This document shows positions 1 through 64,000 of a stretch of 64,000 nt of DNA, one piece after another. The stretch spans positions 62,001-126,000 of the forward strand of contig CANTFK010000949.1 of the NCBI GenBank assembly GCA_947646735.1, given 5' to 3'. Source of the stretch: Peronospora farinosa. Lineage: Eukaryota; Oomycota; Peronosporomycetes; Peronosporales; Peronosporaceae. A program made the position numbers and the translations under genes. The notes below the pieces were generated by a model. That model saw only the letters and a list, made by a program, of their open reading frames with translations, had not been told where the DNA came from and did not search any database. Position 1 is the stretch's first letter; each line of letters opens with the position of its first letter.

Positions 1-404
1 GCGTTATCGCGCGCGGCACCAAAGCTACCTCCGAGAGTGAGGACAGATATCGAGCGCATGTTCCCAGACAAAGTTGACATCGTTAGACGGACCTGGAAAA
101 GAATATGGGGTGGATAGCGTGCTCCGTATGCGTGACCATGCTCTAAATTTAGCGGAGGAAAGGGCATCCACGAAGCAAGAGGTAGCGGGAGTAAACAAGT
201 CCTTCTACGCTAGCTTCGAGCGGTCGCTATTAAGAAACAACGAAGAGATAGGGATGTGAGCACCGATTCTACCTCCTCCTAGCAACAGAAATGTTCCAAG
301 TCATTATTGTCACTCGGCAGCCGGCATTGCATAGCTTTCGTAACCGACAAAAGACATCTCCTGGAATACAATCATGGCTGAAGACTATACAGAAATCTTG
401 TAAA
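1..404 (+). pseudogene. LINE (non-LTR) ORF2 3'-end fragment
   Basis: Frame-broken + strand sequence that matches, codon for codon in places, the C-terminus of the larger LINE fragment encoded on the opposite strand at 446-2554. Shared blocks include ALSRAAP, PPRVR, MFPDK, WKRIW and the final WLKT-QKSCKP. A frame change is visible near 115 and further breaks follow. It ends at the same point as the minus-strand copy, so the two LINE 3' ends lie tail to tail around 405-456. It is non-functional, and its left part lies outside the window. Confidence 0.8.
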
Positions 405-456
405 CCATTATCGGTGGTGGTGGAAACAGACTGTCTATATACCGTTTATGGTTTAC
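405..456. repeat. Left arm of about 50-bp inverted repeat / LINE tail
   Basis: This segment has a GGT microsatellite, then AACAGACTGTCTATATACCG and TTATGGTTTAC. The same sequence in reverse complement occurs at 2546-2600. The core is nearly identical and the number of GGT units differs. The stop codon of the minus-strand LINE ORF falls inside it, so on that strand it looks like the LINE 3' UTR ending in a (CCA)n tail. Confidence 0.85.
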
Positions 457-2554
457 AAGATTTCTGAAAAGTCTTCAGCCATTCCAGTACCCCCGGAGTT
501 GTCTCCTGGCGGTTACGTGGGCTATGCAGTACCGGCTGCCGGATGTTGATGGTGTATTGGAACATTTCCGTTGCTAGGCGAAGGTAGACGCCTTTGCTCA
601 CATCTTTATCCCTTCGTTGTTTCCTGATAGCGACCGCTCGGAGTTGGCGAAGAAGGACTTGTTTGACTTCCGCTACCTCTTGCTCCGTGGACGCACTTTC
701 CTGCTTATGAATACTTCTGTTTCGCTGAATCCAGAGCATGGTCACGCATACGGAGCACGCTATCCACCATATTCTTTTCCAGGCCCGTCCAACGATGTCA
801 GTTTTGTCTGGGAACATATGCTCAATCTCTGCCCGCACTCTCGGAGGTAGCTCCGGTGCTGCGCGCGATAACGCTGCTTGTTTGTACAACTCCATTTGGG
901 CGGATGATACCTCCGATCGCGTCCACTGCGTGATGATGTATGCCCAAGACTTGGATGCTCCGACACAGTCCCAAAGGATATGCAGGAGTCCTTCGTGTTG
1001 CCCGATGCAGGCCAGATGCCTCTTGCACGTCGAGTCCATGTCGCGTCCCGGAAAGTACAGGTTCAACTGATGAGTAGCTACTCTGTAGCATACCCAGACC
1101 TGGTATTCCGTGAGAGTGTGTCCGTGATCCCAGAGTTGTGCCGGTGACTGCGACATCGGGAAGTGGTTACCGTCCTGTGAGCCGTCTCGTTGATGTAGCC
1201 TGGTAATTACCGCCGTAAGTGCTGGATGAAGCTTTCGTTTGGCGCGATGGAATGGTTGGCGTTGAAGCGCCTTGAATGCGTGCATGTTGTTGATGGAAGG
1301 TGGGAGACTCCATGGAAACCCATGTAGCAGCGGATGCGCTGTCAATACAAGCGCCGTGTTGCGTGTTTTCTGTTGTAGATCCACCAGCTCCTGTTGATCA
1401 GCTTCTGGCACATCGGTCATGTGATCAATGATCCAATGGAGTCCGTCGTTGGCTTGATGGAGGACGATAAGGGCGTGGTTGCCGCCGGCGTGTGCTTTCT
1501 GGCGCCCGTGTGTGACCCCCTGGTTCAGCAATGTCCAGGTGTACGTGTTCAATACCTCCGGCCCGTTCCGCAGCGTAAGCTGAGCCGGTATTTGCATTTC
1601 TTCTGCTTCGTGCAGATAGGGACTTACCATAAGTATGGCTGTTGCCCATAGCCCTAGTTTAGGCAGCGTGTGGTAAGTATTCAGTTTCGTTGTTGGGACC
1701 CGAATACGGTAATCCAGCGTTGACACTCGCCGAATGTGTAGCTCAGCTAGCGTGCAGGCGGGTAGTAGTGGATATTTCTTTGTTGATAGCATAATCCCCT
1801 TGTCATCTATTATCCAAGGATTCTGATCCCACCTGTAAGTCGCCCAAAAGTCTTTGAGCTCCTGGGTGTACATGTTTGTAATAGTCGGGATATCTTCATA
1901 ATATTGGAGAAGTAAATCCTGGTCCGACCTGGTGGCCACGAGGTGCGTCACTAGGCGCTTCAAAATTCCATCACGATGCTGTTTAATGATCGTCCATTCT
2001 TCTGACGTCGGTGCTTTCCACGCGCTTAATTCCGCTCTGATTTCCGGTTGTGGAGCCATTAGCGTGCTGTTTCTACCGGCTTTGGGTGATGCCGGTGAGA
2101 TTCTCCACATAGCTGAGTCCTCCATATCTTGAAATGACCACGCTGCCCAAGCATAGAAGTAGCGATCGCGTTTCTGTATCAGCCACTTCATCGCATGCTT
2201 AAGATTTTGAGTGCATATGGCGACGTCTATGGAGACGAGCCCTATCCCCCCCGCCCCGCGTGGTGTGTATAGCAGGCCTGGATTGACCTTGTGTCTGCTG
2301 TTGCATGTAGACGTGGTGTGATGCCACATAAATTGCTTCTGTATGTTGTGCAGTTCTGCTCGAGCCCATTGCGGGAGCCGAAAGACAGCAGCTGTAAATA
2401 AGACTGCTAATAGCATGACAGCATTCAGTAGCAGTATCCTCACGGCGACGCTGGTTGAGAGGCTTGCCGCGGTGGCTAGACGCTTTCTGACGTTTCGAAT
2501 CCGTAAGGCCCAATTTGCGTCAACCAGGTCTCCAGTCCCCACCTGGTAAACCAT
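446..2554 (-). pseudogene. LINE ORF2 C-terminal part (RT thumb to zf-RVT), 702 codons open
   Basis: A long uninterrupted frame homologous to the C-terminal half of LINE-type ORF2 proteins. It starts just after the reverse-transcriptase core (VGTGDLVDANW), and has a hydrophobic segment (about 38-57) and a Cys/His cluster at 510-530 (C510, C516, H525, C530) typical of zf-RVT. The catalytic RT motifs and the endonuclease are absent, so it cannot retrotranspose alone. Its ATG and stop both lie inside copies of an inverted repeat. The ATG is probably fortuitous, created where the 5'-truncated LINE joins the repeat. The long open frame suggests a fairly young insertion. Confidence 0.8.
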
Positions 2555-2600
2555 AATCGGTATATAGACAGTCTGTTATCACCACCACCACCACCATAAT
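2546..2600. repeat. Right arm of about 50-bp inverted repeat
   Basis: Reverse complement of 405-456: TAAACCATAATCGG, then TATATAGACAGTCTGTT, then a (CAC)n run. In + orientation it reads as a LINE 3' tail, yet the adjoining LINE coding sequence is on the minus strand. This arrangement is expected from a 5'-inverted (twin-primed) insertion or from recombination between two LINE tails. Confidence 0.8.
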
Positions 2601-2870
2601 GCAGCACTTCTAATACAGAAAGTAAATAACAGACATGACGTTGTGGAGAGCATCTACGCACGGGTTCTGTTACCAAGCAGAGACAACTCTTGCGCTCGTA
2701 AACAGCATTATTGCGTGCCAGTATTGACAGGCGCCAGTCCCCTCGGCATCGCACGCTTGGAGCCCATGTCCCCATCTCAACATCCTCGCGTTTAAAGTTT
2801 TAGCCTCGACGTTAGAGAGAGAGACAGACGAGTCTATTTATTCTTTTAGGGATTGCAGGATGTCTGGTAG

Positions 2871-3080
2871 TTCCTAAGCCTGGTTAGCAACGACGGTACT
2901 CGATCGAGTCCGGTGATTGTATTGGACTCGGGATTGTCCGGCTATGCTGATGCAACATAGTTGCAGACGTGTACCGTTGTTCATTTATGTCCTTATAGAC
3001 CGCTCGAGCGGCCTGTTTGTCTACTGTGCGTGGTCGCCGGAGCGACGACGCGTGCCGTGAGGTGCAACCATATGATCGCT
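2871..3080. repeat. Dispersed repeat, second copy near 53.24-53.47 kb
   Basis: Shares blocks with 53239-53470 in the same orientation: TTCCTAAGC, GTTAGCAACG, CGGGATTGTCCGGCTATGC, GACGTGTACC-TTGTTC and an ACGCGTGCCG block. The two copies are diverged and have small indels. No coding potential is recognised. It is probably part of an unclassified mobile element or LTR. The flanks 2601-2870 and 3081-4650 hold nothing recognised, apart from short microsatellite-like runs and a 23-bp tandem duplication (about 4068-4112). Confidence 0.6.
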
Positions 3081-4650
3081 TAGGGTAAGAACCAATACGC
3101 CTGTAAAGTCACCATGAAGTACGCGGCTTGAGCAATACTCGGCCAATGAGAGACCTGTTTGGGGCAAACCTAGATTACAATGTTGAGAACACGGCCATTG
3201 CCTCTGCAGAATGTGTACTAAGATCCACTACATGTTTTGTAGTCGGACGGTCACTTTGCGCTACTTGACGGACAAGCGTGTGAATAGGGCGCTCAAGTCT
3301 TGACCAACATGTCGCATCCAAGGTTGCACTACAATCTTGCTGACATGGCACACAATCCGCAGGCTACCGACAGGGGTGGGTTTGTTTTCGAAGCAACTTC
3401 TTGGTAAGAAATTTTGGTTCATGTGTGGTTTTTCAGCTGACAAGGCTATTGCCTAGATGTTGAGTAAGATGACGGCCGTGGTCCGTGGCATCTTTTTGGA
3501 CGAGAGTGATGAAAAGCTGGAGGAGTGCATCCACTAGGTAAAGGCAAACCATCCCTGTGGTGCCTCATGGGAAGAGATTAATCTGGCGCTGGCGATTGCA
3601 GCATCGAGGGCGGAAAGAAAACTACTATGTTGGAGGGCGCGGCAGCGCTTTGATTGCGCCACGGGACGACGAGGTTGTTGTGGTATGCGGTACCATGTCC
3701 TCATGGTGGTGGCACGTCAGGCGCTCGTAGTGTTGGAGCCGATCTACAGCGCCGCACAAAAGATACAGTGGTAGGCTCCCACCTTTCGACTATTAAAGCC
3801 GCCCCGAGCAGGAGGTGGCGGCTGAGCGGACTTATAGCTTATCTTATTTGTTTTAGGGATTTGTGGCTGGTTATGGAGGAATGTAGCACTTTGTAATTTG
3901 AATCTAACTAATCCAAGCATGTCTTTTTTTCGCTTGCTGCATGACACTGCAATGCAGATAATGATTGCTGTTTGCTGCAGTATCAAGTGCTACAGAATCA
4001 GGTGCCAAGATATTAAACTCTGGTCATGCTTTACAATGTATACTAACTGTTTGCATTGCAACTAAGGAAACAATTTTCCAATTGACCAAAGGAAATAATT
4101 TTCCAATTGACCATCTAAGAAAGAAAATATTAGTGTCCAAATATTAGATTTTTCTGTAGCTCTCAGTAATGGATGCATTTTCGAGAATTTAAAAGTATCA
4201 TTCTCAATATATAGGTATAATACCGTTAAATCGAGGATTTAAGAGATATTGCCTCTAGTTTAGCAATCGGCTACATGCACGAAAAGAAAGAAGACAAGAA
4301 AATAAGGAAGGTGCGTAAGAACTCAGTACTCTGCCAAGTCCAGCAAAGCACGAAGAAAATGTTAACTCCAGTGTAGCTGCTCGCATGGCAATCGTTCCTA
4401 TACTCTTCGCGACCTCTAGGATGCAAAAATTCTGTCATTTAGCGTACTACACCGCGATTGAGGTTATGACAATGAGACCCTAATTTAGCCCTCGATGCTT
4501 TTGAAATTCTTCTTGTTAAAGTGCTCTTCCAGCAGTAGAAATGCCACATCAATAGTCATTGCTTCACGAATATAGCTGGACGCGTAAGACTTTACGGCAA
4601 TAACGCCAAGTATTTGTAAAATGCTGGCATCCTTTTCCACCGTTAGTGGT

Positions 4651-4918
4651 CAAACTTGAAATGGAGGATCTGCGGCAGCAAATTTACACATCACTGAGTT
4701 TAAGTGGAAGGGGTTACCTTCCGCAAACTTATTGTCGGAGAAACTTGGGCTTATAACAATACGGATCACGTCTGTCACGATGTCAAAGGTTTGCACATCC
4801 AAAGGTAGGGAAGTCTCGTGCTCGGTGTCGAAGCAATAGGCGAGAAGGATGTCTTGACGCAGTTTGGCAAAGACGAGCGTGCTTTTCTCGACCGCATCAC
4901 CGGGGTGATGGAGCCAAG
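4651..4918 (-). pseudogene. Orphan open frame of about 85 codons without ATG
   Basis: On the minus strand a frame is open from an upstream TAG near 4920 to a TGA near 4651. It has protein-like composition (WLHHPGDAVEK, LRQDILLAYCFD, DVQTFDIVTDVIR) but no start codon. It may be an exon or a decayed gene. I do not recognise the family. The flanking 4919-5544 contains no supported gene. Confidence 0.25.
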
Positions 4919-5544
4919 CGAAGCAAAAGATCTACAAGGTGAAGACAGCGGGAGACAAGGTATGCCATATTGCGACGATACCTCGTAAGGAGCTGTGAGA
5001 TGAGAAACGTTATTCCAAAATATATAAGCGTCACTTCATGGAATACGATGATAGATTGAAGAGCGTGAAGGATCTGAAAGGCTTAAATTGCGCTCGTCAA
5101 GTTCTTGGAAACGATCCAGCCTGACGATCCGTCGTTGATGACAAGATTGAAAAATTACTACAGCGTCTATTGGTAGTGGACAATATTAATGTTCTCGACG
5201 CAGATAGTTCCGTTCATTGCTGAAAATGGAGACCTAAAATATACTTGTCAATGCTCAGCTCTTGTAACGATGGCATCCGCCATAATAAGCCGCCTGGGTT
5301 GCGTGTCAAGCTGCTTCATTAGGCATGTCCGAAATTGATGGCTTCGTTGTATGCCATTGACATGCTCAGTCAGCTGCCATTTCATAGAGCTCTTCCAGTA
5401 GTGCGAAGTCTCCCAAGTTGCTTTGTATTGATAATTTGTTTCGGTTTTTCGATGTAGTCTCATTTTCAATGTGATAGCTGCTTACTTTGACCTACATGTC
5501 AAATGAATTATCATCTCTCCTAAGCACAGCGCTGAACCCAACAG

Positions 5545-7851
5545 TCATTCCTTGTTCACTTGCCGTAAAAGTTGCTGCCCCTTTAGTTGAATCAATCTAG
5601 ATGCTGTGTCTGAAAGACGCTTCATGGTTGCGTATTGAGAGCGCGTAAGCTCAGCACGAGCAGTTGGATCAGTGCAACATAAGGTGCCCACGGCTATCTC
5701 GGTCTCAGATTCTCCAGTTTCGTCAAGTATTCGCACTGTCACTGGAAACCCGACGTAATAACGGATTGATAACGCCTTGACGGATTCCAATTTGTGAAAA
5801 CGCACATCTGCTTCTGGGTGCGTTACCAGAAAAGGTCGAGTAGTCAATATAGTGTGTTGGCAGATGGCATGTTCTCGAGGAATGACAGTATGTTGAAAAA
5901 CGGGATTCGAAGCAGCTAGAATGTGGTTGTGCTGCACACCCATGACCGTCACAAATGCATCGGTACATCCCGTTGCAAGCAATGCTAGCTGGCAGAGCAA
6001 ATCGAGATCACGAACATCGCACATTTTATCAAACGATCCAGGTGGATGTAGAGGTGCTAACTGGTATGCTAGTAGCAACAAGCCCTTGTCATTAGCAGCC
6101 TTAAGACGGGAGGTGTCGTGGCGTGGAATTACACTGGATGGCACCATAGTTGCCCGATCGTCCGACAACTCCATCAAATAATTACGCCGCTCTGCGCTGG
6201 CCAACACGCAAGACTCTAATGCTGGTAACTGGTTTATGTCGCTCATAAATTTCCCAAATCTTTCCACGGTAGCGACATCGTTTTGATTTTCGCGGTCGCT
6301 GTGACGGCCTTCGTCATATAAAAAATTGTCACCTTTGATATAGTTAGCTTTGCTTTCTCGGAGAAGTATTCGAACAACGCCGAGGATGGCAGCACGATCA
6401 CTTCCATCTGCAGAAGCATTCATCAACGAAGCTTCGAGAAAAGATGTGAGCAAAGGGGCTGCAGAATCGCCAGGCTTGTCTTCGACAACCTTTACTGGGC
6501 CGAGGTGATTAATATTATTGTCGGACGAGCAAACTTCCGAGTAATCGCATGTTTGAACACAAGCATGACATCTCGTACACACCACAATGGCCGCCACGCG
6601 TCTGTTTGTGCTCTCCATATACTCAGCACACCAGCAGTTAATACAGACGAAATATCCGCAAAGGTAGCATCTCCTCGTGTCTATTTGAAGTGACCGAAAG
6701 CTTCTCTTTGCGATAGCGGAAGCTGCCATCGACAGCGACAGTTTGACTGTAGCCAGGCTGTGGGTGCAGCATGGACATCGTGTGTTAGCTACCTGTATAG
6801 CGTCAAGATCCGCCGGCACTTGAATCCCAAATCGACGATGACGGATAAGTTGTGGAAGCTTGGTGATGCCTCGAGCAAGGGACAATAGCCGACGCAATTG
6901 GGCTTTTTTAGCTGTCTCATTATCGATCGAGCTTAATGAACTCGAGGTTAACAACGCATTCAATCCAGAGCTATGCAACCGTCCACTCTTTCGACTCGAC
7001 CCACTACTACAGCTACTTGCAGTCGATAACTTCATGTTCGACACACTTTCAAACCACGTATTGTACACGACACGAAGTCCTTCCCGGTTTGGAAGTTGTT
7101 CAACTAAATATGACGCATTTAACCCATATAGCTGATCAACACGAGCATCATTTCCTAGAATTCGACCCGGTGTTGGCTCCATCGATGGCAACGCACGCTG
7201 GGAAATGGTGAACCCATCTCGCTCTTTCTTTCGCTGAAAAAAATCGGAGAAACACCACTGCTCATTCCGGCCAAAGAAGTTCGACCGTGTGAAGCTCATA
7301 GTCTTTACACTGAGCTGCTCACTTGTATCACTATCCAAATCGTCTTCATTTTGCTGAGGTTGTTTCATCGAGCATGGAATATCACGGTCAAAAGATCCAA
7401 AAATGAAGTTTTTCGAGTAAAGGCCTTGCATTGTGCTCGCAATATCGACTTCAGACCTCGTCCGGAGAACTCTAGCTACCTCCTCAATACTGGCATCAAG
7501 TGTTCCTTCACACATTACATCAAGCACAGGAACGCGAGCACCGTTTGCGTCCGCAGAAGACGGACGTCTAAAGACAACGAACTGGTCAACAGCCTCCACA
7601 CGCTGCCACGGACTTCCCATTTCGGGACCAGGTGAAAGTGCTTCAAAGTTGATAGCCAAATGCACCGCTCGAGCTCGTTTTAGCATCACGCTATCGGATG
7701 GACGTTTGTAAATCCTGGCTAAGTCATCTTCGGTGTCATGCCTTACACTATCCCTTTGAGTTGAATTGGATCGTACGGAATTATAGTTGTTTAGGACGCA
7801 TTGGGAATTGCTCCAGCCACGACCCTTACGTCTTCTTACTTCTTCTAACAT
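5545..7851 (-). CDS. START-like / FYVE-type zinc finger / GAF protein (768 aa)
   Basis: Single-exon gene and first of three paralogues in the window. Numbering below counts from a GTG three codons upstream of the chosen ATG at 7851, the first in-frame ATG after a TAG. An N-terminal START-like region (about 60-345) is followed by a FYVE-type zinc cluster (C362/C365, C398/C401, C406/C409, C428/C431) and, after a linker, a GAF domain (about 613-760) with the family motifs PREHAICQH and HPEADVRF. The finger lacks the HHC part of the canonical R(R/K)HHCR phosphoinositide-binding motif, so PI3P binding is uncertain. Members of this oomycete family are presumed to act in membrane or lipid signalling. 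That is inference. Confidence 0.85.
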   Translation of the reverse strand: MLEEVRRRKGRGWSNSQCVLNNYNSVRSNSTQRDSVRHDTEDDLARIYKRPSDSVMLKRARAVHLAINFEALSPGPEMGSPWQRVEAVDQFVVFRRPSSADANGARVPVLDVMCEGTLDASIEEVARVLRTRSEVDIASTMQGLYSKNFIFGSFDRDIPCSMKQPQQNEDDLDSDTSEQLSVKTMSFTRSNFFGRNEQWCFSDFFQRKKERDGFTISQRALPSMEPTPGRILGNDARVDQLYGLNASYLVEQLPNREGLRVVYNTWFESVSNMKLSTASSCSSGSSRKSGRLHSSGLNALLTSSSLSSIDNETAKKAQLRRLLSLARGITKLPQLIRHRRFGIQVPADLDAIQVANTRCPCCTHSLATVKLSLSMAASAIAKRSFRSLQIDTRRCYLCGYFVCINCWCAEYMESTNRRVAAIVVCTRCHACVQTCDYSEVCSSDNNINHLGPVKVVEDKPGDSAAPLLTSFLEASLMNASADGSDRAAILGVVRILLRESKANYIKGDNFLYDEGRHSDRENQNDVATVERFGKFMSDINQLPALESCVLASAERRNYLMELSDDRATMVPSSVIPRHDTSRLKAANDKGLLLLAYQLAPLHPPGSFDKMCDVRDLDLLCQLALLATGCTDAFVTVMGVQHNHILAASNPVFQHTVIPREHAICQHTILTTRPFLVTHPEADVRFHKLESVKALSIRYYVGFPVTVRILDETGESETEIAVGTLCCTDPTARAELTRSQYATMKRLSDTASRLIQLKGQQLLRQVNKE

Positions 7852-9077
7852 ATTTTGCACTTTGGCAAAGGATGTACGTTTAACCTATCGCCGTTACTTG
7901 CACTTCCACTACTGGAAACTTGGGAGCTAAGCACCGATTATATATAGATAGACCGTAGGATATAGACTCTTGCAAGTCCTAATCCAAAACCAAGGAAAAC
8001 GTTATGCTTTGGTAACGCTTAGGACGAGTTTTGCGACTTACCTCTCTTTTGTGCGTTTTTCTCTAGCACTAATCCACTTTGGAGGTTCAGAAATAGCATC
8101 ACTGGTTTTATTGCTGTTGAAGTCATTTCTTATTCAAAAACTTCTGACCTGACTGAACGGATAGTCCGAGTAGACTTCCGTGACTCGGCATACGTTTTGT
8201 ATCACTAAATAATTCCACCCATTAGCTTTGTGAATAGAAATCGAGCGTAGTAAACTTGACCCGTGCGCATACCCATGAACTCGGGGTCATCAACTTTCTA
8301 TTCACTTATTGATCGACGATAGTAAGCAAAATCGGGTGCAGTGGGTAAGCCACAAACTTAGTACGTTACTTACGGCTACGTCGCAATGGACACTTTTGTT
8401 TGTCTGCTTATGCGCTGCTCTTGCAACAGCCCATCTCGCACATATGCTGTCGAAAGCCTTTTACTGCATACGACAGACACGTAGACTGCCATTTTATAGA
8501 GTTATTAAAGATACAACCTACTGTATAGTTTGTAACAGAATTGGTCAATGGACTGATCCACGAGCCCTTGAGGGGAGTGCCCCGCCGTAAAGCCCCACGT
8601 GTTAAGCCAGCAGAATGAGAAAGCAAGAGTAAAAAGATTGCGTCCTAGTAGATGACATGAGTAGTTACCACACAACAAGACATCTTAGTAGTGATAAGTA
8701 GCTATAATAGACAGTCTGTGGTGTGGCTCTTGGTATTAGATTAAAAAACGTGGCCGTTGAGTAAAGACAAGGAGGAGTATTATACCAAAGCGCTTACCGA
8801 GAGCAAACGTCACGTATAAGTTTGATACGCTCCCGGATAGTTTCGATCGCATCGATGCATTAATCCAGAGCATTTCAAGAATAACTAACGTATGAAGCAC
8901 ATGTGGACAACCTCCGCTACTACTACATCCAAACGACTACATCCTCAGTATTCGGATTGGTGTACGACTACCGGTGTGACCATAGCCGCTCCTCTTGTTG
9001 TTGTTAGATCGGCTTCTTTTCGCCGGAGAGTCCCTGCTGAACGTACTTGTACAATGGGAAAAGGAGACGGAGAAGGT
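7852..9077. other. Intergenic, no gene supported
   Basis: Upstream of the START-like/FYVE/GAF gene. Only short frames are seen, none with recognisable domains. The region may carry the gene's promoter, but no element is evident. Sequence around 8560-8640 resembles decayed repeat sequence without a clear match. Confidence 0.4.
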
Positions 9078-9398
9078 TCATGAAATATTGTATTTACTTG
9101 GCCTTTTTTCCTTTCGAAGTTTCTTGTGACATCGAGTGCAGACAACGATAGCAGCTACTTTGCCAGCTAAATTCTCCATGTTTTCGGCAGTCAAGCAGTC
9201 AAGCTTGACTGCAAAGCAAGGTGTTCGCAAGGTAACTTTTTCTCGTTTAGGTGCCAGGATCAAGTGACAATAGCTCAAGGCAGTCATCACCATCGAAGCG
9301 TACGTGAAACTGGCAACTATACACCGAAACGATTGACGAGCAAGCCTCAGTCGTTTTGCCGTTCCAGGTACCCTTTCCTGGCTCGTTCTCACCTGCAC
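9078..9398 (-). pseudogene. FYVE zinc-finger remnant, fourth copy of the START-like/FYVE family
   Basis: The block VAAIVVCTRCH, preceded by AENMENLAGK, is identical or near-identical to the end of the zinc finger of the 768-aa gene (AEYMESTNRR then VAAIVVCTRCH). Upstream, one more Cys pair is only partly kept. No START-like or GAF sequence accompanies it, and the frame ends shortly after. It is best read as a fragment from duplication of the neighbouring gene. The rest, 9399-10289, has no recognised feature. Confidence 0.6.
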
Positions 9399-10339
9399 AC
9401 TAACCAGCTAGGTTTTTGGCGTACAGGCGAGCACGGCTTATGTTTGGCTTCGTATGGTCATGACTCCTGTATCTCGAATTGTTTTACTCCCAAAAGAAGC
9501 CTAGCAGAGTAAAGCACACACGAAGCGCTACTTTAAATTCTCTTGACAATAGAAGTTGGTTCACGAGTTATGGCGCCTGCCCCAGCATTGTCGTCAATAT
9601 AACCACATTGCAGGTTGGTTGGTCTAGCAATCCGATAAACTCCACTCTTCTCCACGACTGTACAACACGTTGAGCACCCAAACCAACACGCTTCTTCGTC
9701 AAGCTAATCTCAAGAAGTTTGTCATGCGAACTAGCACCGCAGGCGACAAGACGGGGCGTTCATAGTTGTAGCTCGGTGCATAGCTTTGTTAACGCCCAGT
9801 GCTTGAGCAGAATATATACATTTGCTGAAGATGGCTTTGGCCCCAGTTTGATTTAGAAAGGTCATTCCTCTTATCGCTCCTATAGTGCTAAAATCTCCAT
9901 TAATCCTCCAAAAGCTCCTCACTCTTGTCGCACACGGCGTTCACATCTCCAAACCGAAAAACCTGCAATCGTTTTTATTTACTTTTAGACCTGCATACCT
10001 GCATTTATATTGCCTAGTGGATGCGCTCCTGGAGCTGTTCGTCGCCCTCGTCCGAGCGGCTATTATGGACTATGGCATTCATCCTATCCGGAACCTTGGC
10101 AATTATCTTGTCAGCTAATTTGCCATTCAATATCAAAGCCAATGTTATGTAACCGGGTCACCTCGTTACATTCAAGTTGTGCGTATTAAAGTCGCCCAAA
10201 GTTGAAAGAAAGCAAAGTCACAGTCTTGCTCGATGTGGTACACAATTTGCAGGCTAGACAGGCTTTGTCGGGTCTCCTGCTGCTTCAACGCCACGTGACG
10301 TGGCGTCTTCGTAAGTTTGATGAACTGCGCAGACATTAG

Positions 10340-10790
10340 TTGGCCCGTCTTCGGGTAAGCATGCACCCTACTGCCAACTACACGCCGATTGAGTCGGCGC
10401 GACCAATTGATGACATGGCTGTGTCGGAGTTTATACTCCAACTTCAAGCCATCACCCAGTTTGTACGCGAACGCACTGTATTCAGCAGTGGACCTGCAGG
10501 AAAAGAACACAAATTAACATGGCAGAAAAATTGAGCAAGTTAAAAAAAGGCGGTCGTGTAATACTATCTACCGAAGGTCTAAAAGATTTTGCAAGGACTA
10601 AACTAAGCGCGAGAAAACTTGCACCACGCTTCATCGGTCTATTCAAGGTTCTAAAGGAGATCGGTAATGCTTACACACTGGACTTTCCGCCATTGTTGCG
10701 ACATGACCCGACGTTCTACGTCGGGAGGCTACAGAATATCGTCCGGCTACGCTTCACGAGTTGGCTCAAATGCCGGTTCAGGGGTCCGTA
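10340..10790 (+). pseudogene. Gypsy family I pol (integrase C-terminal part), decayed
   Basis: Two overlapping frames encode [17 protein letters not shown] and then [32 protein letters not shown] and [14 protein letters not shown] sequence. These match the end of copy A integrase ([32 protein letters not shown]). Frameshifts separate the blocks. It is non-functional. Confidence 0.85.
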
Positions 10791-11289
10791 ATTCGATCGG
10801 CCTTTCATCAGCACGATTGCGTTTCCGTCTCATACGACTAAGAATCTAACTCTCCGAATCCTCATCGGATCGAGCAGTTCACGGTTCGACTGCTGAAATA
10901 TCATTTGCGGTTTCCTCCACCTGTGTAGCACGTTCAAGGGCAGCCTCAGCTTCTAGCTGAACATCGGCAGCCTTGTTTACAGTCTAATTGAAATTGTTTT
11001 GGGAACCTAGGACGCCAGCATTACCGTCGCGAGGGCCCACCACCGCTTTTATATGCGAAAGGACAGGTACGCTCGAATGTAGACCGCATTGTAGATCGCA
11101 AGGACCCTCCCCGTGCAGTGATGCAGTCGGCATATGAGAATCGTGCAATTCCATCCGCGCGCAGGTACCGATTAAGTTGGCTTGAAGATACTTCCGAGCA
11201 AGATACGTGAAAACTCCGTTCCTCGCTTCTTCGTGACGTTCCATATGTTGCTCGGTCATACGATTCCATGGAGTCGGGCTTACTCCGAT

Positions 11290-11910
11290 ACGAGCGCGAG
11301 CGTGTATGTTCTCGTGATGAGCGAGAACGGTGAGACTATTGACGCCGTCGAGAACGAAAACGATGACGTGAGCGAGAAAGTCGTGGTTAATATATATCTT
11401 TACGATCATGAGAAGAGTACCTCGCCCCGAAGGAGTGGTTTTCGAACGTGTCGCTGCCCTGTGCTGATCATTTAGCGGATATCAACTCCTCTATCGCTAG
11501 TGGTATTGCCAGCGAGGTGCACTACGAATAACTGCAGTATTCCGTTCGGTCAGACTGTACTCATTCTTTGCTATCCGACCTCTTTTGCGCTCGCTGAGTT
11601 GACACTTAGCGATGTGTCGCCATTCGTCACGAGTTAGACGTGGCATCGAATCACAAGATTGGCTCCTTCGTTGACCTTGATGAAGCAGAGGCATTCCTCA
11701 TTCCAAGCATCCTCACACACTCTTTCGCGTAGCGCGCCGATGGAGTGATCGGCGCGAAGATCCTCTCGATAGGCGAGCCACTGTTGGAAACTGCTTCTGT
11801 CCTCGAGCATTCGATTCCAGCGTCGGATAAAAACGCACTTGGAACGTTGCAGGAATTCGTATGCAATATCTGCAAGAATCCTGCCGCGTAAACCGCGGAA
11901 AAGCCAAAGG
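11290..11910 (-). pseudogene. Antisense accessory frame of gypsy family I (copy 3)
   Basis: Runs opposite to pol. Minus-strand codons give FIRRWNRMLEDRSSFQQW, DLRADHSIGALRERVCEDAW and ECLCFI, then after a frameshift CDSMPRLTRDEWRHIAKCQ and, farther on, an Arg/Ser block (LSRSRHRFRSRRRQ). The copies in A and B have the same order. The TGA that splits A and B after SERDRS is absent here (SERKRGRIAK). A 65-codon alignment with copy A shows differences concentrated at third codon positions. Confidence 0.55.
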
Positions 11911-11938
11911 TAGTCCTAAATTATTTTCAGTGAGTCCG

Positions 11939-12046
11939 AATGTATAAGGAGTTGGTCCATCTCATGAATTCTTATACTCTCGCTGATGGTGTAATGTATA
12001 AGTAGTTGTTCCATCTCATAAATTCTTATATTCTCGCTGATGGTGT
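11939..12046. repeat. 54-bp tandem duplication
   Basis: Two adjacent 54-bp units (11939-11992 and 11993-12046), each starting AATGTATAAG and ending CGCTGATGGTGT, with about five differences. It lies between the antisense frame and the 3' LTR of gypsy copy 3. Confidence 0.9.
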
Positions 12047-12166
12047 TTGGTAATGATGCAGTGTTGGAATCCGTGTGTTCGGACTTTTCTTGATCGGGTT
12101 GTGAGCGTTGAGGTTTTTAATGTCAAGCACACACAATTGGTGAGTGCTGTTTTGAGAAGGGGGTGA

Positions 12167-12486
12167 TGTAATAGGCCACATCGCATATATAACATCAGAA
12201 AAAAACAATTTCATTTATAGGTAGGTGCTGTGCCCGAATAGCGGGCACAGCCTGGCAACTATTATTAATCTATTATTAGGTACCTAAAGACCCAATATAG
12301 ACCAATGATAAATCAACCTGAAAATGAGTAATTCTTGAAAGGCGAGAACACTAAAAAATATGTAATTAGTACGAATCGAAACAAAAATACATATTAAAGT
12401 TTAATTTACCTAATACCTAATACTTGGGCTTGAGTCTTCCTCAAGTGCGCGTGTAAGCAAGAGACGGTGCGTTCTAACCTCATTAG
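12167..12486 (+). repeat. Gypsy family I 3' LTR (copy 3)
   Basis: Begins TGTAATAGGCCACA directly after the polypurine tract GAGAAGGGGGTGA and runs to CTTGGGCTTGAGTCTTCCTC and CGTGTAAGC-GACGGTGCGTTCTAA. The expected terminal GTTACA is degraded. It contains a perfect 10-bp stem (GCTGTGCCCG/CGGGCACAGC). Confidence 0.85.
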
Positions 12487-12591
12487 GCTGACCATTGTGA
12501 TCATGATATGTGCTCACATGTTCCTGACGGACAAATTGTCATTTTTTGAACAGAATCTTTACTCGAATTGCCTCCGCATGTAAGCGATTCA

Positions 12592-12926
12592 TGTAACGGG
12601 CTGAAACTTACACGGTTCGTTAAGTATTAAATAATAAAGGGGCAGGCCTAAATGGTTTCGAGATACCTTAGGTCTGCCACTTGAGTGTGGCAAATCAACG
12701 TGAACCACCCTCGTAAATGCGATATCTATTGATGGATTCACATGGGTAGGGATGACCCTAGTTGGGACTGGCCATCATGGCGACGCTTTAAACAGACGTC
12801 ACCAGCAAGCTTAAATATATTTTAAGCTCGCACGTAAGGATACGCATCTAAAGAGACGCGTATCCAATTTTTGCATAATAAGCCAATCAGTAGTTAAACT
12901 TATATTTAGTTTAAACTAATTAAATA
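12592..12926 (+). repeat. Gypsy family II LTR (solo or truncated)
   Basis: Matches the LTR at 38363-38700 along its length: TGTAACGGGCT start, GGGGCAGGCCTAA, GACGTCACCAGC, CGTAAGGATACGC, AATTTTTGCATAAT and CAGTAGTTA blocks. No adjoining family II coding sequence is seen. No target duplication could be identified because the 3' end is not defined. Confidence 0.75.
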
Positions 12927-13948
12927 TAAATTGGTAATCTCGGAACAGATCGCCTCACTTTATGCTTAAGAACCGTGCAAAGATCTTGATGTGCCGATCA
13001 CCCCGGTCTTTTTCCTGATAATTGGGTGGTTTAATGACTTAAAGATACAATACCTCGAGTTCGAGGATCGGCACCGGCACCATTCGCTATATATATCGAC
13101 AGAACAACGGGAGAACGATCCCGACAAATGGAAATTCTGTCGAGAACGCAAATAGCTTCGATCGAGATCCGGGCCCCGTTGGAAGACATTGCTCGATTTA
13201 TCCTGTAAGGCATGATCATGGGAATTGCGATTTGGAATCCTGTTGGACCTTTTCCGTCATTTCCCTTCGCCCTCGGATATACCAGTGTGGTATCCTGGTT
13301 TTGGACAAAAATTGAAAGCATCCTTAACCTGGTGACTGCACTGACGATGTTGAATGCTGCAGACCCCTAGCGCAACCAGTACCGATTTGCGATCGCGTAT
13401 CATTCAGGATCCTTTCTCGCCCGTCTTTCCCATAAGTCCTTTTCACAGTAGCACTCGTGATCCGATAACATTTCTTTAATAGTTCAATATCATTTTCCTT
13501 TGTCTATCATTTATTCTATCGTCTTCGATATTGCCTTCTTTCTTGGGCTTTTCAGCCGCGATCCAGTCTCTCTGACCTACGATCGCTATATGCATCATAC
13601 ATAATTTTCCTATCCACCACACTATACAACTTTTTGCATATATATATCGTATCACTCCTAAAAACTCGATCGTCATTAGCCACCCGTTTCTTCTTCATGC
13701 GACTGCATTACTTCAAAACGATTCCTGCTTGCCCGTTCGCGATCAAACTTCTGTAAAAGGGCGCTACAACTAAATTCTACTTCAATGACCCAGGATAGGT
13801 CACTGAGCCTTTTCCTTTATACAAGAAATTCTCAATGTATTCTGCCGTAGCGAGTCTATCGTACGGATCGCATATTTACAGTCTTCTCCACTGAAATCGT
13901 CGGGATTTAGACTGCAATATTAGCTATTTTCCGGTAACATGGCTTTGG
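12927..13948. other. Decayed sequence, no gene supported
   Basis: Short frames on both strands. The longest protein-like piece is on the minus strand at 13031-13321 (VYPRAKGNDGKGPTGFQ) and has no recognised domain. It is probably the interior of an old retroelement next to the family II LTR, but this is not shown. Confidence 0.3.
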
Positions 13949-15116
13949 TTATCCACAGTGAATTAGAGGGAGACGCGAAGCTGGCAGTGAATCCGACTTT
14001 GAACTGAAAATGTCTATAGTAATCGGGAAACCGGGTGATCCAGCGTGAGCAGAGAAATCAGCTGCCGAGCAAAGAAGTCTGGGGGAAGAACGCGATCCAG
14101 ATAAAGCTGCGAGCAAAGAGTCTACAGAATCGAAAAACCCTTCATTTTCGCTCGACTCGAAAGAAGGAGGCGTAAAAATTTTCTTTATTTCCTTTTGCGC
14201 TCGAAGGCGCAAAAATAGTCTTCTTGCCCTTTGTCTTTGAAGATGTGAAAATCTTCTTCTTTCTTTTGGCCTTCACAGGTGTAGAATATTTTTCTTGTTT
14301 TACGTCTTCGTCCGTGGAATGTCCGAATTGCTTTTCATAGATCGCGCGGAGGTGGAGGATCGCATTATTGAGACGGATCGCGTTGGAGTGGCGGATCGAG
14401 CTGGAATATATTCGGAGATCAAAGGATTGGTCCCCTGGACAGAGCCCGATAAAGCCGAAGGAGAAGAGAGGTTCGCGGTTCTCGAACGCTTGGAAGGAGG
14501 ATCCGACATCGGAGTAGACGACGAACGCTTACCCCCGGGGAATGCCGAAGTAACGGGCACAGAATGGCCCACTGGCGGAATAAAAAGTAATTCAGACGCT
14601 AGCTGAGCCAAGTGTAATCGAAGAGAGTCCCGATCACAGACGGCCCTATCACGCTCTCTCTCGCGATCCTCGATCTCGATGTAGCCGATCCAAGGCCACA
14701 TCTTTGCGAGTACTTTCCCCGAGGTGATATTCGTGATCAGTTTGAGGTTTATCCAGCCGATTCTGGAGAAAAGCTTGCTGCAGTTGGAACTGTTTATTCA
14801 GAATCTGTTTAATAACGGATTATTCCCGTCGGTGTCTCTCCTGCGTATGTTGGTTCGCCGTATTAGCCTTAAACAGGGTGGATTTGAAGCTTGCGGTTTT
14901 CCGAAAGTGATCTTTTCGCTTGCCCAGTTTTTCCTCGAAAGTTTTGGCTTTGTGGATCGCACGTTGGTATTGTTCTTGGAGCCGTTTGTAGCGATATAAA
15001 ACGTTCTCGGACAGAGAAGGCGCTACGCCCTGGAAGGATTGAAGTTCACGTTCTAGCCGATCACCGCGCGACTCCTGCTTCCGCAAGGCTTTTCTCAAAG
15101 AACAATAGCTGTCCAC
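13949..15116 (-). pseudogene. Unidentified coiled-coil and Lys/Ser-rich frames, frame-broken
   Basis: Minus-strand pieces at 14820-15116 (coiled-coil-like: RLERELQSFQG, KRLQEQYQRAIHKAKTFEEK), 14300-14701 (Ser/Arg/Pro-rich) and 13949-14290 (Lys-rich with repeated KIFT- and KTIF-like units, then TPPSFESSENEGFF) look like one decayed low-complexity protein. The composition resembles a gag-like or accessory retroelement protein. I cannot assign it. Confidence 0.3.
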
Positions 15117-15512
15117 GATGACAGTTTAAGCACCTAAGCGATCGCCGTAATTGAGGATGTCAAAGTTTGCCAATCCACCACCGGCGGATTTTCAATTCGC
15201 GTGAATGGGAGTGAAATTCGTACCGATCCTGGATCGCACGAAAGGCTCCGTTTCCAAAACTATTAGTGTGTTTACGGGGAACACGGAGCTGGAATAATTC
15301 GAGCTGGAGGAGGGAGACGCAGATATGGAAGCCGACGAAGAAGGTGTAGGATATACCGAGAAGACCACGACAATAAGGAAAAAGACGATGCAAAACCAGA
15401 TCGACGCCGTATGTCGACTACCTGTGCATGGGAAGACTTTGGAGAAGCGAATGAGCAATATTTCGCAAAGTGTGGATCACAAATATTATATGTGGTCCAC
15501 CTCTTGTAGATT

Positions 15513-15582
15513 GACCGCGATCCGTCTATCGCGATCCGTCGATTAAGATCTGTCAACCGCGTTCCGTCGACCGCGATCCGAG
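15513..15582. repeat. 14-bp minisatellite, 5 units
   Basis: Five 14-bp units based on GACCGCGATCCGTC, starting at 15513, 15527, 15541, 15555 and 15569. It is flanked by three copies of ATGTGGTCCA at about 15490, 15585 and 15620. Confidence 0.85.
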
Positions 15583-15759
15583 GTATGTGGTCCAGTTATT
15601 ATGTACCGACTGTGATCTGAGATATGTGGTCCACGCATTGAGATCTGATTTTTACGAATGGGCAACACGTGGAAGTAGATCCTAGTCTACAGATAGGCAG
15701 AATCGTAGGTTTTGGTATGTGATTGGATAACATTAAACAGATGTCCAATATACGCACGC

Positions 15760-16263
15760 TTCTCTTCCGGGTGGGATAATTTTGGCCCCCCGACGACTTA
15801 AGAGCATCTGCTACGCTACGACACAAGTGATATCCCTGGATTGTTTGGCCAGGGATTGCAAGAACTCTCAACATAAAAAACTCCCTCCAGCAATTGGAAG
15901 CATTATAACAAGAAAAGGACAAGGTACAAGATCGCTAGACGGCTTAAGTGGCCAAAAGATCAAGTGTATCAGGTGGATCAAGTATCGACATTATTGGACA
16001 AGGCGATCTCAAGATAGATCAGGGTGACTCGGATAGAGCACCTACAAGAATTCCTCGACCGCGTGAAGATTTTCGCACGGTCGACTTCCTAACCAATCTC
16101 AAACACGGTCAAGTTTGGCATCGACTCGAGTCCACCGAGAAGAGTGCTACCCGCCCTACTGACGGGTACCACAAGGTGAGGAAGGATATGTGCATGAAAA
16201 CGGAGTACCCCCTCCGATAGTCAGTTGTCTGAGCGCCAGTGGAGAGTCGGGATCACATCAGAT
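15760..16263 (+). repeat. Third-family gypsy-like LTR/leader, inverted copy at 40521-41010
   Basis: Matches the reverse complement of 40521-41010 in blocks: CCTGGATTG-TTGGCCAGGGA, CGTGAAGATTTTC-CACG, TCCACCGAGAAGAGTG and CCAGTGGAGAGTCGGGATCA followed by CATCA. Similarity stops soon after ATTTTGTGA. The 40-kb copy sits upstream of a gag fragment on its own strand, so this looks like the 5' LTR plus leader of an otherwise deleted element. Confidence 0.5.
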
Positions 16264-16339
16264 ATTTTGTGAACCCCGGCCCACCACAGCTCTTTGTACC
16301 GTTTGCATGTTTCCTTGATCTACCTAAATCGTCGAGCTC

Positions 16340-17432
16340 CTCCTGACCGACGACTTCTTTTTAAAACCTTGACAACTGCGTGTTATGCTTCTCAGTCATC
16401 GTGTCCACGTTCCGAACATGCTACGTGACCACCACGGTCCAATCCTTCGGAATAAAAATCTAAATTTCTTAGTCTCATCGCTCTTGTCACTTTGAGAGCT
16501 GTCTTCCCACGTTTGCCGAGTGACTTTTTTTATTCTTGTACTCTATATATGGCGAGCCAAATACTACAATGTCGCTCAGCACAGGTATCTTTAAGGTAAG
16601 AATCTCGATTAAAAGACTCGTTATTCAGAATTTTTCCTTATTAGGTCTCCTGCTAAGGATATTTACTGCATACTTGGCAGGACTACCTCAAAACTCAAAA
16701 GGCAATTCACTAGCAAATATCATGCTGTGCACTATATACATGATAGTGCGGTGCATACGATCAGCTGTTCCATTACTAGACTAATTATTTGCCTCACTGC
16801 CCTGTCGTGCAACGCCATAATTTTTTTACAAATCATTCAGCGTTATATACTCTCCACCTCCATCAGTGCGTAAACGTGAATTTGACAATCAAACCGTCGC
16901 TCGAGCGCAGCTACAAACTGTTTACACTTCATGGTACCGACATCGTTGGTTTTCGCTGTAATAACATGGGAATGATTGGAATGATTATCGATAATTTGAC
17001 CATGTACCAATTTACATGGCGGTCGGTCAAGAGGACTCATCGTCCCTTTGAGGTCGGAACAAATTATCCTTCCATCACATCAATTGGCGAGCTTTCTACC
17101 GACAATTTTGCTTGATCATACATTTTGAGCTTGTTTACCGTAAGCTCAAGCCAAACAAACCTCACGCTTAGTATCCGTGATATTTATACCAGAGGCAGGG
17201 TGTCAAGCCATTTTGACAATCGTGTCATAACGCAAATGGCCCAGACGTCGATAATATTCTTTTAAATTTCCATAATGACCATCCAAATCGGATTTATTTA
17301 CTACGGATTGCGTCTGCAAGCAATTCCATAACGCCATCCATGATAAATCCACGTCCACGAAATATACCATCGTAAACCTTTGCCGAAAAACTCGCTATTT
17401 CCACAATTAACATCCATAACTTGCACGCCTCC
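16340..17432 (-). pseudogene. Ty1/copia pol remnant: gag-pre-integrase and integrase core
   Basis: Minus-strand translation in several frames gives YYRRLGHLRYDTIVKMA (gag-pre-integrase), AYGKQAQNV, ICSDLKGTMSPLDRPP (first catalytic Asp), MVKSNH-like core sequence, RIHV, HRTIM-like and VVFGSPY-EYK blocks. These are the normal copia integrase order. It continues the copia sequence at 25249-26261. The two halves are separated by gypsy copy A, and joining across one copy of the 5-bp duplication keeps the frame. Internal stops and shifts show it is dead. Confidence 0.85.
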
Positions 17433-17774
17433 TGTAACGGGGCTAGAACGTACCGCTACTAGCTTACACGTGCGCTTGAGGAAGACTCAAGCCCAAGTAT
17501 TAGGTATTAAGTAAATTTTAATCTGATTTTTATTTTGGTTTTAATTCGTACTAATTACGAAGATTTTAGTCGTAATAAATACGACAGTGTTCCCGCCTTT
17601 CGGGAACCACACAATTTCAGGCTGATTTATCATTGGTCCATATTGGGGACTTTAGGCCCAATAATAAACCAATAATAAATTACCACGCTGTGCCCGCTAT
17701 TCGGGCCCAGCACCTGCCTACACATGTAATTGTTTATTCATGTTAATACTATGTGTGTAATGTAGCCCATTACA
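17433..17774 (-). repeat. Gypsy copy A 3' LTR
   Basis: On the element strand it reads TGTAATGGGCTACATTACA at the start and ends GCCCCGTTACA, giving near 10-bp terminal inverted repeats (TGTAAYGGGC). Internal stem-loops: GTTCCCG/CGGGAAC at 17589-17607, CTTGAG/CTCAAG, and GTGCCCG/CGGGCCC. AT-rich blocks include AATAAA-like signals. Confidence 0.95.
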
Positions 17775-17787
17775 TCACCCCCTTCTC

Positions 17788-18855
17788 ATGACAGCACTCA
17801 CCAACCGTGAGTGCTCAACTGTCGAAAACCCTTCGCTCACAAACGAACAAGCAATGTCCGGAGACCCAAAACCCAATCCAGCAGGACGCCCAAGATACAT
17901 CAGCGGGAATGCATCAACCAGCATCATGGCGCGGCAGCTCATACCTTGGTCGCTGTACGACTTGTCCGGAGCTCACGCTCCGGACTCACTGGACATGATG
18001 CGGGAATACTTCCGCCGATTTCGAAAACTGCGCGGGAAAGGTCTTGATGGAATCGAGCATGAAGCTCTACAACGTTCTTGGTGCGCCTTCATCCGACGTT
18101 GGAATCGGATGCTCGAGGATGGTAGCAGCTTCCAACTATGGATCGCCAATCGAGAGGAACTTCGCGCCGATCATTCCATCGGCGCTCTTCGCAAAAGAGT
18201 GTGTGAGGATGCTTGGAATGAGAAATGCCTCTGCTTCATCCATGTAAATGAAGGATGCCGGTCTTGTGACTCGACTCCACGCCCAACTCATGACGAATGG
18301 CGACGACACATCGCTAAGTGTCAACTCAGCGAACGCGACCGAAGTTGAATTGCAAAGTATGAGCGAAGTCTGAGCGAACGGAGAAGCGCAGTTATTCGTG
18401 GTGCGCCTCGCTGGCAGCACCACTCGCGACAGCGGAGTCAATCTCCGCGGGATCATCAGCGCAGGGCAGCGACACGTTCGCTTGTCCGTCCTGCTTCGCG
18501 ATTCTCGCCTCGCAATCGTGATGTGTATTCACCGCGACGTTCTCGTTCACGGCGTCGTTCTCGTTCGCGACATCGTTCTCGTTCTGGTCATCGTTCCCGT
18601 TCCCGACAACGTGAATCTCCTTACCGCTCTCGTTTGTCACGAGAGCGTTCGCGTGCTCGCCCGCCTTTGAATAGTCCGACTTCGTGGCTTCATACGACAG
18701 AACCACATCTGGAACGTCACGAAGGAGCGAGGAACGTGGTTCCCATGTATCCTGCTCGGGAGGGAATCCAAGCCAACGTATTCGGTACCTACGCACGGAT
18801 GGAACCGCACGCTTCTCATGAGCCGACTGCAGTACAGGTTAGGGGGTTCTCGTGA
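17788..18855 (+). CDS. Antisense accessory ORF of gypsy copy A: C2HC zinc-finger-like plus RS-rich region (one in-frame TGA)
   Basis: Reads against gag-pol, starting 13 nt from the 3' LTR. The 17788 ATG is not kept in copy B, but the in-frame ATG at 17854 (MSGDPKPNPAG) is. Codons to 18345 encode a Trp/Arg-rich region and a CX2CX13HX3C motif (CRSC to HIAKC). A TGA at 18346-18348 interrupts. The same frame stays open to 18853 with an SR-like tract (RRSRSRRRSRSRHRSRS). Copy B has the same TGA; the older copy 3 lacks it. Codon-position differences against copy 3 suggest past coding constraint. No family is recognised. RNA binding is inferred only from composition. The RS part overlaps the chromodomain on the other strand. 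Confidence 0.5.
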
Positions 18856-18930
18856 CTCACAATGTGGTCTTCAATCCAGCGCACCTGTCCCTCCGCATCA
18901 ACAAGCGAAGGAGGGCCCTCGCGATGGTAA
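18392..18930 (-). pseudogene. Gypsy copy A chromodomain segment (pol C-terminus, frame-shifted)
   Basis: The element strand encodes LVDAEGQVRWIEDHIVSHE, then in another frame RRYRIRWLGFPPEQDTWEP and RDVPDVVLSYE, a typical chromoviral chromodomain that may guide integration through chromatin binding. A frameshift next to ENPLTCTAVGS splits the domain and is shared with copy B. Together with the shift near 19270 it disconnects the domain from integrase. The tail is Asn/Glu/Asp-rich low complexity, opposite to the RS tract of the antisense frame. Confidence 0.75.
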
Positions 18931-19231
18931 TGCGGGCTTCCTGGTTGCCCAGGACGATGTTGATCAGGCCGTGAACAGAGCTGCCGATGCTCGGCTGGAG
19001 GCTGAGGCTGCCAGTGAACGTGCTGCCCAGGCGGAGAAGACTTCGAGTGAGACCCGACAGTCGAACCGTGAACTGCTCGAGCGGATAAGGATTCTGGAGC
19101 GCCAGATGCTTGGTCAGGTTCAGACGGGATCGAGACCCCGCCCCATGTCATCGGCGCGTCGAGCGCGACGGGAAGGCCGTTCGACTTACGAACCCCTGAA
19201 GCCGGCGTCGGAGCCAAACCGTGAAGCGTAG
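18818..19231 (+). CDS. Second antisense ORF in gypsy copy A, coiled-coil (137 aa)
   Basis: Overlaps the end of the zinc-finger/RS frame by 38 nt in the +1 frame. It contains an Ala/Glu/Arg-rich heptad-like stretch (VNRAADARLEAEAASERAA, then NRELLERIRILERQMLG) and an Arg-rich tail. It lies opposite the proline-rich linker between integrase and chromodomain. Copy B keeps the first half, and copy 3 keeps a similar block (AADVQLEAEAALERATQ). Part of it may be a shadow of the minus-strand linker. Fusion to the preceding frame by frameshift is possible but unproven. Confidence 0.4.
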   Translation: MSRLQYRLGGSRDSQCGLQSSAPVPPHQQAKEGPRDGNAGFLVAQDDVDQAVNRAADARLEAEAASERAAQAEKTSSETRQSNRELLERIRILERQMLGQVQTGSRPRPMSSARRARREGRSTYEPLKPASEPNREA

Positions 19232-19246
19232 CCGGACGATATTCCT

Positions 19247-22200
19247 TCAGCCGCCCGACATAGAATGTCGGGTGAGTCGCAGTGAAGAGGGGACGTCGAG
19301 TGTATAAGCGTCGCCAATTGCCTTCAGAACCTTGAATGGACCGATGAAGCGTGGCGCGAGTTTACTCGCGCCCAGATTAGTGACCGCAGAATCCCTTAAA
19401 CCTTCCGTCGATAATAATACACGGTCACCTTCCTCAAACTTGCTCATGTTCTTTCGTCCATGTTTGTCAGCGTTATCCTTCTGTAGGTCTACAGCAGTTT
19501 GTAGTGCGTCGCGTACAAACCTGGTGATGGCTTGACGTTGGAGTATAAATTCCGACACGGCCATGTCATCAATTGGTCGCGCCGACTCAATCGGCGCGTA
19601 GTTGGCAGTAGGGGAACGCTTACCCGAAGACGGGTCAATCAATGTCTGCGCAGTCCATCGAGCTAATGGAGACGCCACGTCTGATGGCGTCAAAATGGCC
19701 GTCTTTGCCTTGGATCGTGTTACTGCGTTCGCGCTCAAAATACCGTGAGCTGCACTCGATCCTTGTTTATCACCTTTATCCCCCCCCAGAGTGGAGCCAC
19801 TAGGTGTTGTGGGTCGCCCCACGGCCAGGACAGTAGGAACACGAGGGTGACGAGCCGAATTTACAAAAAATGGCGTCAACCCTGTTGACGCGTGTACGGC
19901 GTTGTTGAGTGCGAACTCAGCGAGTGGTAAAAATGCACTCCAACTTGTAAATGACGTAGCATAACTCCGAAGAACATCTTCGAGGACTCGGTTTACGCGC
20001 TCGGTCTGCCCATCCGTTTCCGGATGGGCTGCCGTCGACATCAGCAGTTTTGTCCCGAGGAGCTCGAAAAGTGATGTCCAAAATGCGGACGTAAATCGCG
20101 GATCACGGTCCGAAACAATGCTTTCTGGAAGGCCATGATGACGGAACACCGCGTCGATGAAGTGCGCCGCGGTCTCTGCCGCGGTGACCTTAGCGTGAAC
20201 AGGCACGAGATGTGTCATCTTGCTGAATCTGTCAACAAAGACCAAGATGCCCGTTCGAGCTTGGCTATCGGGCGCAAGCCCGAAGATAAAGTCCATCGAA
20301 ACTGATCTCCAGGCCTCTGCTGCAATTGGCAACGATCGCAAGGGAGCCTGCGACGATAGAGATGGCTTCACACGCTGGCATATTTCGCACGTTCGGATCC
20401 AGTTGCGTACCCACTTATACATGTGGGACCAGAAGAAGTCTCGAGACACAGCCGCGAAATTCTTTTCGCGGCCTATATGGCCGCCAGCAGGAGCATCGTG
20501 ATACTCGTGGATGATTCTTGCACGCAAATCCATGTCGTTGGCGATCACCGTGCGAGGAGCTTCGAATTGGTCGATGCTATACAGAAGCAAATCGCCGTCT
20601 AAACTGTATCGATGAATATGATCGCGCTTGGTTCGGGATAAGGCTCCCAGGGCAGCATCTCTGGGAGCACGCAGATACTCGATAATGTCTGCATAATCTG
20701 AGTCAACCTTGTACGCTGCGACGATCTCATCAAATAAACACGGCTCGGGTGTAACCCGAGTTAAGTTCAGCGATACACACATTGCACATCGGTCATCATC
20801 GTCCTCTTCATCAGTAGCCTGGCGACTCAGAGCAGTCCGAGGATCGTAGTCAGGACGTCGTGACAAGGCGTCAGCGAGAATATTGGTCTTGCCTGGCTTG
20901 TAATGCACGACGAAGTTGTACTCAGAGAAGAATGAGAGCCATCGTGCCATCCGTTGGGACAGGTGTGAGCTCTTCATCGCTGTGCGCAGCGATGCATGAT
21001 CGGTGTACAAAGCAAACGTACTTTCACCAAGGAGATGCACGCGAAACTTGATGAGTGCATAGCGCATCGCTAATAACTCCTTGTCGTGAACCGGATAGTT
21101 CTTCTCAGCTGGCTTCATCTGTCGCGACCGATAACTCACGACTCGTTCACGGCCCTCATCATCAAATTGCATGAGGGCACAGCCGATTGCAAAATCACTG
21201 GCGTCGCAAACCACGTGGAACGGCTTGGAATCGTCTGGTAGGACCAGGACTGGCGCTGACGCTAGGCTCTTCTTTACTGCTTCGAAGGCTGCTTGGTGCT
21301 CGGGACGCCACAACCACGTGGCGTCTTTCTTCAAGAGTGACGACAAAGGCTGGATAGAACCAGCATAATCCTTGGTATACTTGTGCAAATAATTAGCCAA
21401 GCCGAGCCACTGGCGCAACTCCGTAGGGTTCTTGGGCGTGGGCCAAGAACAGATGGACGACACCTTCTCTGGATCAGCTCGAACTCCCGATTTACTCACA
21501 TAGCAACCTAACACCGGAATCTCCGGTGCACAAAAGACACACTTCTTGAGATTCGAGTACAACTTGTTGTCCCGCATAACTTGAAACACTTGCTTCAGGT
21601 GTTGAAGGTGAACTTGGACATCGTTGAGGTTGCCCTCGGCGCGACTATGGACGAAGATATCGTCAAAATAACTTAGGGCAAAGTTCCGAAGAGGTCTCAA
21701 CACTTGAGACACCATGCGATTGAAAGTGGCCGGAGCGTTCTTCAACCCTTGTGGCATTACCAGCCACTCCCATAACATGCCACTCGGGGTGCTCACCGCG
21801 GTAAGTGGGATATCGCTCGGTTGCATCAGAATCTTTTGAAAGCCATAGGTTAGATAGGTGGAACTGAAGATGACACTACCTGACATGGAATTCAGCACCA
21901 TGTCCTTCCTGGGAATTGGCGTTTGCGCAGGAATAGTGGCATCATTCAACTTATTGAACGCATGCACTATCCACCAGCCTCCCGTAGCCTTCTTCACGCA
22001 GAAGGTTGGACTCGAATGTGGTGAGATACTCTCCCGCACATGACCCGCTTTGCGGCGGCCTTCAAAGAATGCGTCAATAGCTTCGACTTGATCTCGAGGC
22101 AACGGCCACTGCCGTGTCACACAATACTTCGACCCTGGCACGAGATCAATCTCGTGCCGAACACCGCGGTCCGCAGGAAGTTCAGCCGGGATCTTGTCCG

Positions 22201-23845
22201 GGAGCACGTCTGCATACTCACGAGCAATGTCGTAGACGGGGTTACCAGACTCTCGCAGGGCCTCCCATGACTGTGATGCAAACCTTTCTTCACGCGCAGA
22301 CTTCGGCTCAGCGCTTTGAGAACGCGTCATATGCTCCTCGTTTGCCACGATAACCACCTCGTTGGTGATTAGACACACTTGTTCCACAGTGCCTCCCTTA
22401 AGGTCACGTAGGAAATGCTTCCAGGAAAGCCCTGGAAGACTTGTAATGGAAGACGCATTACGAGGAGGACTTTCGACCTCGATATATGGGCGCCTTTGTG
22501 GACTCCCTTCCACGTACACGATAGCGTGGACACATTCCAACGCTAAATTCTCGGTGCTGTTGTCCCCATCGTGCTTCGAGTCACTACTCGAAGCTGGCGA
22601 ACCGCAGTCAGGTGATAAACCATCACCCCCCTCTAGGCACTGGATGTCGTCATCCAAGATGCCGGAAACACTGGACGGGAGTACCCCAAACTCGACCGTC
22701 GACACTTGATGCGGGAGCTCCTGCTCGGCCGCCATAAACCCGCGTGGGAGCCCCTGCTCAACCACAGTATGCCCATGTGGGAACCTCGGTTCGACCACAG
22801 TGGGTGATGATGGGAACCCCGGTTCGACCATCATGCTCTCGCGTGGGGACTCTTGTTCGTCCACGTTGTACTCGTGTGGGAGCCCCTGCTCGACCACAAT
22901 ATGCCCATGTGGGAATCTCGGTTCGACCACAGTGGGTGATGATGGGAACCCCGGTTCGACCATCATGCTCTCGCGTGAGGACTCCTGTCCGTCCACGTCA
23001 CTCTCGCTGGCGAGCTCTTGCTCGTCGCCACAATGCCCTTGTGGGAGCCCCTGCTCGACCACAATAGGTGCAGATGGGAACCCCGGTTCAACCACTGCAT
23101 TCACGTGCGGGAACCCCTGTTCAACCGCATTAATGACGCGCGGGAACCCCTGTTCGACCGCGTCGTCCTCGTTGTCCTCTTCGCTCTGTAGCGAGGGGTC
23201 ACTGTCACTTGTGTCCCGAAGAACAGCACAAGCAGTGCAGAGAGGGCCATCGCTCGCTCTGTGCACCGCCAACGTCGTGGAATCGCGATCCACGACTGTG
23301 ACGTTTGGCCAGTCACTTGGAGATACCATGAGATGGGTAAACACTTCACTGACATCGAACTTGCGTCGATGTCTCACTGATCTGGCTAACCAGTCGATCT
23401 GGGGCTTATAACGTGCCAACCATGGCATGCCCAGTATGCAATCGAATGCATAATTCATCGCGATCACCAAGAAATCATCATTACTGCGAAAGCCATCAAA
23501 CGTATACGGCAACGACACTTCGCGCCGCGATACGCGGTGTGGTTTCCCGTCAGCCAACTTGACGACGACTTGGCCAGGTCCCTCACGGACCTGAATGCTG
23601 GGAGGCAGCATCGACAAACAAGATTCACGAAAGAAATTGTTTGTTGCTCCTGAGTCCAGGAGTGCTCGCAGAGGTCGCCGGACGCCGGCGACATGTAAAC
23701 TGACAATAATCAGACGTGAATCACCACTCGTAGTGGTGGCATTTAACCGTGCGCGTAGCGCAGGAGGACTGGAAGGTTGGGCTGCCACCGGGGGACCCGG
23801 ACCTCCGTTCCAACCAGTAGGGCGCCCTGCACCTACTGGTCCCAA
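19247..23845 (-). CDS. pol: Gypsy copy A Pol: protease, RT, RNase H, integrase (1532 codons)
   Basis: Polyprotein on the element strand. It opens at a TTG directly after a TAA and has no early ATG, so it should be made by a +1 shift from gag. Order: aspartic protease (DSGA 64-67), an 11-residue repeat array (about 229-375), RT ([15 protein letters not shown] 726-729), RNase H (D881, E923, D949), HHCC (C1153, C1156) and integrase D1185, D1246, E1282 in D,D35E spacing. RT motif A reads STYLTYGF, with Tyr at 664 where the family has catalytic Asp; a second usual Asp (667) is also Tyr. RT is therefore probably inactive. The 3' end shifts frame after [11 protein letters not shown] by a 1-nt deletion relative to copies B and 3, losing the chromodomain. 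Confidence 0.9.
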
Positions 23846-24881
23846 TTATTTCTGGGCGTGCGGACGGTACAGCGCTCTCATGATGGGCGTCTACTACTTG
23901 CACCGATAATGGGGCTGGCGCACGGCACTCTGCCGCGCGATGTCCTGGCTTGCGACAACGAAAGCAAACCATTGGACGCCCGGTGCGAGCGTCACCTCTA
24001 TGATGAAAGACGCGTCGCCGGTCGCCCGACGACTCAATAACGTCGATCTCCATAGGTTCTGGGCCAGAAGGCCGGGGAACGCTGACGACCGAGGGTTTGG
24101 CATAGGCCTTTGTGACCCTAAAGTCTTCACGGAGTGCGATGGCGAATGCCTTCTCCAATGTGGCAGGCTCGGCGCGCTCCAGCGATAAGCGGGTCTGCCC
24201 CTCACGCATACCATCCACAAAGACATTCACCTGTGTGTACATGTCCATGGGGTGCGTGATAATACACGACGCCAGATGCCTAGCCATCTGTACGTAGTCG
24301 CGCATCGCCATTTTACCCTGTCGCATCGACAGGAATCTTGATCGCACCAGTTTCTCCTCTTGTGGTGGCTCGAAGGCAAGACGGAGATCGTCCTGGATGG
24401 TATCCAAGGTGGGAAATGCGTGCTCGTCCACAACGAGTTTACCAAGGGCCCACTCCTTGGCCTTCCCGGTGAGGCGGGAAAGAAGAAAGTTGACCTTCGC
24501 CTGTGGAGCCTCAAGAAGTCTCGAGGCGATGGCGATATCAACTTCTCGGAACCACCGGTTCAGCGATAACCGGTCCTTACCTTCTCCAGAGTAGGAGGAG
24601 GTTTCCATCTTCACGGCCTCATTACGTGAAGGGCGCGAGGGAGTTAAGCCTCGCCGGTTGGATTCGGCGAGCTCGCGTGCCATAAACTCATGTATGGCGA
24701 GACGTTGCGCGTCAGGGGTCGCTGATCTCATCAGCGACGCGACGAATGCCTCTCCCGATATCGCCGCGAGGCGATTAAGGGCATCCCACTCAACACCAGT
24801 AAGATGGGGGAAGGTCGCGTGCTCCAGAAATAAGTCTGGAGCGTCAAAGTACGACGATTCGCTCATCCCAAACTCGGGCAT
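23721..24881 (-). CDS. gag: Gypsy copy A Gag (386 aa)
   Basis: Starts at an ATG (24881), 26 nt after the 5' LTR. A retrotransposon gag domain (about 95-250; [29 protein letters not shown]) is followed by one CCHC knuckle C306-X2-C309-X4-H314-X4-C319 that would bind element RNA. It overlaps pol by 125 nt, with pol in the +1 frame. It looks intact and could form capsids. Confidence 0.92.
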
Positions 24882-24907
24882 AGGAAGGACTACAAAGTGC
24901 TACCAGA

Positions 24908-25248
24908 TGTAACGGGCTAGAACGTACCGTCACTAGCTTACACGTGCACTTGAGGAAGACTCAAGCCCAAGTATTAGGTATGAAGCAAATTTAACTCTGA
25001 TAATTAATAATGTTTTAGTTCGTACTAATTACGAAGATTTTAGTCGTAATAAATACGACAGTGTTCCCGCCTTTCGGGAACCACACAATTTCAGGCTGAT
25101 TTATTATTGGTCCATATTGGGGACTTTAGGCCCAATAATAAACCAATAATAAATTACCACGCTGTGCCCGCTATTCGGGCCCAGCACCTGCCTACACATG
25201 TAATTGTTTATTTGTGTTAATGCTATATGTGTAATGTAGCCCATTACA
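24908..25248 (-). repeat. Gypsy copy A 5' LTR
   Basis: 341 bp, collinear with the LTR at 17433-17774. It ends (element strand) in GCCCGTTACA, followed by TCTGGTAGCACTTTGTAG where the primer-binding site is expected. I could not match that to a particular tRNA. Confidence 0.95.
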
Positions 25249-26261
25249 CCTCCGGTGCGAAAAATCAAAACACGCCTCCCTTCGCGATACTCAAGTACGC
25301 ATCCTTTTTCTCGAGCTGACCAAGAATTGTATTTCTCGGTAGGTTTGCCGCGTACTGAACATCGAGTAGTCAAACGGTTTTCTGAACACCTAGTGCCATC
25401 ACTATTATCACCCCGTTTTCTTGCTTAGCGATTCTTAGGGGTTCGCCGTCGGAGCGCGGCCGTCGGATATTCACTGTTGTATTCACTGGGTCTTCCAGTA
25501 AACCTAAGTCATCTACAAGATGACGACTGGGTCCACTGTCAAGAATCCTATCGGTCTTTGACGATGTACCACGGTTACTAGTTGAAAGCGTGAAGCTCTC
25601 TTGTTAGGCCACTTTCGTGCGAAAAGGGCATTTGGCCTGCAGGTGACCCACTTGATCTCATCGATAACACTTTTTCGTGTCTTGGTAGTTAGTGTTGTTT
25701 TTGACTCATACAAATTTTACGGCTCGATGATGTTACCATGTTGAGACCGAAATTCTATGTGGGCGTCTCGATCTCGGTACATTGTGCAAACTGACATAAT
25801 TTTTCCGCTTGACGTAGAAAATCTACTCGATGTATGTCCAATCTTAATAGCATCATCATTCGCACTATCAGATCCGCAAAGTAACAGACGTAATCCAGTT
25901 CGAATTTGTCAGCGCCTCCGCACGCATCGTGACGGCTCTCAGATGCAGAAAATCTGTTCAGTTCCGGTTTGCTGCCTTTGGTGCCGTTAACAACTTTGTA
26001 CTCTTAGGAGGTGTAATCTTGGTAGGAAAAGTTTAAAGTAACCTTTGCATTGCATGTTTTAAGGCTAATTATCTGATTACCGAGCTTAGATTCGCCGACG
26101 GTAGTACTTCTGCGCCGTACCCGTCAGGTGCTGTCCTAGTACATCGAACTTCATATTCTTAGGCCACACAGAACCACATGCACGCTTAAAAAACCCACCA
26201 GGCGTATAATTTCTTTTCCCATTTGATAAAGTTTTTCCAAGACCCTGGTATATTTCTTTAC
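25249..26261 (-). pseudogene. Ty1/copia gag and protease remnant
   Basis: Upstream half of the copia element broken by gypsy copy A. In - strand order: a gag tail (KITPPKSTKLLTAPKAANR, RQAEKLCQFAQC), a zinc knuckle at about 25640-25690 (KKCYR-stop-DQVGHLQAKC, where the second Cys is now TGA), and a protease with ILDSGPSRHLVDD at about 25510-25550. The gag end at 26261 is cut by the LTR of gypsy copy B. Multiple stops make it non-functional. Confidence 0.85.
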
Positions 26262-26593
26262 TGTAACGGGACTAGAACATACCGTCACCAGCTTACACGC
26301 TCGCTTGAGGAAGAATTAAGCCCAAGTATTAGGCATTAAGTAAATTTAACTCTGATAATTAATAATGTTTTAGTTCGTACTAATTAAGAAGATTTTAGTC
26401 GTAATAAATACGACAGTGTTCCCGCCTTTCGGGAACCACACAATTTCAGGTTGATTTATCATTGGTCCATATTGGGACCTTTAGGCCCCAATAATAAATT
26501 GCCACGCTGTGCCCGCTTTTCAAGCACATCACCTGCCTACATATGTAATTGTTTATTCATGTTGATACTATGTGTGTAATGTAGCCCATTACA
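26262..26593 (-). repeat. Gypsy copy B 3' LTR
   Basis: 332 bp. It differs from its partner at 33785-34116 at about seven positions, all within the first 95 nt in + coordinates. The remaining 237 nt or so appear identical. Confidence 0.93.
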
Positions 26594-26672
26594 TCGTCCC
26601 CTTCTCAAGACAGCACTCTACAACAGTGAGTGCTCAACTGTCGAAATTCCATCGCTCACAAACGAACAAGCA

Positions 26673-27656
26673 ATGTCCGGAGACCCAAAACCCAATCCAG
26701 CAGGACGCCCAAGATACATCAGCGGGAATGCATCAACCAGCATCATGGCGCGGCAGCTCATACCTTGGTCGCTGTACGACTTGTCCGGAGCTCACGCTCC
26801 GGACTCACTGGACATGATGCGGGAATACTTCCGCCGATTCTAAAAACTGCGTGGAAAGGTCCTTGATGGAATCGGGTATGAAGCCCTGCAACGTTTTCGG
26901 TGTGTCCTCGTCCAGCGTTGGAATCGGATGCTCGAGGATGGTAGCAGCTTCCAACTATGGCTCGCCAATCGAGAGGAACTTCGCGCCGATCATTCCATCG
27001 GCGCTCTTCGCAAAAGAGTGTGTGAGGATGCTTGGAATGAGAAATGCCTCTGCTTCATCCATGTAAATGAAGGATGCCGGTCTTGTGACTCGACTCCACG
27101 CCCAACTCATGACGAATGGCGACGACACATCGCTAAGTGTCAACTCAGCGAACGCGACCGAAGTTGAATTGCAAAGTATGAGCGAAGTCTGAGCGAACGG
27201 AGAAGCGCAGTTATTCGTGGTGCGCCTCGCTGGCAGCACCACTCGCGACAGCGGAGTCAATCTCCGCGGGATCATCAGCGCAGGGCAGCGACACGTTCGC
27301 TTGTCCGTCCTGCTTCGCGATTCTCGCCTCGCAATCGTGATGTGTATTCACCGCGACGTTCTCGTTCACGGCGTCGTTCTCGTTCGCGTCATCGTTCTCA
27401 TTTTTGACCACGTGGATCTCCTTACCGTTCTCGCTCATCACGAGAGCGTTCGCGTGCGCACCCGCATTGGAATAGCTCGACTTCGTGGCTTCATAAGACA
27501 TAACCACATCTGGAACGTCACGAAGGAGTAAGGAACGTGGTTTTCATGTATCCTACTCGGGAGGGAATCTAAGCCAACGAACTCGGTACCTGCGCGCAGA
27601 TGGAACCGCACGCTTCTCATGAGCCGACTGCAGTACAGGTTAGGGGGTTCTCGTGA
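26673..27656 (+). pseudogene. Antisense accessory frame of gypsy copy B, interrupted
   Basis: Collinear with the zinc-finger/RS frame of copy A, from MSGDPKPNPAG to VRGFS. It has an 18-nt in-frame difference in the RS tract, a TAA near 26841, the TGA shared with copy A (27165-27167) and further stops in the RS part. The zinc-finger block CRSC to HIAKC is unchanged. The coiled-coil frame follows at 27619-27852. Confidence 0.5.
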
Positions 27657-27795
27657 CTCACAATGTGGTCTTCAATCCAGCGCACCTGTCCCTCCGCATC
27701 AACAAGCGAAGGAGGGCCCTCGCGATGGTAATGCGGGCTTCCTGGTTGCCCAGGACGATGTTGATCAGGCCGTGAACAGAGCTGCCGATGCTCAG

Positions 27796-30700
27796 CTAGA
27801 GGCTGAAGCTGCCAGTCAGCGTGCTACCCAGGCGGAGATAGACTGCGAGTGAGAACCGGCGGTCGAACCGTGAGCTGCTCGAGCGGATAAGAGATTCTGG
27901 AGCGCCAGGTGCTTGGTCATGTGCAGACGGGATCAAGGCCGCGCCCCATGTCATCGGCGCGTCGAGAACGACGGGAAGGCCAATCGACTTACGGACCCCT
28001 AAAGCCGGAATCGGAGCCAAACCGTGAATCGTAGCCGAACGAGTTTCCTTTAGCCGCCCGACGTAGAACGTCGGGTGGAGTCGCAATGAAGAGGGGACGT
28101 CGAGTGTATAAGCGTCGCCGATTGTCTTTAGAACCTTAAATGGACCGATGAAGCGTGGCGCGAGTTTACTCGCGTCCAGGTTAGTGACCGCGTGAATCCC
28201 TCAAATCTTTTGTAGATTTTAATACACGATCACCTTTCTCAAACTTGCTCATGTTCTTTCTGCCATGTTTGTCAGCGTTCTCTTTCGGTTGATCTGCCGC
28301 GGATTGTAGTGCGTCGCGTATAATCCGGGTGATGGCTTGACGTTGGAGTATAAATTCCGATACAGCCATGTCATCAATTGGTCGCGCCGACTCAATCGGC
28401 GCGTAGTTGCCAGTAGGGTGCATGCTTACCCGAAGACGGGTCAATCAATGTCTGCCTAGTCCATCGAGCTAAAGGATATGCCACTCATGTGACGTCAAAG
28501 AAGGAGACTTTGCCCTAGACCGGGTTACTATATTGGCGCTCAAAATACCGTGAGCTGCACTCGATCCTTGTTTATCACCTTTATTTTCCCTCCAAAGTGG
28601 AGCCACTAGGTGTTGTGAGTCGCCCCACGGCCAGGAGAGTAGGAGACGAAGGTGGCGAGCCGATTTCACAAAAAATGGCGTTAACCCTGTTGACGCGTGT
28701 ACGGCGTTGTTGAGTGCGAACTCAGCGAGGGGTAAAAATGCACTCCAACTTGTGAATGACGTAGCGTAACTTGGAAAAATGTTTTCGAGGACCCGGTTCA
28801 CGGGCTCAGTTTGCCCATCCGTTTCCGGATGGGCCGCAGTCGACATCAGCAGGTTTGTCCCGAGCAGCTCGAAAAGTGACGTCCAAAATGCAGACGTGAA
28901 TCGCAGATCACGGTCCGAAACAATGTTTTCTATAAGGCCATGATGACGGAAAACCGCGTCGATGAAGTGCGCCGCGGTGATCTTAGCGTGAACAGGCACT
29001 AGATGTGTCATCTTGATGAATCTGTCAACAAAGACCAAGATGCCCGTTCGAGCTTGGCTATCGGGCGCAAGCCCGAAGATAAAGTCCATCGAAACTGATC
29101 TCCAGGCCTCTGCTGCAATTGGCAACGATCGCAAGGGAGCCTGCGACGATAGAGATGGCTTCACACGCTGGCAGATTTCGCACGTTCAGATCCAGTTGCG
29201 TACTCACTTATACATGTGGACCAGAAGAAGTGTCGAGACACAGCCGCGAAATTCTTTTCGAGGCCTATATGGCCGCCAGCAGGAGCATCGTGATACTCGT
29301 GGATAATTCTTGCACGCAAATCCATGTCGTTGGCGATCACCGTGCGAGGAGCTTCGAATTGTTCGATGCTATACAGAAGCAAATCGCCGTCTAAACTTAT
29401 CGATGAATATGATCGCGCTTGGTTCGGGATAAGGCTCCCAGTGCAGCATCTCTGGGAGCACGCAGATAATCGATAATGTCTGCATAATCTGGATCGATCT
29501 TGTACGCTGCGACGATCTCGTCTAATAAACACAGCTTACGTGTGACCCGAGCTAGGTTCAGCGATACACGCATCGCACATCGGTCATCATCGTCCTCGTC
29601 ATCAGTAGCCTGGCGACTCAGGGCAGTCCGAGGATCGTAGTCGGGACGTCGTGACAGAGAATTAGCGAGAATATTAGTCTTGCCTGGCTTGTAATGTACG
29701 ACGAAGTTCTACTCAGAGAAGAATGAGAGCCATCGTGACATCCGTTGGGACAGGTGTGGGCTCTTCATCGCTGTGCGCAGCGATGCATGATCGGTGTACA
29801 AAGCAAATGTACGTTCACCAAGGAGATGCACGCGAAACTTGATGAGTGCACAGCGCATCGCTAATAACTCCTTGTCGTGAACCGGATAGTTCTTCTCAGC
29901 TGGCTTCATCTGTCGCGACTGATAGCTCACGACTCGTTCGCGGCCCTCATCATCAAATTGCATGAGGGCACAACCAATTGCGAAATCACTGGCATTGCAT
30001 AACACGTGGAACGGCTTGGAGTCGTCTGGTAGGACCAGCACTGGCGCTGACGCCAGGCTCTTCTTCACTGCTTCGAAGGCTGCTTGGTTCGAAGGAGCCA
30101 CGACCACGTGGCGTCTCCTTCAAGAGTGACGACAAAGGCTGGATAGAACCAGCATAATCCTTGGTATACTTGTGCAAATAATTAGCCAAGCCGAGCCACT
30201 GGCGCAACTCCGTAGGGTTCTTGGGCGTGGGCCAAGAACAGATGGACGACACCTTCTCTGGATCAGCTCGAACTCACGTTTTACTCACATAGCAACCCAA
30301 CACCGGAATCTCCGGTGCACAAAAGACACATTTCTTGAGGTTCGCGTACATCTCATTTTCCCGCATAACTTAAAACACTTGCTTCAGGTGTTGAAGGTGA
30401 ACTTGGACATCGTTGAGGTTGCCCTCGGCGCGACTTTGGACGAAAATGTCGTCAAAGTAACTTTTAGCAAATTTCCGAAGGGGTCTCAACACTTGAGACA
30501 CCATGCGATTGAAAGTGGCCGGAGCGTTCTTCAATCCTTGTGGCATTACCAGCCACTCCCATAACATGCCACTCGGGGTGCTCACCGCGGTGAGTAGTAT
30601 ATCGCTCGGTTGCATCAGAATCTGGTAAAAGCCATAGGTTAGATAGGTGGAACTGAACATGACCCTTCCTGACATGAAATTCAGCACCATGTCCTTCCTG

Positions 30701-32640
30701 GGAATTGGCGTTTGCGCAGGAATAGTGCATCATTTAACTTATTGAACGCATGCACTATCCACCAGCCTCCCGTAGCCTTTTTCACGCCAAAGATTGGACT
30801 TGAATGTGGTGAGATGCTCTCACGCACATGACCCGTCTTGCGGCGGCCTTCGAAGAATGCGTCAATAGCTTCGACTTGATCTCGAGGCAACGGCTACTGC
30901 CGTGTCACACAATACTTCGACCCTTGCACGAGATCAATCTCGTGCCGAACACCACGGTCCGCAAAAAGTTCAGCCGGGATCTTGTCCGGGAGCACGTCTG
31001 CATACTCACGAGCAATGCCGTAGACAGGGTTACTAGACTCTCGCAGAGCCTCTCATGACTGTGATGCAAACCTTTCTTCACGCGCTGACTTTGGATCAGC
31101 GCTTCGAGTACGCGTCATATGCTCCTCGTTCGTCACAGTAACCACCTTGTTGGAGATCATACACACTTGTTCCACAGAGCCTGCCTTAAAGTCACGTAGG
31201 AAATGCTTCAAGTAAAGCCCTGGAAGACTTGTAATTGAGGACGCGTCGCAAGGTTGACTCTCGACTTCAATATATTGGCGTCTTTATGGACTCCCTTTCA
31301 CGTACACGATAGCGTGGACACATTCCTACGCTAAATTCTCGATGCTACTGTCCCCATCGTGCTTCGAGTCCCTACTGGAAGCTGGCGAACCGCAGTCAGG
31401 TGATAAACCATCACCCCCCTCTAGGCACTGGATGTCCTCATCCACAATAGAAGGGAGTAGCCCAAACTCGACCGTCGACACTTGATGCGGGAGCTCCAGT
31501 TCGGTCGACATAAACCCGTGAAGCCCCTGCTCAACCTCGGTTCGACCACAGTGGGTGATGATGGGAATCCCGGTTCGACCATCATGCTCGCGCGTGGGTA
31601 CTCCTGTCCGTCCATGTTGTACTCGTGTGGGAGCCCCTGCTCAACCACAATATGCCCCTGTGGGAACCTCGGTTCGTCTACAGTGGGTGATGATGGTAAC
31701 CCCGGTTCGACCATCATGCTCGCGCGTGGGTACTTCTGTCCGTCCATGTTGTACTCGTGTGAGAGACCCTGCTCAACCACAATATGTCCCTGTGGGAACC
31801 TCGGTTCGTCTACAATGGGTAATGATGAGAACCTCGGTTCCACCATCATGCTCTTGTGGTGGGGACTCTTGTTCGTCCACGTCACACTCGTTGGCGAGCT
31901 CTTGCTCGTCGCCACAATGACCTTGTGGGAGCCCCTACTCTGCCACAATAGGTGCAGATGGTAAATTCGGTTTGATCACTGCATTTACGTGCGGGAACCC
32001 CCGTTTAATTGCGTGAATGACGCGCGGAAACCCCTGTTCGACCGCGTCGCCCTCGTCGTCCTTTTCGCTCTGTAGCGAGGAGTCACTGTCACTTGTGTAT
32101 CGAAGAACAGCACAAGGAATACAGAGAGGGACATCCCTCGCTCTGTTCACCGCCAGCGTCATGAAATCCCGATCCACGACTGTGACGTTCGGCCAGTCAC
32201 TTGGAGATACCATGAGATGGGTAAACACTTCACTGACATCGAACTTGCGTCGATGTCTCACTGATCTTGCTGACCAGTATTTTTGGGGCTTATAATGTGC
32301 CAACCATGGCATGCCCAGTATGTAATCGAATGCATAATTCATCGCGATCACCAAAAAATCATCATTACTGCGAAAACCATCAAACGTGTATGGCAACGAC
32401 ACTTCGCGCCGCGATACGCGGTGTGGTTTCCCGTCAGCCAACTTGAAGACGACTTGGCAAGATCCCTCACAGACCTGAATGCTGGGAAGCAGCATCGATA
32501 AACAAGATTCACGAAATTATTCGCTGCTCCTGAGTCCAGGAGTGCTCGCAGAGGTCACCGGACGCCGGCGACATGTAAACTGACAATAATCAGACGTGAA
32601 TCACCACTCGTAGTGGTGGCATTTAACCGTGCGCGTAGCG
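27796..32640 (-). pseudogene. Gypsy copy B pol, multiply frame-shifted
   Basis: Fragments of every pol domain are recognisable: protease DSGA at about 32530, an 11-residue repeat array with three 132-bp units (31552, 31684, 31816), RT ([26 protein letters not shown]), RNase H (DASDFAIG lies in NASDFAIG form), integrase ([20 protein letters not shown]) and HPTFYVGRL near 28070. At least six frame changes or stops occur. The RT motif A Asp is Tyr, as in copy A. Confidence 0.9.
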
Positions 32641-33760
32641 CAGGAGGACTTTGAGGTTGGGCTGACACCGGAGAACCCGTACCTCCGTTCCAACCAGTAG
32701 GGCACCCTGCATCTACTGGTCCCGATTATTTCTGGGCGTGCGGACGGTACAGCGCTCTCATGATGGGCGTCTACTACTTGCACCGATATCGGTGCTGGCT
32801 CACGGCACTCAGCCGCGCGATGCCCTGGCTTGCGAGAACGAAAGCAAATCATTTGACGCCCGGTGCGATAGCCACCCTTATGCGAAATGACACGTCGTCG
32901 GTCACTTGACAACTTTATCACGTCGATCTCCATAGGTTCCGGACCAGAAGGCCGGAGAACGGTAATGACCGAGGGTTTGGCGTATGCCTTTGTGATTCTA
33001 AAGTCTTCAAAGAGTGCGATAGCAAATGCCTCTTCCAATGTGGCAGGCTCCGCGCGCTCGAGCGATAAGCGGGTCTGCCCTTCACGGATACCATCCACAA
33101 AGACATTCACCTGTGTGTACATATCCATGGAATGCGTTATAATACACGACGCCAGATGCCTAGCCATTTGCACGTAGTCGCGCATCGCCGTTTTACTCTA
33201 TCGAATCGACAGGAATCTTGATCGCACCAATTTCTCCACTTTCGGTGGCTTGAAGGCAAGACGAAGATCGTCTTGGATGGTATCCAAGGTGGGAAATGCG
33301 TGCTCGTCCACAACGAGCTTACCAAGGGCCCACTCCTTGGCTTTCCCGGTGAGGAGGGAAAGAAGAAAGTTGACCTTCGCTTAGGGCGCCTCAAGAAGCC
33401 TCGAGGTGATGTCGATATCGACTTCTTCGAATCATCGATTCAGCGACACGCGATCTTTGCCTTCTACTGAGTAGGAGGAGGTTTCCATCTTCACGGCCTC
33501 ATTCCGTGAAGCTCGCGAGGGAGTTAAGCCTCGTCGGTTGGATTCGGAGACCTCGCGTGCCATAGTCTCATATGGCGAGACGTTGCGCATCAGGGATCGC
33601 TGACCTCATCAGCGACGCGACGAATGCCTCTCCCGATATCTCCGCAAGGCGATTAAGGGCATTCCACTCAACAACAGTGAGATGGGGGAAGGTCGCGTGC
33701 TTTAGAAATAAATCTGGACCGTCAAAGTACGACGATTCGCTCATCCCAAACTCGGCATAG
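32601..33760 (-). pseudogene. Gypsy copy B gag, frame-shifted
   Basis: Matches copy A gag in several frames. In the knuckle the second cysteine is serine ([15 protein letters not shown]), so zinc binding should be lost. Stops occur near 33197 and 33380. Confidence 0.88.
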
Positions 33761-33784
33761 GAAGGACTACAAAGTGCTACCAGG

Positions 33785-34116
33785 TGTAACGGGGCTAGAA
33801 CGTACCGTCACTAGATTACACGCTCGCTTGAGGAAGACTCAAGCCCAAGTATTAGGTATTAAGTAAATTTAACTCTGATAATTAATAATGTTTTAGTTCG
33901 TACTAATTAAGAAGATTTTAGTCGTAATAAATACGACAGTGTTCCCGCCTTTCGGGAACCACACAATTTCAGGTTGATTTATCATTGGTCCATATTGGGA
34001 CCTTTAGGCCCCAATAATAAATTGCCACGCTGTGCCCGCTTTTCAAGCACATCACCTGCCTACATATGTAATTGTTTATTCATGTTGATACTATGTGTGT
34101 AATGTAGCCCATTACA
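33785..34116 (-). repeat. Gypsy copy B 5' LTR
   Basis: 332-bp partner of the LTR at 26262-26593. On the element strand it begins TGTAATGGGCTACATTACA and ends GCCCCGTTACA. The right boundary abuts the RT of the family II element with no duplication. Confidence 0.93.
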
Positions 34117-35712
34117 GAACACGGCTACCATTCCGGCGTCAAATGCCGATCTCGCGGAAAGATGTCTTGTTAAATTACATTAGAAAGTCAGCTTTCTTTT
34201 CCGCGTTGGATCCGAAGGATGGCTACTATCAAAATTTCATAAATAAAAATACTACAAAAAATTAATGAAATAAAATTTTTAAGAGATACTGATGCAGCCA
34301 AATCGGCAGTTAGCACCGCAAGCGGTATGCTGTGGGAGTGGCTTGTGATGCCACAAGGGTTGAAAAAATGCTATGGCAACATTCAACCGAGTGGTGGCTC
34401 ACGTGATGCGTCATCACCGTGCCTACGCGCCCCATTACTTTAACGATGTATTCGTGCATATTAGGGCGGAGGACGGTCTGAGCGCAATAGAGTCGCAAAA
34501 GCGTCATTTAGACGCTGTGTTGCAGACTCTGGGTGACGCCCAATTATACGCTAGCTTACAAAAGTGTGTAATAGGGGTCCCCGCGATACCTGTACTAGGC
34601 TGCATCGTAGGTGCACATGGTGTACGAGCAGACCCAGAAAAGGTAAAGGCTGTAAAGGAATGGCCAGTCCCACGACATGTGAAGGATCTGCGCCAATTGC
34701 TTGGGCTCGCTAATTACTTGTATATGTACAGCAAGAATTATGCGGATCAGACTAAGCCATTGTCTGACCTTCTAAAAAAGGATGCAGAATGGACTTGGTG
34801 TAAGAAGCAAGAAGATGCGTTCACATCAGTGAATCAATCTCTTGTATAGGCACCGGTCTTGGCATTACCAGACGCGGATAAGCCCTTTAGCGTCGTCTGC
34901 GATGCAAGCAATTTTGCAATCGGCAGCGCGCTCATGCAGAAGGATGACAACGGCGTTGACCGTGTCATTTCTTATCAGTCTCGGCTTTTAGAAGCTGCCG
35001 AGCTGAATACCCTGTGCATGACAAGGAGCTACTTTCAATTAAGTATGCCCTTGTGAAGTTTCGGGTGCACCTCTTGGGCACCGAACCTTTTGTGGTTTAT
35101 ACGGATCACGCATCACTGCGGACCGCTATAAATTCACCTTACCTCTCGCCGAGAATGGCAAGATGGCTAGCATTCTTCTCTGAATTTAATTTCAAAGCTG
35201 AATATAAGCCGGGTAAGTCGAATGTCTTGGCTGACGCGTTATCGCGCAGACCAGACTTCGAGGCAAGACACCAAGATAGTGTGTCTCGTGCAAAAGCACA
35301 AGTTGAGTCGTCAACATTTGCAGCCATGAAGGCCTACCATGTGACGAGCTCAATGGCCTCCGATATAAAGGAGTGCTACAGTCAGGACGAGCATTGTCGC
35401 CTGCTGTTGGATAATTTTGGTGGACGAAAGGTTACCCTTCCGTCGCACCTCCAAGCGAAACTAAATCGCTTTAGTTACAGTGATGGCCTGTTATGGCATA
35501 AACTGTCACCCTGTGATCCCTTTAGAATCTATGTCCCTCATGACACAGATCTCAAGCTAATGATAATTTTTACGAGTGCCATGATGCTCCATCTAGTGGG
35601 CATCTGGGACGTGAAGAGACATTCTTACGAGTGTCAGAGAAATTTTGGTGGCCCCACCTATATCGGTGGGTGGCCAACTGTATTCGCTCTTGCGAAGAGT
35701 GTCAGCGCATAA
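34117..35712 (+). pseudogene. Family II pol: RT and RNase H, frame-shifted
   Basis: RT: SALDPKDGYYQ (catalytic Asp kept), an AT-rich insertion of about 40 nt near 34234-34278, then [15 protein letters not shown], a frame change in an A-run, and HYFNDVFVHI, where the YxDD motif is YFND. RNase [37 protein letters not shown] and [16 protein letters not shown]. Frame changes near 34370, 34850 and 35010 show decay. Confidence 0.85.
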
Positions 35713-37244
35713 ATCCTGCGCCTTCGAACAGTGCGCCACTGAAGCCACTGCCGATTCCAACTGAATGTTGGAAGTCGGTCAGTTTGGACTTCATGTTTGG
35801 CTTACCGCCTGACCATAAAGGCAGGACGGGGCTCGTCGTCTTTGTAAACAGGCTGAGCAAGATGGTGCATTTGGCACCATGTAGCACCAAGATCTCAGGA
35901 AAAGAGGCTGCCCTCTTGTTTCTGGAATACGTGTATCGACTACACGGGATGACCGAGTCCATAGTATCGGACCGGGATCCGCGTTTTACGTCGGGTTTTT
36001 GGCGACATGTGTTCGAGCTGCTGGGTAGCAAGCTCCACATGTCAACAGCCAATCATCCCAAGACCGATGGCCAAACAGAACGGGCCAATCGAGTCGTGGC
36101 GGATGTGTTTCGTACAATAGCGACTCCCAAAGAATGGAGCAAGCAATTGCCATTCGTGGAGTTCGCTATTAATAACAGTGTTCACGCCAGTACGGGTGAA
36201 ACACCGTTTTACATTAACGGACTGCGTCATCCTCGAACGTCAGTCTCGTTTGTACAGATCCCGAGTCTTAGTGGAGGAGGGCCCCTCACTTCGCTCGGTG
36301 CGAATGCCAAAGAGGGACAAGTTTGCCCTAGTGACACTGCTAATTTAGCAGTGGTCACGACACCTATAGGTGTCACAGAGGAGGCACGGCAAGAAATGCC
36401 AGTGCTTCTTGACGATGACACTATCATGTTGTCAACAGCGTCGACCCATGAACGACCTCTTGGAGGCGTCATAGGCGAGCTGGATGCTAAAAGCGTGAGC
36501 GAAGCTCAGCGCTTTGTGGATGAGCGATTAGCCATCACACGTAAAGTCCGTGACGCGATGGCAAGCGCACAGGACATGCAAAAACAATATGCAGACCAGC
36601 ATGGTCGCAAAAACAATGAACACTTTAGTGTGGGGGACAAAGTGCTATTAAGTACTGCTACCCTACCTAAACATGCAATCTCTGTACTACCTGGTGGTAC
36701 TACTAAGCTATTGCCCCGATTCATTGGGCCCTTTACAGTGGTTGAAGAAGTTAGAGACCTAAATTATAGGCTCACTCTCCCACCGTATATGAAGACGCAC
36801 CCCGTATTTTACGTGGGTCGTCTGAAACGGTATGTTGATCCAGAAGAGATCACATATCCGCATCAGTCTAACGAGACCGATGGTGACGTCGACTGTGAGT
36901 CGAGCGTCGCGGCCGATCAGGCGACGAGGAAGCCGAGAGGCTCCCCGTATACGAACGAGGAGATAGAGGACTCGGCGATCGAGGAGGACTCCGCGCTTGA
37001 CGCGGGTCTCTCATCACCAGTCGCTCTAAATGGTCCAAACGGGTCTCCAGGCGGTCTTACCCGTGACGATCCCTCGTATTTACAAAGCGTAGATCCCAAG
37101 TCAGTCTCGAGACTTGACTTATACGATCAGCCACCTCTTTCTTCAGCGCAGCGTTCTTTGCTTGCGACTGAACGACAACAGGATAAGCAGCCGCGAATAG
37201 TAAGGCGTAATAGCCGCTCCTATCGGTCGCTACCTGATTGGTGA
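35631..37244 (+). CDS. Family II integrase-containing frame (537 codons)
   Basis: Open frame with CX2C of the HHCC zinc site (RSCEECQR), then SLDFMFGL, SDRDPRF and DGQTER, giving the D,D35E triad. It continues with FAINNSVHASTGETPF and a C-terminal domain ending HPVFYVGRLKRYVD. The tail is acidic, then Ser/Arg-rich (RIVRRNSRSYRSLPDW), and lacks a chromodomain. It overlaps the preceding frame, so the start codon is arbitrary and it should be read as the end of pol. One oddity is FVNRLSK, where FVDRFSK is usual. Confidence 0.85.
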   Translation: MSEKFWWPHLYRWVANCIRSCEECQRINPAPSNSAPLKPLPIPTECWKSVSLDFMFGLPPDHKGRTGLVVFVNRLSKMVHLAPCSTKISGKEAALLFLEYVYRLHGMTESIVSDRDPRFTSGFWRHVFELLGSKLHMSTANHPKTDGQTERANRVVADVFRTIATPKEWSKQLPFVEFAINNSVHASTGETPFYINGLRHPRTSVSFVQIPSLSGGGPLTSLGANAKEGQVCPSDTANLAVVTTPIGVTEEARQEMPVLLDDDTIMLSTASTHERPLGGVIGELDAKSVSEAQRFVDERLAITRKVRDAMASAQDMQKQYADQHGRKNNEHFSVGDKVLLSTATLPKHAISVLPGGTTKLLPRFIGPFTVVEEVRDLNYRLTLPPYMKTHPVFYVGRLKRYVDPEEITYPHQSNETDGDVDCESSVAADQATRKPRGSPYTNEEIEDSAIEEDSALDAGLSSPVALNGPNGSPGGLTRDDPSYLQSVDPKSVSRLDLYDQPPLSSAQRSLLATERQQDKQPRIVRRNSRSYRSLPDW

Positions 37245-38309
37245 ATGCGAATAGGAACACACGCTTCCTTGTTGGAAGGTTGTTGGACCACCGCCATCTG
37301 AAGAAGCAAAAGCTTCACATTTTTGTCAAGTGAAAGGATTACACGAAGATTTTCGACTCTTGAGAACCTGTTGACGCGTTGCGCGTCGACTTGTCTGGAA
37401 TGGTGGCTGCTTACGAGATGAAGCACCAGCTATATTCTCTCTGCTAGGTCCTGATGGAATAGCACGGGCAGCGTAGCGAGAAGAAGTTGGGGGTATGTTA
37501 TCACCTAACATTTACCTCGCAAGCGTCATAGCGAATCTAATTCGCTTCGACCGCTGTTTCATCACATCTACATGCGGTGTAACACGGCGCAGGAACTCTG
37601 CCTCGTATTCGTCAGTTGTTTTATTTGAACGCAACACGATTGGGATAGGGAAAGCACGAGCTCGGGTTTCTCTGCCTTTTTCACGATGGAAAGACGCTAA
37701 AACGTTTATTAAAGTCAATTGGGACACTCTTAAAAAGATCCGCGCTATTTACACGCCAGCGTGGCCACTAGGATTGCGGCGGCATCGATGGAAAGCCATC
37801 ACTCACGTAGCCGCCCTCTCGACGGCGTGCTAGTGAGGCCGACTGTGAAGTCGAAGGGTACCCTCGCCTGAGTCCGACTCTCCATTATGGATTATCAAGA
37901 CATCAGATGTAGGGTTAACAGAGGCGGACAATTTAGAATCGCCTTTCTGCTGTTGAGTCGCGGCTGTTTCTTGTAAAGCAGCACGCTCAGTTGTGGTCGC
38001 TGCGCTCGTTGACGCAGACGACGAGACATGACCCTCGCTGTCAGGAATCATGGAAGCTTCCTGAAGGTTGGGTGTCTCAAATGATAACGACATATGTCTC
38101 ATCAACGCTCTGCCCTCATCACCACGCTAGGGTGATGGCAATAGCGTACTCTAATCTTAGTCAACAATGAGAGACAAGTCTTCATCCACACCATAGTGGG
38201 ATGGACCAGTGTTCTCTGCTGACAAGCTGACAATAGATGCCGGGGCTGTCACAGAGACACTTAGCGACAACTGCGAGCTATCGCGGCGCGTACGTTTCGG
38301 TGGTATCAT
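37220..38309 (-). pseudogene. Antisense frames of family II, decayed
   Basis: Minus-strand frames between the 3' LTR and pol. An ATG at 38309 (MIPPKRTRRDSSQLSLSVS) is 54 nt from the LTR and opens a frame that, apart from three stops, runs to about 37830 with Ser/Thr/Ala-rich sequence. Another frame (37727-37326) has EYEAEFLRRV then an Arg/Ser/Pro-rich part. A coiled-coil-like piece (QAKNAALKKEVADRISQVS) lies opposite the pol end at 37057-37260. Its position matches the family I antisense gene, but sequence similarity is not evident. Confidence 0.35.
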
Positions 38310-38362
38310 CTCTCTAATCGGTGTTTTACAAATAAGTAAAAACGCCTTAAAGAGGGGGATGG

Positions 38363-38700
38363 TGTAACGGGCTAAAAGTTACACGTCTCGTTAAGTATTA
38401 AATACTTAAGGGGCAGGCCTAAATGGGTACGAGGTACCTTAGGCCTGCCACTTGGGTGTGGCACATCAATGTGACCCACCCTCATGAATGTGATATTCAT
38501 AGATGGATTCACACTCAACGAGGATTACGCCAGTTGGGACTGGGCGTCATCAAATAGACGTCACCAGCGAGCACATATATATTTTGAGCTCGGACGTAAG
38601 GATACGCTTCGCTTCTAAAGAGACGCGTATTCAATTTTTGCATAATTAACTGATCAGTAGTTAGAGTTATGTTTAGTTAAAACCTATTGAACATAAGTCA
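38363..38700 (+). repeat. Gypsy family II 3' LTR
   Basis: Starts TGTAACGGGCTAAAAG after the polypurine tract. It matches 12592-12926. It has a perfect 11-bp stem GGCAGGCCTAA/TTAGGCCTGCC (38412-38422 and 38439-38449) and a GGATACGC/GCGTAT stem. The right end is uncertain, because the two copies stop matching near 38700. Confidence 0.8.
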
Positions 38701-38979
38701 GTCTTAAATTTACTATTACCTTCGACTGCGCACGAGAAGCTTAATAAGCTTCTGCGTGACGTTAGTGAGGCACTCGTTAGTTTTTCGTTGCGCGGATCGC
38801 TCTAAGAGTCCGACAGCAGCTTGGGTTGGCGCTTTAAGCGGCCGCCCAACGCAACCACCACCTCACGCGGAGGTAAGACGGTATAACCGCTTCTGCGCGA
38901 TGCTTGAAGGTGTGCCCGCGTAGTACGTGGCAGCTTTTTTACGAAGCGCTCGTCTACAATACAGGTATTCTAGCGGAGT
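38701..38979. other. Unassigned, possibly LTR end plus a hairpin
   Basis: GC-rich sequence with an imperfect palindrome around 38820-38855 (TTGGGTTGGCGC to CCGCCCAACGCAA) and an AGAAGCTT/AAGCTTCT palindrome near 38740. No coding frame. Confidence 0.3.
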
Positions 38980-39290
38980 TTAGTCTAATCGCTTCTTCGC
39001 GTGGTACTTTGTGTCTTCAGACAGCCAAATCTGTATCTGCCATATTAAATCATAAAACTTACCAGCAGTAGCTTTCACGAATAACTCGTCGATCGGCTTA
39101 GCTGGCTGTACCAGCTCCGCGGCAGCAATGTAAGTATATCGCCAAAAGAGAACACTTATCTGCATCCGGAGCTTATCACTTAAGAGCGCAAAGTTGACCT
39201 TACTAATCCAGATCCTTGCTCGATCTTCATCATTCTTTCGTTTCGTAAATTCTCTCATATCCACCAATGCCGACATTAAAATTTAATGAG
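38980..39290 (-). pseudogene. Gypsy gag fragment, third family
   Basis: The 98-codon frame (EFTKRKNDEDRARIWISK, LSDKLRMQISVLFW, KATAGKFYDLIWQIQIWL, KYHAKKR) has the pattern of oomycete gypsy gag proteins of the DEDRARxW type. Upstream on the same strand, 39291-40520 is decayed; ATGs near 40159 (MEYEALTSEDESA) may mark the old gag start. It is not functional. Confidence 0.55.
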
Positions 39291-40520
39291 TAGCAATATC
39301 ATCACTAGCCGTAGATGCCGCCAATGGTCGCCTTAGATCTTCCGGTTCCAGATTTTTTAATTCATCATTGTTGAATCGATTATGACGCGATCCTGCGATT
39401 CTATTTTCACATGCGAGATGCATATTATTAAAATTTCCATGGTTGCAGATCGACGAGCAATGAATGGGTCTTGATGATGCTGTTCATAATTTTACATATC
39501 TGCCTTGAGTAGGAGTGCAGCTGACCTAATTCAGTCGCATTCACGTCCTATGCCGTAGGCATAATCGTTAATCTTGCTTTCATTCTCAATCGATATCATT
39601 CGTTTACGTATGTGTGCTGCACCAGCCGGTCCGAGTGACATCCGCTGGATGTAAATCAAATTGTCAGAATTCATAATTAATTATGCTGACGTGTACAGTT
39701 ATGATCCAGTATGATAATCATTCGGTATATATCAGCGATCTGTACATCGCTTGAAACGGTTAATCTTACTTTTTAGTGAGCAGAAATAGATTCGTAAACA
39801 TCGATGACCCTGCCTGGATCACAAAATCGAGATCGCAATCCAGCAGTACGTGCGCATCAAAAGCTTTAGCAGCGTGAAATCCAGCATTTTGCAGTCACTA
39901 CATAATACGACGGATTGTTTACAACTTGTTCGAAGTCAGAAGAGTTGTTGATAATGGTCCTCGTAGTGATAAAAGCAGCTTCGGCTTTAAAATCTTCATA
40001 GTTGGACCACTTTATAGCAACTCTTTATCGCTTTCCAATTAACACCATGGAGCTAATTAAGACGTCACCCATCCGTCTTCGCTTCATGATACGCTTGGTA
40101 TTATCGTGATTCGATTCAGGCGCTTTCATCTTCACTCGTGAGGGCTTCATATTCCATTGTTTCGACTTCTTTGGGGTGTTTTTATATAAATTCTCTCGGT
40201 TTTTTCAAGAAAATTATTCATTTGGTGGATCACTTTGCAAAAACGGGGGCCGACGAAGAAACCTGGGACGTGTTATTGAGGTTCCTCCTACAGATCAAAA
40301 CATCGATATTCGTCTTGTCATCCAGGCATCTCTTAAAACTCTTATGATCGGGAATTCTTTATCCAATGCGTTTACGGCTATTCTCTTTCGCTGACGCTTC
40401 CGTTCTAAATTCAATCTTAAATTTTACATATTCTATTAGGAACTCACAGTGAAATTCCTAGTCGCCAGAAGATCCGGGCACGCGGACCATTGTGGTGAAG
40501 TAAGGCTCACAAAATTGCTG
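39291..40520 (-). other. Decayed third-family gag/leader region
   Basis: No intact frame. Minus-strand snippets are compatible with a gag N-terminus between the leader repeat at 40521-41010 and the gag fragment. No other feature is seen. Confidence 0.3.
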
Positions 40521-41010
40521 ATGTGATCCCGACTCTCCACTGGCACCCTGGCTAACGACTAATGAAGGAGGTACCCAATTACTTGTACGAATACGTCCTC
40601 AACTTCTGTACTCGTCATTTGGGCGGATTTCACTCTTCTCGGTGGACTAAAGTCAATGTTCGACTTAATTGTGGTAGGGGGTTCGATCGCGTGAAAATCC
40701 TCACACGATCGCAGGTTACTTTAGGCGCTCTTGTTGAGTCGACGCGGTGTACTTTAACCGTTGTCTTGACCACCGACTTGCCTTCTGCAAACTAGATCAC
40801 TTCTGACCGCTTAATCTCTGACTACTTGATGTCTTGTGTCGGACTGTGTCTCTTGCTTGCGTGCTGCGTCCGCTCGTACTTGGAGTTCTTGTGGTCCCTG
40901 GCCAAGCAATCCAGGGATTTGACTTGCGTAGTGGTGCAACAGAGGTTCTTAATCTTTTGAGGCCAAAGAACTCCCAGCTCGGAAGGGAAGCCTGCACGAG
41001 GCTTTGAAGT
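40521..41010 (-). repeat. Third-family LTR/leader repeat, inverted relative to 15760-16263
   Basis: Block similarity with the reverse complement of 15760-16263, including CTTGGCCAGGGA, TCGTGTGAGGATTTTCACGCG and CCAGTGGAGAGTCGGGATCA. It sits upstream of the gag fragment on its strand. Confidence 0.5.
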
Positions 41011-42225
41011 GCATTGAACTCTTTGTTTAGCCAACCAAAACCCAAAAAATACGACTACGACTGCATCGCAGGTTTGGCTGCCACTATAAAAATCTCTCAG
41101 CACTAAATCGTCTTACACAGCAATTTTTGTTGCGCTTGGTTTCCACCAACCCTGCTTTCCGTGTGCAATATTTGGTATAACGAGTCGTTCCAGAGTCTGG
41201 AGAGACCAAAGCGCATATCACTGCAATTCCACATTGCATTGCACGAGCTACGATATTTTTGGAAGTTTTCTACAGTATGATGGAGGCGATAGATAGTTTG
41301 TAGTGAAGGAAAGGAGCTAAAAGTAGTTCGTCTGAAGAAAATAAATTTTAAAGCACATTAGTATGTATGATAAGAAATTTGCTGGGTCTTCTTTACAAAA
41401 TGGTCAGCTATATACTTCTAATGACGTATCAACACGTCTACCACGGCAGATCTGGAGAGAAAGAGAGGACGCAGTGCTGCTCTACATAGTAGACTCGACG
41501 GTTGTTTAGGAGCCGCCCCAGGCGATAGTAAAAATTTGGCTTTGTACAAAACTGTTGCAAGCTAGTAGAGATGACTCTAGAACGTGTCATATTACCAGAT
41601 ATGGGCTACGAGCTCATGCTGAAGGATGTTCACGTGCAATGTAAATCGAAGCTCGAGCACATCTGCATGGGGACGCTAAAACAGGTAAATATTCTACAGT
41701 TTCGATTCCAGATCAACTCTTTACATGGCAAACTGGTTTTATCACACGCGAGAGTTTACGCTCAGCTCTTATTCACGACATCTTTTTGCAGCACATTTAC
41801 GATGTAAAAAGCACGGCACCCGTAGCTGCTCCGCAACATCCCAGTCATACATAAAAACATTGATGCTTAGAATTTACTTGGGGTGTAAGCGCAAAGATAC
41901 CTTTTCGATGTGTAAGACGGCTACGAAAATGTGCGCGAATGTGACAAGGTCGAATCCTACATCATTGTAGGATGTCGTTTGCGATGCAGGTATTGACGAT
42001 GTCTATCACTATATCGAGTCAACTTTACTCGAGGGTAGGAGGCCGTACCTGTCAAATTTGCGGCACAAATAAAGAGGATGTACGCGAAACGCAGTAGGCA
42101 AGATGGAGTAACTTAGTAGTGTAGTACTTGGTTAATAGTTAATGGCTCCAGACGTGACCTAGTCGATTAAGCAGACTTCCTAAGCGTCCCAATGCGCAAA
42201 GCAGGCGGCTGTTACTGTCTGATGT
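41011..42225. other. Intergenic, no gene supported
   Basis: AT-rich sequence downstream of the kelch gene. Short + frames at 41571-41970 have no recognisable domain. Confidence 0.4.
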
Positions 42226-43968
42226 CTATGCTAAGCATTCTTTCTCATTATTTGAACTATCATCGGAGTAATGACTGCGCGGAGATGAAAGAAGTGACAA
42301 AGTGGACGATGGGGATGCCGTTGAATCGAAAAGACGCTTGTAAATGGATCCACAAAGCACCAGCACTGTAATTGCATATAAAACAGCATGTTAGCATCGC
42401 ATTTTACATACACAAATGCGATGTCTAGTTACCTTTTGTTGATGTTAGTCCGATCGGCTTTTTTCCATAGAGTGCTGTTGAGTTCAAAATTTCAATAAAG
42501 ATGAATGAGTACTTTGGCCGGGATAATAAATGAGTCTAGTAAGGAACATACTTGATTCCTCTACCACCTCATGGTGAAGTGCAGAGTGACCACACACGCA
42601 GCCGCAAAGGTCTGCTCGAGTCAGCTCGTCGTCATCCTGCGGGCACGGTTCCATCTTCTGCATTCGGTAAACACAGCATCTGCCTGGTCGGCAAAGCTTG
42701 CACTTTCCCCGAAGTCCTCCCTCCAGATCGCGTTTGAAAATTACATGATCAATGATATCCTGTGGAACACCCTTAAATGTTGTTGTCGCCATCACCGTGT
42801 TCAAATTCGCTCGAACGTAGTCAGCACAGATTTCCAGCAGCGACGGCGGTGTAAGCGCTCCAATGTCGATCGAGTACAAATCCTGCAGTCTATCCGTGCC
42901 ATCGTATCCTCCTAGCAAGTACATTTTGCTACCCACGACCACAGCTCGGTGGAAGGTTCGGCTGCTCGGGACGCTTCCAGTAGTACAAACCTCGCTCCAC
43001 GTGTTGGTCACCAAATCGAGACGTTGCAGGTCATTAAAACGACTGTGGGTCTTGTCTACTCCTCCAAAGACAAACATATTGTCTCCAAAAATCACAGCCG
43101 TGTGGCGGTATCGGTGTGGTGGGCTGATGCCGGACGACTCCATCTTTCTCCACTTGTTCGTAACGAAGCTGTACTCGTACAGATCATTGAGGGTCTCACG
43201 CCCATCCCATCCTCCAAAAATAATCAGTCGGTTGGTCTCAGTATGTACGACGCCGCTGTGTCCGAATCGCCTGGATGGGATAGCACCAGAAGTCTCTAAT
43301 TGCATCCAGCGCTGGGCTTGAATGTCATACCCACAAAGGTCATTAAACCGACTTGAGCCATTATAACCACCAAAGATATAGATACTGGACGAGTGCAGCA
43401 CCATAATGTGGTCGGTGCGGGCTTCAGGCCGGTTCTCCGCTACACTGGGCATCTGACTCCATCGCTGATCATCAAAGCTGAAGTAATACAGATCGTTAAA
43501 GTAATTGCCGTCGCGGCCGTCATATCCGCCAAAGATAAACATGTCACTCGCATGGACAACACCAAGTGCACCAGAACGTCTCGGTGGGAGCACCCCATGC
43601 GTCTGCACTTGTGACCACATGCCCGATCCGACATCCAACTGGTACAGATCATGTTGTCGACGTCTGCGATCTGTACCACCAAAGACATACACTTTATTAT
43701 CTACACCATATCAAGATTCCATACATTAATATTCGACTTATCCATGATAAACTCATCCCATCTTCTATTTTCTCAATAGCTGCTTACCTTGGCTGGTGAC
43801 TGTGTGACCTGTGCGCGGACTATAGACGTCTCCATGCGGGTAAAGCTTCTCCCAGGAGCGCACTTCAAGACGACTGCCTGTACTAGTGCTACCATATGTC
43901 GTCGTATTGACTTCCTTCATGTCAATACAATCTTCTCTCTTGGCAATATTCACGGAAGTAATCGCCAT
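42226..43968 (-). CDS. Kelch-repeat protein with Cys-rich tail, 4 exons (503 aa)
   Basis: Exons 43968-43788, 43700-42552, 42474-42433 and 42365-42226, all with GT-AG introns (GTAAGC/GTGTAG, GTATGT/CAACAG, GTAACT/TTACAG) and a continuous frame of 504 codons. The ATG at 43968 follows an in-frame TGA. Six kelch blades are recognisable by their FGG, LGG or GG cores (VYVFGG, MFIFGGYDG, IYIFGGYNG, LIIFGGWDG, MFVFGGVD, MYLLGGYDG), forming a protein-binding propeller. The C-terminal part has a Cys cluster (CKLCRPGRCC, then CGCVCGH) that may bind zinc. The last exon ends in a Ser-rich tail. No BTB or F-box was seen, so the cellular role is open. Confidence 0.85.
43701..43787 (-). other. Kelch gene intron 1 (87 nt)
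   Basis: Donor CAAG|GTAAGC and acceptor GTGTAG|ATAATAAAG. Splicing joins TSQ-D-NKVYVFGG and completes the first kelch strand. Confidence 0.85.
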
Positions 43969-46195
43969 ACTTGATCAGGTAAACTCTGTCGATAAGATAC
44001 AACCCACTTAGTCGGGTGTTGAGCAAGTCTACGCAGCTCTCGCTATTCGTAGAATGCCTAGACAGATCACAAGCTTCTTTAATCAACAGCGGGGAGTTTC
44101 TCGGCCCGTTACTTTTAGCTTGAAGCACACTTGGTGTCACCTCGTCGAGTGCGGAGGTCGTTTCTGAGCGTACGCACGAATGCGGAATGCAAGAGTGAAG
44201 GTCACGAAGGTTTCCTTTTTTTTCGAGCCAGATAATCGAGTGCGCACTCGCTGCGATCGTAGAATAGCAAAACTCACACTAAAAGTAACTATGTGTGCGC
44301 TCAGTGCGGTCAAGTTCGTTGCCTTAGCTTTGGGTTTTTCTTTCCGTGTTTTCAAGCTGACCAGTTGGCTCCACTATGCCCTCGACTTGAAGTGGTCGTG
44401 TCTCTTCGTTTAGGTGATGTGTGCACACCTCTTTTTGAAAACTTTTCGATCACGTCTGTGACGTGTGTATACAAGCAGATTGTAAGAAAGTCAATCTAGC
44501 TTTGCGTTGCTGGGACGGACGAATGCTGCGATGCTGCGAGACGTCTGGACGCATTGCCGCTTGGTAGCAGCCAGTAAGAGGATCATTTAGTCTGTGCACG
44601 TTCAGATGATAAAAACCGCCGGCAACGGTAACATAACGGCTTGGTATAAATTTAGCTCTGATTGGTCACGTGATCTACTGACAAGCCTAAACACATAGTC
44701 AGTGAAGAATAGTTGCTTCAGTTTAGGGAACGTTACGCGGCTTTAGTCGAGAAACGGCTCCCGGACTCAGACGGCTTGCATCAGAACGATATACAAACAG
44801 ATGGGCGTAGCTGAATTTACATCAATCCTCAGATTGCCTGTTTTCCCCTAATATCCAATACCTTGCGGACATCTTGTCTTGCTAGTAGGGTCGAGTGCGG
44901 CACTAACAGCTTGCCATTTCAGTACCGCCGCGATTAAAAGGAAAACACATCTAAATTCTTTAGATCATGTACATCCCAATTTAAAGAATCCAAAAACGTT
45001 GCAGTCGTTTGTTCCGACGGCGTATAAGCCAACGATTGTGCTCTCTCTTTCATCGACAGGTTAAAGATATCGTTGTGCCACATTTGATTAGGACGACAAC
45101 AAGTCGAACCTGGGCAAGTCTGTCGACTATTCTACCGGCCAAATCGTACTAACTCTGGGCGTGCGGACGATGACGTATTACTAATACTACGATGTACCTA
45201 GGTACATACAGCACGGCATATTTACGCGAGATGATGCCGCATCATACAGTGAATTAAGTGGTGGCTCGAAAAAGCATGTCTTTTTTGTGTATAACATACA
45301 AGCCTAATCTCATAGTGGGTCAGACGATCTTATTAGCGACAGCTGGTGCGACCTAGCAGCCGCCTACACATGTGTCAGAGAACATATGCCGTTCTCTAAC
45401 CGAGCACCAGCTAACACAATGCAGTGAGACTGTCATCTCGCATCTGTTATGATTGTTGCAAGTGGTATCTATTTGCAATTGACTGAGGAATTTTTACGAG
45501 ATCTTTTACGTCGACAATTACAAAGTGAGTCGTACGCTATGTGAGACAGCGTATCCGCTATGGCACTTAATAACATATGGAAACACGTTGCAGTGTGTGC
45601 AAAGCTTGAAGTGGATTGGTAGGAGTTCATTCACGTCTGCATGTATTTCCTCTAAACGAAAACGGACGAGCGCATAGTAATATACCTCTACAGAGTAATA
45701 GACATGATTTTATTTTAACAATCTTTTTTCAAAGTCATGCCCAAAAATTTGTTGTAGCCCATGATTTTACTCTGAATAGTGCGCTTTCTTTTTAATTAGC
45801 CGCAAGGACGTTTTGTGTTTAGACAAGGCTCAGAACTCTTAGCTCCATCGTAACCTGTAGCTAAAACATACTATACTATGATGTAGGAAGCTTCATCTAC
45901 AGAAATGGTGTAACACTTAATTAGGACTAGCGAAAGAGCAACTTCATGCTAACCATCTGGTTCTTCTCAAAATTTCTACCAATAAAATCCAGTTTATGAA
46001 AGAAGCCATCCCCTACAAAACGCAAGTGGTGTAAGGCCGACAGCCCCTTCGATAGGCAGTCACAAAAGAACGCCAGGGCACGGAACCGTCTGCGACAAGG
46101 TGAAAGTTTGCAGCAGCCGATAGCACCCTTGCATCGCGATAGGGTAGAAGGAAAACTACAGAACACACACACATACACACACACGTACGAGCAAT
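43969..46195. other. Intergenic, no gene supported
   Basis: Upstream of both the kelch gene and the small secreted protein gene. Short frames lack domains. A CA-rich microsatellite (about 46160-46187) lies just before the secreted protein start. Confidence 0.45.
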
Positions 46196-46600
46196 ATGAG
46201 GATCCGGACACTTGACGTTTTTTTGGCGACGCTGTACATGATGACGACAACGTTCGTCTCGTCCGACGACATGGCGACCGATAGCAGAGGCGATGGTAAA
46301 GAGACGGTCGCGCAGCTTCTAGCAAATGTACAGGCAGCCGTGGCAGACGATGAAGCGCTTGCCAACATGTTCGATATTACAAATGCGAGTCAGATGAGTG
46401 AGGAGGAGCTTACGAAGGTATTGCAGAACATTTTACCTGTAAGTCTCAGCGATTCCAGTTTAAACTCCTTATCAGACTCAATGGAACCGACGAAGGACGC
46501 GTCAGCAGCGGTTGATACGGTTTCTGGTGCATTGACGGCCTCACTTTCAGTGACTATGGTGGTCTTGATATCTGTAGCTGCACTCTTTGCCTCCCTGTAG
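46196..46600 (+). CDS. Small secreted, probably GPI-anchored protein with RGD (134 aa)
   Basis: N-terminal signal peptide (hydrophobic 7-21, likely cleavage near 23), a short hydrophilic acidic body and a hydrophobic C-terminus (about 111-134, ending AALFASL) without cytoplasmic tail, as in GPI-anchor signals. The mature part has an RGD tripeptide (31-33) and one N-glycosylation sequon (N63-A-S). There are no cysteines and no RXLR. It is probably a cell-surface protein; a single membrane anchor is the alternative. The family is not recognised. The start is the only ATG fitting the signal peptide. Confidence 0.65.
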   Translation: MRIRTLDVFLATLYMMTTTFVSSDDMATDSRGDGKETVAQLLANVQAAVADDEALANMFDITNASQMSEEELTKVLQNILPVSLSDSSLNSLSDSMEPTKDASAAVDTVSGALTASLSVTMVVLISVAALFASL

Positions 46601-48149
46601 GCTGCTACTAGTATCACAGATATGGCAAATTTGGGGAAGAGGCTACTAAACTGGTGGTATCAAGGATCATCCCGGGTATTTTATTCATCGACATACAGCT
46701 CATCATAATCAGTAAAGTTTGAGAATTTATATCGCTTGCAAAACTTACTTACCTATTTAAATTTCTCCTTTTTTGGAACTCGCTAAGTGATGAAGCGATC
46801 GCAACAGAATTAGAATAAAAACATATAATACTTATGGTAACATGAATTATTTTTCTACGCTGCAACATTTTGGTTTGCCTGACTAATACAAAGCTTACGT
46901 GTATTGAAGATTGGCATTACATTGGCCAGTTGATAATAATAAAGTCGAGCTAATTCGCGCAAGCGGGGCAAGTTACCCCCAGACAAAATGCACGTGCTTA
47001 TAATTATCACCGTTAATGCTAGCTCCAACGGAAATCGTTATCGAAAACTGACGTAGAAGAATTCGTAGTCTCGCTTTGAATATTGAATGAGGTAAGCACC
47101 TCCCACAGGAATTTTAATGCAATTTCTCTGTTTCCTCTGGACACAAATCCAAAGCTTGGATCAAGGTGTCGAAGCCGACGAGGCGTGGTAGATCCAGCTG
47201 TCCACGTCTGGCATATATCTTATAAGGTCTATGCAAGATTGACACTGAGAATTTTCATACTCAAGTGGAATATGCCATACCTCTCTCTCTACCCAGAAAT
47301 ATCATAACAAGGAGGAATTTGTTAAAAACGAAGTACCATTTCGTCCTGTCCTCTTTGCTTAACGCAATCAGTTTGCACTTATCACGAGTCTACACAGCGC
47401 ATCCAATGTATAAGAATTTGATGCTAAATGTGCAGGGTTGACATCTCAACAGTTTTCAAATCTACAAATTGCAAAAACCGCTGTAGTACAGTAGTATTAT
47501 CTTTGAATGGATTAGTCATTCAGAAATTAACGTTTCATACCAAAAAAAATATTGAGGCGAATAGATTTTTTAAAAACAATTACTGTTTCAGATGCATCAA
47601 GAAATATCTATTTTATAACAAGAACTTCCTTAAATACTAATAAAAAACACAATTTATCAAAATATTGTTTTTATTTAGTAAAAATTATAACTTTAGCGAT
47701 AACTAGATACATGTTGATATACCATTTACGACAGAAAGACTTGCCTAACCGTGATACCCTTAGGACCAAAAGCATCTAGCAGTGTCGACAAGTTATCAGT
47801 AAATGAAGTATTACTATAGGCCGGTAAGTTGTAGAATTTAGTCAAACTTTACCAATAAAGTGTCTATTGTAGCGCTCATCTTTTGTTTTACTTAAGTATC
47901 ACTTATCAAATCGACACTATCTGAAAAAAATCAACTTGATTACGGAAACCAACGTTCAATAAATATCCCGTCTGTCTTTTATCGTCTCTGTTCCACCATG
48001 ACAGATGGACGATTACAAAAAAAGGTACCTAATAAAATACGCTCAAGTTGTATAAATTTTGAATACTTTCTAATTTAGTACGTCAAGTCATAACTTGATG
48101 CCTATCCTTTCACAATTTACCGTAATATTGCGTCAATTGCATCTAAAAA
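46601..48149. other. AT-rich intergenic, no gene supported
   Basis: Contains homopolymeric and AT-rich runs, with small + frames at 47428-47779 of biased Asn/Lys composition. I see no gene. Confidence 0.45.
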
Positions 48150-49553
48150 CTACTCGGTATTTCCAAAATTCTCATGGCATCGACGACAGATGACAACACT
48201 TGTAGTCGGACCACTAAAGGTTTCAACATTTTCTTTTGACCAGCACGAAGCACAGGCACGATACATACAAATTTCGCAACGTTTGGATCGACGTGTTGGA
48301 GCATTTAGTAATTTCATCCGAAGTCGTTTCGTACACGCGATGCATCTTGAATTCTTTGCTTCTTCATTGTCACGATAATCTTGACCCGATCGACTACTAA
48401 AACTACCATGTTGACTGAATCGACTTGCTTGATGCTGTCGTTGTAGTACGAGATCTGGAAGACGATGAAGACTTTTTGCAATTGTCAGTAATCGTGATCG
48501 CACAATGTCCGAGTCGGCCCATCCATCTGGAATTGTTTTTGAAGCTGTAAATGTTGCATGAAAACTGACACGAGAACGAGGACCACGACATCCGACAGTT
48601 GGAGGCACAGCTTCGACCAAATATGTTGCAGTGATGCCGTGCAATTGGACAACTCGCTCTTTCTTCATTTTGCCAGCCGTCAGCTCGTTTTCAGGCATTG
48701 AACTGATTACGATTGTAAATCCCGTAGAATCGTCAATATTTACTGATGTTGTTGTTGAAGAGATAGTCGACTCATTGGTCGTAAAGGGACTGGACGGTGT
48801 GACTGCACGAGATTGAAAATGTTCAAGAAAACACCACTCTTCATTTCGTGCAAAGCTTCGCGAGCGAGCAAAACAGGCCGTTCGTACTGCTGTATGGTCT
48901 TCTCCATCCAAATGAAAGTCCTCCCGTGATTTATCTTTACTTTCATCGTCCGAGTCGTTCCCGAAACCTCGAGGTTGTACCTCATGAACAATGGATCCGT
49001 AGATAAATTGATCGCCATGAAAATCGCGAGCGACGGCATTGTACTCACTTTCCGTTCGAGGACGAAGCAGTGGTTCAATATCACATGGTTCACAAGCGAC
49101 TTCTCCCGTTGTTAAGACCTCGAAATCCTCCCCCATTCGTCGGGAAAGCATTGCAAAACCTGAAATGTCTTTGCAATCCCACATCACGGAAGGTACACGG
49201 AGCAATCTTCCTTTTCGGCTTGCGAGATTAGCTTGACACGCACGATGAATCAACTCAGTGTCGGAGACTTGCACTTTTCGTGATGTGGGCACATATCCGT
49301 CAGATTTGATACCGTGCCATGATGACATGGCTGGTGATGGTCTATCTACAGGAACTGTTCGGGTCGAGCTGGTTAACTGCGTTCGACGTCGAGATGAAGA
49401 TCCCATGAGATCCATATACCGACAAGTTTCGCCAAGGTCTCCTAGAATTTCTTGGGTTTGATCTCGAAAGTTTGAATCACGAGTATCAATAGATCCATTG
49501 TTCATAGTTGACCGTTTTCGGTTCAACAAAAACGAGTGGAGCTGCTGAGGCAT
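48150..49553 (-). CDS. START-like / FYVE-type zinc finger protein, no GAF (467 aa)
   Basis: Second paralogue. ATG at 49553 (MPQQLHSFLLNRK). START-like region (about 95-375) with shared motifs NEEWCFLEHF (compare NEQWCFSDFF and NEQWCYLEYF), LHGITATYLVE and RLPDLVLQR. Zinc cluster C404/C407, C426/C429, C434/C437, C456/C459 is followed by a stop after only a few residues. It therefore lacks the linker and GAF domain of its two paralogues, by loss or by later gain in the others. Downstream DNA shows no GAF remnant. Confidence 0.85.
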   Translation of the reverse strand: MPQQLHSFLLNRKRSTMNNGSIDTRDSNFRDQTQEILGDLGETCRYMDLMGSSSRRRTQLTSSTRTVPVDRPSPAMSSWHGIKSDGYVPTSRKVQVSDTELIHRACQANLASRKGRLLRVPSVMWDCKDISGFAMLSRRMGEDFEVLTTGEVACEPCDIEPLLRPRTESEYNAVARDFHGDQFIYGSIVHEVQPRGFGNDSDDESKDKSREDFHLDGEDHTAVRTACFARSRSFARNEEWCFLEHFQSRAVTPSSPFTTNESTISSTTTSVNIDDSTGFTIVISSMPENELTAGKMKKERVVQLHGITATYLVEAVPPTVGCRGPRSRVSFHATFTASKTIPDGWADSDIVRSRLLTIAKSLHRLPDLVLQRQHQASRFSQHGSFSSRSGQDYRDNEEAKNSRCIACTKRLRMKLLNAPTRRSKRCEICMYRACASCWSKENVETFSGPTTSVVICRRCHENFGNTE

Positions 49554-50601
49554 GAGGAATGCTGCGTTCTAGCAGAAGAAGAAGAAGAAGAAAATATCAA
49601 TCGATCGATTGACTTTGAGCAAATTGGATTATGCGAATGTGAGATAGTTGCGGCGAGATGAAGTTGAGCGTTTTCGACTGTGCGGACGTCCATTAAGGGA
49701 TCGTCAGTCGATGTTATGCGTTCAGTAAAATGAAAGCTCAGAAAGCCTCATGCCTTTACTGCTCCAGGCCACCCACATTCTTCTACTTTCTAGCATGAAC
49801 TCGACTCTCTCACATCTAGAGAGTCCCACGCTTGGACTTTCTCATTGAGCGTGTGTCTCGTCAGAACTCAGTCAAGTAGTTTTTCTGTAGGGAAGGAAAG
49901 GTCGGAACCCACTTAACGTTAGTGCCTGACTCAGACATCTAAAAGCTTCTTCATGCATGATTTTTGCTAAGCCTTTTGACTTGTACGCTGATTACTCTTA
50001 CAATCGTAGTCACGACAGTCCTACAGTCGAGCCAATCTCCTTTACAGGCATTTCAGCTACTGAATCGTTACCCCAATATTTCGCATGGCTCGGAACGTCC
50101 GACTTGGCATCCCACCCATCCACCTGTCAATGCCCATCATTAAACGTCGTCGTATGAATACTGAATGCCCTTTCGCTTGGGTAAAATCATGGGTCAGCAG
50201 ACCCCTCGCGTCGTCCGAATACGGATGAACTCATGGAGTTATCGGATATCGTCACAAAAATCTGGAACTGGACTGACGTGGAAAGCTGACGTACTGAGAG
50301 ATGAAAAATAGTTTGTGGCCATTGCTTTGACACGAACATTGTCGAAGTATTTCAAGAGAATAGTTTTCAGTGGGGGGGGGGGGGGGGGTAGAGCATCTAG
50401 TCAGTGATGTCCTACAAACGCAAGACTTTGAGGTCGTTCGGCTTCATGATGAAAACATCCAGTGATATGTCGGACACGACAGCATGGAAAATGACAACTT
50501 TATTCATGAAAGACACGTCGTCACTCCAAAAGTTTCAGCAATGACGTAGAACCGACGTCCTATTCAATGCTTTGATTACACAGGTACAACTGGAAAATGG
50601 C
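49554..50601. other. Spacer between tandem START-like/FYVE genes
   Basis: Holds a GAA microsatellite just upstream of the 467-aa gene (about 49574-49591) and a run of 17 G at 50372-50388. No gene is seen. Confidence 0.6.
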
Positions 50602-52686
50602 TTAGACGTTTTCTTTCTCGATGCTCTCGCTCTTGTTTACAAACTGCAGCTTTGCTTCGGCCTTGACTCGAATGATCTTTGACGCAATTTCGCCAAATCG
50701 CACGAGTGTATCGTACTGTGAACGTGTGACATCCATTGCAGAATTGTGTACACAGCAAATCGAGCCTACCATGATCCGATCTGGACCCATAATGGGAATT
50801 CCGCAGTAGTATTTGACACCTTGGCGCATCACGGGATTTAGATTGTAGAAGCGAATATCTGCTTCGGGATTGCGAATGATAATGGGTGCGTCGCCCATGA
50901 GCAAATGCTGGCAAAAGGTATGTTCACGAGGCAGCTTGGCTTGCACGAGGTCACGTATCGTACAGCTCAGAACCAACTGGTGTGTCGCGCCCACGATCGT
51001 AATCATCGTGCAGAAAAACCCAAGCTCTTTACTCAGGAAAGAGCAAATGATGTCCAACTCGGGCATGGGGTCGTTGATGTCCATAAACTTTAAATTGTCA
51101 ATGCACGCCAGTCGTGCAGTTTCGTTCTCGGGCATTGGGGCGGAAGGAGATCCTGGGTCCATAGGGTGCAATGGATACGTCCGCTGCTTGGCATTTGCCA
51201 GTACGCAGTCGGCAGCAGCTGGTGCCTCGCTTGCTCGTCTCTGGAAGTATTCTTCTACGGCTGACATATACATTTCTTCGTCATCTACATCACTTCCAGC
51301 TCTCTCGGTAATACTGTTGTAAGGAGCATTGGCTGCTGTCTTTGAACGATTCAAGAGCATCCTGATCACTGTCACTGCAGCTTCTTTTGTGCTCTCAACT
51401 GCAAGATCATCGCGTAAACTTTGACCGACAGGTGGTCTTCTCAACGAGATTTCGCTTGGTTCGGGGTCGTCAATAATCTGGACAGTTCCTTGACGGCCTC
51501 GTTGAACGTTTGAGTAGTCACAACGGTCTACCCACTCGAGACAGCGATTGCAGACACCCATTGTCACGACCAGACCGTTGCTATTTTCAATGTTTTCACT
51601 AGACCAACACGCCGTGCATACATTGTAAGCGCAAAGCTGGCATCGGCGGGTGCGACGTACTAATGCAGTCAGACGAAGACCTTTTGTGCACGAGATGCAT
51701 CGCCAATTTTGAGCTTCGGCCGCAGGTACAGGCACATCGACCGATTGTTTCGCAAACACTTGGATTCCCAAACGACGACGCCGCACAACTACCGGAAGAC
51801 GTGGAATTCCCTCAGCTAAAGCCACTAGTCTAGCACGCACCATCTTATCACTTGCATGACCGGCAACAGGCTCTTTATGCCCCGTGTACATTGCATGAAA
51901 CATCACGCGTAACTTGGTCAATTTACCGTCACTTACATCTTTATACACTGCAGGCACAGTATCAACAACGAGGAGAACCGTGATACCGTCAATTTGGTCG
52001 ACACGACGTCCAATGACCTTGCCCACTGCAAGTTCTTGCTCTGACAATGAAAGGCACGTAATCGAAAATCCTTGAGACGTAGTTGGCGACGACAAGGAGT
52101 CGGTCACGGAATCAGTCGTTGGCTGAAAGTACTCGAGATAACACCATTGCTCATTGTGCGCGAGTATCTTCGAACGTGCAAAGCACCCCGTTCTTACTGT
52201 AAGTTGGTCACCATCAGGCATTGAACCTTTCAACTGGTTTGCATTCAATGTCTGCACGACAGAGCCATAAATAAACTTACGACCGTATAGTCCTTTCATC
52301 GCAGCATTGTATTCGATCTCGTCAGGTGGACTCAATATGGAAAGTAGTTCTTGACGACTACATGCAATGCACCCAACGGTCAGCACCTCGTACCCATTGC
52401 CATTGATACCTGAAGCACGAGCTGAGAGCTCAAAAATCTCACGTCCCAAGCCAGAGCCAAGACGTATGGACGAAGTGTGTTTGGTGGAATCCCATGCGTC
52501 AAGTGGATCAGAGAGAGCATTTTTCAGAGCGACAGAAGATTTGGCTTCATGAACACGAGCAAGAAGTTCCTCATCGTCCACCAAAACTTTGCGTGAGGGG
52601 TCTTGAGGTGATGACATGGTAGTGTGTGCATTTGATGCATAGCTAGTCGTCAATGTAGGATCACGACGGGGTATTCGAAACGGCAT
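50602..52686 (-). CDS. START-like / FYVE-type zinc finger / GAF protein (694 aa)
   Basis: Third paralogue. I choose the ATG at 52686 (MPFRIPRRD); the frame extends 25 codons upstream to a GTG and residues below use that longer numbering. START-like region (about 60-335), zinc cluster C355/C358, C374/C377, C382/C385, C404/C407, GAF (about 565-700) with PREHTFCQH, NPEADIRFYN and YYCGIPI. It is closely related in order to the gene at 5545-7851. The finger again lacks the HHC motif. It probably acts at membranes. The ligand of the GAF domain is unknown. Confidence 0.85.
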   Translation of the reverse strand: MPFRIPRRDPTLTTSYASNAHTTMSSPQDPSRKVLVDDEELLARVHEAKSSVALKNALSDPLDAWDSTKHTSSIRLGSGLGREIFELSARASGINGNGYEVLTVGCIACSRQELLSILSPPDEIEYNAAMKGLYGRKFIYGSVVQTLNANQLKGSMPDGDQLTVRTGCFARSKILAHNEQWCYLEYFQPTTDSVTDSLSSPTTSQGFSITCLSLSEQELAVGKVIGRRVDQIDGITVLLVVDTVPAVYKDVSDGKLTKLRVMFHAMYTGHKEPVAGHASDKMVRARLVALAEGIPRLPVVVRRRRLGIQVFAKQSVDVPVPAAEAQNWRCISCTKGLRLTALVRRTRRCQLCAYNVCTACWSSENIENSNGLVVTMGVCNRCLEWVDRCDYSNVQRGRQGTVQIIDDPEPSEISLRRPPVGQSLRDDLAVESTKEAAVTVIRMLLNRSKTAANAPYNSITERAGSDVDDEEMYMSAVEEYFQRRASEAPAAADCVLANAKQRTYPLHPMDPGSPSAPMPENETARLACIDNLKFMDINDPMPELDIICSFLSKELGFFCTMITIVGATHQLVLSCTIRDLVQAKLPREHTFCQHLLMGDAPIIIRNPEADIRFYNLNPVMRQGVKYYCGIPIMGPDRIMVGSICCVHNSAMDVTRSQYDTLVRFGEIASKIIRVKAEAKLQFVNKSESIEKENV

Positions 52687-53594
52687 TGAATACTTGGATA
52701 CGTCTTCAATGAAGACAACAACAACGATATCAATCGATTGCAAGGCACAACAACTTGTCACGTTATGAACAAGATCAAGAATGAGTCGATGACGACATCC
52801 ACACGAGAGAGAAGAGTCTTGTTATTCTTTAGATCAAAGCTACTTGTCTACAGTGTCGCGTGTCCAGCGTGAGATTGTAAGGAAAACAATCGCACCCAAA
52901 GTATGCTACAGTAGAAGATCAAAGGACCACGACCTGTTCTTAGACATCTCTTTCATGAATGGATAGCCGCCATGTTCATCATCAGTGTACAACTGTATTC
53001 AGAATGCTAAGCTCGATGGGGACATCTCGGATTTGACGGTATCCCTTGAGTCAATCATGTTGGACAGAGACGCGTACTCGATCAATTGTTCTTGCGCCTG
53101 ATTGAACCAACTTCATGATCGTGGACAGGGAAGAGTTTCTGACGTGCGTCTTGTTGCACATCTGCAATGAAACTGCACGCCACGCATGACTCGACAACCT
53201 TTTGAAAAATACTTTCATGGACCGAGAGCCCACGAGTCTTCCTAAGCACCTAGTTAGCAACGCCAGTGCTTGATCAAGCCCAGTGATTGTACAAGGGCTA
53301 GCCACCTGCTCGGGATTGTCCGGCTATGCTGATGCAGCAGACGTGTACCATTGTTCGGCCCGTTGGAGCGAGAACGCGTGCCGGGTTTAGCTTCCCTTTA
53401 ATGACCGCTTGTGCGGTCCATCGAGCTGACTTGTGCAATCGTCGAAGCGATAACGCGTGGCACGGAACGCCACCAACCGGTTTGTATCTTCCCTTGGCCT
53501 GTTGTCCGCATAACCGGAGGCCGCGCGACATGTCTGACCGAGACATGACCCCACACTCGGCTGCTGCATGAGGGTTCGTGCAATCGCACGCGCT
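52687..53594. other. Intergenic with dispersed repeat at 53239-53470
   Basis: Between the FYVE and ankyrin genes. The segment 53239-53470 is the second copy of the repeat at 2871-3080. No gene is seen. Confidence 0.55.
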
Positions 53595-56522
53595 TCATAG
53601 TGGTGGAAAGACGAATCCTAACTTGGATGGGACGAATCCATCAGTCTCTTCTCGAAGAAACGTTGCGAGCTCGCTGCGTCGTTCTGGAGTCTGCTGACTG
53701 ACTAAGGCAACGTCAACGGCACAAACCCATTGTACCACATCGACATGACAGTTTACCATAGCTTCAAGTAGTCCACTGGTCGAAACGAAGCTTGTTTCCA
53801 CATCTGTGGCTAGTGAATCGTCAGCTGTAGCAGACTCCTCGACCATTTGATGCGCAACAGTAGCTTGAAGCCAACGCAGGACACGCAATTGACCGTATTC
53901 AGCAGCAGCATCAGCCATAGATCTGACCACTGCCATCTTGCGAGCACTCTCAGGTACGTTGCAGAAAAACGTAAACTTCTCGTGCAACCATGCTAGATTA
54001 TCAGTCTGCCCACAACGCGCAGCAGCAAGCAATGCATCCTTCCAAATCGTAAGTCTTCCTAATTTTTTTGCATGAAGCTCCACTGCTGGCACTTTCATGA
54101 ATATCTCACAGTTTCCACAAATCCATGTCACGACGTCAAGGTGACCCATAGCACACGCCACATGAAGGGCATACTCGACTCCATGCTGACGAAACCACTC
54201 GTCACTTCGTACGGGCTGCAAATGTAAAAACACGTACGTGAGGTATGCAAACTGACGATACTTCACGCCCCATTCCACGATGGATGAATCGCCCATGAGA
54301 GTCGGGCTGTGCGCTTGAAACCATTGGAGAGAATCACCAGCCTTGGTGTAGCGCATGATAGCAGCAAACGTCTGCTGTGTGAAAAGCTGCGGGTGCTTTA
54401 CAGAATGAAGCTGCTTCAGCACAAATAAGTCCCCACGCTGGGCCGCCCATAGCGGCATCCACTCGAGCTCTAGCGATGATTCAGGATAATACTGTATAAC
54501 GAGGTGCACGAACTTAGTTTGCCAGTATGAGTTGGTTTTAGCAGGACATGCCCAAGCAAAAGGCTCAAATTGAGACCGCTTGCCATCGCTAGTTGATCCG
54601 GCACTGGCAATGCAGTGAACACCACCATTTCCACCCACTCCCATTTCGTTGCGGTTAACCGTTGCAATTGCCGCTACAGTAGCTGACTCCGTCGTAGCAG
54701 CGTTCGTATCACCATTGCAAGCTTTATCTGCATCAAGTGCATCATCATCGGTCATGCCTCGCCCAACTACAGCACGCAAAACAATTTCGCCTTCTTTCAT
54801 GGAAAGTGAAAAGCTCGGTGAAAACAACCTGTGCCTCAGTATCCACTCAATCATATCAAAGTGGCGGAGAGATGCACAGCGATACAATGTGCTGCCGTCC
54901 ACAATATCCAATGGCCGCACAAACTCAGCTGATGTGATGTTATTATACGACACTCGCCGTTTGAGTAAAGCAGAAGACGGATCCAATACAATGGTATCCA
55001 TGGTAATGGATGTAGCAGCACGATATCGTCGCTCCCGCACCAAGACAACCTCCTCTGGCTCAGCAGAAGGACTGTCCATTCGTTTTACGATCCATTTCGC
55101 CATTTCAACATTTCCTGTCAAAGCTGCAGCAATCAATACTTGTGGCGACCAAACACCAAGCCGTTCGACCACGAACGCCAACAGTTCAAGATTACCACTT
55201 GCAGCTGCTTTCTCAGCAGCAGTTATTGACAAAGTATGCTTCACTTCAGTCGGAACCCGATCGAAAATATAAGTCACAAGCTCAAAATGACCTGATCCAA
55301 TAGCAGCTTCAAGCGTCCGTTGATCCAATGGCATTCTCATCTCTTTATGAAGATATTGCAACGTCTTGATATTGCCCTGAGCAGCAACGCTAGGTAAAAA
55401 TGCAGGTGAGCATGAAAATTGTGTAAACCGAGGTGCCAACCAGCGCAGCACGTCGACATGACCATTTGTAGCTGCTAGATCCAACACCATTGGACGACAT
55501 CCGTCACTGCTTCGATTTTGATAAAGCCACTGGACAACTTGTAAATGTCCATTACCTGCTGCACTACACATTCCAACTGCCGTTCCTCCTTCTCTTCGAT
55601 TATGATGAAGAAACTTGACAATTTCCAAATGTCCATTAGCTGCAGCCATATCCATCGCAAGACTAGTACATGGCCATCTTCCATCTTGATGAAGTTTCGT
55701 AACCATTGTAAAATTCCCTTTGGCTGCTGCTGTATCCAATGCTCGATACCTTTTTCTTGTAAATAATAAATCTAATGTTGTTCCATTTGTCCATGATAAT
55801 AAAGGATCTCGTTGATCATAAATTGCAGCTAAAAGACCATCTCGTGAAGCGAATCCTTCTCGAAAATATCTTTCAGTCGGAAACACCGTGACCCAATTTA
55901 AAACCTGTAACTTGTCTTCTAATGATTGTACCATATATACCAGCTGTTCCGTGTTTTGTTTTAACGTTTTTTCATAAAACCACATGACAATGTCCAAGTG
56001 CCCAGAGGAAGCGGCATATTCCATGGCTTTGTACGTCGTATATTGACAACAGTGATCCAACCACTGGATCACCTCTTGATTACCTTGTCTTGATGCTTCA
56101 TACATGACTTCCGCTGGAAAAGTATACGTACTATTACGTAAACACCATGCAAAGATTTTCCCATTAAGTAAAGTATGTTTCATTGTTAAAACGTCGTTTG
56201 TGCCAGTTGTTTTAACGTTTAAACACAACCGATAGTTTAATTGCAAGCGTAAAAAACGCTGGACCACTTGTGCCAGACCGTAGGCTGCTGCACAATGCAG
56301 AATGTTTGTAAACCGTCGAGAAGCGTCACCAAAGGACAATAGATGCGAATGGGCGTATAAAAAACGCACCAATGGCTCATATTCCGCCTCTAGTGCATAC
56401 ACCAATAGACAAACAGCTTCAGGAGGTAAAAGATACGATATGATGGAGGTAAGAGCTCGTTCAGCACTTAAAAGCCATTGCCAATAACGTAGAGAAGATA
56501 AAGAACGGGTGGAACGAGACAT
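53595..56522 (-). CDS. Large ankyrin-like repeat protein (975 aa)
   Basis: Single exon, ATG at 56522 (MSRSTRSLSSLRYW), stop TGA. Most of the chain is degenerate ankyrin-type units of the form A-x2-G-H-L-x-V-V-x-W-L (AASSGHLDIVMWF, AAANGHLEIVKFL, AAGNGHLQVVQWL, AATNGHVDVLRWL, ACAMGHLDVVTWI), common in large oomycete families and used for protein binding. A short low-complexity region lies near 590-640. No membrane segment or other domain is seen. The partner is unknown. Confidence 0.85.
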   Translation of the reverse strand: MSRSTRSLSSLRYWQWLLSAERALTSIISYLLPPEAVCLLVYALEAEYEPLVRFLYAHSHLLSFGDASRRFTNILHCAAAYGLAQVVQRFLRLQLNYRLCLNVKTTGTNDVLTMKHTLLNGKIFAWCLRNSTYTFPAEVMYEASRQGNQEVIQWLDHCCQYTTYKAMEYAASSGHLDIVMWFYEKTLKQNTEQLVYMVQSLEDKLQVLNWVTVFPTERYFREGFASRDGLLAAIYDQRDPLLSWTNGTTLDLLFTRKRYRALDTAAAKGNFTMVTKLHQDGRWPCTSLAMDMAAANGHLEIVKFLHHNRREGGTAVGMCSAAGNGHLQVVQWLYQNRSSDGCRPMVLDLAATNGHVDVLRWLAPRFTQFSCSPAFLPSVAAQGNIKTLQYLHKEMRMPLDQRTLEAAIGSGHFELVTYIFDRVPTEVKHTLSITAAEKAAASGNLELLAFVVERLGVWSPQVLIAAALTGNVEMAKWIVKRMDSPSAEPEEVVLVRERRYRAATSITMDTIVLDPSSALLKRRVSYNNITSAEFVRPLDIVDGSTLYRCASLRHFDMIEWILRHRLFSPSFSLSMKEGEIVLRAVVGRGMTDDDALDADKACNGDTNAATTESATVAAIATVNRNEMGVGGNGGVHCIASAGSTSDGKRSQFEPFAWACPAKTNSYWQTKFVHLVIQYYPESSLELEWMPLWAAQRGDLFVLKQLHSVKHPQLFTQQTFAAIMRYTKAGDSLQWFQAHSPTLMGDSSIVEWGVKYRQFAYLTYVFLHLQPVRSDEWFRQHGVEYALHVACAMGHLDVVTWICGNCEIFMKVPAVELHAKKLGRLTIWKDALLAAARCGQTDNLAWLHEKFTFFCNVPESARKMAVVRSMADAAAEYGQLRVLRWLQATVAHQMVEESATADDSLATDVETSFVSTSGLLEAMVNCHVDVVQWVCAVDVALVSQQTPERRSELATFLREETDGFVPSKLGFVFPPL

Positions 56523-57714
56523 GAGGGCTAAAAGACTGTATGGATGGGGTAAAATGTATTCAAAAGAAGCTAATTATTAGGAAACTGCTTTGAGTCTTAA
56601 AGGTCTTATTTTTAGATTACAGAGCGGTTTATGAGTTCTATATTTTTACGTACTAATGTGGTTGTACGATCGATCGTACAGTTTCTCTCTAATTTTCGTA
56701 AATTACTATGATTTGACTTTTTTTAAAAGTTTAAATGACAGCTTTAATTTATATATTTCAAATATTTACCGCAAAGCATGAATAATAGACCGCTGGTTTT
56801 GTGTATTATATCTATGGCTACACTAATTTGGGAAGCAGGCATAAAAAAAATATTGCACTAGTGAGATATTTGAGGATTGTAAAAAGACGAAAGTCGAGTA
56901 AATATCATTTATATAAAAATCGTCAGCTGCAGTCCGATAATTTTATACAACAGCTAAGTTTATTCAAATGTCACAATAGTTTTTTACTAAAGGACCACTG
57001 AAAACATGAGTGAATCAGTGCAGTATTGCAATAAAAGAAAGCATTGGCTGCATGCTAGATGCGATATTGCCTCAAGTTTTGTTCATCCGGTAAATTGCTG
57101 CCTATTAGTCCTTCTTTAGTTCATAAACAATATGAAAACAGGCCTTTTTCGATAAACAATCAGTAGGTAGACGGACACTTATACAAGACTTCCCGTAGCT
57201 GCGCGCCATAATCGATAATTTTTATCCATCGAAATGAGGATTCTTCGTGCTAGTTGTTCGTTTTCTCGTCCGCACCTGAGTTTAAAGTTGTTTCGCTCGT
57301 GTTTTTCAAAACATTATGGTTAGTCCTCTCTCGCATAGGTCAACCTCAGACAAGCAGTTTTTGGGGCAGCTACACAAGTACACTCGTACAGCTCATAGAC
57401 ACCTTCTCAAAACCTTCTAGACGATAAAGCTGTCGTATGCAGCTGACGACCACTTGTCCACAACACGTTGTAACACTGTCGCCATGCTCATCGACTACTA
57501 TGTCCATCGCAGCTTCGTCCACTTTGGCAATGCTATCCACAGGATCTGTGCTGTTAGCAACAATTTATGTACTTACGTACATGGAACAACAATTTTCTTT
57601 ATATTTAGTTGGTCGATAGACGACCAACGCAGCACATTTTCGATGCCTTATTCAGGCTTCATGCAGACTGCATCAACGCTGCGTCTCCAGAACTCGGCGT
57701 TGCTAGCAGTCCAA
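56523..57714. other. Intergenic, AT-rich
   Basis: Upstream of the ankyrin gene and downstream of malate dehydrogenase. No gene is seen. Short + frames at 57437-57714 lack domains. Confidence 0.5.
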
Positions 57715-58681
57715 TTACTGACGAGACAGAATCTCCGCCGCGTCCGCTTTCTCCTCTGCCAGCTCCGTGGCCGTCGCTTTCATCATCGCATTGATACGAG
57801 ACGAGATTGGAAGTCCATTAACGACTTCGTACGTGCCGTTGCCCGTACACTTGACCGGGAACGAGTAAATGAGCCCCTCAGGCACACCGTACTTGTTACC
57901 GTCCGAACAGACAGCCATCGAGACGAATTCGCCCTCTTGCGAGCCATTACGCCAGTCTCGCAAGTGTGCACCAATAGCTGCAGCAGCCGACATGGCACTC
58001 GAGAGTTTACGAGCCTTAATAATAGCTGCACCACGTTCCTGCACGTCCTTTACAAGCTTTTTTTCGATCCAGTCCTTATCCGATACAATCTGATCAGCTA
58101 ATATGCTCTTGTCCTCACCAGGAAGCGTCACCTCAGCGTACGTGACGTCCGGTACTTGTGTACTTGAATGATTGCCCCATATAACCACTTTATTCACGTG
58201 TTTCGACGTAATCTTCTCACCCTCTAGACTTTCATTCACCTTTTCAACAAGAAACGAACGTAAACGTTCATGATCAAGACGTGTGAGAGCTGTAAAGTTC
58301 TGACGTGAAAGACTTGGTGCATTCTCCATCGCAATGAGACAATTTGTATTGGCAGGATTAGCCACCACCAGCACTTGAACATTGCGACTTGCATATTGTT
58401 CAAGGGCCTGTCCTTGTGCTTGAAAGATAGTCACATTCTTGGCAATTAAATCTTTCCGTTGCATGCCTTGTTGACGTGGAAATCCACCAACGAGAATCGC
58501 CACGTCCACGTCTTGAAATGCCGTTTGGAGGTTCGATGTGGGCGTAATGACGTCAATGAGGTGAAATCCACAGTCTTGTAGCTCCATTTTAACGCCTTCA
58601 AGTGCCTCTTGAGCTGGTGGAATATCCAATAGACGTAGATCGATGCGCTGTTTTGGGCCAAATACATGGCCGATACAGACT

Positions 58682-58732
<51 letters not shown>

Positions 58733-58853
58733 AGGAACGTTAGAGGGTTGTAGCTACTGGTAGAGAAAAGAGAGAGAAAAACGTACTTAGAGGCAGGAGC
58801 GAGTAAGCGATTTGTCCAGCAGCTCCAGATACGACAATCTTTAACGCGGTCAT
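57715..58853 (-). CDS. MDH: Cytosolic malate dehydrogenase, 2 exons (343 aa)
   Basis: Interconverts malate and oxaloacetate with NAD(H). Exon 1 is 58853-58787 and exon 2 is 58679-57715, separated by a 107-nt GT-AG intron. Splicing restores the N-terminus: KIVVSGAAGQIAYSLLPL (NAD-binding GxxGQI), then VFGPKQRIDLRLLDIPPAQ. Further motifs are NPANTN, the catalytic RLDHER, and WGNHSSTQVPD with the active-site His. The N-terminus has no mitochondrial presequence and there is no C-terminal SKL, so it is cytosolic. Length fits the family. Confidence 0.95.
58680..58786 (-). other. MDH intron with GA/CT microsatellite
   Basis: Donor CTAA|GTACGT and acceptor CTTTAG|TCTG. A (CT)n tract of roughly 45 nt (58684-58729) forms the polypyrimidine tract next to the acceptor. 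Confidence 0.9.
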
Positions 58854-59433
58854 GGGTGGAAAGAGTGATGGTCTTTGGACGAACACGGTAAAAGTTGAAG
58901 TGAAGAATGTTGTTGTTGGGGGGTACAGAAGTTTTGTGTATCGAATTGATTGCTCAATCGATTCACATCAATCATGTCTTAGATGTTGTAATCATTCTCC
59001 GATGGATTCAAGATTTTATCCATCGGATAATGTACACGGCAAAAAAAAATCGAGCTTGAAGAGTCGCACCATCAACCACGTCTTATGTTGCGCTATCATC
59101 TGCCTATTTTAGTGTACCGACCTCTGTCAGTTTTGAAGTAGAGGGACAGCAGAGATATCAGCAGTCCCTCCACTTCATGTTAATCCTTACATTAACTCAT
59201 ACAACAATGTAAAGCAGTTGAGATAAAGTCGGTTCTTCATACTCCATCTCGACGTGTACGAGTCGAGAAAAACAATAAGAATATATAGAAATTGTAGAAG
59301 AAAGTAGTCTCAAGAGTCACAACGTTGTAACAATAAGAATCATTTCTTTGTAAAAAAATGCTGTTGCTACTGCATGCAACAAGAAAAACATAGCAGTCTT
59401 TGCTCTCTTCTCTTTTCGTCGCATATACGCAAC
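58854..59433. promoter_or_regulatory. Shared divergent promoter region, MDH (-) and GPCR-PIPK (+)
   Basis: About 580 bp separates the two translation starts in head-to-head orientation, so both promoters should lie here. I do not see a convincing oomycete initiator match. Short inverted sequences (ATCGATTCACATCAATCA, then GATGGATTC and ATCCATCGGAT) occur near 58955-59025. Confidence 0.45.
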
Positions 59434-62400
59434 ATGGAAAACAAATTGTTATCGATTGAAGGAACAACCTATTGTCCTTCTCAAAGTCTTGTCCTTCCTG
59501 TATTAACGTCAATAGGTTCACTTCTTGGATGTTTTTACGTTGTTGGTACGTATTGGCGAGTCGTAGCATTACGACAACATCCAGCTGGAATCATGTGTGG
59601 CATGAGTTTATATGGAGCGATCTATCAGTTCTTGTATCTACTTGAGAAAGTATCGAGTTCGGTTCAATGCAGTGAGATCGGTATCATTGTCGACTTTTTT
59701 CTAACAGGTCAAGAGACATACATGCTTATCTTTGCTATTGACTTACTCCTGGTGCTCAAGAATCCCTTTTCAGCATCTAAAGGACAAATGACTACATACC
59801 ACATCTTTGGTGGGCTCTGGAGTTTACTCTGTGCTATCATCTCACATTTTGATACGCAATATGCATTGTTTGGATTCTGTTGGCTCAGTTCAAGTGAAGA
59901 TCTTGTCAATCGCAAGGAACATCGGACGGAAGGGACAATGAACAAGACACTGACAGCAGGCGTGTTCTTTGCTTTGTACATTATCGTAGTCTATTGTACC
60001 TCGTTGATTGCAATTGTACGTACGTGGAATACATTTGTCAAAGGACTTCCAGATACCTTTCGAACGCGAAAACGTATCCAGCGTCATCTGAAATACTATG
60101 TCGGATGCTATTTTGGATACTGGACGCTCGTGTTGGCATGTTATACTGTATTTAACTTGCTGCCACATTCAAATGAGGATACGACAGGAGGTCTTCGTTG
60201 TCGCGTATGGCATCTTTTATCCTGTCTACTGCTTGCCAAAGGAATGGTACATGCATTGATTTGGACACGGACGTCCAATATTTTAAGAATGATTGAACAG
60301 CTTCGAACGGATGGACATATAAATTTATCAGGACAAGACAGGAATCGGAACGACAATATCAATTGGGCCCTACGACTTGAAATTCTCACCAACACAACCA
60401 AAGGAATTTGTCAAAGCGTTGATCGGGCTGAACAACAAGCACGAGCATCATCGGCTGACTCGTCAATTCAATCTGTATTGGGGTCGTCCCTGGAAGAGGG
60501 AGCGATTAACTACTCTGACGACTATTGCGATCGAAAAGAAAGTTATACGCAGATTGAAGAGCTGATACTTGAAAACCGAAACGATGATCGGACACTTGGT
60601 GCACGAACTCAAGGCGTTGTATTCAGAGATTTTGCACCACATGTCTTTCGTCGGCTTCGAGAGGAAGCAAAGGTCTCCAGTGCAAGTTATCGTAACTCGT
60701 TACAGCAGACGACAAAGGAACGGGTGAGCGAAGGCAAGAGTGGAGCTTTCTTTTACTTCACGGAAGATCGGAAATACGTAGTGAAGACACTTACGAACGA
60801 GGAGCTCAATTTTCTGCTGAGTATCCTACCAAACTACTACACTTTCATGAAGAGATACCCCGACACATTTATGACACGCTTTTTTGGCTGCCATGGCCTC
60901 ACCATGTATGGCAAGACGGTCTTCTTCGTAGTCATGCAGAGTGTTTTCGCCACGTCACTTCCAATTCATGAGCGGTTTGACCTGAAAGGGTCGTGGGTTG
61001 GTCGACTTGAGGGTCGCAAGCCTACGGGGACCATTGCAACTTGCAAATTCTGCAATGTCGAGTACGTGGTAGGTGGCAGTCACGACCAGCGTTGCAATGT
61101 CCGAGGAGAAGGCAATATGAATCATCAGTACGACCAAGTCGGCAAGGATCTCAACTGGAATCGTCACATGGCACTGCCATATTCAACGGCACGAGCAGTT
61201 GCAATTCAGCTGACCACTGATTCAGAATTCCTCTGCAGCATCAATAGCATTGACTATAGTTTGCTCGTTGGTATTCATCACCGCAGCTTCAACGTCTCCC
61301 ACTATTCCTCTGCTGACAATTGTGACCCAACGGCGTTTGTTCACCACGACAGGTGCTGCAGCATGAGTGGTCATTCCAATCGAAGCGGTCGGAGCAACAG
61401 CAGCGAGTCCCACAACTCAAGCTTCGTCCGCAATCGCAGCAGTAGCGGCGACTTCCAGAATAGTCGAGGATGCAATTGCTCACCTGGCATCAATGGAGTA
61501 AAGAAGCCTCTTCACCACCTTGCACATGAAGGCATGAGTGTGGACGAGGTACATGGACCAGGGCTCTATTATCTCGGACTCGTTGATATTCTCCAACAAT
61601 GGAACTTCCGCAAGCGTGTCGAGTACTTTGTCCGAGTATATCTACTGCTACAAGATCGACATGGAATATCGGTGGCAAATCCACGACAGTACGCGGATCG
61701 TTTCCAGCAACGCGTGGTCAAGGAGCTAATCTACGATGCAGCTGCTATGCCCACGCGTGACCACCGGGACAGTGTCTCCTTCGCACAACTTCAACTCCAG
61801 AACCAGCGCAATGCCCAGTTGATCGAATCCAATCGCACTTTGAGCACTATGCTGGCCTCGTTGGAGCGGAACGCCACCACCTTTACCAGCCATACCTCCA
61901 TACGGACAGAACCCTTCGCCAATATTTTAATGTCGCCGAAGGCAAGCGTTAACTCGATTGCTAGCTCTCTCTACACGCCACCGTATGCAGCTGTGGTACC
62001 AATGAAGACGGAATTAATGGCTCGCGCCGTCTTACCACAGCATCGTTCATACTGTTCATGTGACAGTAGTAGCTGCTATAGTTCAACCGAAGTTGGACGA
62101 CTGTCAGGCGGACTTATGATGGATTATTCGGGTGCTGCGGTCAACATGTCCATGGTGTATCCGACAGCGCTAGATGCTTTACCGCTGCACCTTCGTCGAA
62201 CGCTCCGAAGTTCTTCAGTTTATTACCGGAGCAATTCCGAACTCTCCAAGATAAGCTGCCAACGGTCAAAGAGCACCGCTCAATCGAGCACTTCAGAACT
62301 AGTGTCCAATAGTGGGCGACGATGCAATCGTGCACGCACTAGTAGTAACGCAACCGGGATGCATCTAAAAGAAGGTGCACTACGAGTGCAGGCCAGCCCC

Positions 62401-62475
62401 CACGACTACCAGATTGTCTGTACTCCAACATTTTCCGACAAAGGAAGAGCCAATACTGCTTCACTTTCCGCTTAG
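59434..62475 (+). CDS. GPCR-phosphatidylinositol phosphate kinase fusion (GPCR-PIPK)
   Basis: Seven hydrophobic segments in the first 300 residues (about 38-58, 71-90, 103-128, 142-158, 195-216, 240-262, 283-297), then a PIPK domain (about 405-785). Residues use an ATG 20 codons upstream (59374); the 59434 ATG (MENKLLSIEG) gives 1013 aa and is preferred. Kinase features: glycine-rich GKSGAFFYF (454-462), K471 in YVVKTL, FDLKGS (535-540), DYSLLVGIH (627-635) and LVDILQ (736-741, usually IIDILQ). A Ser/Asn/His-rich insert (about 640-710) interrupts the kinase, and the C-terminal 240 residues are Ser-rich. Known from oomycetes and Dictyostelium. It is expected to couple an external signal to phosphoinositide synthesis. 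Confidence 0.93.
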   Translation: MENKLLSIEGTTYCPSQSLVLPVLTSIGSLLGCFYVVGTYWRVVALRQHPAGIMCGMSLYGAIYQFLYLLEKVSSSVQCSEIGIIVDFFLTGQETYMLIFAIDLLLVLKNPFSASKGQMTTYHIFGGLWSLLCAIISHFDTQYALFGFCWLSSSEDLVNRKEHRTEGTMNKTLTAGVFFALYIIVVYCTSLIAIVRTWNTFVKGLPDTFRTRKRIQRHLKYYVGCYFGYWTLVLACYTVFNLLPHSNEDTTGGLRCRVWHLLSCLLLAKGMVHALIWTRTSNILRMIEQLRTDGHINLSGQDRNRNDNINWALRLEILTNTTKGICQSVDRAEQQARASSADSSIQSVLGSSLEEGAINYSDDYCDRKESYTQIEELILENRNDDRTLGARTQGVVFRDFAPHVFRRLREEAKVSSASYRNSLQQTTKERVSEGKSGAFFYFTEDRKYVVKTLTNEELNFLLSILPNYYTFMKRYPDTFMTRFFGCHGLTMYGKTVFFVVMQSVFATSLPIHERFDLKGSWVGRLEGRKPTGTIATCKFCNVEYVVGGSHDQRCNVRGEGNMNHQYDQVGKDLNWNRHMALPYSTARAVAIQLTTDSEFLCSINSIDYSLLVGIHHRSFNVSHYSSADNCDPTAFVHHDRCCSMSGHSNRSGRSNSSESHNSSFVRNRSSSGDFQNSRGCNCSPGINGVKKPLHHLAHEGMSVDEVHGPGLYYLGLVDILQQWNFRKRVEYFVRVYLLLQDRHGISVANPRQYADRFQQRVVKELIYDAAAMPTRDHRDSVSFAQLQLQNQRNAQLIESNRTLSTMLASLERNATTFTSHTSIRTEPFANILMSPKASVNSIASSLYTPPYAAVVPMKTELMARAVLPQHRSYCSCDSSSCYSSTEVGRLSGGLMMDYSGAAVNMSMVYPTALDALPLHLRRTLRSSSVYYRSNSELSKISCQRSKSTAQSSTSELVSNSGRRCNRARTSSNATGMHLKEGALRVQASPHDYQIVCTPTFSDKGRANTASLSA

Positions 62476-63350
62476 CAATTATCAAATGTCAACGTGTTGG
62501 TTTGTTAACAACTTCGTCGGATGTCAATTGATTCTTGTCTGCATAGACTTGTCAGAGTAACTTTTGGTCATAGAAGTCCAACAAGCAGTGAACGAGTTGT
62601 CCGACCGAAGGAATAGTAACGTTTAGAAACAGGAGTCCAGCAGGCGGTGTACGTTCTTGCCTTCTGGAAGCATTTTCTTCATTGATCACAGGCTTCCTAA
62701 GGCGGTAATGAACTACTTGACACCAGTCTAGCGAGGTACAACAGAAGGCGACGTAAGTAGCACAAAGTTTACTTGGTGACAAGTTTCACGAAGCACTCAT
62801 ACTTTCTCAACTAAAGGCAAACGGTGTTCAAACACGAATGGTGTCTCCTTCCTCCCGCAGGACTCAAAACAGAATCAAAGTTCTGCTTCCAGTTCCACAA
62901 ATTAAGTCGAAAGCTTCGGATACTGATGTTTACTGTTGCTCGCGTAATGCTACGCAATTGATGCTGGAAAAGTTGGCAAGTCTAACCATGGGTCGTGTGA
63001 CCAAAAACACGCTTACTTCCCAATTACAATAGTCGCAAGAAGCTTCACCAGAATGATCACGCAAATTCGTTGCAAAACCTCGGAAGGTGAGTTAGACGAC
63101 TCGATCAGGCTGTAGAACTTGACACCATCGGCGTTGTCTGTTGCAAAATCTCAAGTCAAAAGTAAAGGCTAAAGCCTGTCATTGTCAGCAGCCTCAGCCA
63201 GAGCAGGCGTAGCTTGTGGCAAACTTCGTATGCTCCAGATCCTATGTAGTCGTTCTTAAACGCAGCGATGGAACATTTTCAGGTAGACATCCCCCCAGCA
63301 TCATACCCGATCATTCCAGACGTCAAAAAGGAGTTAATTAAAGCGCACTA
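62476..63350. other. Intergenic, no gene supported
   Basis: Downstream of the GPCR-PIPK. Only short frames without domains. Confidence 0.45.
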
Positions 63351-63640
63351 TCATCGTTTAACCCGAGCAAGTACGACCCGAATGATCTCAGCACGGCCAG
63401 CGCCACGACGCAAATGTTGCATCGGTAGAGGCCTTCGATTTGGCAATATTGAAATCTCCACAATCTCCAGCTGGGCAAGTCTCTGAGATAAACGAAGATA
63501 CGCTGAAGCTGGCTCGGATAAACCAATTTCACGCACATTCGTGGTGAAGCCCCAGACAGCGAGAAACGCTTGTTCTTCAGCAAGAAGAACAGCGTTTAAA
63601 TGAACGGCTCCATGGTACTAGTAGCAGATCCAGCTGGTAC
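63351..63640 (-). pseudogene. Open frame of about 92 codons without ATG
   Basis: Minus-strand frame with protein-like composition (NAVLLAEEQAFLAVWGF, ASAYLRLSQRLAQLEIVE, RAEIIRVVLARVKR) beginning after a CTACTAG that could be a splice acceptor. An ATG frame (MLSLPLPVPAGSATS) starts just upstream in another register. It may be a last exon or a decayed gene. I do not recognise it. Confidence 0.25.
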
Positions 63641-63850
63641 AGGCAGAGGTAACGAAAGCATGTAAAGGGAGCCATTGAACCAACACCGACTTCTTTATTC
63701 ACAAGCAGCAGTCTTCCTCACGTACGTCAAGAGCGTCATTTTAACAACAACTGACGATCTTTGACAAGTAGGTGGAGACGTAAATAAGTCAAGAATGCAT
63801 TAGGCTAGTGCATCTGTGGTAATTATAATCGACTAGCGCACTGATGCATA

Positions 63851-64000
63851 CTAGTCCTTCCACCACTCCACCAGCTGGCGCTTGTTTGACCGTGTCATCA
63901 ACACCTTGGACACGCTGGGAGCCATGAAAAAGCTCCTGTAGATGTCCCGCACAAAGAGATTGTGATTCATTTCATCGCCATGTATGCAAAACCGAATGCG
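63851..64000 (-). CDS. 3' end of an unidentified gene (last 49 codons), cut by window edge
   Basis: The frame is open from the window edge to a TAG at 63851-63853. Composition is clearly protein-like (CIHGDEMNHNLFVRDIYRSF, then RQLVEWWKD at the end). I do not recognise the family. The remainder lies beyond 64000. Confidence 0.55.
   Translation of the reverse strand, partial: RIRFCIHGDEMNHNLFVRDIYRSFFMAPSVSKVLMTRSNKRQLVEWWKD

Follow-up and report, generated by a model that had tools for sequence, protein, structure and literature searches.

A long open reading frame runs on the strand opposite gag-pol of an LTR retrotransposon in the window, the 64,000-nucleotide stretch of Peronospora farinosa DNA analysed here, and this raises the question of whether the frame encodes a protein of the element and what such a protein might do. 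The host element is a Ty3/gypsy chromodomain element, in which protease, reverse transcriptase (RT), RNase H, integrase, SH3_Tf2-1 and chromodomain were all recognized by Pfam. The features of copies A, B and C are collected in Table 1. In pol, between protease and RT, there is a tandem repeat of 132-nt (44-codon) units, at 22650-23213 and 31533-31964, and the unit number differs between copy A and copy B. The + strand near copy B carries a fragment of another gypsy pol at 34960-37244 (RNase H, integrase, SH3), for which tblastn with the antisense protein found no partner. A long ORF at 59308-62475 combines a PIP5K domain with a weak 7TM match, the GPCR-PIPK architecture typical of oomycetes.

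Table 1. Positions of the element and antisense gene features in the window.
Feature	Position	Strand	Remarks
Copy A, orientation	LTRs 17432-17774 and 24908-25248	-	element on minus strand
3' LTR of copy A	17432..17774	-	343 bp; 94.2% to 5' LTR
Putative polypurine tract (PPT), 13 nt	17775..17787	-	TCACCCCCTTCTC on +; directly before antisense ATG; presumed to be the PPT
Copy A antisense ORF, 5' part: all-helical N-terminal domain	17788..18348	+	186 codons; ends at in-frame TGA 18346-18348
Four-cysteine motif C-X9-C-X7-C-X2-C	18202..18267	+	candidate metal site
Same frame after the stop: Arg-Ser tract (about 18394-18660) and disordered linker	18349..18852	+	opposite pol tail and chromodomain
Antisense C-terminal part, copy A, second frame via small indel	18839..19231	+	tblastn frame change at residues 351/352
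Long C-terminal helix	about 18953-19114	+	residues 390-441 in L005 model
pol stop codon, copy A	18392-18394	-
pol 3' end: chromodomain (about 18689-18793) and Asn-Glu-rich tail	18392..18838	-	Pfam Chromo E 3.9e-07
pol segment, frame-broken in copy A: Tf2-1-like SH3 end and long linker	18816..19361	-	faces antisense C-terminal helix
Copy A pol: protease, RT, RNase H, integrase, SH3	19247..23845	-	Pfam
gag with CCHC knuckle	23721..24899	-	Pfam Retrotrans_gag, zf-CCHC
5' LTR of copy A	24908..25248	-
Copy B LTRs	26262-26593 and 33785-34116		97.9% identity
Copy B antisense gene, degraded	26610..28031	+	tblastn
Copy C antisense gene	10897..12095	-	diverged element, opposite orientation, about 74% nt to L005

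An earlier sequence-only reading had described a long antisense frame with a CX2CX13HX3C motif and an Arg-Ser tract at 17788..18855, and all of these are in place in copy A. The frame is present over that span, but it contains one in-frame stop and the gene continues past 18855: in copy A the + frame is open over 17761-18348 (195 aa, stop 18346-18348), the same frame is open again over 18349-18855, and after a frameshift near 18840 the gene ends at about 19228-19231. A 13-nt pyrimidine-rich run separates the ATG at 17788 from the LTR edge at 17774. The further copies that had been placed at 26673-27656 (copy B) and 11290-11910 (copy 3, our copy C) are real, but their extents are longer (Table 1).

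A genome search of the 46.85 Mb assembly, in which 150 of 612 candidates were scored and all 150 matched, puts the copy number at 150 at least. Its oomycete nature is borne out by 22 matches to elicitins, a family that gave no match in any of 14 control genomes. We aligned 70 distinct copies, made up of 30 loci from this search (window copies A and B included) and 40 further regions. The gene is an unbroken single ORF of 444-493 aa in 20 of these copies, and the ATG is kept in 68. Several copies (L005, L008, L014, L022) have the end of the pol frame at locus position 2108, so that the antisense gene and pol overlap by about 830 nt, that is by pol's last 278 codons (linker, chromodomain and tail), while antisense codons 1-202 lie beyond the pol stop and have no pol overlap. 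The location first given, between pol and the 3' LTR, is thus right for the N part, but the C-terminal part lies opposite the pol end, its Arg-Ser tract, linker and terminal helix being overprinted on the pol tail, the chromodomain and the SH3-chromodomain linker. In this register, antisense codon position 1 is opposite pol position 1, antisense 2 opposite pol 3 and antisense 3 opposite pol 2. The Arg-Ser tract varies in length at antisense offset 769 by 18-nt steps (copies L004, L015, L023, L037, L040, L006, L028 and L041), which are in frame for both genes.

Stop codons were counted in the 70 copies with the other frames of the same copies as control, since ranking the copies by similarity to the antisense protein lowers the stop count of this frame. 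Per 100 codons, the antisense frame had 0.22 stops in the N part, where 41 of 70 copies were stop-free, and 0.18 in the overlap part (47 of 70), compared with 0.17 in the overlap and 0.16 beyond it for the pol frame. The remaining frames of the N part and overlap contained 1.46-5.77 stops per 100 codons and were stop-free in none of the copies. A check on stop rates, which the sequence-only reading had proposed for its own claim, therefore came out in its favour. Upon synonymous resampling of pol (5000 draws), an equally open overlap was obtained in 0.7%, and among 5000 Markov sequences a stop-free N part occurred in 0.16%. Indels with a length that is a multiple of 3 made up 5/5 of the shared ones versus 8/48 of the singletons, all five shared indels being inside the overlap, where pol also requires frame preservation. 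The openness of the antisense frame is not due to chance.

Selection was estimated by codon maximum likelihood (ML) on 27-30 sequences, with four frames fitted per region and the remaining two minus frames compared in pairs only; the omega values also reflect the neutral decay of inserted copies, by which they are brought closer to 1. For the N part, an omega of 0.55 (2dlnL 48.0) was obtained in the antisense frame, in comparison with 1.38 for the pol register, 1.35 for +1 and 1.47 for +2, as expected of the constrained antisense accessory gene that had been proposed. The Arg-Ser tract gave 1.01 for the antisense frame and 0.78 for pol. In the chromodomain stretch, the antisense omega was 1.68 and that of pol 0.65 (2dlnL 11.3); the +2 frame, which has its wobble column in common with pol, was also low (0.58). 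For the C-terminal part the order was reversed, with 0.77 for the antisense frame (2dlnL 4.4) and 1.75 for pol.

The six frames were also compared in 12 pairs of copies, which are not independent, as sequences recur among them. For the N part, the antisense value was lower than those of four of the other five frames in 12/12 pairs; the fifth, the minus frame that shares the antisense wobble position, had values of 0.34-0.60 and did not exceed the antisense value in 4/12. This competing minus frame looks constrained in pairs but holds 543 stops and is stop-free in 0/70 copies, and it does not explain the pattern, as had been argued beforehand. Pol was below the antisense frame in 11/12 pairs for the chromodomain part, and the antisense frame below pol in 12/12 for the C-terminal part, where in the pair L075/copy C two other frames (0.49 and 0.56) were lower than the antisense value of 0.77.

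The distribution of differences over codon positions points in the same direction. A count made by hand in the earlier work, on 18061-18255 against copy C, was reproduced over its 195 positions, with 8, 4 and 18 differences at positions 1, 2 and 3 (18/30 at position 3, binomial p 0.0025). Variants common to at least 4 copies fell on antisense positions 1/2/3 as 11/14/24 in the N part (binomial p versus one third 0.017), 8/14/16 in the Arg-Ser tract, 4/11/5 in the chromodomain stretch (pol wobble p 0.038), 5/5/13 in the C-terminal part (p 0.019) and 9/25/5 in the pol-only part (p 8e-5). Singleton variants were even in the N part (74/70/69) and in the pol-only part (75/86/81), whereas those of the chromodomain stretch (49/43/31) and of the C-terminal part (55/37/34) favoured position 1. 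Purifying selection acts on the antisense frame, strongly in the N domain and less so in the C-terminal part. The constraint alternates along the gene: it lies on the antisense frame in the N part, on pol at the chromodomain and, more weakly, on the antisense frame again in the C-terminal part, with little on either in the Arg-Ser tract.

These results bear on two explanations that dispense with an antisense protein. The frame could be a by-product of pol coding on the opposite strand, and it does face pol over the whole overlap and follows pol's constraint, not its own, in the chromodomain stretch. However, its best-constrained codons stand beyond the pol stop, outside pol's influence, for which we rejected this explanation; the omega values of the C-terminal part and the rarity of an equally open frame among the pol resamplings also speak against it, and we regard it as hardly credible. 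The antisense transcription could also matter as RNA, through dsRNA, silencing or transcriptional interference, with the ORF incidental. The accessible part of a plant review (PMC7264820) raises the possibility that antisense RNAs inhibit retrotransposition, and in P. infestans small RNAs map mostly to transposable elements, mainly LTR elements, according to the available portion of PMC3522703. An RNA role predicts no codon-position pattern, though, and as the sole role it is contradicted by the codon selection of the N part and by amino-acid conservation across genera, which makes it very unlikely.

Conservation across genera was followed at the protein level. Two protein searches, in which only the best word-sharing candidates were scored, returned at least 26 homologues, 19 named and 7 without a name. 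The named ones come from Phytophthora capsici, P. ramorum, P. idaei, P. infestans, P. fragariae, P. rubi, P. nicotianae and P. megakarya, from Peronospora matthiolae and P. destructor and from Hyaloperonospora arabidopsidis, and are annotated as hypothetical, uncharacterised or unnamed. No homologue outside Peronosporaceae is among the named matches listed, a taxonomic limit that is not firm. Among the matches listed, Peronospora effusa (93%) and P. farinosa (91%) have the closest pol proteins, which suggests a Peronospora or a near relative as the source of the DNA.

We then asked of these proteins whether one DNA can encode both the antisense protein and the pol C-terminus in the observed frame relation. 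Each compatible codon scored +1 and any other -2 on the best diagonal, for 27 antisense proteins and 120 pol proteins (those listed of 373 found), i.e. 3240 pairs. With shuffled pol the maximum was 17 (mean 9.2), while real pairs scored up to 278. All 27 antisense proteins were above the best of the 3240 shuffles and 21 reached 40; the other six, which include P. infestans P0009 (score 18), passed narrowly with 18-27. Of the 120 pol proteins, 52 reached 40 and 73 exceeded 17. Exact chain consistency was found for 245/245 codons in P. idaei (P0008 with P0038), 292/299 in P0001 with P0029, 113/113 in P. fragariae (P0010 with P0059), 154/165 in P. ramorum (P0006 with P0032) and 80/80 in P. destructor (P0016 with P0063, both listed on a 16284-base contig). 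The third frame relation peaked at 26 and the second at 115. Each of the top twelve pairs of the second relation involves P. fragariae or P. rubi models. Most of these models score in the expected relation too, at other points along their length, and we take them, short of proof, to be frame-shifted. As judged by protein-level joint coding, the antisense-to-pol arrangement is thus shown to exist also in Phytophthora, Peronospora and Hyaloperonospora.

A quick tree was built on the non-overlapped part of pol, from 97 relatives holding that part and our own copy, with many weak forks (49/93 open). It contained 38 positive rows (37 scoring at least 40, and our own copy), 18 intermediate ones (18-39) and 42 negative ones. 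All 38 positives are gathered in a single group (47 rows; SH-aLRT 88) that otherwise contains 8 intermediates and 1 negative. The tree required 2 changes without the intermediates and 9 with the intermediates taken as not positive (shuffled mean 30.3), which fits one gain and some losses, and the negatives may be too distant for detection. Sister pols such as P0070, P0074, P0087 and P0109 also have long linkers between SH3 and chromodomain (174-210 aa where measured). Joint coding, which needs fairly close relatives, detected no antisense partner for them, and a more diverged antisense gene may be hidden in the sister families, one of which includes Globisporangium polare.

A further explanation to be considered is a host gene that was captured once, has since travelled with the element and serves the cell instead of the element, as the Arg-Ser tract, the helical domain and the coil resemble those of host nuclear proteins. 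Pol nevertheless faces the gene at each of 80 distinct places (81 entries, as one place was retrieved twice), drawn from the at least 150 matches and copy C. The family range of the named homologues and the clustering of joint-coding-positive pols on the tree also count against a captured gene, an old capture being compatible with all of these findings, and we consider this origin unlikely.

The antisense protein itself was examined by structure prediction. The N domain is predicted to be all-helical (model of residues 40-205, mean pLDDT 77). The full-length L005 model is poor (pLDDT 50); residues 205-387, which include the Arg-Ser tract, have a pLDDT under 50, as for a tract predicted to be disordered, and a helix follows at residues 390-441. 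The motif C-X9/10-C-X7-C-X2-C is present in 67 of 68 own copies and in 16 of 26 homologues, 22 of which hold the region. The CX2CX13HX3C motif is found in 64 of 68 own copies but in only 4 of the 22 homologues with the region, and a C2HC finger was therefore rejected as a family-wide feature; the zinc-finger-like motif that had been put forward as that of the protein is peculiar to its own family, and the four-cysteine motif is conserved instead. Searches of Pfam, PDB sequences and folds gave no match of weight for the function of the antisense protein. Alanine_zipper (best E 0.00025, under its cut-off) and REST corepressor 1 (E 0.14) were taken as coil resemblance and set aside. Arg-Ser dipeptides are present, though no RRM is among the Pfam families listed, so that the protein does not qualify as an SR protein. 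The RNA binding suggested earlier may be a property of the protein, with the Arg-Ser tract showing no constraint at codon level.

A helical N domain with a cysteine motif, and a basic disordered tract that could bind RNA, would also suit a structural or particle factor, gag-like or env-like, instead of a regulator. The element already has a gag with a CCHC knuckle, however, and antisense coding would uncouple the product from gag-pol; the fold searches give this possibility neither support nor exclusion, and it seems improbable to us.

The best explanation of the locus (probability about 0.9) is therefore a third protein gene, antisense to gag-pol, that opens at the inner end of the 3' LTR and extends into pol. 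That it is a protein-coding antisense accessory gene of the element we regard as close to certain. As only 13 nt lie between the LTR and the ATG, the antisense mRNA would start in or beyond the 343-bp LTR, which would either hold the promoter or be read through; from this geometry, the LTR may double as antisense promoter. Expression driven from the LTR side, as suggested earlier, is compatible with this spacing, a matter of geometry. The make-up of the product, with its helical N domain and possible metal site, Arg-Ser tract and terminal coil, suggests a nuclear, basic and self-associating protein, which might act in trans, either on the splicing or export of the element's own RNA or on transcription from the LTR, in a role that may be likened to that of retroviral Rev or HBZ, the protein being a member of neither family. 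A nuclear regulatory role is mildly favoured. The fuller proposal, of a lineage-wide, overprinted, trans-acting nuclear Arg-Ser regulator of Peronosporaceae that is expressed from the 3' LTR inner edge, shares the constraint with pol segment by segment and has its retroviral counterparts in HBZ or Rev, stands somewhat short of an even chance. RNA handling rather than transcription control would be a rather doubtful choice.

Because this genome alone holds at least 150 matches and relatives occur in three genera, the family allows selection to be estimated for the two opposite strands of one DNA segment. The joint-coding test finds antisense overlaps from protein databases alone and could be applied to all retroelement proteins. 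The Phytophthora "hypothetical proteins" of this antisense family are most likely retrotransposon genes and not host genes.

The gene can be compared with known antisense genes of LTR elements, of which Boty with brtn in Botrytis cinerea is reportedly the subject of Zhao et al. 2011. In the accessible parts of the sources, brtn is, like the gene described here, an additional antisense gene of a gypsy element (PMC7264820, PMC8365987, PMC4227169), and the Boty gag-pol lists a CHROMO domain, as does our host element (PMC4227169). Boty differs in being from a fungus and, in those parts, no pol overlap is mentioned for it; the likeness is one of description. The plant review, as far as its available text goes, covers additional antisense ORFs, with Boty of Botrytis and Sclerotinia as the non-plant case, and calls the roles of retroelement antisense genes unknown (PMC7264820). 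A literature search by title and start of abstract, with most subscription journals outside it, found no antisense gene of a Phytophthora or other oomycete retrotransposon.

The plant aORF-3R genes (maize Grande gene23, rice RIRE2, Silene Retand) are likewise antisense genes between pol and the 3' LTR in the text available (PMC7264820, PMC11963269), where they are described as retained in most copies and across species, and the maize Grande product as nuclear, gene23 being transcribed from an upstream promoter (PMC7264820). The oomycete gene is similarly antisense to gag-pol at the pol/3' LTR end and kept in most copies, with conservation like that of other element proteins (70 copies, ranked by the antisense protein), but it differs in overlapping pol; the word "overlap" occurs in the main text of neither PMC7264820 nor PMC11963269. 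According to the accessible part of PMC11963269, the Retand antisense ORFs are mostly TRP28 (PF04195, Transposase_28), a family absent from the six Pfam families listed for 18 members of ours at E 0.5, and the Retand post-pol spacers measure 2.9-6.6 kb, compared with about 600 nt here, where some 830 nt of the gene overlap pol.

HTLV-1 HBZ and HIV-1 ASP are also antisense genes of LTR elements in the available portions of PMC8622228, PMC6950816 and PMC9822710, and for HTLV the review text at hand places an antisense promoter in the 3' LTR (PMC7264820). HBZ is described there as a bZIP protein (PMC6950816, PMC9822710), while no bZIP family is among the Pfam families listed for the antisense proteins, which have only a C-terminal helix. 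HIV-1 ASP is complementary to the sense gene env, as stated in the accessible part of PMC8622228, whereas the overlap partner here is the pol linker, chromodomain and tail. Antisense accessory genes as such are already known; what the present case adds is a protein family and a lineage that are both new, together with a long overlap with pol.
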